Below, in pieces: positions 1 to 64,000 of a stretch of 64,000 nt of DNA (position 1 is the first letter of the stretch; each line of letters opens with the position of its first letter). The translations under genes were made by a program, and so were the position numbers. The notes under the pieces were generated by a model that worked only from the letters and a program-made list of their open reading frames with translations, had not been told where the DNA came from and did no database searches. Source of the stretch: an uncultured Pseudoflavonifractor sp. (GTDB lineage: Bacteria; Bacillota; Clostridia; Oscillospirales; Oscillospiraceae); the NCBI GenBank assembly GCA_947425785.1, contig CANEAY010000009.1, positions 28,784-92,783 of the forward strand, read 5' to 3'.

Positions 1-1
1 G

Positions 2-97
2 TACGCCAGGGAACAGATCATCTCCCGAAAAGAAAATGTGAAGTCCATGGACGAACTGGAAGCCTATGTCCACAACGTTTTGCGGGGAGACGGCTAA
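2..97 (+). CDS. C-terminal fragment of a CDS cut by the window edge, product unknown
   Basis: Open frame YAREQIISRKENVKSMDELEAYVHNVLRGDG* followed directly by a terminator hairpin. Confidence 0.5.
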   Translation, partial: YAREQIISRKENVKSMDELEAYVHNVLRGDG

Positions 98-100
98 GAA

Positions 101-129
101 AAGCCCGGCGCATTAGCGCCGGGCTTTTT
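101..129. terminator. Intrinsic terminator
   Basis: AAGCCCGGCGCATTAGCGCCGGGCTTTTT hairpin plus T tract. Confidence 0.85.
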
Positions 130-134
130 GCGGT

Positions 135-671
135 TCATTCGCCTTTGATGAGCTTGTTCAAGGTAAAGATGGCCCAGAGGTCGGACAGGCCCTGGTAGAG
201 GAAGGCACCGCCAATGATACGCCAGAGGGTGAGGCCCACGCCAAAGGGGTGGCGGAGAATAAGTCCCCCGAGTACCAGAGAGACAACAGACATGACCAGG
301 GTGGCTGTCCAGCCGGCATAGCCATAGGCACGCATATCCAGGCCCCGCTTCAGGTTCACCAGGCCGTCTATGACCACATAGAGGCCCAGGATAGCGGGAA
401 TGATGGAGATGATGAAATTGGAGTGGGTGAGGAAGAAGCCGCCCACGATGGCGGAGAGGATACCCAGGATCAGCTCTGCCTGGAAGGTGAAGCTGGCGCT
501 GCTGCCCCGGTGGACAAAAAAGCTGACGATGGTGATGACACCGTAGAGGAGAAGAAGTCCCCCCACGGCGGCACAGAACAGGGCGGTGGTGAGACCGGGG
601 ATAAACAGGAGCACCAGGCCCAAGACCAGGTAAAGCCCCGCCGCAGCCAGCATACTCTTTTTACCGTTCAT
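135..671 (-). CDS. HdeD/DUF308-like multi-pass membrane protein
   Basis: Start taken at MNGKKSMLAAAGLYL; hydrophobic repeated helices with GGLLLLYGVITI-type motifs. Confidence 0.6.
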   Translation of the reverse strand: MNGKKSMLAAAGLYLVLGLVLLFIPGLTTALFCAAVGGLLLLYGVITIVSFFVHRGSSASFTFQAELILGILSAIVGGFFLTHSNFIISIIPAILGLYVVIDGLVNLKRGLDMRAYGYAGWTATLVMSVVSLVLGGLILRHPFGVGLTLWRIIGGAFLYQGLSDLWAIFTLNKLIKGE

Positions 672-1077
672 ATCCCGCACTCTCCTTTTTTCGCTGTGCC
701 CGCGCCATGAAGCGTTCGTTGTCGATAATGAAACGGTGGTGGACGCCTTTGCCGATGACACCAGCCTCGTCATAGGCGGTCACGGAGAAGGTGAGGGAGC
801 GGCCATCCACGGCGGTAAGCTCCGCCTCCGCCCAAACCTTCATCCCTACAGGGGTGGCGGAATCGTGGCTGATATCGATGCGGACGCCGACGGTGCCCTC
901 GCCGGGGGCGAGAGCACCCTCAAGGGCGTTGACAGCGGCCCCCTCCATGAGGGCCACCATCATGGGGGTGGCAAAGACGGGGGCCAGACCGCTGCCCACA
1001 GCGGCGGCGGTGTTTTCAAAGCACACCTTGGTCTCCGCCCGGCCTTTCATGCCGACAGTAACAGACATATCGCTCAT
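661..1077 (-). CDS. Thioesterase family protein (FlK-like hotdog fold)
   Basis: MSDMSVTVGMKGRAETKVCFENTAAAVGSGLAPVFATPMMVALMEGAAVNAL... Confidence 0.75.
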   Translation of the reverse strand: MSDMSVTVGMKGRAETKVCFENTAAAVGSGLAPVFATPMMVALMEGAAVNALEGALAPGEGTVGVRIDISHDSATPVGMKVWAEAELTAVDGRSLTFSVTAYDEAGVIGKGVHHRFIIDNERFMARAQRKKESAGYER

Positions 1078-1081
1078 CTCC

Positions 1082-3079
1082 TTATTGGATGCCCAGGCCG
1101 ATCCACAGCTCGTTGTAGAGCTGCCGGGTCTCCTTGGGAAGGGATATATAGGATTCACACCGTTCCAGGACTTCGGCGGGGGCGGCAATGATCTCGTAGA
1201 CCTCTTGCTCCAGGGGCTCTCCATAGAGTTCCTCATAGTAAGCAGGATATTCCGCCAGGGCTTTCTCGTTGGGGGAGGCGTACCAGATGAAGTCCATATT
1301 GGCCAGATTGGCCTCGGTGGAGGCGATGAAGTTGATCCAGGCCTCTGCCTCCGCCTTGTGGGGGGCGTCCTTCAATACGCACATGGCGTCCACGAACCAG
1401 TTGGAGCCCTCCTCCGGGATGACGAAGGCCAGGTCGGGGTTGTTTTCCACCGCAGTGAGGTAGTCGCCGGCGTAATAAGCGCCGATGGCGGCGTTGCCGC
1501 CCTCCATCTTGAGAAAGATCTCGTCCATAACAAATGCCTGGTAGACCCCACGGCCCTTGGCGTCTGCGATCAATTCCGCAGCCTGGCGCAGCTGTGCTTC
1601 ATCGGTAGTGTTGATGTCGTAGCCCAGGTAGAGCAGGGCGGTGGCCATGGCGTCCCGGGAGTTGCGGAACATGAGCACCTGCCCGGCGTATTTGTCGTCA
1701 AACATGGCGCTCCAGCTGGTGATGGGCTCTTCCACCATAGCGGTGTTGTAGATGATGCCAACGGTGCCCCAGGTGTAGGGGACGGTGTACTCGTTGGTGG
1801 GATCGTAGGGTAGGTTTTTGAACTGGTCGCCGATGAGGGAGAAGTTGGGGATGTTATTGTAGTCCAGCTTCTCCAGCATATCTTCTTCAATAAGCTGGGA
1901 GATCATATAGTCGGAGGGGACGATGACGTCGTAGTCTCCCGCGCCGCTTTTCAGCAGGGAGTAGAGGGCCTCGTTGCTCTCGGCGGTCTGGTAATTGACC
2001 AGAATGCCGGTCTCCTCCTCAAACTGGGAGATGAGCGCTTCGTCGATATACTCCCCCCAGGAGCAGACGTTCACCATGGGCTTGCGGGTGTTTTGGAAGG
2101 CGCCCACCGCCGTGGTGGCGAGCACCGCCACACAGGCTGCCACCGCCGCCGCCTTTACCGGGAGGGGTGTGCGGCGGGGCCTGCTTCCGGCCATCTCCGC
2201 CACCGTGGCGGAGGGAGCGGCCTCCCGCCGGGCGGCGGCCTTCTCCTGCTGGGCCTCCCGTATGTTGATGACCGCCAGCAGGAGAATCACCGTCACGAAG
2301 AGGAGAGTGGAGATGGCGTTGATCTCCGGGCTTACCCGCTTCTTGGTCATGCCGTAGATGGTCATGGCCAGGGTGGAGGAGGACGACCCGGCAGTAAAGT
2401 AGCTGATGATGAAGTCATCGATGCTCATGGTGAAGGCGGTGAGGGCACCGGAAACGATGCCCGGCTTGATCTCCGGCAGGATAACTTTATAGAAGGCCTG
2501 GAACCAGGTACAGCCCAGATCCTGGGCAGCGTCGATGAGGTTCTTGTCCAGCTGCCGCAGCTTGGGGCTCACCGACAGCAGGACATAGGGGATGTTGAAG
2601 GTGATGTGGGCGATGAGCAGGGTGGGGAAGCCCAGGGTGAGCCGGGTGGGCAGGACAAATAGGCTCTGGACAGAGTTGACCCAGAGGGCAAAGTCCTTCC
2701 ACAGGGCAAAAAAGGCAACAAAGAAAAGGCACATGGCCACGCCGGTGACAATATCGGCGTTCACCATGGGGATGTTGTTCACCGTGTTGAGGGCGCTGCG
2801 GGTACGCCGGCGCAGACCGTAAAAGCCGATGGCGGCGAAGGTGCCGGCGATGGTGGAGATCACCGTGGCCAGCAGGGACACCAGCAGGGTGGTGTAAAGA
2901 CTGCGCATGATGATGCGGTTATGGAACAGCTCCTTGTACCAGTGAAGGGAGAAGCCGCCCCAGACCACATTGCTGTTATTCTGGTTGAAGGAGAAGACGA
3001 TGAGCAGGATGATGGGGGCGTAGAGGAAGAGAAACACCAGCACGGTGAAGAACCGGCTGAAGGCGGAGTTTTTCTTCAT
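1082..3079 (-). CDS. Fused spermidine/putrescine ABC permease (PotC-like) and substrate-binding protein (PotD-like)
   Basis: 665 aa: N-terminal BPD-type permease (PotC-like EAAxxLGC motif), C-terminal PotD-like VNVCSWGEYIDEALISQFEEETGI... domain. Confidence 0.9.
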   Translation of the reverse strand: MKKNSAFSRFFTVLVFLFLYAPIILLIVFSFNQNNSNVVWGGFSLHWYKELFHNRIIMRSLYTTLLVSLLATVISTIAGTFAAIGFYGLRRRTRSALNTVNNIPMVNADIVTGVAMCLFFVAFFALWKDFALWVNSVQSLFVLPTRLTLGFPTLLIAHITFNIPYVLLSVSPKLRQLDKNLIDAAQDLGCTWFQAFYKVILPEIKPGIVSGALTAFTMSIDDFIISYFTAGSSSSTLAMTIYGMTKKRVSPEINAISTLLFVTVILLLAVINIREAQQEKAAARREAAPSATVAEMAGSRPRRTPLPVKAAAVAACVAVLATTAVGAFQNTRKPMVNVCSWGEYIDEALISQFEEETGILVNYQTAESNEALYSLLKSGAGDYDVIVPSDYMISQLIEEDMLEKLDYNNIPNFSLIGDQFKNLPYDPTNEYTVPYTWGTVGIIYNTAMVEEPITSWSAMFDDKYAGQVLMFRNSRDAMATALLYLGYDINTTDEAQLRQAAELIADAKGRGVYQAFVMDEIFLKMEGGNAAIGAYYAGDYLTAVENNPDLAFVIPEEGSNWFVDAMCVLKDAPHKAEAEAWINFIASTEANLANMDFIWYASPNEKALAEYPAYYEELYGEPLEQEVYEIIAAPAEVLERCESYISLPKETRQLYNELWIGLGIQ

Positions 3080-3891
3080 AGCACCACCGCCTGTTCCTCG
3101 CCCTCACCGAAGCGGTTCATCACCAGCATACACAGTACCACGATAACCATCATCACCAGGGCGATGGCGGCCCCCAGCTGGGGATTGTAGGCCCCGCCCA
3201 GGAACTGCTGCTCAATAAGGTCGCCCAGCAAAAACTCGGTGCCGCCGCCCAGCATGGTGCTGATGGCGAAGGTGGACACACTGGGGACGAAGACCATGGT
3301 GATGCCGGAGAGCACGCCGGGCAGGGACAGGGGGAAGATGACCCGCCGGAAGGCCACCACGCTGTTGGCGCCCAGGTCGTGGGCGGCCTCCACCAGGGAA
3401 TTGTCCAGCTTCACGATGACGGAGTAGATGGGCAGGATCATAAAGGGCAGGTAGTTGTACACCATGCCCAGCACCACCGCCCCCTGGGTGTCGATCATCT
3501 GGAAGGGGCCCAGGCCGAAGAGGCCCAGGAACTGGTTGAGAAGGCCGTTATTTTCCAGAATGGCCATCCAGGAATAGGTGCGCAGCAGGAAGTTCATCCA
3601 CATGGGCAGCATGATGAGCACTGTGGCCACCCGCTGGAACCGGGGGCCTTCTTTGCTGAGCAGATAGGCCACCGGGTATCCGATGAGCAGGCAGATGACA
3701 GTGGCGATGATGGCCAGCCGGAAGGAGCGCACGAACACCACGGTGTAGTCCCCCATGGTGCTGAAATTGGACAGGGTGAACCCGCCGTCAGCGCCGCTGA
3801 AGGCATAAATGACGATCATAATGATGGGGGCCACCACGAAAATGGCCATCCAGATGACGTAGGGGATGGTGAAAGCCTTAGTCCTCTTCAT
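3076..3891 (-). CDS. potB: Spermidine/putrescine ABC transporter permease
   Basis: [22 protein letters not shown]...; [28 protein letters not shown] loop. Confidence 0.88.
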
Positions 3892-5014
3892 CGTCGCCCT
3901 CCGCCGCATCGGGGTCTACGTTCAGTTCATCGTACTCTTCGGAGTAGGAACTGTAATCGCCGAACATACCGGAATACTGGCTCTTCTTCATGATGTGGAA
4001 GCCGTCTGGATCGATCTTCACCCCAATGCGTGCCCCCTCGGGGGAGTAGTCCGTGGTCTGGATGAGCCATTTGAAGCCCTGGAAGTCCACGATGATATCG
4101 TAGTGCATCCCTTTGAAGGTGACCTCGGTGACGGTGCCAGTGATCTGGCCGGCCTCGGGGGAGACGATGTCGATGTCCTCAGGCCGGATGACCACGTCCA
4201 CCGGCTCATTGGGTGCAAAGCCCCCGTCCAGACAAGGGAACTTCTTGCCGTACATCTTGACGACCTTATCCTCGGGCATGGTGCCGTCGATGATGTTGGA
4301 CTCGCCGATGAAGTCGGCCACGAAGGCATTTTTCGGCTCGTTATAGATGTCCTCCGGGGTGCCGATCTGCTGGATGTTGCCCTTATCCATGACCACCACC
4401 GTGTCGGACATGGTGAGGGCCTCCTCCTGGTCGTGGGTCACGTAGATAAAGGTAATGCCCACCTCCCGCTGGATGCGCTTGAGCTCCACCTGCATATCCT
4501 TTCGGAGCTTCATATCCAGGGCGCCCAGGGGCTCATCCAGAAGCAGTACCTGAGGCCGGTTGACGATGGCCCGGGCAATGGCCACCCGCTGCTGCTGGCC
4601 GCCGGACAGGGAGGTGACGCTCCGCTTGCCGTAGCCGGGCAGATTGACGATCTCCAGGGCCTCCTCCACCCGGCGGGTGATGTCGGCTTCCGGCACCTTG
4701 GCAATGCGCAGGCCGAAGGCCACGTTTTCAAAGATGTTCATGTGGGTGAACAGGGCGTACTTTTGGAACACCGTATTGATCTGCCGTTTATGGGGCGGCA
4801 CGTCGTTGCATCGTCGGCCGTCAAAAAAAACGTCCCCGGAGGTAGGCTTTTGGAACCCACCAATGATCCTCAGCGTAGTGGTTTTGCCACAGCCGCTGGG
4901 GCCCAGGAGCGTTAGGAATTCTTTATCGTTGATGTAGAGATTCAGGTGATCGAGAATGATCTCGTCGTCGTACTTCACGACGCAATCCGATAGACGGATC
5001 AACTCTTTGGACAT
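3878..5014 (-). CDS. potA: Spermidine/putrescine ABC transporter ATP-binding protein
   Basis: Walker [10 protein letters not shown], signature LSGGQQQR, Walker B VLLLDEP, C-terminal TOBE-like region. Confidence 0.93.
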
Positions 5015-5062
5015 TTATCCTCCCCCATTCCTTTTGTTTGATGGTCAGGTAGTGGAAAAGGC

Positions 5063-5087
5063 CGTACCCAACCGTCGGTTGGGTACG
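5063..5087 (-). promoter_or_regulatory. Hairpin in potA leader (attenuator-like)
   Basis: CGTACCCAACC-GTC-GGTTGGGTACG perfect 11-bp stem; on the minus strand followed by GGCCTTTTCC. Confidence 0.6.
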
Positions 5088-5103
5088 ACCTCTGACAAGG
5101 CAT

Positions 5104-5132
5104 AATATACACGGTACACTGGGAAATGTCAA
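5104..5132 (-). promoter_or_regulatory. sigma-A promoter of the pot operon
   Basis: Minus strand TTGACA - 17 nt - TATATT. Confidence 0.7.
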
Positions 5133-5247
5133 TAGATGGCGAAAACTTTTTGGGAAAGATGAGGGACAGATTAAAGAAGCATAAGAAGATAATTTGCAGA
5201 AGGTAGAAAAAATGTCAATAAACCTGATTTGCCCAGTTTCTATATAC

Positions 5248-5592
5248 CTATTGGATATTCAGAAACTTTCTCCCCCAAATAGTTGTAAATATGTATGCGA
5301 TACCACAAATTATGTTCGCATATCCAAAAAGAGGAGCTGAAGATTCCCATGGCATAAATATTTTTACAATGACAGAAGGGACAGCGAGAAAAATCCCTAA
5401 ACAGGAAAAAATTTCAAAGCAAGTACGCGCCCAGCGTTTCCTCTGAAATAAATAATGGTAAAGAATGATCCCATTTACAATTCCGGAAGCACCTATTTTG
5501 CCATAGAAAAGTCCGATTATTCTGGCCGAGCAAAAAATAAGGATGTCAATAACAAAGATTGTTTTTATCGGCTTTTTTTGCTGTTCACACAT
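5248..5592 (-). CDS. Small membrane protein, unknown function
   Basis: MCEQQKKPIKTIFVIDILIFCSARIIGLFY...; locally AT-rich. Confidence 0.45.
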   Translation of the reverse strand: MCEQQKKPIKTIFVIDILIFCSARIIGLFYGKIGASGIVNGIILYHYLFQRKRWARTCFEIFSCLGIFLAVPSVIVKIFMPWESSAPLFGYANIICGIAYIFTTIWGRKFLNIQ

Positions 5593-5640
5593 CACTATTA
5601 CACCTTCCTGCGGGAGAAATAAATGTGATCCGTGCAAAAT

Positions 5641-6615
5641 TCATTTATCAAGTTTGGTCAAAAATTCTTCCACAAAATCAATGTTTTCTTTAGGTACCTC
5701 TAATGTTTTGCCCTTCAAATATTCCAGCGCCCCGGCGTCGGTGGGGAAGTCGAAGACCAGCTTATAGGCCCACAGGGCCTGGCCCTTGCGGTCGGTCTTG
5801 CGGTTGTCCTCCCGGCGGCCGTACTTGCCGTCTCCCAGCAGGGGGTGGCCGGCGGCGGCGAACTGGGCCCTTATCTGGTGGGTGCGGCCCGTCAGAAGCT
5901 CACACTCCACCAGAGACAGGTTTCCCTTGACCTGCAGGGTCTTGTACCGGGTGACGGCGGTCTTGCCGCCGGGAACGGGCTTTTTGTAGACGCTGACCTG
6001 CTTTTTCTTCTCGTCCTTCAGAAGGAAACCTTTCAGCTCCCCCTGGGGCGGGGCCATCTTCCCCACTACGGCGGCCAGGTAGTATTTTCCGATCTCCCGG
6101 TCGCGGATCTTCTGATTCATGATCCGCAGGGCCTCGGCGGTCTTGGCGGCGATGACCAGCCCGCCGGTGTTGCGGTCGATGCGGTTGCACAGGGCGGGGG
6201 TGAAGGCCCCCTCCTGCCGGGGCGACCACTCTCTCTTTTGATAAAGGTAGGCCTGGATGTGGGTGATGAGGGTGGCCACGTACTCGTGCTCGTCGGGATG
6301 GCAGAGAAGGCCCGGCCGCTTGGAGCAGACCAGAAGGTGCTCGTCCTCGTAGACGATGTCCAGCTGGGGGGTGAAGACCGAGAGGAAGGCGTTGTCCTCC
6401 CGGGGAGCGTCGAAGAACTCGTCGTTGATGTAGAGCTGGAGCACATCCCCCGGCTGGAGCCGGTAGTCCCGCTGAGAGCCCTTGCCGTTGACCTTCACCC
6501 GCTTGAGCCGGATGTACTTCTGGGCCAGGGGGGCGGGGAGGAGGGGCAGGGCCTTGCCCAGCCAGCGGTCAAGCCGCTGCCCGGCGTCGTTTTTTCCCAT
6601 CGTAAACTCTCTCAT
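5641..6615 (-). CDS. RluA/RluD-family pseudouridine synthase
   Basis: S4-like N-terminus, HRLDRxTxG-type motif CNRIDRNTGGLVIAAKT, LLTGRTHQIRAQFAAAGHPLLGD. Confidence 0.92.
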   Translation of the reverse strand: MREFTMGKNDAGQRLDRWLGKALPLLPAPLAQKYIRLKRVKVNGKGSQRDYRLQPGDVLQLYINDEFFDAPREDNAFLSVFTPQLDIVYEDEHLLVCSKRPGLLCHPDEHEYVATLITHIQAYLYQKREWSPRQEGAFTPALCNRIDRNTGGLVIAAKTAEALRIMNQKIRDREIGKYYLAAVVGKMAPPQGELKGFLLKDEKKKQVSVYKKPVPGGKTAVTRYKTLQVKGNLSLVECELLTGRTHQIRAQFAAAGHPLLGDGKYGRREDNRKTDRKGQALWAYKLVFDFPTDAGALEYLKGKTLEVPKENIDFVEEFLTKLDK

Positions 6616-6713
6616 ACGCTCCACCTGCCAATGCGGCCCGGGCGGCGGCGGGGAGCGGCCCGGGCGGTTTTTCTGTATTGTAGCATTTTTCCTGAAAAAA
6701 GTGAAGAAAGTAT

Positions 6714-6742
6714 TTGACATGGGACAAAATTTTCGTTATAAT
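6714..6742 (+). promoter_or_regulatory. Consensus sigma-A promoter for yceD-rpmF
   Basis: TTGACA - 17 nt - TATAAT. Confidence 0.88.
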
Positions 6743-6771
6743 GTCCGCTGTACCGTTGCGAGGAGAATACT

Positions 6772-7290
6772 ATGCGTTTGGATTTAAAAGAGATCATCCA
6801 CATCCCCGGAGAGAGCCGGGATTTTTCCTGTACATTGGATCTTTCCCAGGTGGAGCTTTTCGGAGAGAAGCCTTTTCAGGCTCCTGTAGAGGTCTCGGGC
6901 ACCGTGCGGAATATGGCCGGGGCTCTGGTGCTCTCCGGCAGTGCCCGTTCCAGAGTGGAGACCTGCTGTGACCGCTGTCTGAAGCCCATCACCGTGGCCT
7001 TGGATATCCCGGTGGAGACCCTTCTGGCCGAAGAGCTGGAGGACGAGGAGAGCGACGAGATCGTCCTGCTGGAGGACGGCCAGGTGGATCTGGAGGAGCT
7101 CTTCACCACCGCCTGCATTCTGGACTGGGGCGGCAAGCACGTGTGCCGGGAGGACTGCGCGGGGCTGTGCCCCAAGTGTGGGAAAGACCTCAACGACGGG
7201 CCCTGCGGATGCGGGAAGGAATTGGATCCTCGTTTTGTCGCCCTGGCAAAACTTTTGGATAAGGAGCCGGAAGGCTCCGAAGAAGCATGA
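6772..7290 (+). CDS. YceD family (DUF177) protein
   Basis: CxxC motif CCDRCLKPI and acidic C-terminus; directly upstream of rpmF. Confidence 0.85.
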   Translation: MRLDLKEIIHIPGESRDFSCTLDLSQVELFGEKPFQAPVEVSGTVRNMAGALVLSGSARSRVETCCDRCLKPITVALDIPVETLLAEELEDEESDEIVLLEDGQVDLEELFTTACILDWGGKHVCREDCAGLCPKCGKDLNDGPCGCGKELDPRFVALAKLLDKEPEGSEEA

Positions 7291-7329
7291 GCAATGAATT
7301 GCCCCTGTCACGTTAAGGAGGTGTCATAG

Positions 7330-7521
7330 ATGGCAGTTCCCAAGAGTAAAGTGTCCAAGCAGCGCCGGAACAAGCGCCGCAGCGCCGTGTGGAAGCTGGA
7401 GACCCCCGGCGTCACCACCTGCCCCAAGTGCGGGGCCTATCGCCTGCCCCATCGGATGTGCAAGTCCTGCCTGAGCTACAACGGTCACGACTTCAGCAAG
7501 ACCGAGACCGCCGCTCAGTAA
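7330..7521 (+). CDS. rpmF: 50S ribosomal protein L32
   Basis: MAVPKSKVSKQRRNKRRSAVWKLETPGVTTCPKCGAYRLPHRMC. Confidence 0.97.
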   Translation: MAVPKSKVSKQRRNKRRSAVWKLETPGVTTCPKCGAYRLPHRMCKSCLSYNGHDFSKTETAAQ

Positions 7522-7690
7522 TGAGGGAAGGAAAAGAGGGAGAGGAAGGAATTCCTCTCTTCTTTTTTTGCCCAGAAGGGAAAGCGCCCCGGCTATGTGC
7601 CCAATGCGAAGCCTGACAATGCGCACCCGCAACGATTGATATTTTCCATTCAATATGATATACTACCCCCATCGAAAGGAAGTGTTTTCC

Positions 7691-9019
7691 ATGGCGAGAC
7701 CCCTGGTGGCTATCGTAGGCCGTCCCAATGTGGGAAAGTCCATGCTCTTCAATAAGCTCACCGGCCAGCGGCTGTCCATCGTGGAGGACACTCCCGGCGT
7801 CACCCGCGACCGCCTTTACGCCCCCTGCGAGTGGCGGGGGCGGAAGTTCGACCTGGTGGACACCGGCGGCATTGAGCCGGGCACCGACAGCGAGATGCTG
7901 CTGTTCATGCGCCGCCAGGCGGAGATCGCCATTGAAAACGCCACCGTCATCGTCTTTTTGTGCGACATCCAGACCGGCCTCACCGCCTCCGACCAGGAGG
8001 TGGCCTCCATGCTCCTCAAGTCGGGCAAGCCGGTGGTGCTGGCGGTGAACAAAATGGACTCCACCGGCCCGGAGAACCCGGACATCTACGAGTTCTACAA
8101 CCTGGGCCTGGGTGACCCTGTCCCTGTCTCCGCCGTCCACGGTCACGGCACCGGCGACCTGCTGGACGAGTGCTTCCAGTACTTCCCCGAGACCGATGAG
8201 GCGGAGGAGGACGAGGATGTGACCAAGGTGGCCATCATCGGCAAGCCCAATGTGGGCAAGTCGTCGCTGGTCAACCGCATCCTGGGCCAGGAGCGGGTCA
8301 TCGTCTCCGACATGGCGGGCACCACCCGTGACGCGGTGGACAATTACTTTGAAAACGAGAAGGGGAAGTACCTCTTCATCGACACTGCCGGTATGCGCCG
8401 CAAGAGCCGGGTGGACGACCGGGTGGAGAAATTCTCCGTCCTCCGGGCCACCCTGGCCATCGAGCGGTGCGACGTGTGCCTCATTATGATCGACGCCAAT
8501 GAGGGAGTCACCGAGCAGGACACCAAGGTGGCGGGCCTGGCCCACGAGGCGGGAAAGGCCAGCATCATCGTGGTCAACAAGTGGGACGCGGTGGAGAAGG
8601 ACGACAAGACCATGGATCGGATGGTCAAGGACATCCGCCGGGACTTGAGCTACATGACCTACGCTCCCATCCTCTTTATCTCCGCCCTGACGGGAAGCCG
8701 GGTGGAGCGCCTTTTCGACGCCATCAACGACGTGGCCGACCAGGCCGCCATGCGCATCACTACCGGGATGCTCAACGACGTGCTCAACGACGCCACTGCC
8801 CGTGTCCAGCCCCCCACGGACAAGGGTAAGCGGCTGAAGGTCTACTACATGACCCAGGTGGGGGTGAAGCCCCCCCACTTTGTCATCTTCTGCAACGATG
8901 CCAAGCTCTTCCACTTCTCCTACCAGCGGTATATCGAGAATCAGATCCGGGCCACTTTTGGCCTGGAGGGTACCCCGGTGAAGATCACCATTCGCCAGAA
9001 GGGCGATAAGGAGGGGTGA
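7691..9019 (+). CDS. der: Ribosome biogenesis GTPase Der
   Basis: Two G domains: GRPNVGKS and GKPNVGKS; NKMD, NKWD. Confidence 0.97.
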   Translation: MARPLVAIVGRPNVGKSMLFNKLTGQRLSIVEDTPGVTRDRLYAPCEWRGRKFDLVDTGGIEPGTDSEMLLFMRRQAEIAIENATVIVFLCDIQTGLTASDQEVASMLLKSGKPVVLAVNKMDSTGPENPDIYEFYNLGLGDPVPVSAVHGHGTGDLLDECFQYFPETDEAEEDEDVTKVAIIGKPNVGKSSLVNRILGQERVIVSDMAGTTRDAVDNYFENEKGKYLFIDTAGMRRKSRVDDRVEKFSVLRATLAIERCDVCLIMIDANEGVTEQDTKVAGLAHEAGKASIIVVNKWDAVEKDDKTMDRMVKDIRRDLSYMTYAPILFISALTGSRVERLFDAINDVADQAAMRITTGMLNDVLNDATARVQPPTDKGKRLKVYYMTQVGVKPPHFVIFCNDAKLFHFSYQRYIENQIRATFGLEGTPVKITIRQKGDKEG

Positions 9020-9021
9020 GC

Positions 9022-9711
9022 ATGGGAATGATAGGATTGTTCCTGCTGCAGAACCTGCAGTTCATCGTTGCCGCTGTGGCCGCCTATTTCCTGGGCTGTT
9101 CCAACGGCGCGGTCATCATCTCCAAGTACATTCTTCACGATGATGTGCGCACCCACGGCAGCGGTAACGCGGGATTGACCAATTTCTTCCGTACCTTCGG
9201 CGGGCCCCTGACTTTGGGGGTCATCGCCATCGACGTGCTGAAGGCCGTGCTGGCAGTCAGCCTGGGCGTGTGGCTGTCCGCCTCCTGGATGCCGGGCTTT
9301 GGGATCGATGCCGTCCAGCCCGACCCGGTATATGCCGCCATCCTGTTTAAGTACTGGTCTGGTATGTTCTGCCTGCTGGGGCACATCTTCCCCTGTATGT
9401 TCGGCTTCAAGGGGGGAAAGGGCATCCTCTCCGGCGGTGCCATCTGCTTTATGCTGGACTGGCGGCTGGCCCTGCTGGCCTGGGGCGGGTTCCTTGTCAT
9501 CGTTCTGGTGACCCGGTATGTATCCCTGGGCTCCATTTTTGCCTCCGCCGCCTTTCCTGTGGGTACCTGGCTCTTTGTCAGCCACGACCCGGTGGTGGTA
9601 GTGCTCTCCTGCCTGCTGGGAGCCCTCACCATCTGGATGCACCGGGGGAACATTGGGCGTCTGCTCCGGGGCGAAGAGAACAAGCTGAGCTTCCATAAAA
9701 AGAAGGAGTGA
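9022..9711 (+). CDS. plsY: Glycerol-3-phosphate acyltransferase PlsY
   Basis: GSGNAGLTNFFRTFG, HIFPCMFGFKGGKGI motifs. Confidence 0.92.
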   Translation: MGMIGLFLLQNLQFIVAAVAAYFLGCSNGAVIISKYILHDDVRTHGSGNAGLTNFFRTFGGPLTLGVIAIDVLKAVLAVSLGVWLSASWMPGFGIDAVQPDPVYAAILFKYWSGMFCLLGHIFPCMFGFKGGKGILSGGAICFMLDWRLALLAWGGFLVIVLVTRYVSLGSIFASAAFPVGTWLFVSHDPVVVVLSCLLGALTIWMHRGNIGRLLRGEENKLSFHKKKE

Positions 9712-9716
9712 ATCCT

Positions 9717-10718
9717 ATGACCATCACCGTCTTGGGCTCCGGCGGCTGGGGCACGGCTCTGGCCCTGGTGCTGTTGGAAAACGGCCATCAGGTCAGGCTC
9801 TGGTCTTATTTAGAAGAGGAGAGTGCCACCCTCCGGGCCAGGAGGGAGAATCCTGTTCTCCCCGGCGTGACGCTGCCGGAGGAGTTGGAGCTTACCGCGG
9901 ACATAAACTGCGTAAAGGACTGCGGCGTGGTGGTGCTGGCCACTCCCTCCTTTGCCGTGCGCACCACCGCAAGGCAGGTGAAGCCTTTGCTGGAGCCGGG
10001 GGCGGTCATCGTCTCGGTCTCCAAGGGCGTGGAGAAGGACACCTCCCTCACCCTCACCGAGGTCATCGCCCGGGAGGTGGGGGAGAGCCACCCCATCGTG
10101 GCCCTGTCCGGCCCCTCCCATGCCGAAGAGGTGGGCCGGGGCGTGCCCACTGCAGTGGTGGCCGCCTCCCGGGATCAGACGGCGGCGGAGCTGGTGCAGG
10201 ATATCTTTATGAGCGGGCGCTTCCGGGTCTACACCACTGACGATGTGGTGGGTGTGGAGCTGGGGGCGGCTCTGAAGAATGTCATCGCCCTGTGCGCCGG
10301 TGTCTGTGACGGCGTGGGCTGCGGTGACAATACCAAGGCCGCCCTGATGACCCGTGGCCTCACCGAGATCGCCCGGCTGGGGGAGGCCCTGGGGGGCCGG
10401 AAGGAGACCTTTGCCGGACTGGCGGGGCTGGGCGACCTCATCGTCACCTGTACCTCCATGCACTCCCGGAACCGCCGCTGCGGCATCGCCATCGGCAAGG
10501 GGACGCCCCCGGAGCAGGCGGTGAAGGAGATGGGGATGGTGGTGGAGGGCTATTACGCCGCCGCCAACGCCAAAGCTCTGGCGGACAAGACGGGGGTGGA
10601 AATGCCCATCACCCAGGCCGCCTGTCAGGTGCTCTACGAGGGCCGGGATCCCAAGGAGGCCATCACAGAGCTGATGAACCGGGACAGAAAACACGAGAGC
10701 GAAGAAAGTTGGGTGTAA
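9717..10718 (+). CDS. gpsA: NAD(P)H-dependent glycerol-3-phosphate dehydrogenase
   Basis: MTITVLGSGGWGTALALVLLENGHQVRLWS; ALKNVIALCAGVCDG. Confidence 0.97.
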   Translation: MTITVLGSGGWGTALALVLLENGHQVRLWSYLEEESATLRARRENPVLPGVTLPEELELTADINCVKDCGVVVLATPSFAVRTTARQVKPLLEPGAVIVSVSKGVEKDTSLTLTEVIAREVGESHPIVALSGPSHAEEVGRGVPTAVVAASRDQTAAELVQDIFMSGRFRVYTTDDVVGVELGAALKNVIALCAGVCDGVGCGDNTKAALMTRGLTEIARLGEALGGRKETFAGLAGLGDLIVTCTSMHSRNRRCGIAIGKGTPPEQAVKEMGMVVEGYYAAANAKALADKTGVEMPITQAACQVLYEGRDPKEAITELMNRDRKHESEESWV

Positions 10719-10757
10719 AAAAGAGGCGGGTCGTTTGAAACGACCCGCCTCTTTTTT
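10717..10757. terminator. Bidirectional terminator between gpsA and the MFS gene
   Basis: AAAAAAGAGGCGGGTCGTTTGAAACGACCCGCCTCTTTTTT. Confidence 0.93.
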
Positions 10758-11904
10758 AATCCGTTGACCTTCCGGGCTCTGCCGAAAAGGCGATGACCAC
10801 CATCCCAATACCGGCGCATAGGGTGCCGAAGAGGAGCATGGCTCCCGCACCGGCCCTGTCCAGCAGGGCGCCGCCAGCCACATTTCCCACCACGCTGGCC
10901 ACCGTGTAGGCCAGATTGGAGTAGGCCTGGCCCTTTACCGCGTCCTCTGGGGCAATGACGCTGTCGGCGTAGTAGACCGAGTTCACCGCCATCAGCGCCC
11001 AGCCCAGCATCTGAAAGACCTGTACAGCGTAGAGCACTCCCACCGAGGGGCACAGCAGGGTGCCCAATACCCGCAGGAAGAAGAACAGGCCGGAGACCCG
11101 CAGCCAGGTATCGCATCCGGCCCAGCGGCGCATCTGCCCAAAGAGGAACATGGTAGGCAGCTCCGCCAGGGCGGCGATGGCGATGACAGTTCCCATCTCC
11201 ATACCTGCGCCGCCCTTGCTCTGTACGATCTGAAAAGTAAAATTGCTCAGCAGTACATGGCTGATGTAGGTAAATACGCACCCCAGCAGGGCCACACAGA
11301 ACCGGGGGTATTTCCGAACAAATTCCGCCGGGCTGGAGCGCTCTCCCTCCACGCCCTGGGCGGCCTCCGGGTGGCGGATGGGGTAGCGGAGGATGGCCAG
11401 GGTGAAAAGAAGGAAGCAGAAGAGCATGGCTGCCGGGACGGTATCGCTGCCAAAGAGGCCCATCCCCTTGCCCAGGGCGTATGACATGAGGGCAAAGCAG
11501 ACCGAGCCGATGCCGCGGGCCAGACCGAAGTCGATCTGCCGGGACATGCCGATGGAATTGATCAGGGGCTGGATAGTCTGGAGAAGGGTAATGGCACAGA
11601 GATAGGCCCCGCCCACAAACCATAGGCCCGGTCTCAGCAGCAGTCCCACGGCGCACAGACAGATGCCGATACCGAAGGTCAGGGAAATGTGCCAGGGAGA
11701 GGGCTTTTGAGGATCGTCGGCCCAGGCGGCGGTCATGGGCTGCAAAAAGGAGATGGACAGTCCCGCCGCTGCAATAAGAATGCCGATCTGCTCATTCGTA
11801 AAGCCCTGGGAGAGCAAATAGGGGCTGGCGTAGCTCATAATGACGGCCAGTCCCATCCAGTAAGGCCCTTGTACCAGTGCGTATTTTGCTGTGAGTTTTC
11901 CCAC
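10756..11904 (-). CDS. Major facilitator superfamily transporter
   Basis: About 12 hydrophobic segments; PYWMGLAVIMSYASPYLLSQGFTNEQIG. Confidence 0.8.
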   Translation of the reverse strand: MGKLTAKYALVQGPYWMGLAVIMSYASPYLLSQGFTNEQIGILIAAAGLSISFLQPMTAAWADDPQKPSPWHISLTFGIGICLCAVGLLLRPGLWFVGGAYLCAITLLQTIQPLINSIGMSRQIDFGLARGIGSVCFALMSYALGKGMGLFGSDTVPAAMLFCFLLFTLAILRYPIRHPEAAQGVEGERSSPAEFVRKYPRFCVALLGCVFTYISHVLLSNFTFQIVQSKGGAGMEMGTVIAIAALAELPTMFLFGQMRRWAGCDTWLRVSGLFFFLRVLGTLLCPSVGVLYAVQVFQMLGWALMAVNSVYYADSVIAPEDAVKGQAYSNLAYTVASVVGNVAGGALLDRAGAGAMLLFGTLCAGIGMVVIAFSAEPGRSTD

Positions 11905-12119
11905 TGTCTCACCTCATTGAGGTCGTATTTATAGAAACGGAGCTTTTGCTCGCCGCTCCTGAATTTGCCGCTTGGTATTTTACCACATTCAACTGCCGTT
12001 CGCAACGCAAAAGAGGATGGGCCTTCTTTGAAATGCCTGTCCTCTTTTTTGTGTGGGTATTCATAATTGGGGACGAGCTGTCATAGACATATCTCACCAA
12101 GCACAAAAGAGGAGGGATG

Positions 12120-13022
12120 ACCATGGGAGCGTTCGATGAGGCGGCGGCCATGCTGCCCCCCGGCCTGCGCCTGGGGGCCCAGGCTCTTCCGGGGCTGGTG
12201 CGGAGAAGGGCGGAGGAGATACGCCTGCGGGGAGGGAGGCCCCCCACCGTGGTGGTGGGGGGCGATGAGCTGCCCCTGCCGGGGTGCGGCCCAGTGACGG
12301 GCCGGGATCTGGCCCTGACGGTGGAGATCGCCACCGGAGCCAGCGCCCACACCGCCCTGGAACGGGTGCGGCAGGGGTACTTCACCGTCCGGGGCGGCCA
12401 CCGGCTGGGCCTGTGCGGCACAGTGACGGCAGAGGAAGGACAGGTGAAGAACCTGCGCCGGCTCTCCTCTCTGAATCTGCGGGTGGCTCGTGCCGTCCCG
12501 GGCTGTGGAGAACAGGTGCTCTCTGAACTGACCCAGGGCGGGAGCCTTCCCAATGTCCTTCTCCTGGCCCCGCCGGGGCAGGGGAAGACCACCCTCCTGC
12601 GTGACCTTGTCCGCCTTGTTTCCAACGGCGGATCCCTTCCGCCCCTGCGGGTGGGACTGGCCGACGAGCGGGGGGAGGTGGCTGCCTTATGGGAGGGGCT
12701 GCCCCAGTTCGACGTGGGGGAGCGCACCGACGTGTTGGAGGGCTGTCCCAAGGCCCAGGGACTGATGATGCTCCTGCGGGGCATGAACCCTCAGCTTTTG
12801 GCCTGTGACGAGATCACCCTTCCCGCCGACTGTGCCGCCCTGGAGACCTGCGGTAACTGTGGGGTGAAGCTGATGGCCACCGTCCACGCCGGCGGGGTGG
12901 AGGATTTGATGACCAAGCCCCTCTACCGGGGCCTTTTGGAGCGGCGGCTCTTCTCCCACGCGGTGACCATTGACCGGCGGCGACTGGGCTCCTACTATCA
13001 GGTGGAGGCCCTTCCGTGCTGA
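12120..13022 (+). CDS. spoIIIAA: Stage III sporulation protein AA (ATPase)
   Basis: Walker A APPGQGKTTLLRDLVR, first gene of ordered spoIIIA operon. Confidence 0.95.
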   Translation, partial: TMGAFDEAAAMLPPGLRLGAQALPGLVRRRAEEIRLRGGRPPTVVVGGDELPLPGCGPVTGRDLALTVEIATGASAHTALERVRQGYFTVRGGHRLGLCGTVTAEEGQVKNLRRLSSLNLRVARAVPGCGEQVLSELTQGGSLPNVLLLAPPGQGKTTLLRDLVRLVSNGGSLPPLRVGLADERGEVAALWEGLPQFDVGERTDVLEGCPKAQGLMMLLRGMNPQLLACDEITLPADCAALETCGNCGVKLMATVHAGGVEDLMTKPLYRGLLERRLFSHAVTIDRRRLGSYYQVEALPC

Positions 13023-13528
13023 AGCTGTTGGGAGCCCTCCTTCTGGCGGGGGGAGGGCTGGCCCTGGGCTTGGGGGCGGCGGAGGAGCGCTCCCGCCGGG
13101 CTGCCGCCTTGGGAAGCTGGCAGGCCGCTCTGGCTCTGCTTTCGGCGGAACTGGCCTTCCGCCTGCCCCCCATGGGGGAGCTGTTGGAGACCGCCGCCCG
13201 CCGCACCCGGGAGCCCGCCGGAACCGCTCTTCTCACAGCGGCCCAGGGGTTGGAGAAACTGGGGGAGAGACCCTTCGAGACCATCTGGGGAGAGGCCCTC
13301 CAGACCTGTGTCCCGCCCCTGGCCCCGGAGGACATAGAGCTGCTGGCCTCTCTTGGTTCTGTTCTGGGCCGGTACGACGGCGAGAGCCAGCGCCGGGCTG
13401 TGGAGGAGGTTGGGGCTGCTCTGGAAGCGCGGGAGGGTCAAGTCCGGGCGGAACTGCGCCAGGGCGGGAAGGCCTGGGCCGCCGCCGGATTGTCATTGGG
13501 CCTCTTTGCCGCTATTTTGCTGTTGTAA
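13016..13528 (+). CDS. spoIIIAB: Stage III sporulation protein AB
   Basis: Size, topology and operon position. Confidence 0.9.
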   Translation: MLKLLGALLLAGGGLALGLGAAEERSRRAAALGSWQAALALLSAELAFRLPPMGELLETAARRTREPAGTALLTAAQGLEKLGERPFETIWGEALQTCVPPLAPEDIELLASLGSVLGRYDGESQRRAVEEVGAALEAREGQVRAELRQGGKAWAAAGLSLGLFAAILLL

Positions 13529-13559
13529 TTCACCCTTTACGATGAGAGAGGAAAAGCGT

Positions 13560-13754
13560 ATGGATGTAGATTTCATCTTCCGCATCGCCGCCATCGGCAT
13601 CCTTGTGGCGGTGCTCAACCAGGTGCTGGCCCGGTCGGGCCGGGACGAGCAGGCCATGATGACCACCCTGGCGGGGCTGGTGGTGGTGCTGATGATGGTG
13701 GTGGAGAAGATCAGCGACCTCTTCCTTCTGGTGAAGGGGCTTTTCGGACTGTGA
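13560..13754 (+). CDS. spoIIIAC: Stage III sporulation protein AC
   Basis: MDVDFIFRIAAIGILVAVLNQVLARSGRDEQAMMTTLAG. Confidence 0.95.
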   Translation: MDVDFIFRIAAIGILVAVLNQVLARSGRDEQAMMTTLAGLVVVLMMVVEKISDLFLLVKGLFGL

Positions 13755-13760
13755 GGGGCC

Positions 13761-14144
13761 ATGGATATCCTGAAGCTGGCCGCCCTGGCGGTGACTGCCG
13801 CCCTGTGTGCCCTCACCCTCCGGGGCAGGGTGCCGGAGCTGGCGGTGGTGCTGGCCCTGGGGGCGGGGTGCCTTCTGCTGGGACAGGCCATGGAGGCCGT
13901 GGCGGGAGTGCGGGGCCTTGCCGACTCCCTGGCCCGAACCGCGGGGCTCTCCCCGGAGATCTGGAAGCCGGTGTGGAAGACCGTGGGGGTGGGAGTGGTC
14001 ACCCGCCTTGCCTCGGCGGTGTGCCGGGACGCGGGGGAGGGGGGCGTGGCCGCCTTTCTGGAAACGGCGGGGGCCGCCCTGGCCCTCTTCACCGCCCTGC
14101 CCCTGGTGGAGGCGGTGTTCACCACCCTGGGAGGTCTGCTGTGA
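13761..14144 (+). CDS. spoIIIAD: Stage III sporulation protein AD
   Basis: MDILKLAALAVTAALCALTLRGRVPE..., operon position. Confidence 0.93.
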   Translation: MDILKLAALAVTAALCALTLRGRVPELAVVLALGAGCLLLGQAMEAVAGVRGLADSLARTAGLSPEIWKPVWKTVGVGVVTRLASAVCRDAGEGGVAAFLETAGAALALFTALPLVEAVFTTLGGLL

Positions 14145-15229
14145 GGGGGCTTTTGACCCTCCTGGCCCTGTTGGCTCTGCTGGTATTTCCCGCCCAGGCT
14201 GCCGGACTGGAGGAGGCGGCGGGGGTGGAGGAGTTCCGCCGGGCCTCGGAGAGCTATCTGGAGGGTTACCTGGATATGGGGGAGGCCTTCTCCGGGGACT
14301 TCGGCGCCGGCGCCGGTGCCATTCTGGATACGGGAAGCGCCGCCCTTCCCGGCATTCTCCGCCGGGCTGGGCGCAGTGGGGCCCTGCTCCTGGCGGTGAC
14401 CCTGCTGTGCGCCCTCAGCGAGACTTTGCGGGAAGAGCTGGGAGGCGGGGGACTGGATCCCATCCGCCTGGCCGGGGCGGCGGCGGTGACCGCCATCGCC
14501 GTGGTGGACGTCAACGCCCTGTTGGGGCTGGGCCGCCAGGCCATGGAGCGGATGGATGCCTTTTCCAAGCTCCTGCTGCCGGTGGTCACCGCCCTGTGTG
14601 CCGCGGGGGGTCAGCCTGCCTCCGCTGTGGCCCGGCAGGGGGCCACCCTCCTCTTTTTGAACCTGATCTTAACAGCGGCGGATAAGCTCATCCTGCCCCT
14701 GATCTACGCCTACGTGGCCGCCTGCGCCGCCCACGCCGCCCTTGGAAACGAGGGCCTGAAGCGGGTGGGGGGACTGCTCAAATGGGCGGCGGGAGGACTT
14801 TTGTCCCTCCTTTTTACCGGCTTTGTGGTCTTTCTCACCGTCAGCGGGGCGGTGGCGGGCAACGCCGACGCCCTGACCCAGAAGGCGGCCAAGACCGCCA
14901 TCTCCGGCATGGTGCCGGTGGTGGGAGGCATCCTCTCCGACGCCGCCGAGACCGTGGTGGCCGGGGCGGGAGTGCTGAAGGGTACGGTGGGGGTGGCTGG
15001 ACTGCTGGCGGTGCTGTGCCTCTGCCTTGTGCCATTCCTCCAACTGGGGTGCCACTATCTGGTCTATAAGCTCTCCGCCGCCCTCTGTGCCACCGTCTCT
15101 CCCGGCCCCACCGCCGCGCTGGTGGACGCCATCGGCTCCGCCTTCGCCCTGGTGCTGGGCATGACCGGGGGCTCCGCCATGATCCTCTATGTGGCCCTTA
15201 TCACCTCCATCAAGGCGGTGGGGGGATGA
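14141..15229 (+). CDS. spoIIIAE: Stage III sporulation protein AE
   Basis: GTG start overlapping spoIIIAD stop; multi-pass membrane protein. Confidence 0.92.
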   Translation: MRGLLTLLALLALLVFPAQAAGLEEAAGVEEFRRASESYLEGYLDMGEAFSGDFGAGAGAILDTGSAALPGILRRAGRSGALLLAVTLLCALSETLREELGGGGLDPIRLAGAAAVTAIAVVDVNALLGLGRQAMERMDAFSKLLLPVVTALCAAGGQPASAVARQGATLLFLNLILTAADKLILPLIYAYVAACAAHAALGNEGLKRVGGLLKWAAGGLLSLLFTGFVVFLTVSGAVAGNADALTQKAAKTAISGMVPVVGGILSDAAETVVAGAGVLKGTVGVAGLLAVLCLCLVPFLQLGCHYLVYKLSAALCATVSPGPTAALVDAIGSAFALVLGMTGGSAMILYVALITSIKAVGG

Positions 15230-15699
15230 GCGCCCTGCGGGACTGGCTGCTGGGGGTGACGGCGGCGGCCCTGGCGGTGGCGCTGGCCCAGGCCCTGACC
15301 CCGGAGGGGGCGGTGAAGAAGGTGGGGCGGCTGGTGGGGGGCATGGTGCTCCTGCTGGCGGTGGCCAAGCCTTTACTGAACTTAGAGCCGGGTACTCTGG
15401 CGGTAACGGCGGGAGCCTGGGCCCAGGAGGAGACGGCGGCCCGGGCGGGAGAGGACGTGATGAAAACCCTCATAGGGGAAAAGACAAGCGCATATATTGT
15501 GGACAAAGGCGGCGAACTGGGCCTTTCCTGCAGGGCAGAGACCCAGGTAGAGACCGACGAAAACGGTTGGCCAGTCCCCTGGCAGGTGACGGTGCGGGGG
15601 ATCTGGAGCGGGGAACAGCAGCAGGCGCTTAGCGACCTTATCGCCCGGGAGCTGGACATCCCGCCGGAGCGCCAGAGCTTTCAAAAGGAGGGAACATGA
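15226..15699 (+). CDS. spoIIIAF: Stage III sporulation protein AF
   Basis: Operon position and membrane/cytosolic topology. Confidence 0.88.
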   Translation: MSALRDWLLGVTAAALAVALAQALTPEGAVKKVGRLVGGMVLLLAVAKPLLNLEPGTLAVTAGAWAQEETAARAGEDVMKTLIGEKTSAYIVDKGGELGLSCRAETQVETDENGWPVPWQVTVRGIWSGEQQQALSDLIARELDIPPERQSFQKEGT

Positions 15700-16202
15700 A
15701 GGCAGCGCAGGTGGGCCGCCGCTGGGCGGAGGCCCTGAAACGGTACAAGTACGTATTTCTGGTGGCGGCGGTGGGGGTCTTGCTCCTGCTGTGGCCTGCC
15801 GGGGAGTCCCAAGAAAAGGCCGCCGGGGCGGAGGAGCCCGATCTCTTCCAGGCGGCACAGCTGGAGCGAAAACTGGAAAAGGCCCTCTCCCAGGTGGAGG
15901 GGGCGGGAGAGGTGTCGGTGGTACTTACGTTGGACGCGGGGCCCCGGCAGGTCATCGCCCAGGACGGCACCGCCGTTCAGGAGGCGGACAAGACCAGCCG
16001 GGAGACCACCTCGGTGCTCCTCTCCAAGGGCTCCGGGACACAGGAGGCGGTGCGCCTCCAGGAGCTGGCCCCGGCCTACCGGGGCGCGCTGGTGGTGGCC
16101 CAGGGGGGAGATGACCCTCTGGTCAGGCTGGCGCTTAATCAAGCGGTCTCCGCCCTCACCGGGTTGGGCGCGGATCAGATCTCGATTTGTAAGGGAAAGT
16201 GA
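15696..16202 (+). CDS. spoIIIAG: Stage III sporulation protein AG
   Basis: LEKALSQVEGAGEVSVVLTLDAG ring-forming domain. Confidence 0.9.
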   Translation: MKAAQVGRRWAEALKRYKYVFLVAAVGVLLLLWPAGESQEKAAGAEEPDLFQAAQLERKLEKALSQVEGAGEVSVVLTLDAGPRQVIAQDGTAVQEADKTSRETTSVLLSKGSGTQEAVRLQELAPAYRGALVVAQGGDDPLVRLALNQAVSALTGLGADQISICKGK

Positions 16203-16213
16203 GGAAAAAAGGT

Positions 16214-16789
16214 ATGAAACTCTGGAAACGCAATGCGGTGGTGGCCGCCATCGTCCTCTTTGTCTGTGTGGCGGTGTATCTCAACTGGTCCTATGAGAAG
16301 GAGAGCGCCGATGTGGGCAAGACCCTGGGCCAGGCGGCCCTGGTGGACGGAAAGACCAACGATCCCCTGCTGCCCGCTGTGACCACCGAGCCGGAGGAGT
16401 CCCCGACGGAGAGCGCCCCGGCCACGGCCTCCACCGGCTACTTCGCCTCTGCCCGGCTCAACCGCCAGCAGGCCCGGGACAGCGCCCTGGGGATGCTCCA
16501 GGAGACCTTGGGCAGCGATGCCGCCGAGGAGACCGCCAAGCTGGACGCCGGGACGGCCATTGAGACCCTGGCCTCCACCACCGTCTCCGAGGCCCAGATC
16601 GAGAATCTGGTGGTGGCCAAGGGCTACGCCGACTGTGTGGCCTTCATCAGCGACGGGGGCGTCTCTGTGGTGGTCTCCGCCACCGAAGAGGGCCTCCAGG
16701 ATGCCGACGTGGCCCGCATCGTAGAGATCGTCACCGGGGAGACCGGGGTGCCCGCCAGCCAGATCACCATTATTGAGGCCCAAGGGTAA
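16214..16789 (+). CDS. spoIIIAH: Stage III sporulation protein AH
   Basis: MKLWKRNAVVAAIVLFVCVAVYLNWSY; last gene of operon. Confidence 0.92.
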   Translation: MKLWKRNAVVAAIVLFVCVAVYLNWSYEKESADVGKTLGQAALVDGKTNDPLLPAVTTEPEESPTESAPATASTGYFASARLNRQQARDSALGMLQETLGSDAAEETAKLDAGTAIETLASTTVSEAQIENLVVAKGYADCVAFISDGGVSVVVSATEEGLQDADVARIVEIVTGETGVPASQITIIEAQG

Positions 16790-16909
16790 AAAAGTGTTTG
16801 TGTTTTCCTTTTTTTGTGGTACAATAGTATAAGCAAAAAATCAAAGTGCCCCTGGGGCACGGTGACCGACGATATAAAAATAAGCGCCACAGGAAAGGAA
16901 GCGTGAAGT

Positions 16910-17302
16910 ATGGCGGATGGTAAGGAATATGTCTCCTGCCCTGACGAGCTGGGCAGCATCCATATCTCGGAGGACGTGCTGGCGGTGACCGCCGCGGCCG
17001 CCGCCCTGGAGGTGGAGGGCGTGGGAAGTCTGGCCGCCAATCTGGGCAGCGACCTGGCGGAGCTCTTCAGCGGCCGGAAGAATTTAAGCAAGGGTGTTCG
17101 GGTGACCGTGGCCGAGACCGGGGTCACCGTGGACATCTCCGTGCTGGTGAAGTACGGCTCCACCGTTCAGGAGGTGGCCCGCGCCGCCCAGGATGCGGTG
17201 GCAGCCGCTATCGAGAACGCCACCAGCTTTAAGGTCGCCGAGGTGAACGTCCACGTGGCGGGGGTCACCTTCGACCACCTGCGTAAGCCCAAGCAGGCGT
17301 GA
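16910..17302 (+). CDS. Asp23/Gls24 family envelope stress protein
   Basis: GSIHISEDVLAVTAAAAALEVEGV...VTVDISVLVKYGSTVQEVA. Confidence 0.93.
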   Translation: MADGKEYVSCPDELGSIHISEDVLAVTAAAAALEVEGVGSLAANLGSDLAELFSGRKNLSKGVRVTVAETGVTVDISVLVKYGSTVQEVARAAQDAVAAAIENATSFKVAEVNVHVAGVTFDHLRKPKQA

Positions 17303-17428
17303 AGCAAATAAAACCCGGAGCTTTGCTCCGGGTTTTTTCTTGTATAAACCCCATTTTGGGGGTTTATTTTTTGCATATTATGATGTATACTATGGATACA
17401 CAAATTTGCCCTTTTGGGAGGGATCCCC

Positions 17429-17887
17429 ATGACAAGAAGTGCCGCCCGTGAGATCGCCGTTCACTTTGTGTTCGAGCTGGGCTTTTCCGATATGACCGCC
17501 GAAGAGCTGCTTGCCGCCGCTCTGACCAGGCCCGCCTTTGAGCTGCTGGGCCAGGAGGAGCCGCTGTACGCCGAGTTCCCCAACGTGGAGCAGAAGGCTT
17601 ACATAGGGGAGCTGACCCAGGGGGTCTACGACCGCGGCGGGGAGCTGGACGAGTATATCTCCAAGTACGCCATCGGCTGGAACTTTTCCCGCATTCCCCG
17701 GGTGGTGGTGGCCATCCTCCGGGTGTGTATGTACGAGATCCTCTATATGCAGGATGTGCCCAACGCCGCCGCCATCAACGAGGCGGTGGAGCTGACCAAG
17801 CGCTATGAGGAGCCGGAGCTGGCCGCCTTTGTCAACGGCATCCTGGGCTCCTTCGTCCGGGAGCGGGAAGGGACGACGGAAGAATGA
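17429..17887 (+). CDS. nusB: Transcription antitermination factor NusB
   Basis: MTRSAAREIAVHFVFELGF...; AAINEAVELTKRY. Confidence 0.92.
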   Translation: MTRSAAREIAVHFVFELGFSDMTAEELLAAALTRPAFELLGQEEPLYAEFPNVEQKAYIGELTQGVYDRGGELDEYISKYAIGWNFSRIPRVVVAILRVCMYEILYMQDVPNAAAINEAVELTKRYEEPELAAFVNGILGSFVREREGTTEE

Positions 17888-18807
17888 CCACTCTGGGCCT
17901 GGACACCAGCAACTATACCACCTCGGCGGCCCTCTTCGACGGTCAGGCCGGACACAACGCCGGTAAGCTGTTGGAGGTGAGCGCCGGGGGCTTGGGCCTT
18001 CGCCAGTCGGAGGCCCTTTTCCAGCATATAAAGGCCCTGCCGGAGCGGATGGAAGAGCTCCGCCAGCAGGGAGAGCTGAAAGAGGTGGCCGCCGTGGCCG
18101 CCTCTACCCGCCCCCGGGCGGTGGAGGGCTCCTATATGCCCTGCTTTTTGGCGGGGGAGAGCCTGGGCCGTTCCCTGGCCGCCGTGCTGGATGTGCCTTT
18201 CTTTTCCGTCTCCCACCAGCAGGGCCACCTGGCCGCCGCCGCCTGGTCGGCGGGGAAAATGGAGCTTTTGGATGCCCCCTTCCTGGCCTGGCACCTCTCC
18301 GGCGGCACCACGGAGCTGCTCTATGTGGAGCCAGAGGGGCGCAACGTGAAGGCAGAGCGCATCGGCGGCACCACCGATATCTCCGCCGGACAGCTCATTG
18401 ACCGCACCGGGGTGCTGCTGGGACTGCAGTTTCCGGCGGGAAAGGCGCTGGACGAGCTTGCCAAGACCTGTACAGACCGGCTCAAGCCCTTCCCGGTGAA
18501 GGTGAACGATTTGGAGTTCTCCCTGTCCGGCATGGAGAACAAGGTGAAGGAATTGTGGGACAAGGGGGAGGCCCGGGAGCGAGTGGCCGCCTTTGCACTG
18601 GACACCGTGGCCCAAGTGGTGCGGCAGACCACAGTGGAGGCCCAGAACCGCTATCCCGGGCTGCCGGTGCTGTGTTCCGGGGGCGTGGCCTCCAATTCCC
18701 GCCTGCGGTATGTGCTGACAGAATTTTGCCAGGCTCTCTTTGCCGAGCCCCAATATTCTACTGACAACGCCATGGGGGTGGCCATCCTGGCCCACCGCCT
18801 GCTTTGA
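17884..18807 (+). CDS. TsaD/Kae1-like (peptidase M22) ASKHA protein
   Basis: MTTLGLDTSNYTTSAALFDG; HQQGH in place of HxEGH; GGVASNSRLR. Confidence 0.85.
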   Translation: MTTLGLDTSNYTTSAALFDGQAGHNAGKLLEVSAGGLGLRQSEALFQHIKALPERMEELRQQGELKEVAAVAASTRPRAVEGSYMPCFLAGESLGRSLAAVLDVPFFSVSHQQGHLAAAAWSAGKMELLDAPFLAWHLSGGTTELLYVEPEGRNVKAERIGGTTDISAGQLIDRTGVLLGLQFPAGKALDELAKTCTDRLKPFPVKVNDLEFSLSGMENKVKELWDKGEARERVAAFALDTVAQVVRQTTVEAQNRYPGLPVLCSGGVASNSRLRYVLTEFCQALFAEPQYSTDNAMGVAILAHRLL

Positions 18808-18832
18808 TTTAATAAAGAGAGGAGGCCCCGCT

Positions 18833-20023
18833 GTGCAATATCCCGTCTATTCGGTCTCCCAGGTCAACAACCACATCAAGGGCCTTCTGGATTCCGATGC
18901 CGCCCTCTCCGGCCTTTTTATCCGGGGAGAGGTGTCCAACTATAAGCTCTATCCCTCGGGCCACCACTACTTTTCCCTGAAGGATGAGACCGGGGCCCTC
19001 TCCTGCGTCATGTTCCGGCGGGAGGCGGCCACCCTGCGTTTCCGCCCCCAGAACGGCATGAAGGTCATCGCCTTTGGCTATGTGACGGTCTACCCCAGGG
19101 ACGGCAAGTACCAGCTCTATGTCTCCAACCTGGCCGCCGACGGGGTAGGCGACCTCCACGCCGCCTTTGAGGAGCTGAAGGCCAGACTGGCGGCCCAGGG
19201 CCTTTTTGACGAGGAGCACAAAAAGCCCATCCCCCGGTTCCCCAAGCGCATCGCCCTGGTGACCTCCCCCGCGGGGGCGGCGGTGCGGGATATGCTCCGC
19301 ATCCTGGGAGCCCGGTGGCCTATGGCCGAGATTTTTGTGGTGCCCTGCCGGGTGCAGGGGGCGGAGGCCCCCGGTGAGATCGCCGGTGCCATCTCCTGGG
19401 TCAATGCCAGGGGCCTGGCCGACCTTATCATCACCGGCCGGGGCGGCGGCTCCATGGAGGACTTGTGGTGCTTCAACGATGAGCGGGTGGCAAGGGCCAT
19501 CTACGCCTCCGGGATCCCCGTCATTTCCGCCGTGGGCCATGAGCCCGACGTGACCATCGCCGACTATGTGGCCGACCTTCGGGCGGCCACCCCCTCCAAC
19601 GCCGCCGAGCTGGCGGTACCCGACCAGAACGAGCAGTATGCCCTTCTGGCCCAGCTGGAGCGGCGGATGGCCAAGGCCATGGAGGGCCGCCTCACCCAGG
19701 CCAGGGCCGCCCTGGAGCGGGCGGGGAAGAGCCGGATGCTCCGGGATCCCATGTCCTGGGTGGACGACCGCCGCCAGCTCCTGGATCGCCAACGGGACAG
19801 GCTGGGCCACGGCCTGACCCTCTCCATGGCCCGGGACAGGGAGCGGTTCGGGCGGCTGGCTGCCTCCTTGGACGCCCTCAGCCCCCTGAAGGTGCTGGGC
19901 CGTGGCTATTCCATCGCCAAGGGCCCCAAGGGTCTTGTAAAATCGGTAAAGGATGTGGGGCCGGGAGAGGAGCTGCGGCTCCGGGTCTCCGACGGCGACA
20001 TCCTCTGTGAAGTGAAGGACTGA
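18833..20023 (+). CDS. xseA: Exodeoxyribonuclease VII large subunit
   Basis: GTG start VQYPVYSVSQVNNHIKGLLDSDAALSGLFIRGEVSN; GRGGGSMEDLWCFND. Confidence 0.96.
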   Translation: MQYPVYSVSQVNNHIKGLLDSDAALSGLFIRGEVSNYKLYPSGHHYFSLKDETGALSCVMFRREAATLRFRPQNGMKVIAFGYVTVYPRDGKYQLYVSNLAADGVGDLHAAFEELKARLAAQGLFDEEHKKPIPRFPKRIALVTSPAGAAVRDMLRILGARWPMAEIFVVPCRVQGAEAPGEIAGAISWVNARGLADLIITGRGGGSMEDLWCFNDERVARAIYASGIPVISAVGHEPDVTIADYVADLRAATPSNAAELAVPDQNEQYALLAQLERRMAKAMEGRLTQARAALERAGKSRMLRDPMSWVDDRRQLLDRQRDRLGHGLTLSMARDRERFGRLAASLDALSPLKVLGRGYSIAKGPKGLVKSVKDVGPGEELRLRVSDGDILCEVKD

Positions 20024-20046
20024 ACCCTCATCCCTGAGAGAAAGGA

Positions 20047-20292
20047 ATGACCGAAATGCCCGCGAAAAAGCTGGATTTTGAACAGGCCATGGCCCGATTG
20101 GAGGAGATCGTCACCCTTTTGGAGCGGGGGGATGCCCCCCTGGAGAAGGCCCTTTCCCTCTTCGAGGAGGGGGCAGGGCTGATGAAGCAGTGCTCCGCCG
20201 CTCTGGACAAGGCGGAGCAGCAGGTCTCCAAGCTCCTGGCCGGCCCGGACGGGGCGGTGACCAAAGTCCCCATGGAGGAGATGGAGCAATGA
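20047..20292 (+). CDS. xseB: Exodeoxyribonuclease VII small subunit
   Basis: LDFEQAMARLEEIVTLLERGDAPLEKALSLFEEG. Confidence 0.95.
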   Translation: MTEMPAKKLDFEQAMARLEEIVTLLERGDAPLEKALSLFEEGAGLMKQCSAALDKAEQQVSKLLAGPDGAVTKVPMEEMEQ

Positions 20293-21179
20293 CCTATCAG
20301 GAGCAGTACGACCGCTGCAGGGATATGGTGGAGGAGCGCCTTGCCCAGTATTTTACCGGCAAGGGGCTGGAGGAGGTCATGCGCTACAGCCTCCTGGCCG
20401 GCGGCAAGCGTGTCCGCCCCGTCCTCACCCTGGCCTTCTGCGAGGCCGCCGGGGGGCAGGCGCAGATAGCGCTGGACTTCGCCTGTGCCGTGGAGATGCT
20501 CCACACCTACTCCCTCATCCACGACGACCTACCCTGCATGGACAACGACGACCTGCGCCGTGGTAAGCCCACCTGCCACAAGGTCTACGGCGAGACGGCG
20601 GCGGTGCTGGCCGGGGACGCCCTTCAGGCGGCGGCCTTCAACACCTTGCTGCGGAGCAAGGGCTTTTCCCGGCCCGATACCCCCATGATCGCCGGACAGA
20701 TCTTGGCCGAGGGTGCCGGGCCGGAGGGGATGTGCCTGGGGCAATACTGGGACACCATCGGGAAGGACGGCCCCGATGACATTGAAAAACTGGCCGACAT
20801 TGACGACCGCAAGACCGGAGACCTGCTCCGGGCGGCCTGTGGTATGGGGGTCGTCGCCGCCATTGGCAGTGGGGCAAAGGTGGATCCCGCGTGTATCAAG
20901 GTAGCCATGGACTATGCCGGATACCTGGGCTTGGCCTTCCAGATCCAGGACGATCTTTTGGACGTGATCTCCACCGCCGAGGTGCTGGGCAAGCCCATTG
21001 GCTCCGATGTGGAGCAGGGCAAGACCACCTACGTGACCCTGGCGGGGGTGGAGCAGTGCCGGGCGGCGGTGGAGCGCTATACCGCCGCCGCCAAGGAGGT
21101 TCTGGAACAGGCCGCCTGGCTTGGCGGGACGCAGTTCCTCCGGGAGCTGGCGGACGAGCTGGGAAGGAGGGAGCGGTGA
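20289..21179 (+). CDS. ispA: Polyprenyl (farnesyl/geranylgeranyl) diphosphate synthase
   Basis: DDLPCMDNDDLRRGKPT and second DDLLD motif. Confidence 0.94.
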   Translation: MTYQEQYDRCRDMVEERLAQYFTGKGLEEVMRYSLLAGGKRVRPVLTLAFCEAAGGQAQIALDFACAVEMLHTYSLIHDDLPCMDNDDLRRGKPTCHKVYGETAAVLAGDALQAAAFNTLLRSKGFSRPDTPMIAGQILAEGAGPEGMCLGQYWDTIGKDGPDDIEKLADIDDRKTGDLLRAACGMGVVAAIGSGAKVDPACIKVAMDYAGYLGLAFQIQDDLLDVISTAEVLGKPIGSDVEQGKTTYVTLAGVEQCRAAVERYTAAAKEVLEQAAWLGGTQFLRELADELGRRER

Positions 21180-21183
21180 AGCT

Positions 21184-21651
21184 ATGCCAAATGCAGTGAA
21201 CTTTCTGACCGGGAACCTGATTTTGAACCTCTCCATCCTGGCTTGGGCCACAGCCCAGGTCTTGAAATTTTTTGTGAATCTGGCCACCAGCGGGGAGCGG
21301 GACTGGCGCTATCTGCTCACAGGTGGAGGAATGCCCAGCAGTCACTCCGCTACCGTGTGTGCCTGCGCCTCCTCGGTGTGTTATCTTTACGGCTATACCT
21401 CGCCCCTCTTTTCCATTGCCGCCATCCTGGCCATCGTGGTGATGTACGATGCCTTCAACGTCCGCCAGGAGACGGGCAAACAGGCCCGCATCCTCAACTA
21501 CATGATGGAGCACTGGAACCAGATGAAGCCGGAGGAGCTTTTCGACCGTGCCCTGAAGGAACTGGTGGGCCATACCCCCCTCCAGGTCTTTATGGGCGCC
21601 CTGCTGGGCGTCGCCATGGGCTGGGGCGGCGCCTGGTTCTTTACACATTGA
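21184..21651 (+). CDS. Divergent PAP2 family protein
   Basis: GGMPSSHSA motif; VMYDAFNVRQETGKQA. Confidence 0.9.
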   Translation: MPNAVNFLTGNLILNLSILAWATAQVLKFFVNLATSGERDWRYLLTGGGMPSSHSATVCACASSVCYLYGYTSPLFSIAAILAIVVMYDAFNVRQETGKQARILNYMMEHWNQMKPEELFDRALKELVGHTPLQVFMGALLGVAMGWGGAWFFTH

Positions 21652-21655
21652 TCAT

Positions 21656-23551
21656 TTGAACCTACCACGAAAGAAGGCAAGGGCCTTGCTGGATATCCCC
21701 AACAACCTGCATCTCATCACCGACGCGGAGGCTGTCAGCCTCTGCGCTGCGCTGCGTCAGCGGCTGGTGGAGGTGGTCTCCCGGTCCGGGGGCCATCTGG
21801 CTTCCAACCTGGGGGCGGTGGAGCTCACCGTAGCCCTCCACCGGGTCTTCGCCCCGGAGCGGGATCGCATCGTCTTTGACGTGGGCCACCAGTGTTACTG
21901 CCACAAAATGCTCACCGGCCGGGACAGCCTCATGGAGACCCTGCGCTCCTTTGGCGGGGTCAGCGGCTTCCCCAAGCCGGGGGAGAGCGTCTGCGACGCT
22001 TTTACTGTGGGCCACGCCTCCACCGCTGTGTCCGCGGCGGTGGGCATGGCCCGGGCTCGCACCCTCCAGAAGAAGGACTACCACGTGGTGGCCCTCCTGG
22101 GGGATGGCGCCCTCACAGGGGGCCTTGCCTACGAGGGGCTCTCCGATGCCGGGAACAGTGGGGAGCCCCTGCTGGTCATCCTCAATGACAACGGCATGTC
22201 CATCACCCGGAGCGTGGGGGGCGTGGCGGAGCACCTGGCCCGCCAGCGGCTGAAGCCCCAGTATCTGAGCTTCAAGAAGGGCTACCGAAAGGTGATGGGG
22301 GCCTTCTCCCTGGGCCGTCATGTCTATAAAGTGACCCATAAGATCAAGACCGCCGTGAAGGAGACCCTTTTGCCCTGCTCCCTCTTTGAGGATATGGGTT
22401 TTACCTACCTGGGGCCGGTGGACGGCCACGATGTGAAGGGCCTGACCCGGCTTTTGAAGTATGCCAAAGATTTGGAGGGGCCTGTCCTCCTCCATGTGCG
22501 TACCGTGAAGGGCAAGGGCTACGGCCCCGCCGAGGCGGAGCCTGACCGCTTCCACGGCATCGGCCCCTTTGACCCGGTCACCGGCCGGGGGCTGTCCCAG
22601 CGGAAGCGCTGCTTCTCCGATGCCTTTGGGGAGAGCCTGTGCGCGCTGGCGGAGAAGGACGGGCGCATCTGTGCCGTCACCGCCGCCATGCAGCCGGGCA
22701 CCGGCCTGGACGGCTTTGCCCAGCGCTTTCCGGAGCGGTTTTTTGACGTGGGCATCGCCGAGGGCCACGCCGTCACCATGTGTGCCGGTATGGCCAAGCA
22801 GGGGATGATCCCCGTGTTCGCCGTCTATTCCACCTTCCTCCAGCGCGCCTACGATATGCTTCTCCACGACGTGGCCCTGCAAAACCTCCATGTGGTATTC
22901 TGCGTGGATCGTGCCGGCGTGGTGGGAGAGGACGGAGAGACCCACCACGGCGTTTTCGACGTGGGCTTTTTGGATATGATCCCCGGCATGACGGTATTGG
23001 CTCCCGCAAACTATGCTGAACTCCATTCCATGCTGGAGTATGCTGTCCATGAGGTGAAAGGCCCGGTGGCGCTCCGCTACCCCCGTGGGGGTGAGGGAGA
23101 CTATGGGGAACCCTGGGATGGACAGAGCGTCACCGTCCTCCGCCCCGGCAGGGACGTGACCCTGGCGGGCTACGGCACCCAGGTAGACGCCCTTTTGGCG
23201 GCGGCAGAGCTGCTGGAGAAGGATAACATCTCTGCCGAAGTCGTAAAGCTAAATATTATTACACCCCTTCCCAAAGGGCTTCTGTTTGACTCTATAGAAA
23301 AAACCGGGAACCTCTGGTTTTACGAGGAGTGCATGGAGTTTAACTGCGTGGGCCGCCGGGTGGCTGCCGACCTGGCTCTGGCGGGAATATCGACAAGGTA
23401 TATCGCCTTGCGGAATCTGGGGGACAAAGTCCCGCCCCAGGGAACGGCGAAAGAACTGCGCTGGATGAATAACCTGGATGCCGGGAGCATTGCCCGGCAG
23501 GTCAAGGAGGTGACCGACCTTGAAAAAGCGGCTGGACGTACTTCTGGTTGA
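21656..23551 (+). CDS. dxs: 1-deoxy-D-xylulose-5-phosphate synthase
   Basis: GGHLASNLGAVELTVALH, GDGALTGGLAYEGL; TTG start assumed. Confidence 0.95.
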   Translation: MNLPRKKARALLDIPNNLHLITDAEAVSLCAALRQRLVEVVSRSGGHLASNLGAVELTVALHRVFAPERDRIVFDVGHQCYCHKMLTGRDSLMETLRSFGGVSGFPKPGESVCDAFTVGHASTAVSAAVGMARARTLQKKDYHVVALLGDGALTGGLAYEGLSDAGNSGEPLLVILNDNGMSITRSVGGVAEHLARQRLKPQYLSFKKGYRKVMGAFSLGRHVYKVTHKIKTAVKETLLPCSLFEDMGFTYLGPVDGHDVKGLTRLLKYAKDLEGPVLLHVRTVKGKGYGPAEAEPDRFHGIGPFDPVTGRGLSQRKRCFSDAFGESLCALAEKDGRICAVTAAMQPGTGLDGFAQRFPERFFDVGIAEGHAVTMCAGMAKQGMIPVFAVYSTFLQRAYDMLLHDVALQNLHVVFCVDRAGVVGEDGETHHGVFDVGFLDMIPGMTVLAPANYAELHSMLEYAVHEVKGPVALRYPRGGEGDYGEPWDGQSVTVLRPGRDVTLAGYGTQVDALLAAAELLEKDNISAEVVKLNIITPLPKGLLFDSIEKTGNLWFYEECMEFNCVGRRVAADLALAGISTRYIALRNLGDKVPPQGTAKELRWMNNLDAGSIARQVKEVTDLEKAAGRTSG

Positions 23552-24338
23552 GAAGGGTCTCATCGAGACCCGGCAGAAGGCCCAGGCCCTCATCATGGCG
23601 GGCCAGGTCTATGTGAAGGGCCAGAAGGTGGACAAGGCCGGTGCCCCCACCGACCCGGAGGCCCCTGTTGAGATCCGTGGGGGTGGGCTCAAGTATGTGA
23701 GCCGGGGGGGCTACAAACTGGAAAAGGCCATGGAGACCTGGCCCATCACCCTGGAAAATAAAGTCTGCGCCGACATCGGTGCCTCCACCGGGGGCTTTAC
23801 CGACTGTATGCTCCAAAATGGGGCGGGGAAGGTCTACGCTGTGGACGTGGGCTATGGGCAGTTCGCCTGGAAGCTCCGGCAGGATCCCCGGGTGGTCTGC
23901 CTGGAGCGCACCAACGCCCGGTACCTTACCCATACGGAAATTCCAGACGAGCTGGACTTTGCCAGCATCGACGTGTCCTTTATCTCCCTGAACCTGATCC
24001 TGCCGCCCCTCCGGGGCCTTATGGGGCCGGGGAGCCAGGTGGTGAGCCTCATCAAGCCCCAGTTTGAGGCGGGAAAGGACAAGGTGGGCAAAAAGGGCGT
24101 TGTCCGGGACAAAAAAGTCCATTTAGAGGTCTTGGAGCATTTCCTTGACCACGCTGCCTCCGCCGGTTTCACCGTCCGGGGGGTGACCTGGTCTCCCATC
24201 CGGGGCCCGGAGGGGAACATCGAATATCTGGGTTGGCTCTCCGTAGAGGAAGGGGAGCTTTGGCAGGGAGACCTTGCCCAGCTGGTGGAGGACTCCCACA
24301 CCCAACTGTCGGAGCGGGAAGGGGAGGAGACGCAATGA
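23520..24338 (+). CDS. tlyA: TlyA family rRNA (cytidine-2'-O)-methyltransferase/hemolysin
   Basis: S4 domain KKRLDVLLVEKGLIETRQKAQALIMAG plus FtsJ-like DIGASTGGFTDCML. Confidence 0.93.
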   Translation: MKKRLDVLLVEKGLIETRQKAQALIMAGQVYVKGQKVDKAGAPTDPEAPVEIRGGGLKYVSRGGYKLEKAMETWPITLENKVCADIGASTGGFTDCMLQNGAGKVYAVDVGYGQFAWKLRQDPRVVCLERTNARYLTHTEIPDELDFASIDVSFISLNLILPPLRGLMGPGSQVVSLIKPQFEAGKDKVGKKGVVRDKKVHLEVLEHFLDHAASAGFTVRGVTWSPIRGPEGNIEYLGWLSVEEGELWQGDLAQLVEDSHTQLSEREGEETQ

Positions 24339-25198
24339 AAGTGGTATTGAGCCCCAACCCCTACCGGGACAAGGGCCTGAAGGCGGTGCAGACCGCCCAG
24401 CGGGTGCTGAACCAGGCCGGGGCGGAGACCTGCCTGGCCCTCCCATTTGAGCTGGAGCGGGGCAGCGTGGAGGTGCCCGGCCACCTGCAGTTCCTTCCCA
24501 TGGAGGAGGCCTTCCGGGGTGCGGATGTGCTGGTCTGCTTCGGCGGCGACGGCACCATCCTCCATGCCGCCAAGGACGCCCAGGCCCACGGGATGCCCGT
24601 GCTGGGCGTGAACCTGGGCAGCGTGGGCTTCATGGCGGAGCTGGAGGTCTCGGAGCTGAACCTTCTGTCCCGGCTCCCCGAAGGGAAGTACCAGATGGAG
24701 GAGCGGATGATGCTGGATGTGGCGGTGCGCCGGGAGGGACGGGTCATTTTCCGGGATACCGCCCTCAATGACGCCGTCATCACCAAGGGGGCCGTGGCCC
24801 GGATCATCGACCTGGATGTGCGCTCCGACGGCACCCTGGTGGGACGCTTCTCCGGGGACGGGGTGGTGGTCTCCACTCCCACCGGCTCCACCGCCTACTC
24901 CATGTCTGCCGGCGGGCCCATCGTAGAGCCCACGGCGGAGAATATCATGGTGACCCCCATCTGCCCCCACGCCCTTCACGCCCGCTCCTATGTGCTGGAT
25001 CGGAACCGGCAGGTGGCGGTGAAGATGGGCAAGCTCTCCCGCAAGACGGCCTATCTGTCGGTGGACGGGGGCAAAGCCTTCCGGCTGGGAGGCAGCGACC
25101 AGGTGGAGCTGCGCCGCTCCAACGCAAAAGCGAAGCTGATCCGGCTGACAAACCGGAGCTTTTATAACGTTTTGAATCAAAAATTGGGGAGGACATGA
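24335..25198 (+). CDS. nadK: NAD kinase
   Basis: FGGDGTILHAAK; TPTGSTAYSMSAGGPIVEP. Confidence 0.95.
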   Translation: MKVVLSPNPYRDKGLKAVQTAQRVLNQAGAETCLALPFELERGSVEVPGHLQFLPMEEAFRGADVLVCFGGDGTILHAAKDAQAHGMPVLGVNLGSVGFMAELEVSELNLLSRLPEGKYQMEERMMLDVAVRREGRVIFRDTALNDAVITKGAVARIIDLDVRSDGTLVGRFSGDGVVVSTPTGSTAYSMSAGGPIVEPTAENIMVTPICPHALHARSYVLDRNRQVAVKMGKLSRKTAYLSVDGGKAFRLGGSDQVELRRSNAKAKLIRLTNRSFYNVLNQKLGRT

Positions 25199-25201
25199 CC
25201 C

Positions 25202-25651
25202 GTGAAAAGCAAACGCCAGCAGGAGATACTCGACATCATTGCCGCCGAGGAGATCGAGACCCAGGAGCAGCTTCTGGAGGCCCTGAAGGCCCGGGGTATC
25301 ACCACCACCCAGGCCACCATCTCCCGGGACATCAAACAGCTCCATCTGGTCAAGGAGCTCACCACGGGGGGTGTCTACAAGTACGCCGCCTCCCGGCACC
25401 ACCACGCCCTGAACTTTGCCGGGCGGCTGCGCACTATCTTCCAGGAGGGAGTCACCATCGACACCGCACAGAACATCGTGGTGCTCAAGACCATGCCCGG
25501 CATGGCCAACGCCGTGGCGGCGGCCCTGGACGGCATGGACATCCCCGCCCTGGTGGGCTCTCTGGCGGGGGACGATACCGTTATCCTCATCATGCGCACC
25601 AATGAGGACGCCGAGGAATTCCGGGGCGAGATGCGCCAGATGCTCAGCTGA
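25202..25651 (+). CDS. argR: Arginine repressor
   Basis: TTQATISRDIKQLHLVK; NAVAAALDGMDIPALVGSLAGDDT. Confidence 0.95.
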   Translation: MKSKRQQEILDIIAAEEIETQEQLLEALKARGITTTQATISRDIKQLHLVKELTTGGVYKYAASRHHHALNFAGRLRTIFQEGVTIDTAQNIVVLKTMPGMANAVAAALDGMDIPALVGSLAGDDTVILIMRTNEDAEEFRGEMRQMLS

Positions 25652-25685
25652 ACAAGTTCCCATGATTTGAAGGAGCGTGAACGGT

Positions 25686-27377
25686 ATGCTCTCTATCCTC
25701 CACATCGAAAATATCGCCGTCATTGAGTCGGCGGACATCGCCTTCGGCCCCGGCTTCAACGCCCTCACCGGCGAGACCGGCGCGGGCAAGTCCATCGTAG
25801 TGGACGCCATGAGCGCCGTCACCGGGGAGCGCACCAGCCGGGAGCTCATCCGCACCGGGGCCAAGTCCGCCCTGGTCAGCGGCACCTTCACCGGCGTGAA
25901 GCCCCTCTACTGGCTGGTGGAGAACGGCCTGGGCCCCGACGAGAATGGGGAACTGCTCCTCCAGCGGGAGATACTGCCCGACGGCAAGAACCTCTGCCGG
26001 GTCAACGGCCGGCCGGTGACGGTGGCCCAGCTCAAGACCCTGGGCCACCAGCTCCTCAATATCCACGGACAGCACGACGGTCAGCAGCTCTTGGACGAGA
26101 GCTGCCATTTGGGCTATTTAGACCGCTTCGGGGCTCTGGAGGGAACGCTGGCCATCTATCAGGAGGCCTATGAAGAATTGACGGCCCTGGATAAAAAGAT
26201 CGCCGAGCTCCAGATGGACGAGGGGGAGAAGGCCAGACGGGTGGACACCCTCCAGTTCCAGATCAATGAGCTGGAGCGGGCGGGCCTGACCCCCGGCGAG
26301 GAGGAGGCCCTGGACGAGCGGCGGGACATCCTCCGCAACGCCGCCGACCTCAGTCAGGCCGCCCAGGGTGCCCACTTCGCCCTCTCCGGGGATGAGTACA
26401 GTGCCGGGGCGGTGGCCCTTCTCATGGAGGCGGAGGCGGCCCTGGAACGCATCGGCGGCGTCAGTGCCGAGCTGGACGAACTGCGGGCGCGGCTCACCGA
26501 CTGCCGCTGTCAGGCCCAGGACGTGGCGGACAGCGCCCGGGATCTGTCCGGGAGCTTCGACTTTGAGCCGGGGGAGCTGGATCAGCTGGAGGGACGGCTG
26601 GATCTCCTCTACCGGCTGAAAAAGAAATACGGCGGCAGCGTGGAGGAGATGCTGGACTATCTGGAGCGCTGTCAGAAGGAACTGGACGAGATCCAGTTTG
26701 CCGACGACGCCCTGCTTCGGCTGGAGCAGGCCAGAGCCAAGGCCCTCTCCGACGCTCAAAAGAAGGCCGAAGCCCTGTCCCAGGCCCGGACAAAGGCGGG
26801 GAAGGCCCTGGAGGAGCGTATCCAGAAGGAACTGGCCCAGCTGGATATGCCCAAAGTCCGCTTCCGGGTGGATATCGCCCCGGTGGAGAGCGGCGAGGGC
26901 CTCAACGCCGACGGCATGGACGTGGTGCGCTTCCTCATGTCCGCCAATGTGGGTGAGGACTTGAAGCCCATCCAGAAAATTGCCTCCGGCGGCGAGCTGG
27001 CCCGCATCATGCTGTGCCTCAAGAACGTGCTGGCGGAGAACGACGACGTGGGCACCCTGGTCTTTGACGAGGTGGACACCGGCGTCTCCGGCCGGGCGGC
27101 CCAGAAGGTGGCGGAGAAGCTGGCCCAGGTGGCCCGCCGCAAGCAGGTGCTCTGCGTCACCCACCTTCCCCAGCTGGCCGCCATGGCCGACGTCCACTTC
27201 TCAGTGGAGAAGGGGGAGCGGGGGGGCCGCACCTATACGGCGGTGGAGGAGCTCTCCACCCAGCGCCGGCGGGAGGAGCTGGCCCGGCTCACCTCCGGCG
27301 ACCATATCACCCAGGCGGCCCTGGACAGCGCCGGAGAGCTGCTCTCTGGGGCAGAAGGGTACAAGAAAGGGCTGTAA
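25686..27377 (+). CDS. recN: DNA repair protein RecN
   Basis: TGETGAGKSIVVDA; FDEVDTGVSGRAAQKVAEKL. Confidence 0.96.
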   Translation: MLSILHIENIAVIESADIAFGPGFNALTGETGAGKSIVVDAMSAVTGERTSRELIRTGAKSALVSGTFTGVKPLYWLVENGLGPDENGELLLQREILPDGKNLCRVNGRPVTVAQLKTLGHQLLNIHGQHDGQQLLDESCHLGYLDRFGALEGTLAIYQEAYEELTALDKKIAELQMDEGEKARRVDTLQFQINELERAGLTPGEEEALDERRDILRNAADLSQAAQGAHFALSGDEYSAGAVALLMEAEAALERIGGVSAELDELRARLTDCRCQAQDVADSARDLSGSFDFEPGELDQLEGRLDLLYRLKKKYGGSVEEMLDYLERCQKELDEIQFADDALLRLEQARAKALSDAQKKAEALSQARTKAGKALEERIQKELAQLDMPKVRFRVDIAPVESGEGLNADGMDVVRFLMSANVGEDLKPIQKIASGGELARIMLCLKNVLAENDDVGTLVFDEVDTGVSGRAAQKVAEKLAQVARRKQVLCVTHLPQLAAMADVHFSVEKGERGGRTYTAVEELSTQRRREELARLTSGDHITQAALDSAGELLSGAEGYKKGL

Positions 27378-27409
27378 AACGCATACACTGACAGGAAGGA
27401 GGGGACGCC

Positions 27410-28339
27410 ATGACATTGTTGGACGGCTTGGAAAAGGAACTGCGAAAGGTATGCCCCGGTTTGGAACTGCGGAAGAATGAGCCCATGAGCAGGCACACCA
27501 CTTTCCGGGTGGGCGGCCCCGCCGCCCTGATGGCCCTGCCCAGGGGGGAGGAGGCCAAGGCGGTGATGGAGGCCGCCTTCCGCTGCAATGTGACACCTTT
27601 CTTTTTGGGCAACGGCTCCAACCTGCTGGTGTCCGACCAGGGCTATGACGGCTTTGTGGTAAAGCTCTCCGGGACATACGGGGAAGGGGAAGTATATGAC
27701 AACGAACTGATGGTGGGGGGCGCCATGCTCCTCTCCCGGGCGGCCAATCTGGCCCTGGAGCACGGGCTTACCGGCCTGGAGTGGGCGGCTGGGATCCCCG
27801 GCACCGTGGGGGGAGCTGTCACCATGAACGCCGGAGCTTACGGCGGAGAGATAGCCCAAGTCCTCCACCAGGTAAACGCTCTGGACTACGATAGCCGGTT
27901 GACGGTGGTTCAGAATAAAGAATGTGATTTTTCCTACCGCCACAGTGCCTTTTCTGACGGACGGCGGCTGATTTTAGAAGCCCTCTTCCTCCTGACCCCC
28001 GGTGACCCCGCCGCCATCAAGGAGCGGATGGAGGGCCTTGCCGCCCAACGGAAGGCCAAGCAGCCCCTGGAGTATCCTTCGGCGGGCTCCACCTTCAAGC
28101 GGCCCCCGCCCCAAAGCGACGGCACGGCCGTCTACGCCGCCGCTCTCATCGACCAGTGCGGTCTGAAGGGCCTGACGGTGGGGGGCGCCCAAGTGTCGGA
28201 GAAGCACGCCGGATTCATCATCAACAAGGGCGGAGCCACCTGCCGGGACATTTTGGAGCTTATGGAGGAAGTGAAGCGCCGGGTGCTGGAGGAGACCGGC
28301 ATGGCGCTGGAGCCGGAAGTCAAAACTTTGGGAGTGTGA
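27410..28339 (+). CDS. murB: UDP-N-acetylmuramate dehydrogenase
   Basis: NLLVSDQGYDGFVVKLSG; GIPGTVGGAVTMNAGAYGGE; EYPSAGSTFKRP. Confidence 0.95.
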   Translation: MTLLDGLEKELRKVCPGLELRKNEPMSRHTTFRVGGPAALMALPRGEEAKAVMEAAFRCNVTPFFLGNGSNLLVSDQGYDGFVVKLSGTYGEGEVYDNELMVGGAMLLSRAANLALEHGLTGLEWAAGIPGTVGGAVTMNAGAYGGEIAQVLHQVNALDYDSRLTVVQNKECDFSYRHSAFSDGRRLILEALFLLTPGDPAAIKERMEGLAAQRKAKQPLEYPSAGSTFKRPPPQSDGTAVYAAALIDQCGLKGLTVGGAQVSEKHAGFIINKGGATCRDILELMEEVKRRVLEETGMALEPEVKTLGV

Positions 28340-28343
28340 GGGT

Positions 28344-29207
28344 ATGGAATTTATCGTGATCTCCGGCCTGTCCGGGGCGGGGAAGAGCCAGGTGGCCTCC
28401 ATCATGGAGGATATCGGTTATTTCGTGGTGGACAATATGCCCGCCCCGCTGATCCCCAAATTTGCCGAGCTGTGCATGGCGGGCCAGTCGGAATATGACC
28501 GGGTGGCCATTGTCAGCGACATCCGGGGCGGCCAGACCTTCGACGGCCTCTTTGCCGCCCTGGAGGATCTGACCGCCATGGGCTGCGACCACAAGATCCT
28601 CTTTGTGGAGGCGGGGCCGGAGGTCATCATCAAGCGGTACAAGGAGACCAGAAGGCTCCACCCCCTGGCCCAGAACGGCCGCTCCCTGGACGAGGCAGTG
28701 CACCGGGAGAAGACCATCCTGGAGCCGGTGCGGGCCAGGGCGGAGTACATCATCGACACCACCGTACTCTCCACCGCCAAGCTCCGGGGGGAGATCCTGC
28801 GGCTCTTCGCCTCCGGGGGGCCCCAGCGGGCCATGAACGTCAGCGTCATCTCCTTCGGCTTCAAGTACGGCATCCCCATCGAGGCCGACCTGGTCTTTGA
28901 CGTGCGCTTCCTGCCCAATCCCTTCTATGTGGCCGAGCTGCGGCACCAGACCGGGCTGGACGCCCCGGTCTATGACTTTGTCTTCGGCTATCAGCAGACC
29001 CGGGACTTTATGACCCACCTGGAAAACCTCATCGCATTCCTGCTTCCCCAATTCGTGGAGGAGGGGAAGTCCGCCCTGGTCATCGGGGTGGGCTGCACCG
29101 GGGGCCAGCACAGGTCGGTGGCCATCACCAAGGCCCTGGCGGACTTTATCCGCCGGAAGGGCTATGACGCCAGTGAAAACCACCGCGACATGACGAGGGC
29201 ACGATGA
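28344..29207 (+). CDS. rapZ: RNase adapter RapZ / YvcJ
   Basis: SGLSGAGKSQ; GVGCTGGQHRSVAI. Confidence 0.95.
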   Translation: MEFIVISGLSGAGKSQVASIMEDIGYFVVDNMPAPLIPKFAELCMAGQSEYDRVAIVSDIRGGQTFDGLFAALEDLTAMGCDHKILFVEAGPEVIIKRYKETRRLHPLAQNGRSLDEAVHREKTILEPVRARAEYIIDTTVLSTAKLRGEILRLFASGGPQRAMNVSVISFGFKYGIPIEADLVFDVRFLPNPFYVAELRHQTGLDAPVYDFVFGYQQTRDFMTHLENLIAFLLPQFVEEGKSALVIGVGCTGGQHRSVAITKALADFIRRKGYDASENHRDMTRAR

Positions 29208-30220
29208 TGGAGGGAACATATGAGCGCCGCTGGGCCCAGGGGCCCCGCATCGTGGCCATCGGCGGCGGACACGGCCTTTCCACTCTTCTGCGGGGACTGA
29301 AAACCTACACCCGTAACCTCACCGCCATCGTCACCGTGGCCGACGACGGCGGCGGCTCCGGGGTATTGCGGACTGACCTGGGGATGCCCCCGCCGGGAGA
29401 CATCCGCAACTGCATGGAGGCCCTGGCCAACACCGAGCCGGTCATGGGCCAGCTGCTGGCCTATCGCTTCCCGGAGGGATCGGGGCGGCTCACCGGCCAG
29501 TCCTTCGGCAACCTGATCCTGGCGGCCCTCAACGGGATCACCGGCTCTTTTGAGGAGGCGGTGAGCGAGATGAGCCACGTTCTCGCCATTTCGGGGCGTA
29601 TCCTGCCCGTTACCAGCGCCGATGTGAAGCTGGAGGCCACCTTTGAAAACGGAGCCGCCATCCTGGGGGAGAGCAAGATCGCCGACTTTAAGAAGGCCCA
29701 GGACTGTCGGATCCGAAAAGTCCGCCTCATTCCCGCCCAGCCTGCCCCGGTGGCCGCCGCCATCCAGGCTCTCCGGGAGGCCGACCTGATCCTGCTGGGG
29801 CCGGGGAGCCTCTATACCAGCGTCATCCCCAACCTGCTGGTGGATGGGGTGGTTCGGGCCATCTGTGAGAGCGACGCCCTGCGGGTCTATATCGGCAACA
29901 TTATGACCCAGGACGGAGAGACCGAGGGCATGACCCTCTCCGACCACGTCAGTGCCCTGCTGGGCCATGCCGAGCCGGGACTGATTGACCTGTGCCTCGC
30001 CAACTGCTCTCCCGTCTCCGAGGAACTGCTGGAACGGTACCAGGAGGAGGGGGCGGAGCCCATCCGGGTGGACAGGGAAAAGACCGAATCCCTTGGGGTG
30101 GAGGTGGTGGAGCGGCCCATGCTCTCCACCGGCACCCGCTACGCCCGGCACTCTCCCGACCGGCTCAGCCAAGTGGTGATGGAGCTTTACCGGGAGCGCG
30201 CTGAAACCAAGATATTCTGA
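29204..30220 (+). CDS. yvcK: YvcK family gluconeogenesis factor
   Basis: IVAIGGGHGLSTLLRGLKTYT; VADDGGGSGVLR. Confidence 0.95.
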   Translation: MMEGTYERRWAQGPRIVAIGGGHGLSTLLRGLKTYTRNLTAIVTVADDGGGSGVLRTDLGMPPPGDIRNCMEALANTEPVMGQLLAYRFPEGSGRLTGQSFGNLILAALNGITGSFEEAVSEMSHVLAISGRILPVTSADVKLEATFENGAAILGESKIADFKKAQDCRIRKVRLIPAQPAPVAAAIQALREADLILLGPGSLYTSVIPNLLVDGVVRAICESDALRVYIGNIMTQDGETEGMTLSDHVSALLGHAEPGLIDLCLANCSPVSEELLERYQEEGAEPIRVDREKTESLGVEVVERPMLSTGTRYARHSPDRLSQVVMELYRERAETKIF

Positions 30221-30240
30221 ACGAGAGAGGAGGAGCCAAT

Positions 30241-31137
30241 ATGTCCTTTTCCGGCGACGCCAAGGCGGAGCTGTGCCGGGTGCCCCTGACCCGGAAATGC
30301 TGCGCCCAGGCAGAGTGCTACGGCATCCTCCTCTATGCCAACCGCTTCGACGAGGGACAGGTGAAGATCGTCACCGAGTCGGAGCACCTGGCCGCCCGCC
30401 TGCCCCAGCTTTTTAAGAAGGCCTTTCGGGTTGGCTTTGACAAGCTCCCGGAGGAGGGAGCGGGGAAGCGGGTTTTCTCCCTGACGGCGGCGGACAAGCT
30501 CTCCGCCATCTTTGCCGTTTTCGGCTATGACCCCGGCTCCGCAGTGGCCCACCACATCAACTTCGCCGTGCTGGAGGAGCCCCACTGCCGCACCGCCTTT
30601 TTCCGGGGCGCCTTCCTGGCAGGCGGTTCCGTCACCGACCCCAGCAAGGGTTATCATCTGGAGCTGGCCACCTCCCACCTGTCGGTGGCCCGGGAGCTTC
30701 AAACCCTTCTGCGGGAGGCGGGCTTCGAGCCCAAATCCGCCCGGCGGGGGGGCAACCACATGGCTTATTTCAAGCGCAGTGAGGACATCGCCGACTTTCT
30801 GGGTGCCATCGGCGCCCCCCTGGCGGCCATGGAACTGATGAACGCCAAGGCGGAGAAGGATCTCCGTGGGGGCGTGAACCGGCGGGTGAACTGTGACGCC
30901 GCCAACCTTGATAAGGCGGTGGACGCCGCCCAGGAGCAGCTCTCGGTCATCCACCGGCTGGGGGAGCGGATGGATCTAAACGACCTGCCCCCCAAGCTCT
31001 GCGAGGTGGCAAAGCTGCGGCTGGAGCACCCCGACATGACCCTGACGGAGCTTGGAATGTTATGTCAACCGCCCATTACAAAATCCACCCTCAACTACCG
31101 CCTGCGGAAGCTGGCGGCCCTGGCGGGGGAGGAATAG
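30241..31137 (+). CDS. whiA: Sporulation/division regulator WhiA
   Basis: MSFSGDAKAELCRVPL; RGAFLAGGSVTDPSKGYHLE; C-terminal HTH. Confidence 0.95.
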   Translation: MSFSGDAKAELCRVPLTRKCCAQAECYGILLYANRFDEGQVKIVTESEHLAARLPQLFKKAFRVGFDKLPEEGAGKRVFSLTAADKLSAIFAVFGYDPGSAVAHHINFAVLEEPHCRTAFFRGAFLAGGSVTDPSKGYHLELATSHLSVARELQTLLREAGFEPKSARRGGNHMAYFKRSEDIADFLGAIGAPLAAMELMNAKAEKDLRGGVNRRVNCDAANLDKAVDAAQEQLSVIHRLGERMDLNDLPPKLCEVAKLRLEHPDMTLTELGMLCQPPITKSTLNYRLRKLAALAGEE

Positions 31138-31156
31138 AAAAAAGGAGGGCTGACCC

Positions 31157-34100
31157 ATGTCCTTTGTCCACTTACACAACCATACAGAATACTCCCTGCT
31201 GGACGGCTGCTGCCGCATCCCGGCGCTGGTAAAGCGGGTGAAGGAGCTGGGCCAGACCGCCGTGGCCATCACCGACCACGGCAATATGTACGGTGTCATC
31301 GACTTCTACCGGGCCTGTAAGGCGGAGGGCATCCACCCCGTCATCGGCTGTGAGGTCTATGTGGCCCCCCGCACCCGGTTTGACCGCGTCCACGAGCTGG
31401 ACAGCCAGGCCCGCCACCTTATCCTTCTGTGCAAGAACGAGGTGGGCTACCGCAACCTCTCCCACATGGTGAGCCAGTCCTATACCGAGGGCTTCTACAT
31501 CAAGCCCCGCATCGACCTGGAGCTTCTCCGCACAAGGGCGGAGGGGCTCATCTGTCTGTCCGCCTGCCTGGCTGGGGAGCTGCCCCGGCGCATCCGCAAT
31601 GGGGACTACGAGGGGGCCAAGGCCCACGCCATGGAGATGGACGCCCTCTTCGGACGGGGAAGCTACTACCTGGAGCTCCAGGATCACGGCCTGGAGGCCG
31701 ACCCCGCCGTCATTGCCGGGCTGGTGCGCATCCACGAGGAGACGGGTATCCCTCTGGTCTGTACCAACGACGCCCACTACATCGAGAAAAAGGACGCCCG
31801 CACCCAGGACATCCTCATGTGTATCCAGACGGGGAAGACCGAGGACGACCCCAACCGGATGCGCTTCGAGCGGGAGGAGATGTACGTCAAGAGCACCGAG
31901 GAGATGGAGGAACTCTTCGGCAAGTACCCCGGAGCTCTGGAAAACACCCAGAAAATTGCCGACATGTGCCAGGTGGAGTTCGAGTTCGGCAAGTACCACC
32001 TGCCGGAATTCCACCTGCCCGAGGGGGAGACTGACCCGGACGCCTATTTTGAAAAGCTGTGCCGGGAGGGCTTTGAGCGCCGTTACCCCGAAAAGCCCCA
32101 GGAGTATGAAAAGCAGCTGGAGTACGAGATGGGAGTCATCCGCCAGATGGGCTTTGTGGACTACTTCCTCATCGTCTCCGACTTCATCGGCTATGCCAAG
32201 AAAAACGGCATCCCCGTGGGCCCCGGCCGCGGCTCCGCCGCCGGCAGCATTGTGGCCTACTGCATGGCCATCACCGAGATCGACCCCATCAAGTACGGCC
32301 TCTTTTTCGAACGGTTTTTGAACCCGGAGCGGGTGACCATGCCCGATATTGACGTGGACTTCTGCCCCCGGCGGAGAGAAGAAGTCATCGACTACGTCCG
32401 GGGCAAATACGGCGCCGACCACGTAGCCCAGATCGTCACCTTCGGCACCATGGCGGCCCGTGGGGCCATCCGGGACGTGGGCCGGGTGCTGAATATGTCC
32501 TACGACCAGGTGGATCAGGTGGCCAAGCAGGTGCCCGCCGGGCCGGGTGCCCTCCACATCACCCTGGCCGACGCTCTGAAGCTCTCCAAGCCCCTGCGGG
32601 ATATGTACGAGGAGGATGAGCAGGTCAAGCTCCTCATCGATACCGCCCAGGCCATCGAGGGCATGCCCCGCCACGCCTCTACCCACGCCGCCGGCGTGGT
32701 CATCACCCGCCTGCCGGTGGAGGACTACGTGCCCCTGGCCAAGAACGACGAGTCGGTGGTCACCCAGTTCACCATGGTGACCCTGGAGGAGCTGGGCCTT
32801 CTCAAAATGGACTTCCTGGGCCTTCGCAACCTGACAGTGCTGGACGACACAGTGAAGCAGGTGCAGAAGGAGCGGCCCGGTTTCACCCTGGACGATATCC
32901 CCGATAACGACCCCGAGGTGCTGAAAATGCTCTCCGAGGGCCGCACCTCCGGCGTGTTCCAGATGGAGTCGGCGGGCATGACCGGCGTGTGCGTGGGCCT
33001 CAAGCCCAAGGACTTGGAGGATATCTGCGCCATCATCGCCCTCTACCGCCCCGGCCCCATGGACTCCATCCCCCGGTTCGTGGCCTGCAAGCACGACGCC
33101 AAGCTGGTCAAGTACAAGCACCCCATGCTGGAGCCCATCCTGCGCAGCACCTACGGCTGTATCGTCTATCAGGAGCAGGTCATCGAGATCTTCCGCAAGC
33201 TGGCGGGCTACTCCCTGGGCCAGGCCGACATGGTCCGCCGGGCCATGAGCAAGAAGAAGGCCAAGGACGTGGAGCGGGAGCGGGGCGCCTTTCTCCACGG
33301 CGACCCGGCGCGGAACATCGTGGGCTGTGTGGCCAACGGCATCTCCGAGGAGGTGGCCCAGTCCATCTACGATGAAATATACGACTTCGCCAACTACGCC
33401 TTCAACAAGGCCCACTCCCTGGCCTACGCCGTGGTGGCCTACCAGACCGCCTGGTTCAAGTGCCATTACACCAAGGAATATATGGCCGCCCTCCTCACCT
33501 CTGTGCTGGACTCCAGCGAGAAGGTGGCCGAGTATATCGCCGAGTGCAAAAACTGCGGCATTGCCCTCCTGCCCCCCGACGTGAACCAGTCGGAGACCGA
33601 CTTCACCGCCGTGGACAGCGGTATCCGCTTCGGCTTGGCGGCAGTGAAGGGGGTGGGCCGGGGCTTCACCCAGCAGCTCATCGCCGAGCGGCGTGAGCGG
33701 GGGGACTTCACCTCCTTCGCCGATTTCTGCTCCCGGATGTTCGGTCAGGACTGCAACAAGCGGGTGGTGGAGAGCCTCATCAAGTGCGGTGCTTTCGACA
33801 GCATGGGGGTGAGGCGCTCCCAGCTACTGGCGGTGGGGGAGAAGACCCTGGATGTCATTGCCAAGAGCCGCAAGAACACCATTGAGGGACAGTATGACCT
33901 CTTTGGCGGCGAGGACGGCACCGCCGCTCCCCCGGAAATTCCCCTGCCCAATTTGCCGGAGTTCTCCCGGCAGGAGCTCATGCGCATGGAGAAGGAGACC
34001 ACCGGCCTCTACCTCACCGGCCACCCCATGGACGACTACCGGGAGGAGGTCAAGAAGTACCGGGCCGCCCCTATGGGGGCCATTCTGGCGGACTTTGACC

Positions 34101-34627
34101 GGGAGGAGGGGCCCCAGACCTATGCCGACGGCCAGCGGGTCACCCTGGCGGGTGTGGTGGCCACGGCCAAGACCAAGACCACCAAAAATAACACCCTTAT
34201 GGCCTATGTGGGCCTGGAGGACGACACCGGGGCCATGGAGCTGCTGGTGTTCTCCCGCACCCTGGGGGAGTGCGCCTCTTATCTGAAGGCGGGGGAGGCC
34301 CTGCTGGTGGAGGGCAAGCTCTCCGTCCGGGATGAGAAGGCCCCCCAGCTTATGTGCGACCGGGTGCGGCCCCTGGGAGCCCCCCAGGAGGCGGTGCCGG
34401 AGCCCGGCAGCGTTCAGGGGAGCAAGCTCTATGTAAAGACCCCCGCTGCCGAAGACCCCCGGATGCGCAAGGCCCGGCTGGTGCTGAATATGTTCCCCGG
34501 CGGCGGCCAGGTGATCTTCTACTGTGAGGATACCAAAAAGCGGCTGGGCGCCCAGGCCCAGCTCCACAGCTCCATGGTAAAAGAGTTGGAGGAGCTTTTC
34601 GGCAAGGAAAATGTAGTGGTGAAATAA
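31157..34627 (+). CDS. dnaE: DNA polymerase III subunit alpha
   Basis: PHP domain FVHLHNHTEYSLLDG; GPGRGSAAGS; PDIDVDFCPRRR. Confidence 0.97.
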   Translation: MSFVHLHNHTEYSLLDGCCRIPALVKRVKELGQTAVAITDHGNMYGVIDFYRACKAEGIHPVIGCEVYVAPRTRFDRVHELDSQARHLILLCKNEVGYRNLSHMVSQSYTEGFYIKPRIDLELLRTRAEGLICLSACLAGELPRRIRNGDYEGAKAHAMEMDALFGRGSYYLELQDHGLEADPAVIAGLVRIHEETGIPLVCTNDAHYIEKKDARTQDILMCIQTGKTEDDPNRMRFEREEMYVKSTEEMEELFGKYPGALENTQKIADMCQVEFEFGKYHLPEFHLPEGETDPDAYFEKLCREGFERRYPEKPQEYEKQLEYEMGVIRQMGFVDYFLIVSDFIGYAKKNGIPVGPGRGSAAGSIVAYCMAITEIDPIKYGLFFERFLNPERVTMPDIDVDFCPRRREEVIDYVRGKYGADHVAQIVTFGTMAARGAIRDVGRVLNMSYDQVDQVAKQVPAGPGALHITLADALKLSKPLRDMYEEDEQVKLLIDTAQAIEGMPRHASTHAAGVVITRLPVEDYVPLAKNDESVVTQFTMVTLEELGLLKMDFLGLRNLTVLDDTVKQVQKERPGFTLDDIPDNDPEVLKMLSEGRTSGVFQMESAGMTGVCVGLKPKDLEDICAIIALYRPGPMDSIPRFVACKHDAKLVKYKHPMLEPILRSTYGCIVYQEQVIEIFRKLAGYSLGQADMVRRAMSKKKAKDVERERGAFLHGDPARNIVGCVANGISEEVAQSIYDEIYDFANYAFNKAHSLAYAVVAYQTAWFKCHYTKEYMAALLTSVLDSSEKVAEYIAECKNCGIALLPPDVNQSETDFTAVDSGIRFGLAAVKGVGRGFTQQLIAERRERGDFTSFADFCSRMFGQDCNKRVVESLIKCGAFDSMGVRRSQLLAVGEKTLDVIAKSRKNTIEGQYDLFGGEDGTAAPPEIPLPNLPEFSRQELMRMEKETTGLYLTGHPMDDYREEVKKYRAAPMGAILADFDREEGPQTYADGQRVTLAGVVATAKTKTTKNNTLMAYVGLEDDTGAMELLVFSRTLGECASYLKAGEALLVEGKLSVRDEKAPQLMCDRVRPLGAPQEAVPEPGSVQGSKLYVKTPAAEDPRMRKARLVLNMFPGGGQVIFYCEDTKKRLGAQAQLHSSMVKELEELFGKENVVVK

Positions 34628-34632
34628 AAAGT

Positions 34633-34674
34633 CCCCGGCGGGAACCGCTTTGGTTCCCGCCGGGGCTTTTTCAG
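34633..34674 (+). terminator. dnaE terminator
   Basis: CCCCGGCGGGAACC..GGTTCCCGCCGGGGCTTTTT. Confidence 0.88.
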
Positions 34675-34686
34675 TTGGGGATGGTG

Positions 34687-35079
34687 TCAGCCGCAGCAGC
34701 CACAGCCGCAGCCGTTCCCGCCCTCCATGTGGTCAGGGGGGAAGAACTCATCCACGGGGAATTTCACGTGGCGGAACAGCTCGCAGGGATCCTCCTCGCA
34801 GGAGCCGCCGTCGCAGGTGCACTCCTTCTCCGGCATGCAGTAGTCGTAGACGGGGATGAGCAGCTGGGTGTCCCGCTCCAGGCGGATGAGGGAGAACTGG
34901 CCCAGGGAGACATAGAGCCGCTTGCCCTCGCTGCCGAAGGCCAGGTCGCTGCCGAAGCAGCCGCAGATGCAGGGGGGCACGTCGGTGAGCTCGCACTCAC
35001 AGGTGCACTGGCAGGAGCAATCGCAGGAGCAGGGCTCCACCAGCTTCATCCCCAGCACCAGGGGATCGACGGCCTCCAC
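34687..35079 (-). pseudogene. C-terminal half of an interrupted conserved Cys-rich protein
   Basis: VEAVDPLVLGMKLVEPCSCDCSCQCTCECEL...; continues the frame of 53707..54159 when the element is removed. Confidence 0.85.
35072..35079. repeat. att core copy (left junction)
   Basis: GCCTCCAC, identical to 53699-53706. Confidence 0.85.
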
Positions 35080-35102
35080 GAAAGCGGTTATTTATAGGCA
35101 AC

Positions 35103-36806
35103 TTATGAGACAGCTTTTCCGCCGAGGACGTAAAGCTCTTTCTGGCTGTTCTCTACGAACTCTACGATACGGCGGTATTGGTCTTGAAAATTAAATTCAA
35201 TGTCGATGGAACCATCCTCGTGAATGTAGATGTACCTCACAAGCTCCACCAGCAGGCCGCGGGAAAGGCTCTGGATATTGCGGTATTTCAGGAAAGCGTT
35301 GAGGTATGGGTCGCCTGTGGTGATACCCTGGGCGGCTGTGTTCTGTTCCTCCTGAATGTGGGCCAGCTCACCCCGGAGCTGGGCGGCCTGGGCCTCCAGC
35401 TTTTCCTTCATGCGGCGGTATTGCTCCCGGGTGAGGTCTCCCGCCTTCATGTCCATATAGAGGTCGTCCAGCAGACCATTCACCTTGTCAAGCTCCTGGG
35501 ACTTCTGCTTTTGCAGGGCGTCCAGACGGTTGGACTTGGCAGAGACCGCAGGGGCAGCGTTGACCTCCTCCACCAATTCAGACAGGGAGGCCACAAGCTC
35601 GATCTGCTTCTGGATGGTGACCAGGACGGCCCGCTCCAATATGTCGCCCCGCATGGAGTGCCGGGTGCATCTGTCCTTGCCCTTTTCCTTATATGTCCGG
35701 CAAGTGAAGTAGGTAAAATTTTTGGAGCGGCCCCGAATCATGGCCTTGCCGCAGTCGGCACAGCGGAGGAAGCCGGAGAACAGATAGACATTCTGCTTTC
35801 CCGGTGCTATCCGGGTGTCTCTCTGCATGAGACCTTGGGCCTTGTCAAAGAGGGGGCGGTCAATGATGGGGGTATGGGTGTTCTCCACCACATACCAGTC
35901 CTCCGGGTCGGTATCCCGCCGCTTGTGTACCTTGTAAGAGATGATGGCCTGCCGGCCCTGTACCATATTTCCGATGTAGACCTGATTTCTCAGCACGTCC
36001 CGCACCGTCTTGTCTGTCCATAGCCCATCGTTGTCACGGCCCCGGTGTCCGCTCTGGTGCAGCAGGCCGATTTTATACTTGTGGGCGCTGGGGTTTGGAA
36101 TACCTGAGGCGTTGAGCCGCTTGGCGATACTTGTGGGCTTCATCCCCTCATGGACAAACCAGTGAAAAATATCCCGGACGATGGGGGCGGCGTCCTCGTC
36201 AATGACAAGGGCGTTTTTGTCCTCCGGGTTTTTCAGATAACCATAGGGGGCGAAGGTTCCAATGAACTCACCCCGGTGGCGTTTGGTGTCCAGGGTTCGG
36301 CGGACGTCTGCGCTGGTCTTGGCGGCGTAGCGGTCATTCATCAGGCCATTGATGGGAATTTCCATGCCCTGGGTACAGTCCGGGTCGGCGTAGGTGTCCA
36401 CATGGGGATTGCTGACTGCGATAAAGCGGCACCGATGGGCCGGGATGAACTGCTCCAGGAAGTGCCCCTGGTCGCTGTAATTGCGGAAGCACCGGGAAAG
36501 GGTCTTGCAGATCACGCAGTTTACTTTCCCGGCCTCTATGTCGCCCACCATACGCTGAAAGTCCGGGCGGGCGTCCTCGGTAGTCCCGGAACGGCCATCG
36601 TCTATGTAGAAATCCACAAGGACATAGTCTTCATCCCCAAACTTGTCTTCGATGTATTCCAGAATGATTTTCCGCTGGTTTGTGACGCTCAGGGATTCGT
36701 CGTTTCCGTCGTCCTTTGAGAGCCGAATATAGACTGCAATCAGCCAAAGAACGTATTTCTTCCCATTGGGCATTGTGGGAGTTGGGGACTTTCGGATTCT
36801 TGCCAT
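35103..36806 (-). CDS. Large serine recombinase (integrase of the element)
   Basis: AVYIRLSKDDGNDESLSVTNQRKII resolvase domain, zinc ribbon CADCGKAMIRG...FTYFTC, adjacent to the left junction. Confidence 0.95.
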   Translation of the reverse strand: MARIRKSPTPTMPNGKKYVLWLIAVYIRLSKDDGNDESLSVTNQRKIILEYIEDKFGDEDYVLVDFYIDDGRSGTTEDARPDFQRMVGDIEAGKVNCVICKTLSRCFRNYSDQGHFLEQFIPAHRCRFIAVSNPHVDTYADPDCTQGMEIPINGLMNDRYAAKTSADVRRTLDTKRHRGEFIGTFAPYGYLKNPEDKNALVIDEDAAPIVRDIFHWFVHEGMKPTSIAKRLNASGIPNPSAHKYKIGLLHQSGHRGRDNDGLWTDKTVRDVLRNQVYIGNMVQGRQAIISYKVHKRRDTDPEDWYVVENTHTPIIDRPLFDKAQGLMQRDTRIAPGKQNVYLFSGFLRCADCGKAMIRGRSKNFTYFTCRTYKEKGKDRCTRHSMRGDILERAVLVTIQKQIELVASLSELVEEVNAAPAVSAKSNRLDALQKQKSQELDKVNGLLDDLYMDMKAGDLTREQYRRMKEKLEAQAAQLRGELAHIQEEQNTAAQGITTGDPYLNAFLKYRNIQSLSRGLLVELVRYIYIHEDGSIDIEFNFQDQYRRIVEFVENSQKELYVLGGKAVS

Positions 36807-36876
36807 GCTTTTTGGGGTCTCCTTTCATCACCCCTCTATAATCACAAGCTAATTATATCATATTTTTGCCATCTAT

Positions 36877-37146
36877 TCAACTAAAATCACCACTTTTCAG
36901 AGATAAAAAGTGAGATTTTAACTTTTCTTGCAAGGTTTTTTCCTCGCTGTGGAAGGTGATCCGCACCGGGGTTTCTCCCACCCGGAAGCGGTAGGGGTTG
37001 CCCACCTGGGACAGATAGCTTTCCAGTCGCTGGGCGGGTGTTTCCCCAATAATTTTCACGTCCAGGAGGTCAGAGAGGGCGGTGGGGATTGCCTCTATGC
37101 TGATACGCTCCATTTCTTCCAATTCCTTCTTATCCACCATCGCCAT
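36877..37146 (-). CDS. Small element-borne protein, unknown
   Basis: MAMVDKKELEEMERISIEAIPTALSDLLDVKIIGETPAQRLESYLSQVGNPYRFRVGETPVRITF. Confidence 0.65.
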   Translation of the reverse strand: MAMVDKKELEEMERISIEAIPTALSDLLDVKIIGETPAQRLESYLSQVGNPYRFRVGETPVRITFHSEEKTLQEKLKSHFLSLKSGDFS

Positions 37147-37265
37147 CGCCTCCTTCCTGAACGTATGGCTTTGTGGGGAAAACTATGCTATAAAAACCTT
37201 TTCAGCAGATAGCGGGGAGTACCCCGCTAATCCCCCGGTGGGATGTATCCCTCAACACGGATGAC

Positions 37266-38567
37266 TTACTGTTCCAGGACGCTATCACCAAACAGAAAAC
37301 CCTTGAAGGTCTGCCCCATGTTGGTGACGAAAAGCCCCTTGCTGTCGGGAGGAATCTGCTCTGCGGCGGCGGGGCTGTCCAGGATAATGCGGGAGAGTAT
37401 ATCATCTGCTCTACCGCAGATACGGAAGGTTAGATTTGTGCGGATCTCTCCCGGTATCAGGTTTGCGCTGGGTCTCTGGGTAGCAAGCATAAGGTGGATA
37501 CCAAAGGCTCGGCCTTGTCGGGCGATTAGGGAAAGTTGCCGTACGATCTGGACAAAAAGCTTCTTTTCGGCCTTGTTCAGCTCAGTGGTATCCAAGACTT
37601 CTGCCACCTCATCGCAGGCCAGGATATACCGCTGGAGGTTTGCCTCGGTAGTTTCGTTGTATTCGTCTATATTTGGTGTTCCTGCTGTAAAAAAGAGTTT
37701 CCGGCGGCGTTCCAGTTCAGAGGTCAAGTCCTCCAAGGTGGCCAGCAGGGATTGAGGCTCAAAAACCATCTTGCAACGCCTGTGCCAGGCCGGGGAGTAG
37801 TCCACCCCGCCCTTAAAATCGGCAATGTAAACGGTGGCTCCTTTTTGGAGCGACTGCATGAGCAGTAACTTCAACAGTAGGCTTTTTCCGCTGCCGGTGG
37901 AGCCGCCCAGGAGAATGTGAGGCGTATTGGCTATGTTGATGGTTTCCCTGTTCCCCAGCAGGCCAACCCCCAGGGTTAACACAAAGCTATCCGGGGAAAG
38001 GTACTCGTCCTTCCAGTAGACCATCTCCGGGAGGGTAGAGCGCATGGAGATACCATGAACGAGCATTCTTTTACCATCTGGGGAGAGTTTGACGCTAACT
38101 ACCCGGCAGCGGAGAGCCGCTCCAATTTTTTCCTTGTCCTTCTCCCAGTGGGAAAGCGGGATATTGTCGGGGTCAAACTCATACATGTACCCTTGTTCCT
38201 TTGCCCTACGGATGGAAAACAGCATGGGGGGTGTGCGGGCGGAATTGACGAAGCCAGCCGCAATTAGCGCCGCTTGGATTTCTGCCGACCTTTTGGGTGT
38301 TCCAAGGGCAATAATGATCTCCGGCAGAAGAATGAGGGCTACCAGCAGCAGGGAAAGGCTTACGCTGTGGTAGATCAAATCGTTGCCCCTGGCAAGGGGC
38401 GTAAGCACTTTTGCACGGTTTACCCAAGCCAAGGCCACAATGACCAGATAGGCCAGCGGAATAAGCGCTTTTGCCGGATGGTAGGCGGCCATGTCTCGGA
38501 GACCAGCGGAGAACCGTTGGCGGCGTTCCTGCCGCCGTTTGGCCTGGGTCAGCTTCTTGTTGTCCAT
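37266..38567 (-). CDS. FtsK/SpoIIIE-type ATPase, TcpA-like coupling protein
   Basis: Two N-terminal TM segments; Walker A LGGSTGSGKSLLLKLLL; ATQRPSANLIPGEIRTNLTFRICGR. Confidence 0.92.
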   Translation of the reverse strand: MDNKKLTQAKRRQERRQRFSAGLRDMAAYHPAKALIPLAYLVIVALAWVNRAKVLTPLARGNDLIYHSVSLSLLLVALILLPEIIIALGTPKRSAEIQAALIAAGFVNSARTPPMLFSIRRAKEQGYMYEFDPDNIPLSHWEKDKEKIGAALRCRVVSVKLSPDGKRMLVHGISMRSTLPEMVYWKDEYLSPDSFVLTLGVGLLGNRETINIANTPHILLGGSTGSGKSLLLKLLLMQSLQKGATVYIADFKGGVDYSPAWHRRCKMVFEPQSLLATLEDLTSELERRRKLFFTAGTPNIDEYNETTEANLQRYILACDEVAEVLDTTELNKAEKKLFVQIVRQLSLIARQGRAFGIHLMLATQRPSANLIPGEIRTNLTFRICGRADDILSRIILDSPAAAEQIPPDSKGLFVTNMGQTFKGFLFGDSVLEQ

Positions 38568-38573
38568 TTGTGA

Positions 38574-39539
38574 TTACCTCCATAAAAATGGATTGTCTAT
38601 GTAGTCTTTTGTTTCGAACTCCTGGAACTCGCCGGGAGCGGTGTAGTGTATGACCTTGTATATCCTGCGAAGCAGGGCGGCAAAGGTTGCCGGAGAGGTG
38701 TACTGCTCATCTGGGTACTGTTTGGACAGGCAGAGATTGGAAATGATGTAGACCTTGGTATAGCAGGCCACCCGGTTAGAGTATCGGGCGGGGAGGGTCA
38801 AGGGGTAGCCATCCAGATAGTTGAACAAGTCCCGGATTTTGAAGTTACTGGAATACTCGTCCAACAGGAGTACATCTTCTCCGGCGTAGCTGTCGAAGGG
38901 GTGAGCATAGTCCGTCACCCGGTAGACGCCGGAATAGCTGTGCCTTTCCATGACGGAGCGGGTCTTGCCTGTCCCGGGTGCCCCCCATATGTAGGTTACT
39001 TCCAGCTTGCGAAAGGTCTCGCGGTACTGCTGTTCTCGCATGGCCTGTCTCGCCCGATCTATTTTTTCCAGATTGAGCATATAGTCTGGATTTTGCTCCA
39101 TGATCTCAAAGTTTGAGAGGCCATCCTTGACAAGCCCATAGAGCCGGGCGAGATCAGTCCGTTTACCCTGCCGCTCTATTGGCAGCTCGCCCCATTCCTC
39201 AAATGTCCCGGGGATGGAGGTCTCGGCCTTGTCACTGTCCGTCCATTTCCCCGACTTCTGGACGTAGGCTCGGCACTCTGCCGCCGTGCCATCAGCACGG
39301 TCAAGGTGAGCCGCAGGGAAACGCCGCTTGATAGTGGAAAAGCGGGTGGGGTGTTCCAGAGTAAAGAAGATGTGCGTATGTGGCGTTTGCTCCTTTTCGC
39401 CCTGCTCATCGGCCATACACCAGTAGAGCAAAGAGGAAAATTGCTTTAGCGTCTCTTGAATTGCCTTATGGTCGAGACCCTTTTCAGCGGGATTGTTTAT
39501 GGTCAAGAGCCATTTCCGGCTCTGCGGGTCTTTCGGCAT
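38574..39539 (-). CDS. rep: CRESS-DNA-virus-like replication initiator (HUH endonuclease plus SF3 helicase)
   Basis: Motif I KWLLTINNP, motif II HTHIFF, motif III YVQKSGKW, Walker A WGAPGTGKTRS, Walker B DVLLLDEYSS, motif C VYIISN. Confidence 0.93.
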   Translation of the reverse strand: MPKDPQSRKWLLTINNPAEKGLDHKAIQETLKQFSSLLYWCMADEQGEKEQTPHTHIFFTLEHPTRFSTIKRRFPAAHLDRADGTAAECRAYVQKSGKWTDSDKAETSIPGTFEEWGELPIERQGKRTDLARLYGLVKDGLSNFEIMEQNPDYMLNLEKIDRARQAMREQQYRETFRKLEVTYIWGAPGTGKTRSVMERHSYSGVYRVTDYAHPFDSYAGEDVLLLDEYSSNFKIRDLFNYLDGYPLTLPARYSNRVACYTKVYIISNLCLSKQYPDEQYTSPATFAALLRRIYKVIHYTAPGEFQEFETKDYIDNPFLWR

Positions 39540-39568
39540 TTTATGCCTCCTTTGCGATTGCGATAGAA

Positions 39569-39599
39569 GTTGCCAGAGGTAATACTTGGCTCTGGCAAC
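39569..39599 (-). promoter_or_regulatory. Candidate rolling-circle origin stem-loop
   Basis: Minus strand GTTGCCAGAG-CCAAGTATTAC-CTCTGGCAAC: perfect 10-bp stem, loop contains AAGTATTAC. Confidence 0.8.
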
Positions 39600-39626
39600 C
39601 CGGCGGAGCCTTGCGGCTCCGCCGGG
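39599..39626. repeat. Perfect GC-rich hairpin next to the candidate origin
   Basis: CCCGGCGGAGCC-TTGC-GGCTCCGCCGGG. Confidence 0.8.
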
Positions 39627-39647
39627 AGCCAGCAGTATTTGTGGAGC

Positions 39648-39860
39648 TTACTTGCCAAGTTTCACACCGTGTTGCTCTTGGATATTATCATCGGCTACTG
39701 CCAGGGTCATAGACCCGGTAAGGCGAGTGCCGACCCGGTACTGCCCCTCGATGGTCTCTCTGCTGTTCACATCTGCAATTTCATAAGGCTGGCCTGCCTT
39801 CGAAATGCCTCTGGACACAGGGGCGAGACTGGAAACCATCTTTCCCGTCTGCTTGTCCAT
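39648..39860 (-). CDS. Small protein upstream of rep, unknown
   Basis: MDKQTGKMVSSLAPVSRGISKAGQPYEIADVNSRETIEGQYRVGTRLTGSMTLAVADDNIQEQHGVKLGK. Confidence 0.65.
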   Translation of the reverse strand: MDKQTGKMVSSLAPVSRGISKAGQPYEIADVNSRETIEGQYRVGTRLTGSMTLAVADDNIQEQHGVKLGK

Positions 39861-40150
39861 ATAGCACGAAGTTACAACATACTCCTTGGTCGTAGCGTGT
39901 TTCCTCCTTTCTCCTGCTCGTCAGCAGGGGGCTGCGCCAGGGGTCGTCACTCCTGTGGTGGTCAGCATAACACAGGGTTCTTGTTTTGTACACGCTCCGG
40001 CTGAAACAGGGAATGATGAGCCTGATACACTTTGCGGCACCGTTCTTGTACTCTTTAAACCTTTGAGGTACAATCCCACTTGCAAAAAAGGTTGCCATAT
40101 GCTACCATTGGCACAGATAAGACCACGTTAGAGGGGTAGGGGTGAATAAT

Positions 40151-40723
40151 ATGGCGCAACAAGACATCAAACCCAAGGAGTTTGTTTCTAACGAGGATAT
40201 CAAAGGTTCAATTTCAGCCGCAATGAAAGAATTGTACAAACGCTCCGGCAAACCCTCACATAAAGAGTTTGCTAATATGTGCGGGATTTCAAAAAGCACG
40301 TTTGCAAGGGCGTTAAATGGAAAATTATCTCTAATGACGGCTATACAAATATCGGATGCGTGTTGTGTCAGCCTGGACTTTATTTACAAGTTCGATAAAA
40401 CTTTAAAGCCGACGGTAACACCCTGGGAGCAACATATCATTCCCACTATACAAGAAATGGAATTTTCCAGAGTAAAGTATGCCATTCCTGCCGTTATCGT
40501 TTCCGCCAGTGTTGCAACGTTTTTTGAGGACATTTGGAAAGCTGAACAAGCCAAACTGCCAGAGAAGTTATTGCAGGAGGTAAAAACCCAGGCAAGAGCA
40601 GCACTATCCAAGAGGGGGCCGGACACGGATAAAACAGAGAGGGTGTATGCCCTTATTCCCGTTGAGAAATTCTTGTGTGCAATGCAATTAGATGACCTAG
40701 ATATAAGGCCAGCCCTTGAGTAA
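40151..40723 (+). CDS. HTH-domain transcriptional regulator
   Basis: HKEFANMCGISKSTFARALNGKLSLMTAIQISDACCVSLDFIY. Confidence 0.75.
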   Translation: MAQQDIKPKEFVSNEDIKGSISAAMKELYKRSGKPSHKEFANMCGISKSTFARALNGKLSLMTAIQISDACCVSLDFIYKFDKTLKPTVTPWEQHIIPTIQEMEFSRVKYAIPAVIVSASVATFFEDIWKAEQAKLPEKLLQEVKTQARAALSKRGPDTDKTERVYALIPVEKFLCAMQLDDLDIRPALE

Positions 40724-40742
40724 GCTACTCAAGGGCTGGCCT
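40707..40742. terminator. Convergent terminator overlapping the regulator stop codon
   Basis: GGCCAGCCCTTGAGTA-AGC-TACTCAAGGGCTGGCC-TTTT, perfect 16-bp stem. Confidence 0.9.
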
Positions 40743-40751
40743 TTTCATCCT

Positions 40752-40988
40752 CTATTCCCCTTTTTGTGGCTGGGCCAGGCGATCCATGCTGACCCCCAGA
40801 GCCACGGAGATTTTGTAGAATGTCTCTACCGAGAAATTATAACCGGCCTTTTCGCTTTGTATCTGCCGGATAAAGTCATGGGACAAACCCACCGCCTCCG
40901 CAAGCTGGGCGGAGGTCATGCCCTTCTCCTTGCGGTAGCGGCGAATGTTGGCCCGTATGGTGTCGTATATGTTATGGTCAAATTCCAT
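40752..40988 (-). CDS. XRE-family regulator
   Basis: IRANIRRYRKEKGMTSAQLAEAVGLSHDFIRQIQSEKAGYNFSVETFYKISVALGVSMDRL. Confidence 0.9.
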   Translation of the reverse strand: MEFDHNIYDTIRANIRRYRKEKGMTSAQLAEAVGLSHDFIRQIQSEKAGYNFSVETFYKISVALGVSMDRLAQPQKGE

Positions 40989-41129
40989 GAGCTATCACCT
41001 AACAAAAGTATAGTCGCCATGCTGTTCTTTGTATGTTAGGCGATAGCTCACATTTTCTCTTGCGATAGCCAGGAAGGTATGGTACACTAGAGAAGCAAAC
41101 CCCAAATTTTACCTTGGAGGGACGTAAAG

Positions 41130-41741
41130 ATGAAGAAAAGAGCATTATCCCTTCTCCTGGCCCTGGCGTTGGCTCTTTGTCTGGCCGCTTGCGGTGGCAC
41201 GCCGGAGGAGCCCACTCCGGCTCCCAGCCCGACCCCAAAGGTGACCGCTACCCCTACTCCCACCCCCATGCCGACACCTACCCCGGAACCTACCCCGACG
41301 CCGGAGCCGACGGCCACGCCTACCCCTGCCCCCACTCCCACGCCTACGCTGGAGCCGACCCCGACACCTACGGCTGTACCGGAGGACTACATCTACGGCA
41401 ACGCCATTGGAGAAAAGACTAACAACCCAGTTCCTGCTGCCATCCCTGTGGAGGTGCAGCAGACGCCTGCTCCCGTCGAAACCGTTCCGTCTGCCGTTTA
41501 TCAGGCACCTGTGGTGATTCCCAACAACACCATTCCTCCTGAGGACGACGTTAAAGCATTAACGATTGAAGAAGCTATTGAAATGTTTAACATTTTACCT
41601 GAAACAATAGATGCTATGAAGAACAGCCCCAGCGAGTTTCATGTGGATCCAGAACTTAACAAATTTAACATTAGAGAACCTCGCATAAAGAAGTACAGAT
41701 TTATAGTTCAATATGCCCGACAAAGTTGTAGTAGATTTTGA
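41130..41741 (+). pseudogene. Pro/Thr-rich lipoprotein truncated by the nested element
   Basis: Lipobox LCLAAC, PTPTPEP repeats; native frame probably ends near 41678 and resumes at 49984-50025. Confidence 0.65.
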
Positions 41742-43326
41742 TGTCCCGGTGGGTCTCCCCATCAATCTGGTACTTCTCGCCGACCTCGATGCGCTTTACC
41801 AAACGCAGGAGGGTGGGGCGGTCAAGTTCTTCAAGCTGGGAGTAGTCCCGGATCAGGTTCAGCCAGCTATCGGCGGCGCATTCGTCCTCCCTATGAGACT
41901 CCAACTGCGCCGTGAGCTGTGTCCGCTGTTCCAGCTTTTCCCGGCGCTCCGCCTCGTAGCGGTTCAGCAATTGGACGCACAGCGCCTCCGGCATGACGCC
42001 TTTCACCTTGTCCTCGTAGGCCGCCACCACCAACCTATCCAGTTCGGCCAGCCGCTTATCCAACGCCGCCAGCGTGGCCCGGAGCGTTTTCGTCTGCTCC
42101 AGGGTAGCGGCGTTCTTCTGGGCAAGTATCTTCTCTTTGAGAGCGGCAGGGCTGTTCTGCGCCAGCGTTGCCTTGCAGCGGATGTCCAGCAAAAGCAGTT
42201 GGGCCAGCACCTTGTAGTTGATATAGTGCGAAGTGCAGACCGCCTTGCCGCCGCTCATATACCGATTGCAGGTGTACGCTTTGAATTCACCAAAGTGACC
42301 ATCGGCGTGGCGTTTCCGGCTGCGGTAGTCCTTCTGGTAGCGCATCGACCCGCCACAGTCCATACAGTAGAGGACGCCGGCAAAGGTAGAGATTTCCCCG
42401 TCACTGCCGGAGCGCCCCTTGGATGGGTGATTGTCCAGCCTCTGAACGGCATCCCAGACCTCCTGAGAGATAAGCGGCTCATGGGTATGCTCCACCTTAA
42501 TCCAGTCCTCTCTCGGCTTGCTGATCTGCTTGTGGACCTTGTAGGAGACGGTGCCGGTTTTGTTCTGCACCATGTGGCCGAGATAGACCTCATTTCGCAG
42601 GATAGTCTTGACGGTCACATCGTTCCAGTACGTCGTTTCGCCCCGCAGGTTTGGTCGGCCCTCCGCCATGTAGTAGAAGCCACGCGGCGAGGGTACGCCC
42701 TCCTCATTGAGCGTTCGGGCAATTTTCCGAAAGCTGTCGCCCTGCAAGCGCATATCGAAAATGCGGCGGACAACAGGCGCGGTCACAGGGTCAATTTCGA
42801 GGATGTGCTTGTCCGCCGGAGATTTTCGGTAGCCGATAGGTGCGTAGCATCCGACATACTTTCCGCTCTTGAACGTAGACTGCTTTACCGCCCGAATTTT
42901 AGAACTTGTATCCCGGGCGTACAGGTCATTCATGACGTTCTTCAGAATGACCAGCATCTCGTTGTTCTTGTGAATGGTGTCCACACCGTCATTGAGGGCG
43001 ATGAACCGGCATCCCATACTTGGGAAAACGATGTCCGTATAACGTCCCGCCTCAATGTAGTCTCTGCCAAGGCGACTGAGGTCTTTACATAATATCAGAT
43101 TGATTTTCCCCGCTCTCGCATCAGCAATCATCTGATTGAACATGGGCCGATCGAAGGTCGTACCCGAGACTCCATCGTCACAGTAGGCGGCGTAGAGGTT
43201 CCAGCCCTGCTCCCGCACATACTGGCTGAGCATAATTTTCTGATTTTCAATGGACACGGACTCCCCGGTTCTCTCGTCATCGCGGCTGAGTCTGCAATAG
43301 ATTCCAACATTGTAGTTTTCCTGCAT
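41701..43326 (-). CDS. Large serine recombinase (TnpX-like)
   Basis: MQENYNVGIYCRLSRDDERTGESVSIENQKIMLSQYV; zinc ribbon CMDCGGSM. Confidence 0.94.
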   Translation of the reverse strand: MQENYNVGIYCRLSRDDERTGESVSIENQKIMLSQYVREQGWNLYAAYCDDGVSGTTFDRPMFNQMIADARAGKINLILCKDLSRLGRDYIEAGRYTDIVFPSMGCRFIALNDGVDTIHKNNEMLVILKNVMNDLYARDTSSKIRAVKQSTFKSGKYVGCYAPIGYRKSPADKHILEIDPVTAPVVRRIFDMRLQGDSFRKIARTLNEEGVPSPRGFYYMAEGRPNLRGETTYWNDVTVKTILRNEVYLGHMVQNKTGTVSYKVHKQISKPREDWIKVEHTHEPLISQEVWDAVQRLDNHPSKGRSGSDGEISTFAGVLYCMDCGGSMRYQKDYRSRKRHADGHFGEFKAYTCNRYMSGGKAVCTSHYINYKVLAQLLLLDIRCKATLAQNSPAALKEKILAQKNAATLEQTKTLRATLAALDKRLAELDRLVVAAYEDKVKGVMPEALCVQLLNRYEAERREKLEQRTQLTAQLESHREDECAADSWLNLIRDYSQLEELDRPTLLRLVKRIEVGEKYQIDGETHRDIKIYYNFVGHIEL

Positions 43327-43438
43327 CTTGATTTTTTTACCTCCCTGGACGCAGGTACATGGCATCGTGTTACCTGATGCCATTATACCCGCTTTATCAC
43401 TGTAAAGCAATAACCTCCCTCGCAAAAACAGGAAAAAT

Positions 43439-43657
43439 TTATGCCGTCTGCCGCCGGTTTCGCTCCAGTTCTATCGTGTCCAGCACCTCACCCATACCCG
43501 CCTTTTCAGAAAACCTGCTGATCAGGTGATAAGTCACTCCGTCTATCTCCACGTCAAGCCCCAGGTTCAAAAATGCGTTTCTCTGCCCTCCATACTCAAA
43601 GCCGGGAAACATCCCCTCGATGGCAATTTCTACAGGCTGTTTTTCAATTTCCCTCAA
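43439..43657 (-). CDS. Small protein of the nested element
   Basis: MREIEKQPVEIAIEGMFPGFEYGGQRNAFLNLGLDVEIDGVTYHLISRFSEKAGMGEVLDTIELERNRRQTA. Confidence 0.6.
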   Translation of the reverse strand: MREIEKQPVEIAIEGMFPGFEYGGQRNAFLNLGLDVEIDGVTYHLISRFSEKAGMGEVLDTIELERNRRQTA

Positions 43658-44103
43658 GCGATACCTCCCATTCTCCGCAAGGTGTCCACGGTGTTGCCAA
43701 GCGCATTGTAAAGCCCCTGATTTTGGGGATTTTCCATACTGACCTTCGCCGCCATTCGGATTTTCCGCAAAGCGTTTTCTACCTCCCGTGTCGTGTACCC
43801 GGCTTGAACGGCATCAATCGCAAGATTAGCGAGGTAGACGCAATCAGTGCGGGACAGCCTGTCCTGCATGACCATTCGACCGAGCTGTTCCAGAACACCA
43901 TCCCGCGATTTCAGAGTTTTCGCCTCCATGCTCTCCAGCCATAGCAGTTCCCTGTTTTGAATTTCGGCAGCGGCTACCGATAACAGGTGGACGCCCTCGT
44001 ACATATACATCTTGTTCAGTGCCTGCCGCCGGCTGGGGGCGTATTCCTCCGTGATGTGGGCGTCCAGTTTTGGTCTGCCCCGTCTGCGCTTGATTTCCTC
44101 CAT
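43654..44103 (-). CDS. Helical protein of the nested element, unknown
   Basis: MEEIKRRRGRPKLDAHITEEYAPSRRQALNKMYMYEGVHLL; 4-nt overlap with the next ORF. Confidence 0.65.
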   Translation of the reverse strand: MEEIKRRRGRPKLDAHITEEYAPSRRQALNKMYMYEGVHLLSVAAAEIQNRELLWLESMEAKTLKSRDGVLEQLGRMVMQDRLSRTDCVYLANLAIDAVQAGYTTREVENALRKIRMAAKVSMENPQNQGLYNALGNTVDTLRRMGGIA

Positions 44104-44132
44104 GTTCACCAATCCTTTCGTAAAAAACAAAA

Positions 44133-44192
44133 ATGCAGATACAATAAGACCGCCCACAACGATAAGTTGCGGTTCGGTCTATGTATCTGCAT
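44133..44192. repeat. Long interrupted stem-loop upstream of 44103
   Basis: ATGCAGATACA ... TGTATCTGCAT plus inner AGACCG/CGGTCT pairing. Confidence 0.75.
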
Positions 44193-44795
44193 GGAAAAAA
44201 TATAAACAGTATTCAGTTCCCTATTATCATAGCACAAACGGATGTTCCTGTCAATGGTCGCGGAGAAATTTTTGTCAAGGGTCGGCGAAAACAGGGGGTG
44301 CAACCCCATTCCCGGAACGGGGTAGGAAACGCAAAATCAACAGCGGACGGCAGCCCTAAAGCGGCAGAATGCCGCGCAGCCAGACCAGCGGAGCGGTCTG
44401 TTCCGAGGGTTTGGGAAACTTCCCAACGAGCAGAAACAGCAGGTTCCGGCAACGCCGGGAATCGCTGTTTCGAGCCTTTGTATATACAAAGGCACTGCTC
44501 GCGCAGGATAGCAGACCACTATCAACGGGTCAAAAATGCCCGTTGATTTTGGTGGCAGGTTTGTCATCGCCACTCCGGGAAGTGACCTTTGGGCGGAAGT
44601 GCGCTACTGCGCGAGCAATGTATTTGTTCCCACAAATACGCAAAACGGACTTTCAACGTTGCCGCCGAAAGTCCGTTTTTACTCGTTGGGGCCGTACCCC
44701 AAAACCCCGTGAACAGCCCCTCGCCGGGGCTGGCTGCGCGTTCGATTCCCGAACGCTGAGGATTACATACATCTGCAAAATGTTGACTTGATTGA

Positions 44796-47075
44796 TCAGT
44801 ACCAATCGTGTTTTTCGTTCCGGTCAAGGGCATTGATCTGTGCCATTTCAGCGTCCGTCAACGTGAAACCGTACAACTCTGTGTTTTCTTTTATGTGGTC
44901 GGAATTGCTGGAGCCAGGAATGACTACAACGCCCTTTTGCAGATTCCACCGGAGGATTACCTGGGCCGAAGATACGCCGTGGCTTTTGGCGATGGCGGAG
45001 ATCACTTCATTGCCCAGTAATTCCGCCGTGTGTCCCCGGCCTCCCAGGGGATACCAGCCCTGTACCACGATACCAAGGTCCTGGATATAGGGGATCACAT
45101 CATTCTCCTGGTAGTAGGGATGGATTTCATTCTGTACCAGCGCCGGGGTGATCGTCACCTGGGGAAGAAATTCTTCCAGCTCCTTCACATACCAGTTGGA
45201 CAGACCCAGGGAGCGGATCTGCCCCGATTCCACAAACGTCTCCATGGCCTGATATGCTTTGACATCGTTCCGGTCGGGATGGTGGAGCAGCATCATATCC
45301 ACATAGCCGATGTTCAGCCGGTCCAGGCAGGCTTGGAGGGAAGATTCCGGGTCAGCCATTTCGCTGCCCGGATAAATTTTTGTAATCACGAAAATTTCTT
45401 CCCGCTTAATGCCCAGTTCCTCCATGGCCTCCCGGATGGCCTGCCCCACTTCTTCCTCATTGCCATAGGCGGAGGCGGTGTCGATCAGCCGGACCCCGCT
45501 GGCCAAAGCGGATTTCACGGAATTGACACAGGTTTCCCCATGCAGACTGTAAGTCCCCAGGCCATTGATGGGCATTTCATAGCCGCTGTTGAGGGTAACG
45601 GTTCTCGTTTCAAAGTTGAACCTGCCGGGAGAATCAGAAGCCAAGGCAAACGTAATATCCACATCTCCGCCGTCAAGGGCCTCCCGCAGGCCGCTGGGGT
45701 CGTCAATTTTGCCCAGCCGGGTAAAGCTCCAGGAGTTTTCTGCGTAGTAGACAGTGATCTGATTCCCTTGATAAAGGATAATGTCCCCTGGAGAGGTTGT
45801 GATTTGCTCATCATTTCGGGGCAGCGTGGCTCCTAACGCTCCGACCTTCTCAAAACTGCCGTAGTCATGGGCGGAAACCGTCAGTGGGCCGTTTTTCAAC
45901 AGCTCGGCAAAGGCTTTTGCGGAGGAATTATCTGCCAGAGTAGCGGGGTAGGTATGCCCATTGAAGGAAACATTGATTTTGGTTGCAGCAGACTCGTTAT
46001 GTGACGGTAGCTCCAGACCACTGATCCACTCCTCCATCGTACTCCGAGAGGTTCCGCTGGCAAACCGGCGTCCGGCAAACCAGTTTGCACCGCTGGCCAG
46101 AGGGTGCAGATTTGTGTCACTGGAGCCGATGCCGCTGGAATGAGAGGTGCAGAAGGGGACGATAGTCTTTCCGGTGAAGTCATAGCTTTCCAGGAAGGTG
46201 TAGATGATTTTGGGAGCTTGGCCATGCCAAATGGGATAGCCAAGGAACACCACATCATAGTCCGCCATGTTGTCCACGCTCCCGGAGATAGCGGGGCGGG
46301 CAGAGGAATCATTCTGTTCCTGGTCAGCCCTGCCGTTGGTGTAGTAGGCCAAGTCAGCCTCCGTATAGGGAACCTCCGGTACGATCTCATAGAGGTCAGC
46401 GTTCAGAATGTCGGCCGCATACTCCGCCAAAGGGCGGGTGGTGTTGGTGGCGGAGAAATAGGCCACCAGAATTTTGGATTTCATCACCGGGTTATCCTCC
46501 GTATTCAGCTTATCGTAAAGCTCCACTGCTATTTCGGCGCGGGTAGCGGGGACAGCCAGGGATGCATCGCCAGTCCACACAGGACTCTCTCCGGCATAGC
46601 GTCCCAGGATGACGGTAAGCTGTTCTTTTGTTACCGGGTCGTTGACGCCAAAGACGCTGTTGCCATAGCCTTGAATCAGTTTTTGCTCCGCCGCCCATAT
46701 TGCGGCATCCGTGTACCAAGCCCCGGCCTCTGCATCGGAAAAGACCGATGTGCCGCTGACGGCCGGACTGCCCGCCGCCCGGTAGAGGACGGTCGCCAGC
46801 ATAGCGCGGGTCAGTGTCCCGTTCGGGTCAAAACGGTTGCCGTCCACACCAGCCATCAAACCGTTTTCCTTGCACCATGCCACCGCCTGAGCATACGGGG
46901 CATCCGCAGGAACATCGGTGAAAGCGGCCGTGGGCTGGGTTTCAGATGTAAGCGTCGCGCTGTTCACATCCGTTCTGCCGCTGGCGGAGGGAACCTCCGC
47001 CGCAGAGCAGGAGGTCATGGTTAGGCAACACATCATGCAGACTGCTGCTATCAAGGAAAGAACTCGTTTTTTCAT
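44796..47075 (-). CDS. Lipoprotein with SLH, flavodoxin, cyclophilin-like and aldo/keto reductase domains
   Basis: Lipobox MTSCSAAE; SLH FTDVPADAPYAQAVAWCKENGLMAGV; flavodoxin ILVAYFSATNTTRPLAEYAAD; cyclophilin-like INVSFNGHTYPATLADNSSAKAFAELL; AKR MPINGLGTYSLHG...LLHHPDRNDV. Confidence 0.9.
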   Translation of the reverse strand: MKKRVLSLIAAVCMMCCLTMTSCSAAEVPSASGRTDVNSATLTSETQPTAAFTDVPADAPYAQAVAWCKENGLMAGVDGNRFDPNGTLTRAMLATVLYRAAGSPAVSGTSVFSDAEAGAWYTDAAIWAAEQKLIQGYGNSVFGVNDPVTKEQLTVILGRYAGESPVWTGDASLAVPATRAEIAVELYDKLNTEDNPVMKSKILVAYFSATNTTRPLAEYAADILNADLYEIVPEVPYTEADLAYYTNGRADQEQNDSSARPAISGSVDNMADYDVVFLGYPIWHGQAPKIIYTFLESYDFTGKTIVPFCTSHSSGIGSSDTNLHPLASGANWFAGRRFASGTSRSTMEEWISGLELPSHNESAATKINVSFNGHTYPATLADNSSAKAFAELLKNGPLTVSAHDYGSFEKVGALGATLPRNDEQITTSPGDIILYQGNQITVYYAENSWSFTRLGKIDDPSGLREALDGGDVDITFALASDSPGRFNFETRTVTLNSGYEMPINGLGTYSLHGETCVNSVKSALASGVRLIDTASAYGNEEEVGQAIREAMEELGIKREEIFVITKIYPGSEMADPESSLQACLDRLNIGYVDMMLLHHPDRNDVKAYQAMETFVESGQIRSLGLSNWYVKELEEFLPQVTITPALVQNEIHPYYQENDVIPYIQDLGIVVQGWYPLGGRGHTAELLGNEVISAIAKSHGVSSAQVILRWNLQKGVVVIPGSSNSDHIKENTELYGFTLTDAEMAQINALDRNEKHDWY

Positions 47076-47092
47076 GTTGTCCCTCTCATCAA

Positions 47093-48073
47093 TTAACGAA
47101 GATTGTCTTGAAAGAAAGCTGTCAGCTTATCAAAGGGGATCGCGTCCTTACTGCCGCCGTCGTACAGATCGGTATGCACGGCATCGGGGATGATGAGCAG
47201 TTCCTTGTTGTCCCCGGTCAGTTTGGCAAAGGCATCCCTGCTGAAATAGTAGGAGTGGGCCTTCTCACCGTGAACCAGCAGGACGGCGCTGCGAATCTCG
47301 CTGGCATAACAGAGGATGGGCTGGTTGAGGAAGGACATACAGCCGATTTTGTTCCAGCCGCCATTAGAGTTGAGGGAGCGGGCATGGTAGCCCCGGCTGG
47401 TCTTGTAGTAGTTGTAGTAGTCCTTCACGAAGAAGGGGGTGTCCTCCGGGAGCGGGTCCACCACGCCGCCGCCCAACTCGTAGCTGCCATTTCTATAGTC
47501 CACGATCCGCTGGGCATTCATGGCTTTCCGCTTTTCGTGGCGGCTCTCAGCCGTGTTCTCGTCGTCAAAGTAACCCTGAGCGTTCACACGGCTCATATCG
47601 TACATGGTGATCGCGGCGGTGGCTTTCACGCGGGTATCCAGCGCGGCGGCGTTCAGCGCCATGCCGCCCCAGCCGCAGATGCCGATGATGCCGATCTTCT
47701 CCGGGTCCACATTCTCCTGGACGGAGAGAAAGTCCACCGCCGCCTGGAAGTCCTCGGTGTTGATGTCGGGGGAGGCCATGTAGCGGGGAGTGCCGCCGCT
47801 CTCGCCGGTAAAGGAGGGGTCGAAAGCGATGGTCAGAAAGCCCCGCTCCGCCATAGTCTGGGCGTACAGCCCGGATGCCTGCTCCTTCACCGCGCCGAAG
47901 GGTCCGCAGACGGCGATGGCCGCCAGTTTCCCGGTTGCGCCCTTGGGCTGATACAGGTCCGCCGTCAGAGTGATGCCGTAGCGATTGTGGAACGTCACCT
48001 TGCGATGCTCCACTTTGTCGCTCTTGGGAAAGGTTTTATCCCACGCTTGGGTCAAAATCAGGTTTTCTTCCAT
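47093..48073 (-). CDS. Alpha/beta hydrolase (dienelactone hydrolase-like)
   Basis: GITLTADLYQPKG; GIIGICGWGGMALNAA; VHGEKAHSYYFS. Confidence 0.88.
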   Translation of the reverse strand: MEENLILTQAWDKTFPKSDKVEHRKVTFHNRYGITLTADLYQPKGATGKLAAIAVCGPFGAVKEQASGLYAQTMAERGFLTIAFDPSFTGESGGTPRYMASPDINTEDFQAAVDFLSVQENVDPEKIGIIGICGWGGMALNAAALDTRVKATAAITMYDMSRVNAQGYFDDENTAESRHEKRKAMNAQRIVDYRNGSYELGGGVVDPLPEDTPFFVKDYYNYYKTSRGYHARSLNSNGGWNKIGCMSFLNQPILCYASEIRSAVLLVHGEKAHSYYFSRDAFAKLTGDNKELLIIPDAVHTDLYDGGSKDAIPFDKLTAFFQDNLR

Positions 48074-48085
48074 TTTAGATTCCTC

Positions 48086-48322
48086 CTAAAATTGTTTTTG
48101 CTTTTCAATTTGATAGACCAGATAATCCAGGCAGTCGATGTGTTTCTCGTTTTCGTGAACGGTGTCCAGCAGCTCCCGCCGGTGACAAGCGAGAACGCAA
48201 AGCAGCTTTGCTTGTTCGTTTGCTCTTGCCAAAGCAACACACTGGGTGATGGTATCTGAACCGCATCCGGCATCCAGCAAATTCTGACGAAAGATGCCTT
48301 CAACATCCGATGCTTCTGCCAT
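48086..48322 (-). CDS. Small conserved-looking protein
   Basis: MAEASDVEGIFRQNLLDAGCGSDTITQCVALARANEQAKLLCVLACHRRELLDTVHENEKHIDCLDYLVYQI. Confidence 0.75.
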   Translation of the reverse strand: MAEASDVEGIFRQNLLDAGCGSDTITQCVALARANEQAKLLCVLACHRRELLDTVHENEKHIDCLDYLVYQIEKQKQF

Positions 48323-48448
48323 ATCATCACCTCCCTGTGTCATTATGATAGGGCATCAGCAGTGAAATAGCAAATACTTCGTTTCTATATCATATTATTC
48401 TTGAATAGAATAACATGGTCTGTTATACTGTCTCTATGAGGTGATAAA

Positions 48449-49333
48449 ATGGAGATCAGGGTATTGCGCTACTTTTTGGAGGTGGCACGGGAGGGCAGTG
48501 TGACCCATGCAGCGGAGCGGCTGCACATATCTCAGCCCACCCTGTCCAAGCAGCTCAAGGACTTGGAGCGTGAATTGGGGAAAAAGCTCTTTGTTCGCAG
48601 CAGCTTCAGCGTCCGACTGACCGATGAGGGGATGCTTTTGCGCAAACGTGCGGAGGATATTCTGGATATGGTGGATAAGACGGAGGAGGAATTCAAGTCC
48701 CTGGGTGAGATCACCGGCGGGGATATTCACGTTGGCTGCGCGGAGTCGGACTGCATCAAGCATCTGGCCCGGCGGATCAAGGCAGTGCAGATGCAGGTTC
48801 CGGGCATACGGGTCCACCTGTACAGCGGCGATACCAATGATTTGGCGGAGCGGCTGGATCGGGGACTGTTGGATTTTGCGGTCATTGCCCAGGCGGTAGA
48901 TTTGTCAAAATACAATTATCTGGAACTTCCGGGGGTGGACACCTGGGGCGTGGTGATGAGGAAGGACACTCCACTGGCACAAAAGAAGGCCGTCTGCATT
49001 GACGACCTTTTGAACCTGCCTCTCATTGTATCCAGGCAGGGACTTCGGGAGGATATTCCCAAACTGTTTGGAGAAACGGTAGACCGACTGCATATTACAG
49101 CGACCCTCAACCTGACCTATAACGGCAGCGTTATGGCGCGGGAAGGGCTGGGATATGTACTGACCTTCGACAAGTTGGTGGATACCAGCCAGGAGAGTGA
49201 ATTGTGCTTCCGGCCGCTGACGCCTGCGCTTGAAACGAAGCTGTATGTTATCTGGAAAAAGTATCAGGTATTCAGCCCGGCGGCGGAGCTTCTTCTGAAT
49301 GAGATGAAGGAACATTACGCCGCTGTCTTGTAA
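48449..49333 (+). CDS. LysR-family transcriptional regulator
   Basis: MEIRVLRYFLEVAREGSVTHAAERLHISQPTLSKQLKDLERELGKKLFVR; divergent from the hydrolase. Confidence 0.95.
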   Translation: MEIRVLRYFLEVAREGSVTHAAERLHISQPTLSKQLKDLERELGKKLFVRSSFSVRLTDEGMLLRKRAEDILDMVDKTEEEFKSLGEITGGDIHVGCAESDCIKHLARRIKAVQMQVPGIRVHLYSGDTNDLAERLDRGLLDFAVIAQAVDLSKYNYLELPGVDTWGVVMRKDTPLAQKKAVCIDDLLNLPLIVSRQGLREDIPKLFGETVDRLHITATLNLTYNGSVMAREGLGYVLTFDKLVDTSQESELCFRPLTPALETKLYVIWKKYQVFSPAAELLLNEMKEHYAAVL

Positions 49334-49441
49334 AATTGCCATCTGTAACGCATAAACGCCCACAGCCGACAGACCTGTAAGCAAGTCGGCTGTGGGTGTT
49401 CGCACTTTCTTAGCGGCGCATTTGCAAGGGTTTTGAACTCG

Positions 49442-49843
49442 TTAAGCGTTAATCATCTCGCTCCTGATGATTTCCTCGGCACGACTGACAATGCCGTTCA
49501 TCGCCCGTATCCAGTCCCACTGGGAGTGCCGCTTCAAGTCCTCAGTCACGCCTTCGGCCTCGGCCACCTGCCGGACAATGAGCCGGTATCGGTCCTACGC
49601 CTGTTCGTTAAGGTCAGCAAGGTAGGTGTGCAGCTTGCCCGTCAAAATCAGGTGATTGAGCAACAGCGGGTTCGTTTCCTCCAGGTAGGTCCTGTGCATC
49701 TGTCCCCACTTTCCAATGGGGCGGTCACCGTCCTCCGGCAGTTCGATGGTCGGAATGTAGTAGTCCCCGGCAAGGACATAGTCAAGGTCAGTCTGCTCGT
49801 CATGGATACGCTTTTCCAGTGCGCTCATAGTATTTACCTCCAT
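49442..49843 (-). pseudogene. tnpV: TnpV-like transposon protein with in-frame TAG
   Basis: ...HTYLADLNEQA*DRYRLIVRQVAEAEGVTEDLKRHSQWDWIRAMNGIVSRAEEIIRSEMINA; single TAG at 49595-49597. Confidence 0.75.
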
Positions 49844-50071
49844 TATTTTTGGTAGCCGCTACCGATAATACGATGTGCGGTATGAAGCGACTCCTGTTTG
49901 TGGTGCAAATCAACTCTGTCGGAGGTAACACGGATGCTATGTCCTGCGTTTGATGTCGTTCTTTATGAAAGGGTCACATTCAAGAAACTATGGACAACAC
50001 CATGAATGCACTTTACGGCGAGTAATAAATGCAAATAAAAATGCAGGAGACGCTTGAGTAGGATAAACACG

Positions 50072-50097
50072 GAGGCCGGGGAACAGTCCCCGGCCTC
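50072..50097. terminator. Bidirectional terminator-like hairpin
   Basis: GAGGCCGGGGA-ACAG-TCCCCGGCCTC. Confidence 0.8.
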
Positions 50098-50120
50098 TAT
50101 ATTGTTCACTATGTTTACTT

Positions 50121-50915
50121 TTAGCGGTGCCTATTTAGGATAAAGATTTGCCGCTTGCTGGTAATTTCGCAGAACTTTCTCTGCCATTCTCCACCGACTA
50201 AAATAAATAGCTTTCCTTGTTTTCCTTTTTCAGATTCCAATTGCTTTGCCAGGGCTCTAAAAAGTTCTTCCTGATCTTTTCTAAATATAAGCCTGTATTT
50301 ATCTCGCTCGGTATGACCATCATCAGGAGGGAAGAAACACCAGAGAGCATAACATTTATACTTATCGCTAAACCTTTTGCCAGCATTATCAAATTCCAAA
50401 CGAATCATCCGAAAAGGATTGCGCGGCTTACTTCTGTTCCAGTTACGTTCATCCTGAAATATTTGATATATTATGGTTTGATCCGGCAGTTTATCATCGT
50501 CTTTGTGTTGGAGGCAATATAGATACAGTTGATTGAGAGTTGTGAGTTTGTTCTCATTATGGACACTATCCTTTATAAGTGGTGTGTCCACTGATTTTCG
50601 CTTGCCCGAACTACCGCCCGAAAGTAAAGCCTTAAAGAAAGTATCTGTGCAAAAACCTGTTGCATCCAAGTCTGCATAAGAAAGGCAGGTGTTTTTATAC
50701 TCGCACCCATCTATATGAGGGCGGCTCTTTGTGGCGGAAAAGTATGGTTTAATATCACGATACTTTTTTACTTCTGTTCCAAGATTTTTTCGACGCATTT
50801 CAACGCCACATTTTGGGTTGGGGCAAAAATAGGGGCCATCATAGGAATCACAAAAATCATCTGCATAATGAGATTTTCCATCTTTTCCAAGAGCAACTCT
50901 GGACATTATTGTCAC
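50121..50915 (-). CDS. Cys/His-containing protein of unknown function
   Basis: PYFCPNPKCGVEMRRKNLG...FSATKSRPHIDGCEYKN N-terminal metal-site-like pattern. Confidence 0.65.
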   Translation of the reverse strand: MTIMSRVALGKDGKSHYADDFCDSYDGPYFCPNPKCGVEMRRKNLGTEVKKYRDIKPYFSATKSRPHIDGCEYKNTCLSYADLDATGFCTDTFFKALLSGGSSGKRKSVDTPLIKDSVHNENKLTTLNQLYLYCLQHKDDDKLPDQTIIYQIFQDERNWNRSKPRNPFRMIRLEFDNAGKRFSDKYKCYALWCFFPPDDGHTERDKYRLIFRKDQEELFRALAKQLESEKGKQGKLFILVGGEWQRKFCEITSKRQIFILNRHR

Positions 50916-50985
50916 CTCCTGATTTTAATATAACTCAAAGCTTTTTGATTAGTCAATTTTTAATGCCACAACGCAAAAACATAGG

Positions 50986-51018
50986 TTGATTTTGTCCTAT
51001 ATTTGTGTATAATATAGG
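50986..51018 (+). promoter_or_regulatory. phd-doc promoter with overlapping operator palindrome
   Basis: TTGATT - 16 nt - TATAAT; CCTATATT...AATATAGG (50996-51018) spans the -10. Confidence 0.75.
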
Positions 51019-51031
51019 TGAGGTGATTTTT

Positions 51032-51283
51032 ATGACCGTAGAGACCAGTACACTCGTGCCTATGACTGAGGCCAACCAGAACTTTTCCAAAGTGACCCGG
51101 CTGGTGGATGAAGCGGGGCTTGCCGTGATCCTGAAGAACAACAAGCCCCGGTATATCGTGGTGGATTTTGAGGAATACGATGAGCTACAAGCCGTTCGTA
51201 CCGCCCGGAAGCAGAAAATCGAGGCTACTGCTGACCAGCTGATTGCCGAGAATCTGGAAGCGCTTCAGGAGTTGGCGAAATGA
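51032..51283 (+). CDS. Phd/YefM-family antitoxin
   Basis: MTVETSTLVPMTEANQNFSKVTRLVDEAGLAVILKNNKPRYIVVDFEEYDEL. Confidence 0.92.
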   Translation: MTVETSTLVPMTEANQNFSKVTRLVDEAGLAVILKNNKPRYIVVDFEEYDELQAVRTARKQKIEATADQLIAENLEALQELAK

Positions 51284-51657
51284 TTTTACTAACCGTCGAT
51301 GAGATCATCATGCTTCACGATAAGTTGTTAACAGCTACCGGGGGCCTGCCGGGACTGCGAGACCGGGGACTGCTTGAATCCGCTGTATTCGGCGTCAACG
51401 CCAGCTTCGAGGACGTGGAGCAATACCCCACGGTGGAGGAAAAAGCCGCCCGGCTTGCATATGGGCTGATCAGCAACCACGCCTTTGCAGACGGCAACAA
51501 GCGTGTGGGGGTGCTGGCTATGCTTATGACCTTGCGGCTAAACGGCGTTAATTTGCAGTATACCCAGCAAGAGTTGATCGACTTGGGCCTTGCGGCGGCA
51601 AGCGGCACGGCGGGAAACAAAGAGATTTTGGGGTGGACTATTTTGCACAAGTTATAA
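51280..51657 (+). CDS. doc: Doc/Fic-family toxin
   Basis: Fic motif HAFADGNKRVG; overlaps the antitoxin stop. Confidence 0.94.
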   Translation: MILLTVDEIIMLHDKLLTATGGLPGLRDRGLLESAVFGVNASFEDVEQYPTVEEKAARLAYGLISNHAFADGNKRVGVLAMLMTLRLNGVNLQYTQQELIDLGLAAASGTAGNKEILGWTILHKL

Positions 51658-51661
51658 GCAA

Positions 51662-51692
51662 GTGGCGGCAGGATGTTCTGCCGCCACTTTTA
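51662..51692 (+). terminator. phd-doc terminator
   Basis: GTGGCGGCAG-GATGTT-CTGCCGCCAC-TTTT. Confidence 0.9.
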
Positions 51693-51853
51693 TCATAATC
51701 CAACAACTTAAAAACAGTGCGGAAAAATTGGACACGTCAAGAAGCAATGAGAAGCAATTGTGATTACAGAGACGCAAAGAGGAAAATTTTTCTTGACAAT
51801 GACATTTCTGCAAAGTATAATACAAAGCATAACGAGGGAAAGGCGGCGGTCAT

Positions 51854-52240
51854 ATGTTAGAGGGATTTACACAGTTTACATTTGGAGGCGTAGCCTCTTA
51901 TGCGTCTATCACCAAAAATGGAATCACATTCAACAAGGTGGCTGTCGGGAAGTTGAATGCCGCTCCGTACGTGCTACTCTTCCTCAATGCAGAAAATGCA
52001 CAATTTGCAATCAAGAAAGCTACTGCGAATGAAGCTGGCGCAATTCCGTTTGGCGATGCTGCAAAAAAAGGGCCAGCTAGTGTTCGATGGAATAGTAAGG
52101 AGTTGCTACGTGCCATTTGTGATATGACAGGATGGGATTTAAGCGCTTTTGGGTGCAATGGCTATAAGGCTTTTGCTCAATACGACAAAACTGAGGGTGC
52201 GCTCATTTTTAATTTAAGAGAAGCCATTCCTATTACCTGA
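51854..52240 (+). CDS. Unknown element-borne protein
   Basis: MLEGFTQFTFGGVASYASITKNGITFNKVAVGKLNAAPYVLLFLNAENAQFAI... Confidence 0.7.
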   Translation: MLEGFTQFTFGGVASYASITKNGITFNKVAVGKLNAAPYVLLFLNAENAQFAIKKATANEAGAIPFGDAAKKGPASVRWNSKELLRAICDMTGWDLSAFGCNGYKAFAQYDKTEGALIFNLREAIPIT

Positions 52241-52288
52241 TCCATGAGAACATTTGAAAGGGGTGAGGCCATTGATTGACGTAAAAAT

Positions 52289-52330
52289 AAGAACACGCTA
52301 TCCACTGCGGGCACAGTAGATAACGTGTTC
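52289..52330. repeat. Hairpin A flanking the DUF4417-like module
   Basis: AGAACACGCTATC-CACTGCGGGCACAGTA-GATAACGTGTTCT, one stem mismatch. Confidence 0.8.
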
Positions 52331-52447
52331 TCACGGGAGCGGAGTGGTGTCGGGGTGACACATTTTCCGTGTTCATTATACCATACTGCTCTCGTTTTGC
52401 AAGTAAAAAACATTAGGCAAAGTGCCTAAAAAGCAGGAGGTTTTATA

Positions 52448-53113
52448 ATGAATTACAAGAACTTTTCAGCACGTAGGAGTCCAATTGATTGTGTAAATGC
52501 CCGGTTAGTGAGGAATGCTGAGTACAGCAAAACTGGGCTACCGCTATTTGAGTGTTCGAGTTCAATTCCAACTGAACTAATCTCTTTTAAAAATGCCGCC
52601 CAGTCTAAGGATGCTCATGAGTGGGTACATTTTTTTGAAAATGATGCTCGCTTAGAGCTTATATGGGAGAGCCCGGAGCGTTGGGTTGACCGGCTTGGTC
52701 GCTTTAGGGGGATTATTTCTCCTGATTTTAGCGTGTGTCGAGACGATCCCCTGTATGTACAGGGATGGAATACTTATCGAAACAGAGTGCTAGCTTACCA
52801 TTTCTCCGAGCATGGCTTTGAAGTGATCCCCAATATCCGACTGGGTGCGCCAAATTCTTACTTCTTTTGCCTCGATGGGATTGAGCCACATAAACCTGTA
52901 TGCGTGAGTACCCTTGGAGTATTGGCCTCGCATGAAGATCGAAAATCTTTCCAAGAAGGATTTGCCGAAATGATAAAGCGGCTTTCACCGAGTTCTATTA
53001 TTGTTTATGGGCAGATGCCGACAGATATTTTTGGACAGTATCAAGCGGCGGGCATCCCTTTTACCCACTTTGATACTGATGCGTGTAAGGCGAGAAAGTG
53101 GAGGGATGCCTAA
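52448..53113 (+). CDS. DUF4417-like protein
   Basis: RFRGIISPDFSVCRDDPLYVQGWNTYRNRVLAYHFSEHGFEVIPNIRLG...VSTLGVL. Confidence 0.75.
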   Translation: MNYKNFSARRSPIDCVNARLVRNAEYSKTGLPLFECSSSIPTELISFKNAAQSKDAHEWVHFFENDARLELIWESPERWVDRLGRFRGIISPDFSVCRDDPLYVQGWNTYRNRVLAYHFSEHGFEVIPNIRLGAPNSYFFCLDGIEPHKPVCVSTLGVLASHEDRKSFQEGFAEMIKRLSPSSIIVYGQMPTDIFGQYQAAGIPFTHFDTDACKARKWRDA

Positions 53114-53532
53114 TGGGTGGAGGACGGTCAGGATTGTTTCACGGCACGGAGGGAGCAGATGTATATCAGCAATCACTTTTTCCTGAAGCAATTGCTGTTC
53201 GGAGGAGGGGTGCTACCTATATATCAGCTGTAGGTGGTGTTTCCGGTAGTGGTTTTGCAGGTAACCCAGATAGAGATAGGCTTCATGTTCTTACGGTCAA
53301 AGAGGTTCTTGAAAAGTTTATGGATTATCGCTATGGTGATATATCTGAATTCCAACTTGTACAATGGATTCAAGGAGTTTTGACAAAGAGACACTATTAT
53401 ATAGAACCTTTTTTGCGGTGTGCACTTATAAAGGGGCTTGCCGCATTGAAGAACACAAAAACAGCTTCGCAAGTATATGATAAGGTGAGATTTCTCATTG
53501 AAATTGAAAAGATAGAAGCTGAAATATGTTGA
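53113..53532 (+). CDS. Small protein translationally adjacent to the DUF4417-like gene
   Basis: MGGGRSGLFHGTEGADVYQQSLFPEAIAVRRRGATY... Confidence 0.65.
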   Translation: MGGGRSGLFHGTEGADVYQQSLFPEAIAVRRRGATYISAVGGVSGSGFAGNPDRDRLHVLTVKEVLEKFMDYRYGDISEFQLVQWIQGVLTKRHYYIEPFLRCALIKGLAALKNTKTASQVYDKVRFLIEIEKIEAEIC

Positions 53533-53538
53533 AATAAA

Positions 53539-53581
53539 AGACTATACTATCTGCTGTGCCCGCAGTTGGATAGTATAGTCT
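53539..53581. repeat. Hairpin B, loop is the reverse complement of hairpin A loop
   Basis: AGACTATACTATC-TGCTGTGCCCGCAGTTG-GATAGTATAGTCT, perfect 13-bp stem. Confidence 0.85.
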
Positions 53582-53698
53582 CTATTTTTGGCCTCGAGGC
53601 AGGATAGGGACAAAAGAGCGGGGGCCGATGGTCGGCCTCCGCTCTTGCGTGATTATAGAGGGTTTTCTTGTGTTCTGAGCCGTTGCCCATAAATCACC

Positions 53699-53706
53699 GC
53701 CTCCAC
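53699..53706. repeat. att core copy (right junction)
   Basis: GCCTCCAC, identical to 35072-35079. Confidence 0.85.
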
Positions 53707-54159
53707 CACGGCCACGGGCTGGTTGGCGCTGGGCAGGTTCTGGCAGTCCAGGGAGTCCAGGCTCATCTCGGAGGAGAAGGACTTGGAGCAGCCCTCGCTG
53801 CCGAAGAGGATGACCCGCTTGTCAAAGACGGCCAGGCCGCAGACCTCCACCGGCCGGGCGGCGCCCACGAAGGCGTCGGCGGTGATGCGGTAGAAGTAGC
53901 GCACATCCACGGTGTAGAAGCCCCGGTTGAAGCAGATGGGCTCCACGTTGGTGGAGACGTACAGAAGCTCGGCCTTGCCGGCCTTCACGCAGCTGGCCCG
54001 ATCCAGGGCGCACTGGGAGCTCTGGGTGAGATAGACGCGAAGATCCTCGATGCAGTCCTTGTCACGGCATGCGTCCATGATCTTCCTGGTGTGTACACAT
54101 ACGGCCTCGCGGATGCCGGCGGCATCGCAGACGGGACCGGGCATGACCTTTTCAGGCAT
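53699..54159 (-). pseudogene. N-terminal half of the interrupted conserved Cys-rich protein
   Basis: MPEKVMPGPVCDAAGIREAVCVHTRKIMDACRDKDCIEDLRVYLT...NQPVAVVEAV. Confidence 0.85.
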
Positions 54160-54261
54160 TGTTGGTTACCTCCCGAATGAGATTGGGGAAGGTTGTGCCT
54201 TCCAATCTCAGTCTATGCCGGGGGAGGGAAAGGGTGCGGAACTAAAGGCGGCCTTGCCGGT

Positions 54262-54298
54262 ACAAAAAAGAGAGGAGCAACCAATGTTGCTCCTCTCT
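54262..54298 (-). terminator. Terminator downstream of tRNA-Pro
   Basis: AGAGAGGAGCAAC-CAAT-GTTGCTCCTCTCT with a T tract on the minus strand. Confidence 0.85.
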
Positions 54299-54375
54299 TG
54301 GTCCGAGTGACTGGATTCGAACCAGCGGCCTCTTGAACCCCATTCAAGCGCGATACCAAACTTCGCCACACCCGG
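54299..54375 (-). tRNA. tRNA-Pro (anticodon GGG), CCA encoded
   Basis: CCGGGTG...CTTGA-ATGGGGT-TCAAG...GCTGGTTCGAATCCAGT-CACTCGG-ACCA. Confidence 0.93.
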
Positions 54376-54468
54376 ATATACAGTTATCTCCCTAAAGGGC
54401 TTAATTATCTTAGCATAATTATCCCGCCTTGGCAAGCCCTTTTTTCAAAAAAATTGCAATGAGGGCGA

Positions 54469-55237
54469 AATTGACCCGTCGCTCCCCGTAGAGGGAGCGA
54501 CGGTGGCAGTGATTTGGTGCAGCAGATCCACCTCATTTCAATCCACGCTCCCCGTGGGGGAGCGACACGACGGCGCTGGGGGACTCCCCAAAACTGTGCG
54601 TCATTTCAACCCACGCTCCCCGTAGGGGGAGCGACTGACAAGCTCCGTTGTCGTAGATCAGGGACGGAAATTTCAATCCACGCTCCCCGTAGGGGGAGTG
54701 ACGACATAGATTAGACCCACCATCAGAAAGGAGTATATTTCAATCCACGCTCCCCGTAGGGGGAGCGACGTCAACAGGCCGACCACGGCGGTAAGCCCCG
54801 CCTTGTTTCAATCCACGCTCCCCGTAGGGGGAGCGACATATCCAAAGCGACCATGGCAGCCTCCTTACAGATTTCAATCCACGCTCCCCGTAGGGGGAGC
54901 GACGATGGCTGCGCTACGTCCATCAACGAGTACGGCAAGTTTCAATCCACGCTCCCCCTACGGGGAGCGACGAATGGCGGCAAGCAGTCCTATAACAGCT
55001 CCTTTATTTCAATCCACGCTCCCCGTAGGGGGAGCGACCTTCTCGGGCAGATGGTGGCGGCGCAGACGAGGGTTTCAATCCACGCTCCCCGTAGGGGGAG
55101 CGACTCCGACCACTTCAGGACAGTCCTGTCCCCGATGGATTTCAACCCACGCTCCCCGTAGGGGGAGCGACTTAAATGGCGGTCACACTGGAAGACCTGG
55201 CGGTATTTCAACCCACGCTCCCCGTAGGGGGAGCGAC
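54469..55237 (-). CRISPR. Type I-C CRISPR array, 12 repeats (terminal one degenerate), 11 spacers
   Basis: 33-bp repeat ATTTCAATCCACGCTCCCCGTAGGGGGAGCGAC on the plus strand; transcription inferred on the minus strand (GTCGCTCCCCCTACGGGGAGCGTGGATTGAAAT). Confidence 0.97.
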
Positions 55238-55407
55238 AGCAAAAATCACCAAAAAGGGAGAGGGGATTTTTGCGTAAATCGCTAAAAAACAAGAAAAATT
55301 GCGAAAAAAACGTACAACAACGAGGCCATTTTGACCCCAAAAAGAGAAGAAAACGTGAAAAAATGGTGCGAAACGGCCCGAAATTGATGGCCCCTTACCC
55401 TTCGCAC
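55238..55407 (-). promoter_or_regulatory. CRISPR leader region
   Basis: AT-richer non-coding stretch between cas2 and the leader-proximal repeat. Confidence 0.7.
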
Positions 55408-55698
55408 TTAAAGGATCAGCGTCCCCTCCGGCTGATAAGCGGTTTGAGCGCCAAAATGTTCGATCTTATTTTCGTAACGGCTGCCGAGATAGTAAAAACG
55501 CAGGCTGTCTTTTTCGGGATCCATAATTTTACATAGCGCAGCCTGGAGCGCGCGGCACTGTGCCGGTTCCAGGAGACATTCAAAGACAGAACACTGCACA
55601 CGCTGACCGTAGTTTACACACTGTTTGGCAATTTGCCGCAGGCGCTTCCGCCCGGCGGCATCCTCCGTGTTTACATCGTAGGTGATCAAAACCAGCAT
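55408..55698 (-). CDS. cas2: CRISPR-associated endonuclease Cas2 (type I-C)
   Basis: MLVLITYDVNTEDAAGRKRLRQIAKQCVNYGQRVQCSVFECLL. Confidence 0.96.
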   Translation of the reverse strand: MLVLITYDVNTEDAAGRKRLRQIAKQCVNYGQRVQCSVFECLLEPAQCRALQAALCKIMDPEKDSLRFYYLGSRYENKIEHFGAQTAYQPEGTLIL

Positions 55699-55702
55699 GA
55701 TA

Positions 55703-56323
55703 TCACTTCCAGAGAAAAGGCGGATAGGCGTCCAAGTCGCCTCGGATGTACCGGGAGAGCAGAAGGGCCTGAAGATATGGAACCAGGCCCCAGGGGATCT
55801 TTTCACCCAGATAGGGATGGGTGATGAGCTCCCGTTTCCGCTCCTGCCAGGCTTTGAGGAAGGTGCGGCGGGCCTCATCCGTCAGCAGGACAGCACCGCC
55901 CTCTTGCTGCTGAAAATCTGACGCATTCATAACGCGGTTATTGATGAGGGTCAGCACAAAACGATCCGCCAGACAGGGACGAAGTTCTTCCATAAGGTCT
56001 AAGGCCAAGGAAGTCCGGCCGGGACGATCCCGATGGAGGAACCCCACATAGCTGTCCAGCCCAACGCTTTCCAGCGCGGAGGCACAATCGTTGGCCAAAA
56101 GGCTATATGCAAAGGAGAGCAGCGCGTTGAAGGGAGCCAGGGGAGGACGGCGTGTCCGTCCCTGGAAAGAAAAAACATCTTTATTGGAAAGGATCATGTG
56201 ATCCAATGCCCGGAAATAGGTGGTGGCCCCCGCCCCTTCCAGTCCGCGGAGACTGTCCGAAGAGGTCTCCGAATTTACTTGCGGAAGAAGCTCTTTCAAA
56301 ATGGCGGAAGCCCCGGCCAAAGC
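55703..56323 (-). pseudogene. cas1: C-terminal part of Cas1, lacking an in-frame N-terminal domain
   Basis: SLRGLEGAGATTYFRALD...FLHRDRPGRTSLALDLMEELRP...PPFLWK; upstream residues of the ORF are out of frame relative to Cas1. Confidence 0.85.
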
Positions 56324-56342
56324 CGTATCGTCTACTGCTCCG

Positions 56343-56774
56343 CCCGGTGACCCGGGCAAGAAAACGGCCTCTTGGAGTGCAGAAGGCCAAGTCAATGTCC
56401 CGCTGGGCACAGGCTCCCATGAGTGCGGGAGAGGCCCCGGCATAGGAGAAGGAGAGGATGGCGGACAGGGTATGCAGGGGATAGCGGGCCACCGTTCCCC
56501 GGCGAAAAAGGGAGGGAAGGCAAAACTCTTTCAGGGAACAGGCATTGCAGGCTTTGGTTGGTTTGACTTTGGGCGTATATCCACGGCGGTAGAATTGGTG
56601 CATCTCTTCTGTGATCGCCCGGACTTGTTGGCGTAAGGGCTCATCCAGAAGGATGCGGCTCCGGCGCCGGGGCTCGCCGTAAAAGAGGGCGCCTTCCAGG
56701 ATGGAACAGCAAAGCATTTCTTCCAGGCACATGGCCTGGGCGCAGAGCTGGAGATAGTCCTCCTCGCTGTACAT
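56343..56774 (-). pseudogene. cas4: Collapsed cas4-cas1 remnant: Cas4 start and C-terminus fused to a Cas1 N-terminal fragment
   Basis: MYSEEDYL|QLCAQAMCLEEML...KACNACSLKEFCLPSL|...YPLHTLSAILSFSYAGASPALMGACAQRDIDLAFCTPRGRFLARVTG then frame loss. Confidence 0.82.
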
Positions 56775-57676
56775 TACCCCATCCTCTGACAGGTGACCCC
56801 GGCGGGCAGGGCGGCTTCGTCCACAGTGACCTGATAGTCGCCGTACCCGCGGGCGGGGGAGGGGTCGTCCTTGTTGACCCGCACCACGTTTACCGTGTCG
56901 AAGAGCTTGTGGGCGGGAGCACAGCCCAGCTCACTGTCGTGCTTGAAGACGATCAGCTCCCGCACCGCCATCTTGCCCCGGGCGGCGGAGTGGTCATTTT
57001 CAAACATATTGAGGATGGCCTGCCACAGAAGCTCCAGATCCGCCTCGGAGAAGCCGGTGGTCTTTCGGGCCAGGTTGGCGGAGATATAGCCTTCACAGCG
57101 GTAGAGGCCGTAGGGGACGATGTACTTGCGGCCCATCTCGGTGCCCTTTTTCTCCGCGTCTGCCTCGGTGGTGATGGCCACCCGGGTGATGGTCACCTCC
57201 TGGGGGATCACCGGCTCCACGCTGCGGGCAAAGCCCAGCTGGACAGGGCCGCGGACTTGGCCGCAGTTGAGGGCGGACTTGACAAAGGTGGTCATCACCG
57301 CGCCAAAGGTGCGGACATCATAGAAGTTGGCGCACATCCAGTCCCGGACTTTCTCGTCCAGGGCGGGGTCGGCTTTTTTCTTGTCCTTTACCGTTTTCTC
57401 GGTGATGTCCAGAGCGGTATAGGCCTCGGCGTCGCTGCGGTTGAGGGGAACGCCGTCCTTGATATAGATGCGGTAGCCGGCGGCGTCCTCCTTCACGGTC
57501 TCCACATAGTTGCGGATCTTCCGCTTGAGGCACACGTCGGTGACCAGGCCCAGGCCGGTCTCGGGGTCTACCCGGGGCATATTGCCGGCGTCGGGGTCGC
57601 CGTTGGGATTGCCGTTTTCCACGTCGAACAGGATGACGAATTCATAGCGGTTTTTAATGGGTTCAGACATTTTCAT
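56774..57676 (-). CDS. cas7c: Type I-C Cas7 (Csd2)
   Basis: NRYEFVILFDVENGNPNGDPDAGNMPRVDPETGLGLVTDVCLKRKIRNYV. Confidence 0.96.
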   Translation of the reverse strand: MKMSEPIKNRYEFVILFDVENGNPNGDPDAGNMPRVDPETGLGLVTDVCLKRKIRNYVETVKEDAAGYRIYIKDGVPLNRSDAEAYTALDITEKTVKDKKKADPALDEKVRDWMCANFYDVRTFGAVMTTFVKSALNCGQVRGPVQLGFARSVEPVIPQEVTITRVAITTEADAEKKGTEMGRKYIVPYGLYRCEGYISANLARKTTGFSEADLELLWQAILNMFENDHSAARGKMAVRELIVFKHDSELGCAPAHKLFDTVNVVRVNKDDPSPARGYGDYQVTVDEAALPAGVTCQRMG

Positions 57677-59420
57677 TTTCCTCCTTTTTGGTATAGCGGG
57701 CCTGGGTCTGGTGGTAGTATCCCAGCTGGAAGGCTCCCTGCTGGGGCAGGGTCAGACGGTCGGGGAAGGACTCGCCCAGCTTGGCGGTCAGTTCAGAGAG
57801 CTGTTTGTCGTAGTAGATGTGCGACCCTGTGCTCATTTTCCGCAAGTGCTTCTGGGCCAGGTTGATCAGCGTGGGGAACACTCGGCTGGGAGTGGCGGAG
57901 GCGGAACTGAAATACTTGTCTTTGATAGTGGCGTTGATCCCTGGGTTGGCTGTGGACTGGATGGCCTCCAGCACAGAGAACAGCCGACCCAGGACGTAGG
58001 CGGCGTCATCGCAGGCGGGGTTCAGTGACACGGTCAAGACCTCCTTTGAAATATCGGGATGGGAAGCTTTCAGGTAATAGGCCTTGAGAATGGCGGCCCG
58101 GATCCGATCCACTTTGTGGTCGGCGCGGATCCGAAGTGTCACACCATTCAAAAGGGTCGCGGGGTAGCGGGTGTCGGTGAGGATGGCCCGCAGGACTTCG
58201 CCGGCCATGACCGGGGAGGGGGACTTGTCCTTGGAATTCTGGTTGACAGTGGCGCCCAGCAGCCGCCACAGGGGAATGGTATCAAGCTTGTCCCCCAGGG
58301 GCCGGACGATGTCCAGCCGCTCTTGGTGGGCCCAGGCATTTTGAAGGAAATGGCCAAAGGAATTGCGGAGGAAGAACCGCACCGACAGCCGGGCGGCGTT
58401 GGGGGCCAGGCCCAAGACGTAGAAGTCCATCCCAAGGTCGAGGTTGAGCTGGGAGAGGGCTTCATCGTACTGGGGCGGATCGCCCTGCAGCAGATGCTTT
58501 ATGAGATTGGCGATGTCGCCCTCTGAATAGGAGGGGCTCTCGCCGAGCATCGCGCCAAGGAAAAGGTCTTGATAGGCAGAGCGCCCATCCTTTGCCCAGA
58601 AGAGGACGGTGGTGTCGCCGACCCGGAAGGAATGTTCCCGGTCAGACACCAGGTAGTTGAGGGCGGCTGTATAGGCGAAGGCGGCATATTTGCTCACCGG
58701 GGAATTCAGGTTCTGCTCCTTGCCATAGGAGCAGAAGGCGGGGGCGTTAAAGGAGACCAGGGCGGCGCCGCTGGACTGGGCTCCCATCACCCCTTTGATG
58801 GCGGGGTGGACGGCTTCCACCGGCCCCACCTGTCCGGTGACCAGGCAGGCCATTTGAGGGCCGCTCTCATCGGCGTCATAGTGGGCCTGCCAGGCCTGCC
58901 GGATGAGGGGATCCTCATGGACGTAGGCGCCCTCATAGCGAAAGACCAGGTTGGCGGAGGAGATCAGCTCTTCCCACTCCTCCTGAAGGGCGGGGTGGGC
59001 CTGGGCCTGGGCGGGCTCCCAGTGGTCGAAAAAGGCCAGCAGGGCCTTGGCGGCCGGTGTGTCCACCCCGTCCAGAAGCTGATGGTGGAGGGCACGGCAG
59101 GCCCGGAAGCAATCGACACTGCGCTGGGGCTTCCCCTTGTTGTCTATGCCGAGAAGATAGGAGGAATTGTCCCAGAGAAAGTTGGAAGAGATGCCGCTGG
59201 AACGCTTCACAGGAGCGGGGAGGGTCATGGACTGGGGGATGAGCGTGGCCTTTTTCCCGTCCTGCGCAGGGGGGATCTTGGTGATATCTGCCTGCAGCAG
59301 CTCCCCTTGGGCATTGATGGAAAGGGCGTAGGAGATCTTAGACTTTGCCCAGCCCGGCCGCTCCAGCTTTCCCTGGCCGACCAGCGCTTCGTAATACTGG
59401 GTGAGGGCCTGAAGGATCAT
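57663..59420 (-). CDS. cas8c: Type I-C Cas8c (Csd1)
   Basis: 585 aa; SNFLWDNSSYLLGID, position between cas5 and cas7. Confidence 0.95.
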   Translation of the reverse strand: MILQALTQYYEALVGQGKLERPGWAKSKISYALSINAQGELLQADITKIPPAQDGKKATLIPQSMTLPAPVKRSSGISSNFLWDNSSYLLGIDNKGKPQRSVDCFRACRALHHQLLDGVDTPAAKALLAFFDHWEPAQAQAHPALQEEWEELISSANLVFRYEGAYVHEDPLIRQAWQAHYDADESGPQMACLVTGQVGPVEAVHPAIKGVMGAQSSGAALVSFNAPAFCSYGKEQNLNSPVSKYAAFAYTAALNYLVSDREHSFRVGDTTVLFWAKDGRSAYQDLFLGAMLGESPSYSEGDIANLIKHLLQGDPPQYDEALSQLNLDLGMDFYVLGLAPNAARLSVRFFLRNSFGHFLQNAWAHQERLDIVRPLGDKLDTIPLWRLLGATVNQNSKDKSPSPVMAGEVLRAILTDTRYPATLLNGVTLRIRADHKVDRIRAAILKAYYLKASHPDISKEVLTVSLNPACDDAAYVLGRLFSVLEAIQSTANPGINATIKDKYFSSASATPSRVFPTLINLAQKHLRKMSTGSHIYYDKQLSELTAKLGESFPDRLTLPQQGAFQLGYYHQTQARYTKKEENENV

Positions 59421-60082
59421 CCGATCACCTCCCCGCTGTCTCGGGCCGGGATGTGGAGGACTCCGTCAACGAGCTTGGCCCGGAAAAAGAGGGGGGCGAT
59501 GTTCTCGGGGTCGGAATAGTCCATATCCCAGAGCATATAGCCCAGCTCCACTTCCTTGCCCAGCAGTTCCTGGGGGCAGGGGGGGAGCGTCTGGCAGAGC
59601 TGGAACCGGGCGGGGAACTCCCGGCAGCCGAGGTAGGGCTGGTGATAGAACTGGCCGCGCTGGATGCGGTGCTTGAGGATGTCCTGGAACTTGCCCGGAT
59701 TGTCGCTGGGGGCGGCCTGGTCTGTCATGTCAAAGTGGGCTTCGATCACATAGTGTACGTCCCGAAGCAGGAGCGCGGCGCGCTGTTGGATGTCCTCCGA
59801 GGCGGCCAGATAAAGCGCTCCGCTGCCCCGTGTCATCACAGTCCTGGCCGCGCTGGCGCTGATGGTGGACTTGACCTCGTTGCGCCGCAGGTTCAGGGTT
59901 CGGATGGGGGCGCAGACGTGGATGCGGTCAATGGAGTATCGGATCCCGGGGTGCCAGTATATGGCTTCCAACAGGCCCCGGGCCGCCGAAGGGGTCATTA
60001 CGTCGTAACTGACCCGTTCCACCTTCATCTCAGGACGGGTGAAGCAGGCATAGTCGCCCCAGACCTCCAAGCGAATGGACAT
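59417..60082 (-). CDS. cas5c: Type I-C Cas5 (Cas5d)
   Basis: MSIRLEVWGDYACFTRPEMKVERVSYDVMTPSAARGLLEAIYWHP. Confidence 0.96.
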   Translation of the reverse strand: MSIRLEVWGDYACFTRPEMKVERVSYDVMTPSAARGLLEAIYWHPGIRYSIDRIHVCAPIRTLNLRRNEVKSTISASAARTVMTRGSGALYLAASEDIQQRAALLLRDVHYVIEAHFDMTDQAAPSDNPGKFQDILKHRIQRGQFYHQPYLGCREFPARFQLCQTLPPCPQELLGKEVELGYMLWDMDYSDPENIAPLFFRAKLVDGVLHIPARDSGEVIG

Positions 60083-60134
60083 GGTTCTCACTCCTTTCTG
60101 TTTTTTATGGCGTCTCTACCTTAATATGGTTTGT

Positions 60135-60150
60135 GTCCCATAAATGGGAC
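60135..60150. promoter_or_regulatory. Perfect palindrome in the cas5-cas3 gap
   Basis: GTCCCAT-AA-ATGGGAC. Confidence 0.7.
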
Positions 60151-60163
60151 TGACGGTGTAATA

Positions 60164-62305
60164 TCATTGAAAAAATGCCGCGCCTCCTTTTATGTCTAAT
60201 GCCAGGCCGGTGGCGGCGGAGTAATGAGACAGGTCGGTGAGGATCGCGCTGTCTTCCTCCCGAGGCTCCAGGGCGCCCGCCAGATCCAGGGCGTCAAAGT
60301 GGTCGGGGTAGACAGAGACGCTGTACCGCCCCAACGCCCGAAAGAGAGCCCGGCTCCGCTCGCCCCGGCGCAGCTGTTCCACCAGCTGGGCGCCGTCTCC
60401 CAGAGGGATATAGACCGTTTTCATGTCAGACTTGATGAGGTGAAACCGTCTGGCGACCTCCTGGAAGGGCATCAGGGTGTAGGCCCCCTCCATCAGGGGC
60501 AGGATCTCGTCAACGTCCTGCCCCGCCTTGCCGTTGAGGCTCAACAGCTCCTGGAAATAGCGGGCGATGGCCTGGGGACTGTCCGGGGAAGGAGAATGTT
60601 CCAGTGCGGTATGCCCCGCCTTGATGTTCTGCCGGAAGCGGGTGGGGGTGCGCCCCTCGCTGCGGAAGATGGTGACGACGCAGTCCTCTGCGGGCAGCTT
60701 CCCATTTCGGTTGCACCGCCCCGCCGCCTGGAGGATGGAGTCCAACCCCGCCTCCTCCCGAAATACCGCAGGGAAGTCCACGTCCACCCCGGCCTCGATG
60801 AGGGAGGTGGACACCACCCGGCAGGGGAGCCCGTGATCCAGCCGATAACATATCTCCTCCAGAACCGCTTTTCGGTGGGCGGGGCACATGAGGGTGGACA
60901 GGTGGAAGATCCCCTCCCCATCTAAAAGTTGGAAGATCTCCTGGGCGGTCTTTTTCCGATTGACGATGCAGAGGGCCTGGGGAGACTCGTTTAGCCGTCG
61001 GGCCAATTCCCCGTTGTCTAAGGTGCCCTCCCGCCGGAAGGTGACCCGGCGGAAGAGTTCATTCTGGTAGGTCTCTGGAGGACATAGCTCTACGGAGGAA
61101 CGGCCGGGGAGAAATTCCTGAAAAAGCGGCTCCAGCGAGGGCTGGGTGGCGGTGCATAGTACAGCGCAGACGCCGTAGTGCTTTACCAGCTGGGAGATGG
61201 CAAAGACGCAGGGGCGTAAGTAGGGGACGGGGAGCATCTGGGCCTCGTCGAAAATAATGACGCTGTTGGCCAGATTGTGGAGCTTCCGGCACCGGGAGGA
61301 GCGGGCGGCAAAGAGGGACTCAAAAAACTGCACGGCGGTGGTCACGATCACCGGCATGTCCCAATTTTCCGTGGCATGGGCCAGCCGGATCTGGTTCGGA
61401 TCGGTGGCATCCTCCGGGTCGTACAGGACGCCGGAGTGGTGCTCCAGCACATTTTCCTCCCCCAGGATCTTCCGAAAGACCTGGGCGTTTTGCTCAATGA
61501 TGGCGGTATAGGGGATCACATAGATCACCCGGCGCAGGCCGTGGGCCCTTGCGTGGCGCAGGGCAAAGGCCAGAGAGGCCACCGTCTTTCCGCCCCCGGT
61601 GGGGACGGTGAGGGTATAGAGCCCCGGCGTCTGTGTTTGCCCCTGCTCCAGGCAGCGGTTCAAAATGGCACAGCGCTGTTCGTTCAGCGGCGTTTTAGGC
61701 GGGAACCAGTCAGAGATATGAGCCAGAAGTTTGCGCTCCAGAGCGTCCATGGTCTCGCCGATCCCCTGCTCCCGCGCCTGCCCCGCCATAAAGCCTTCGG
61801 TGTCCAGGTAGTCGGCGTCCACCAGGCAGGAATAGAGCATCCGGGTGAAGAACATCCCCTCAGACTGAGTAGGGAAGGGGGCCGGAGACAGCGAGGGCAG
61901 GGACACCTGGGACTGCCAGGCGCCGTAGGGCTCCAGCGCTCCGTTGTCCGCGCCATTGATCCGCCCCCAAAAGGTGCCAAAGCTGGGGGTGTCCCCACGG
62001 CCGCCCCCATCGGGGAGGCCGGTGTGATGCCCCGCCACGGCGAAAGCGGCGTAGGGCTGGCCCAGCCGAAAGCATTCATAGGCCCCGGCGGCGGAGTGAT
62101 CCACTTTGGGCCCATTTTCCAGCAGCCGCCGCTGAAATGCGTCGGAATATTTTCCAATGTCGTGGGCCAGACCGGCAAGCCGGCCCTGCTCCGCGGCGCC
62201 AAAGGCGGCGGCGAAGGAAGCGCAGAGGGCCGCAGTTCCATTCAGATGTTCAAGGACAGTCTGCTGCCGGCCATCCTCTGAAATGTGTGCCAAATGGGGA
62301 GCCAT
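60164..62305 (-). CDS. cas3: CRISPR-associated nuclease/helicase Cas3
   Basis: HD motif LAHDIGKYSDAFQ; Walker A VPTGGGKTVASLAFALRHA; DEAQ box; C-terminal helicase motifs. Confidence 0.96.
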   Translation of the reverse strand: MAPHLAHISEDGRQQTVLEHLNGTAALCASFAAAFGAAEQGRLAGLAHDIGKYSDAFQRRLLENGPKVDHSAAGAYECFRLGQPYAAFAVAGHHTGLPDGGGRGDTPSFGTFWGRINGADNGALEPYGAWQSQVSLPSLSPAPFPTQSEGMFFTRMLYSCLVDADYLDTEGFMAGQAREQGIGETMDALERKLLAHISDWFPPKTPLNEQRCAILNRCLEQGQTQTPGLYTLTVPTGGGKTVASLAFALRHARAHGLRRVIYVIPYTAIIEQNAQVFRKILGEENVLEHHSGVLYDPEDATDPNQIRLAHATENWDMPVIVTTAVQFFESLFAARSSRCRKLHNLANSVIIFDEAQMLPVPYLRPCVFAISQLVKHYGVCAVLCTATQPSLEPLFQEFLPGRSSVELCPPETYQNELFRRVTFRREGTLDNGELARRLNESPQALCIVNRKKTAQEIFQLLDGEGIFHLSTLMCPAHRKAVLEEICYRLDHGLPCRVVSTSLIEAGVDVDFPAVFREEAGLDSILQAAGRCNRNGKLPAEDCVVTIFRSEGRTPTRFRQNIKAGHTALEHSPSPDSPQAIARYFQELLSLNGKAGQDVDEILPLMEGAYTLMPFQEVARRFHLIKSDMKTVYIPLGDGAQLVEQLRRGERSRALFRALGRYSVSVYPDHFDALDLAGALEPREEDSAILTDLSHYSAATGLALDIKGGAAFFQ

Positions 62306-62345
62306 AAGGCCGCCCCCCTTTCTTAAATGTAGGATAGGACATAGG

Positions 62346-62365
62346 CAGTCCCATAAAATGGACTG
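62346..62365. promoter_or_regulatory. Second copy of the palindromic motif, upstream of cas3
   Basis: CAGTCCCATAAAATGGACTG. Confidence 0.6.
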
Positions 62366-62599
62366 TAATGCAAAAACCAGATTATGGTCATATCATACCA
62401 TGGTCCGGAAAAAATAAATAGTATTTCGACGAAAATGACGAATACGCCCTTGCTGACATGGGCTCCTGCGAATAAAAACAAAGAATGGAGCCGGTCATGG
62501 CGAAATAAGACGGCCTGCGGAGGAACGGCCACTTGTCATTTCCATATATTCCTGCTACAATATGGCAAGGATCACACCACGGAAAGGAATGAGACAACG

Positions 62600-62947
62600 A
62601 TGTTGGAAGAGCTGATCGAACGGATATTGCCGCCCATTATCTCCATTTTGGAGCTCATCGGTATCTTTGTGGTCTCCTTCAGCGCCCTCCATGCGTTTTG
62701 GGAGTACCTGCAGACCACCTTTTTTCACCACCCCTATGAATTCAAAGTAGAGCTGGCCAACGGCCTGGCCACAGCGCTGGAATTCAAGATGGCGGCAGAG
62801 ATCTTGAAGACGGTGCTGGTGCGGGAGATGAGCGAGCTGCTGATCCTGGGCGCGGTGATCGCCCTGCGGGCGCTGTTGAGTCTGCTCATCCATTTCGAAC
62901 TGCGGGTGGAGCAGAACCACGTCGACCCGCCGGAAGGGGAAAGCTGA
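62600..62947 (+). CDS. DUF1622-like membrane protein
   Basis: MLEELIERILPPIISILELIGIFVVSFSALHAFWEYL...GLATALEFKMAAEILKTV. Confidence 0.8.
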   Translation: MLEELIERILPPIISILELIGIFVVSFSALHAFWEYLQTTFFHHPYEFKVELANGLATALEFKMAAEILKTVLVREMSELLILGAVIALRALLSLLIHFELRVEQNHVDPPEGES

Positions 62948-62975
62948 ACGGGCGGGAGCCCCCTATCGACCCACA

Positions 62976-63012
62976 AAGAAAACGCCGCGAACTAAGTTCG
63001 CGGCGTTTTTGC
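62976..63012. terminator. Terminator hairpin
   Basis: AACGCCGCGAACTAAGTTCGCGGCGTTTTTG. Confidence 0.9.
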
Positions 63013-63018
63013 GTTCCA

Positions 63019-63888
63019 TTAAAGAATCCTGACGGTATAGCGCAGGAGCTTGCGCTCTCCGGCGGAGAGGGTGATGCAATGGGGCTTGCGGATAAACTCG
63101 CCGCTCTCATCCTCGTAGGCGGCGCAGCCGTGCCATGGCTCCAGACAGATGTAGGGGGCGCTCTTGTGGGGCATCGTCCAAAAAGCGATCATGGGGAAGT
63201 GGCCGAAGTCCATGTGGACGCCGCGGCCGGTGGCCCTGTGGAGCAGGGAGACCCCGGTGGAGCGGAGCCCCTCGAAGATGAGGGTGTCCAACCGGTCGAA
63301 AATGGCGTGCTCCAGGCCGATGGGGGTGGCGAAGGTCTCCGTCTCCCGGCGGAGAAGTCCCTGGGGGTTGAGCAGGCGGGCGGCGGCCTTCTCCTCCTCG
63401 TCAAAGACCAGCTGATAGTCCTCAAAGGCCTCCCCGGGACGGAGGGGACAGCGGAAGGCGGTGTGGGCGCCGATGCAGAAGGGGAGGGGTTCCCCGCCGG
63501 GATTTTCCACCTGGAACTGGGTGAAGAAGCCCTCCCCGGTGAGCTGGTGGCGCACCTGGAGAAGGAAGGGGTAGGGATACTGGGCCAAGGTCTCCGGGCT
63601 TTCCCGCAGCTCTAAAACGGCAAAGTCCGGCCCCTGCTCCGCGATGGTGAACTCCCTCCGGCGGGCAAAGCCGTGGCGGGGCATCTCGAAGGTCCGCCCC
63701 TCAAAGCGCACCCGGTTTTCCTTCAGAGAACCTACGAAGGGGAAGAGGATGGGGTTGCGGCCTGACCAGCAGGCGGGGTCGCCCTGCCAGATGTATTCCG
63801 TGCCCTCCCTGTCCCGGAGGGAGACCAGCTCCCCGCCCAGGGTGTCCACTGTGGCCCGAAGGCCGCCCTTTGTCAACTCGATGGTCAC
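63019..63888 (-). CDS. Aldose 1-epimerase family (LacX-like) protein
   Basis: YIWQGDPACWSGRNPILFPFVGSL; CLEPWHG. Confidence 0.92.
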   Translation of the reverse strand: MTIELTKGGLRATVDTLGGELVSLRDREGTEYIWQGDPACWSGRNPILFPFVGSLKENRVRFEGRTFEMPRHGFARRREFTIAEQGPDFAVLELRESPETLAQYPYPFLLQVRHQLTGEGFFTQFQVENPGGEPLPFCIGAHTAFRCPLRPGEAFEDYQLVFDEEEKAAARLLNPQGLLRRETETFATPIGLEHAIFDRLDTLIFEGLRSTGVSLLHRATGRGVHMDFGHFPMIAFWTMPHKSAPYICLEPWHGCAAYEDESGEFIRKPHCITLSAGERKLLRYTVRIL

Positions 63889-63945
63889 TGTGTTTCCTCC
63901 TCTGCTGAAAAAATCGGAGCAAGCGATATGAGGCTTGCTCCGACA

Positions 63946-64000
63946 TGGTGGACGGTATGGGGATCGAACCCACGACCTCAGCGTTGCGAACGCTGCGCTC
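63946..64000 (-). tRNA. tRNA-Ala (anticodon CGC), partial at window edge, CCA encoded
   Basis: CAGCG-TTCGCAA-CGCTG anticodon arm, GTGGGTTCGATCCCCAT T-arm, ACCGTCC-ACCA. Confidence 0.85.

Follow-up and report, generated by a model that had tools for sequence, protein, structure and literature searches.

The 18.6-kb element described here is a candidate integrative and mobilizable element (IME) in which a virus-type Rep and a TcpA-type coupling ATPase would form the mobilization module, with the replication origin serving also as origin of transfer (oriT) and with transfer depending on a helper, and to this reading as a whole we give a probability of roughly 0.6. The element lies within a 64,000-nt stretch of DNA from an uncultured Pseudoflavonifractor sp. 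(contig CANEAY010000009.1), which is called the window throughout. Excision, nicking, the dual role of Rep and the use of a helper are the steps that we infer. Judged from its sequence, Rep is a candidate initiator of both replication and transfer, and that it acts as the relaxase at the same origin is plausible and, in our estimate, somewhat favoured.

Comparison with empty sites in 12 same-genus genomes set the element at window positions 35072-53706. In those genomes the stretch corresponding to 34687-35079 is continuous with the one corresponding to 53695-54239, such that the halves of the interrupted host gene meet at window 35079/53695. Both junctions have in common, at the expected place, the 8-bp core GTGGAGGC, which is present as a single copy in the empty sites, and the arms beside the cores and inside the element (TTGCCTATAAATAACC and GGTGATTTATGGGCAA) show the layout expected of a serine-integrase attP (Table 1). 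The sequence-only reading had described a minimal mobilization block, and while "minimal" does fit the core, the element is not confined to that block; an element that ends at the regulators, 6 kb in length, was rejected because the empty sites put the host-gene halves 18.6 kb apart. The element is thus integrated at defined att sites and has its own serine integrase, and a Pfam scan of its main ORFs revealed mobilization genes with a coupling protein only and no type IV secretion system (T4SS) of its own, which is the make-up of an IME. No circular form of the element was found in IMG/VR, where Rep matched one contig at 52% only and the FtsK-like protein gave no match, and CRISPR spacers beside the element gave no convincing match to it or to its relatives.

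Table 1. Features of the element and its flanks, in window coordinates
Feature	Position	Strand	Basis or remark
3' half of interrupted host gene (Cys-rich protein)	34687..35079	-	intact in 12 same-genus genomes
attR core GTGGAGGC	35072..35079	-	direct repeat of 53699-53706
attR arm TTGCCTATAAATAACC	35086..35101	-	imperfect inverted repeat of attL arm
Large serine integrase	35103..36806	-	PF00239, PF07508, PF13408
DUF6870 protein	36877..37146	-	PF21757, E 3e-17
Likely TcpA-type coupling ATPase, fused form	37266..38567	-	PF01580, E 9e-18
CRESS-type Rep (HUH endonuclease + SF3 helicase)	38574..39539	-	PF02407, 7lar match
Predicted origin stem-loop	39567..39601	-	nonanucleotide AAGTATTAC at 39579-39587
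G+C-rich hairpin abutting origin stem	39599..39626	-	folding; in most close relatives of Rep
orf70, small all-beta protein	39648..39893	-	alignment and AlphaFold of G181 homologue
Phage-repressor-like regulator	40142..40723	+	phrog_8, E 1e-4; divergent
Cro/CI-type HTH regulator	40752..40988	-	PF01381, E 2.5e-10
Phd/Doc-type toxin-antitoxin pair	51005..51657	+	PF02604, PF02661; common to G181 element, aligned in L051
DUF4417 protein and small ORF, left end	52448..53532	+	PF14386, E 2e-49; common to G181 element
attL	53683..53706	-	core GTGGAGGC 53699-53706, arm GGTGATTTATGGGCAA 53683-53698
5' half of interrupted host gene	53695..54159	-	empty-site comparison

Read along the minus strand, the core runs from the HTH regulator through a small ORF, two hairpins, Rep, the FtsK-like ATPase and the DUF6870 protein to the large serine integrase, and an ORF check found all ORFs at the coordinates and on the strand that the sequence-only reading had given for this gene order. 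The genome G181, of the same genus, has at this site a related element of 11.8 kb, which aligns with the window from the left end down to ~50976 and, on the right side, over 34687-39930, with differing DNA between the aligned ends. The small ORF (orf70), earlier placed at 39648-39860, is present and probably starts upstream, as alignment with its G181 homologue suggests a start at 39893, where the window has ACG and G181 has ATG. AlphaFold predicted the G181 homologue to be all-beta (pLDDT 80), and Foldseek gave no significant match for structural relatives of orf70. Its identity with a known ssDNA-binding or RstB protein was rejected after a PDB profile search that found nothing meaningful and a PHROG match to RstB at E 0.07. 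The DUF6870 protein adjoins this integrase in loci L031/L051 and L099 as well and is possibly a directionality or accessory factor of the integrase. By Pfam, the cargo includes an SLH-flavodoxin-aldo/keto-reductase protein, a hydrolase and a LysR regulator, alongside the Phd/Doc pair, the DUF4417 protein and a second serine recombinase, which lies within 41-44 kb, where the window does not match the G181 element. A lipoprotein gene (41130-41741) may have been split by this second recombinase, but homologues yielded no second half.

The Rep of the element matched Viral_Rep (PF02407, E 3e-7) above the Pfam cut-off and RNA_helicase (PF00910) weakly and below it, and its best match among solved structures was the 7lar Rep (E 5e-17), which we take to be that of PCV2. 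Its HUH motifs I (LTINNP), II (HTH) and III (Y92VQK) are intact, as are the Walker A (GAPGTGKT), Walker B and C motifs of its SF3 helicase, the combination that marks a CRESS-type Rep. Across 50 aligned Reps, the endonuclease residues N15/N16, H54/H56, Y92 and K95 and the helicase residues G186-K192-T193 of Walker A, E228 and N268 are each kept in at least 95%. The sole plasmid match of Rep was a 4488-bp plasmid of Bifidobacterium pseudocatenulatum.

Just upstream of rep, the origin hairpin of the sequence-only reading is present and turned out to be two abutting hairpins (39599-39626 and 39567-39601), the second of which has a 12-bp stem and a CCAAGTATTAC loop (minus strand GGGTTGCCAGAG-CCAAGTATTAC-CTCTGGCAACTT; DNA folding z = -5.0). 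The loop nonanucleotide AAGTATTAC fits NANTATTAC, the nonanucleotide consensus of circovirus and geminivirus origins. The interval scanned in 49 Rep loci began 400 nt before the rep start and ended 150 nt after it; a hit was any NANTATTAC enclosed by a stem with 7 or more Watson-Crick pairs, and 100 dinucleotide shuffles served as background. The scan revealed a hairpin with a NAGTATTAC loop just upstream of rep in 39 loci, always on the rep strand; none of the 49 loci had such a hairpin on the other strand, and the 100 shuffles produced it in no locus. The remaining 10 loci include some with the motif in an interrupted or wobble-paired stem, while others are cut by a contig end or have no motif. 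Loop variants across the 39 loci were TAGTATTAC (21), CAGTATTAC (10), AAGTATTAC (7) and TACTATTAC (1). Stem sequence varies with pairing retained, because the arms pair at 10.6 of 12 positions within a locus versus 4.2 when swapped between loci, and all four Watson-Crick pairs occur at the outer stem positions. The G+C-rich hairpin was discarded as a general origin part, being found in a subset of loci only, mainly those of close relatives of Rep. With motifs and origin both conserved, and common to inoviruses, rolling-circle replication by Rep from this stem-loop is very likely.

Downstream of Rep, the FtsK-like ATPase possesses the two N-terminal hydrophobic segments (at about residues 31 and 69) that the sequence-only reading had called transmembrane helices, followed by a Walker A motif (GSTGSGKS) at 222. 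Its best solved relatives were 6o1w/6o1x/6o1z (E 5e-49 over residues 91-428, versus 2.5e-16 for FtsK), named "DNA translocase coupling protein" by their depositors and presumably the pCW3 TcpA series, and a four-sequence profile widened the gap (coupling protein 5e-73 versus FtsK 3e-24). The best plasmid homologue (35% identity) lies inside the conjugation (tcp) operon of Enterocloster bolteae pCbo51, where the genes after it encode a conjugal transfer protein, TcpD and TcpE, and an ATP-binding protein. An FtsK_SpoIIIE domain, N-terminal transmembrane helices and a sequence nearer that of a conjugation coupling protein than that of FtsK make the ATPase a likely TcpA-type coupling protein.

Evaluating the element for other transfer genes, we found no match to MobP, MobV, MobQ, MobC or MobT among its 19 main ORFs with Pfam, and an NCBIfam scan of the core ORFs returned no canonical relaxase either. 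The two scans agree with the earlier claim that a MobP, MobV or MobQ relaxase is missing, and the Pfam scan of the main ORFs of the 18.6-kb element detected none elsewhere in it, a finding that would have spoken against Rep as initiator of transfer. A resident helper was sought in the 93%-complete assembly with PF02534 (VirD4), PF12642 (TcpC), PF03432 (MobP) and PF02486 (Rep_trans), none of which matched, while positive controls did. Across the bacterial family, VirD4-type genes are common (127 of 301 genomes) and TcpC is rare (2 of 301). A published proposal holds that such IMEs use only TcpA/FA helpers; if so, few local helpers are predicted, because TcpC is rare. Alternatively, the element-encoded TcpA may dock on FATA-type pores. 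Rep and VirD4 co-occur (19/28 versus 108/273, Fisher p = 0.005), an association to which we give no weight, since genome size and relatedness probably confound it.

Relatives of Rep were present in 28 of the 301 genomes of the family, with 15 further loci in a second collection plus circular inovirus records, and fell into four arrangements. In arrangement A (the window and 13 others) Rep is followed by a fused TcpA, whereas in arrangement B the coupling ATPase lies upstream of Rep, mostly as two polypeptides that usually overlap, the first (~200-270 aa) having transmembrane segments but lacking a Walker A motif and the second (239-307 aa) carrying one. Arrangement C has no detected coupling ATPase, some of its contigs being cut short (for example L033), and arrangement D comprises inoviruses with Zot (L046-L050). 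A coupling-type ATPase lies within ~2 kb of Rep in 28 of 42 non-phage loci, and the survey of serine recombinases proposed earlier placed a serine integrase downstream in 6 of these 42, five of the six with a coupling ATPase. In the Rep tree, the window and L051 nest within the split-upstream-ATPase clade B (sister L052, 100/99; 13-row set, 96/95), and arrangement A requires at least three changes on the starred branches; in the ATPase-domain tree the fused TcpAs form one clade (100/99), with long branches joining the two ATPase types and the deep root unsure. The Rep tree alone does not separate gain from loss of the fused TcpA, and the simplest reading of these phylogenies is that the window element descends from one in which a fused TcpA took the place of a split coupling ATPase, and that this kind of replacement occurred repeatedly.

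A second kind of exchange is seen at the same att site, where the integrases of G181 and G309, two other genomes of the genus, are 88% and 87% identical to that of the window. The 5.0-kb G309 element (L099 12430-17472) has this integrase and DUF6870, but in it Rep and the fused TcpA give way to a 323-aa protein (14310-15281) and a coupling ATPase of the split type, whose first ORF (12865-13254) is apparently frameshifted and whose second spans 13395-14207. By itself the 323-aa protein gave a sub-threshold Rep_trans match (E 0.011), and the only entries retrieved by a three-sequence profile were two replication initiation proteins, 4cwe (E 5.5e-5) and 4cwc, both of which we assume to be Rep_trans proteins of the pT181 type. 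The slot beside the integrase thus takes either a CRESS Rep with TcpA or a Rep_trans-like protein with a coupling ATPase. Rep_trans is the family of MobT, the relaxase in ICEBs1, Tn916 and ICESt3, which for ICEBs1 and Tn916 also acts in replication, according to PMC5357655, PMC5704250 and PMC12857230. Of the computational evidence presented, the G309 substitution speaks most strongly for functional equivalence of the two modules; it is not proof of relaxase activity.

Three independent lines, namely the conserved Rep origin, the repeated replacement of the coupling protein and the replacement of the module at the same integrase and site, support a partnership between Rep and the coupling protein. 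In the mechanism that we favour, the serine integrase would recombine attL with attR and release a circle, both att sites being defined. Rep would bind the stem-loop that precedes rep and nick the rep-sense strand in the loop, with the nick expected at TATT/AC by analogy with circoviruses and geminiviruses, and Y92 would keep the protein joined to the 5' end. Unwinding of the strand would fall to the SF3 helicase of Rep, and the excised circle would be copied by rolling-circle replication in the cell; given a mating pore from a conjugative element, the element's own TcpA coupling ATPase would hand the Rep-bound strand to that pore, such that the replication origin would double as oriT. A broader proposal, which we hold only tentatively and at a little under even odds, is that virus-type origin and Rep constitute a working oriT and relaxase in one cassette, common to chromosome-borne mobilizable elements (from which a succession of TcpA-type ATPases, fused or as two polypeptides, would send out the product by conjugation) and filamentous phages (in which Zot would extrude it), and that the export route of this cassette can be swapped.

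The main rival, which we consider unlikely, holds that the element is a rolling-circle plasmid that has integrated, with Rep confined to replication and the TcpA-like ATPase in an independent role, moving double-stranded DNA or partitioning the circle. Double-stranded DNA movement has reportedly been proposed for the TcpA of pCW3. Of the related Rep loci, about a third lack a detected coupling ATPase and filamentous phages with Zot account for another five, so the Rep lineage, with its shared origin, can replicate without TcpA; a 2025 T4SS review also reports the suggestion that TcpA may pass double-stranded DNA (PMC12857230). Against this, the coupling ATPase is retained beside Rep in two-thirds of the non-phage loci (the 28 of 42 above) and has been replaced several times yet remains adjacent, G309 pairs such an ATPase with an initiator of the family that includes proven MobT relaxases, and the window ATPase is nearer a conjugation coupling protein than FtsK. 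Less probable again is a decaying element that has lost excision and mobilization in this strain: the ACG at the orf70 start, the second serine recombinase in its divergent stretch and the lack of a detected helper in the genome would fit such decay, but Rep, TcpA, integrase, att sites and origin are all intact, and the same-site G181 element retains full-length ORFs at 87% (Rep) and 68% (TcpA) identity. Slightly less probable still, and in our view very unlikely, is a relative or remnant of a filamentous phage with Rep and origin from an inovirus and the ATPase replacing Zot in extrusion, since, although Reps 46-51% identical occur in circular inovirus records with Zot and most share the hairpin type, Pfam found neither a Zot (pI-like) ATPase nor coat-like genes in the window element, its ATPase is of the TcpA rather than the Zot type, and in the Rep tree the closest relatives of the window Rep are not those of inoviruses.

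If Rep is the relaxase of the candidate IME, a class of integrated gut Clostridia elements that looks relaxase-less would be mobilizable and overlooked by relaxase-based typing. If true, a small defined module of a circovirus-type origin, one Rep and one coupling ATPase would also allow a test of whether viral rolling-circle Reps and conjugative relaxases are linked, as has long been suspected, and the Rep_trans module that naturally replaces it at the same site would serve as control.

The idea of a PF02407 Rep as relaxase with TcpA is already known from 2017 for two streptococcal IMEs, so the literature invoked in the sequence-only reading does exist: Rel_PF02407 + TcpA IMEs form class 7 in Coluzzi 2017 (PMC5357655) and Guedon 2017 (PMC5704250), with two elements and transfer undemonstrated, and a passage of PMC7168690 repeats the pairing for S. 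suis without transfer data. Like class 7 (IME_SiniSF1_ebfC), the window element is integrative, has a Viral_Rep-type protein (PF02407 by Pfam) as sole relaxase candidate, carries TcpA and lacks its own T4SS. It differs in that in class 7 the integrase is of the tyrosine type and tcpA precedes the relaxase gene, whereas the window has a serine integrase, TcpA downstream and cargo on an 18.6-kb element; in the streptococcal survey, all RCR-type relaxases occur with tyrosine integrases (PMC5357655, PMC5704250). ICEBs1 and Tn916 similarly pair a replication-initiator-type relaxase with TcpA, but their MobT is a Rep_trans protein unrelated to the HUH-SF3 Rep and they carry their own FA-type T4SS; it is the G309 element at the same site that resembles them through its Rep_trans-like protein. 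Among the pCRESS plasmids and integrated elements (p4M-like, pCRESS1-3), compared by motifs, bacterial elements that are integrated likewise encode a Rep with HUH and SF3 domains, and motif III of the window Rep (YVQK) is not the YLxH that defines the pCRESS4-8 supergroup (PMC6668415); the main text of Kazlauskas 2019 does not mention FtsK, an integrase or the nonanucleotide. 'Bajarodino' inoviruses (PQ006121, PQ006124, PQ006138, PQ006165, PQ006184) have Reps in the 46-51% identity range and, in most, the hairpin type, but carry Zot and phage genes where the window has TcpA and a serine integrase. The origin is of the circovirus and geminivirus kind, a stem-loop with a NANTATTAC loop (mostly TAGTATTAC in our set) upstream of rep, found here in bacterial elements and inoviruses and with stem sequences that vary freely. 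Relative to the main texts of the key papers, and as far as the literature shows (supplements may describe some of these), what appears new is a serine integrase with the PF02407 relaxase class and TcpA downstream, a virus-type origin conserved across bacterial elements and inoviruses, and repeated coupling-protein swaps that include a two-polypeptide form, together with a Rep_trans substitution at the same att site.

Upstream of rep, the coupling ATPase is encoded as two adjacent or overlapping ORFs in loci L032, L034, L035, L040, L042-L044, L052, L054 and L056, such that the membrane part possesses TM helices and no Walker A while the motor part possesses Walker A and no N-terminal TM. Because the split is kept across many elements, it probably represents a genuine two-polypeptide coupling protein. 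A split coupling ATPase also occurs, together with a Rep_trans-like initiator, on a 5.0-kb element in the same-genus genome G309, and a close homologue of that initiator lies elsewhere in the genome of G181 (L101), likewise adjoining a split ATPase.

Within the 18.6-kb window element, a second large serine recombinase and two small genes fall in a stretch that the G181 element does not share and possibly form a nested element, whose ends were not found. One cargo ORF of the element encodes an unusual fusion protein that joins SLH repeats to domains of the flavodoxin, cyclophilin-like and aldo/keto reductase types. For the small all-beta protein encoded upstream of the origin, the start codon reads ACG rather than ATG and the ribosome-binding site is retained; this copy may have lost its function. 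Past the left end of the element lies a CRISPR array with a cas2-like ORF, and no spacer of the array convincingly matches the element or any of its relatives.

Coordinates of the features (window positions unless a locus is named)
Feature	Position	Remark
ACG codon, small all-beta protein	39891-39893	
Second serine recombinase and two small genes	41701-44157	
Fusion ORF	44796-47075	
CRISPR array	54604-55237	~32-bp repeats, 9 spacers
cas2-like ORF	55408-55878	assigned by eye
5.0-kb element	L099:12430-17472	integrase and att site as in window element

The Rep family is common to the integrated elements and filamentous phages (46-51% identity; bajarodino virus records L046-L050, inoviruses), and the NAGTATTAC hairpin of the integrated elements is also present in most of these inovirus records.
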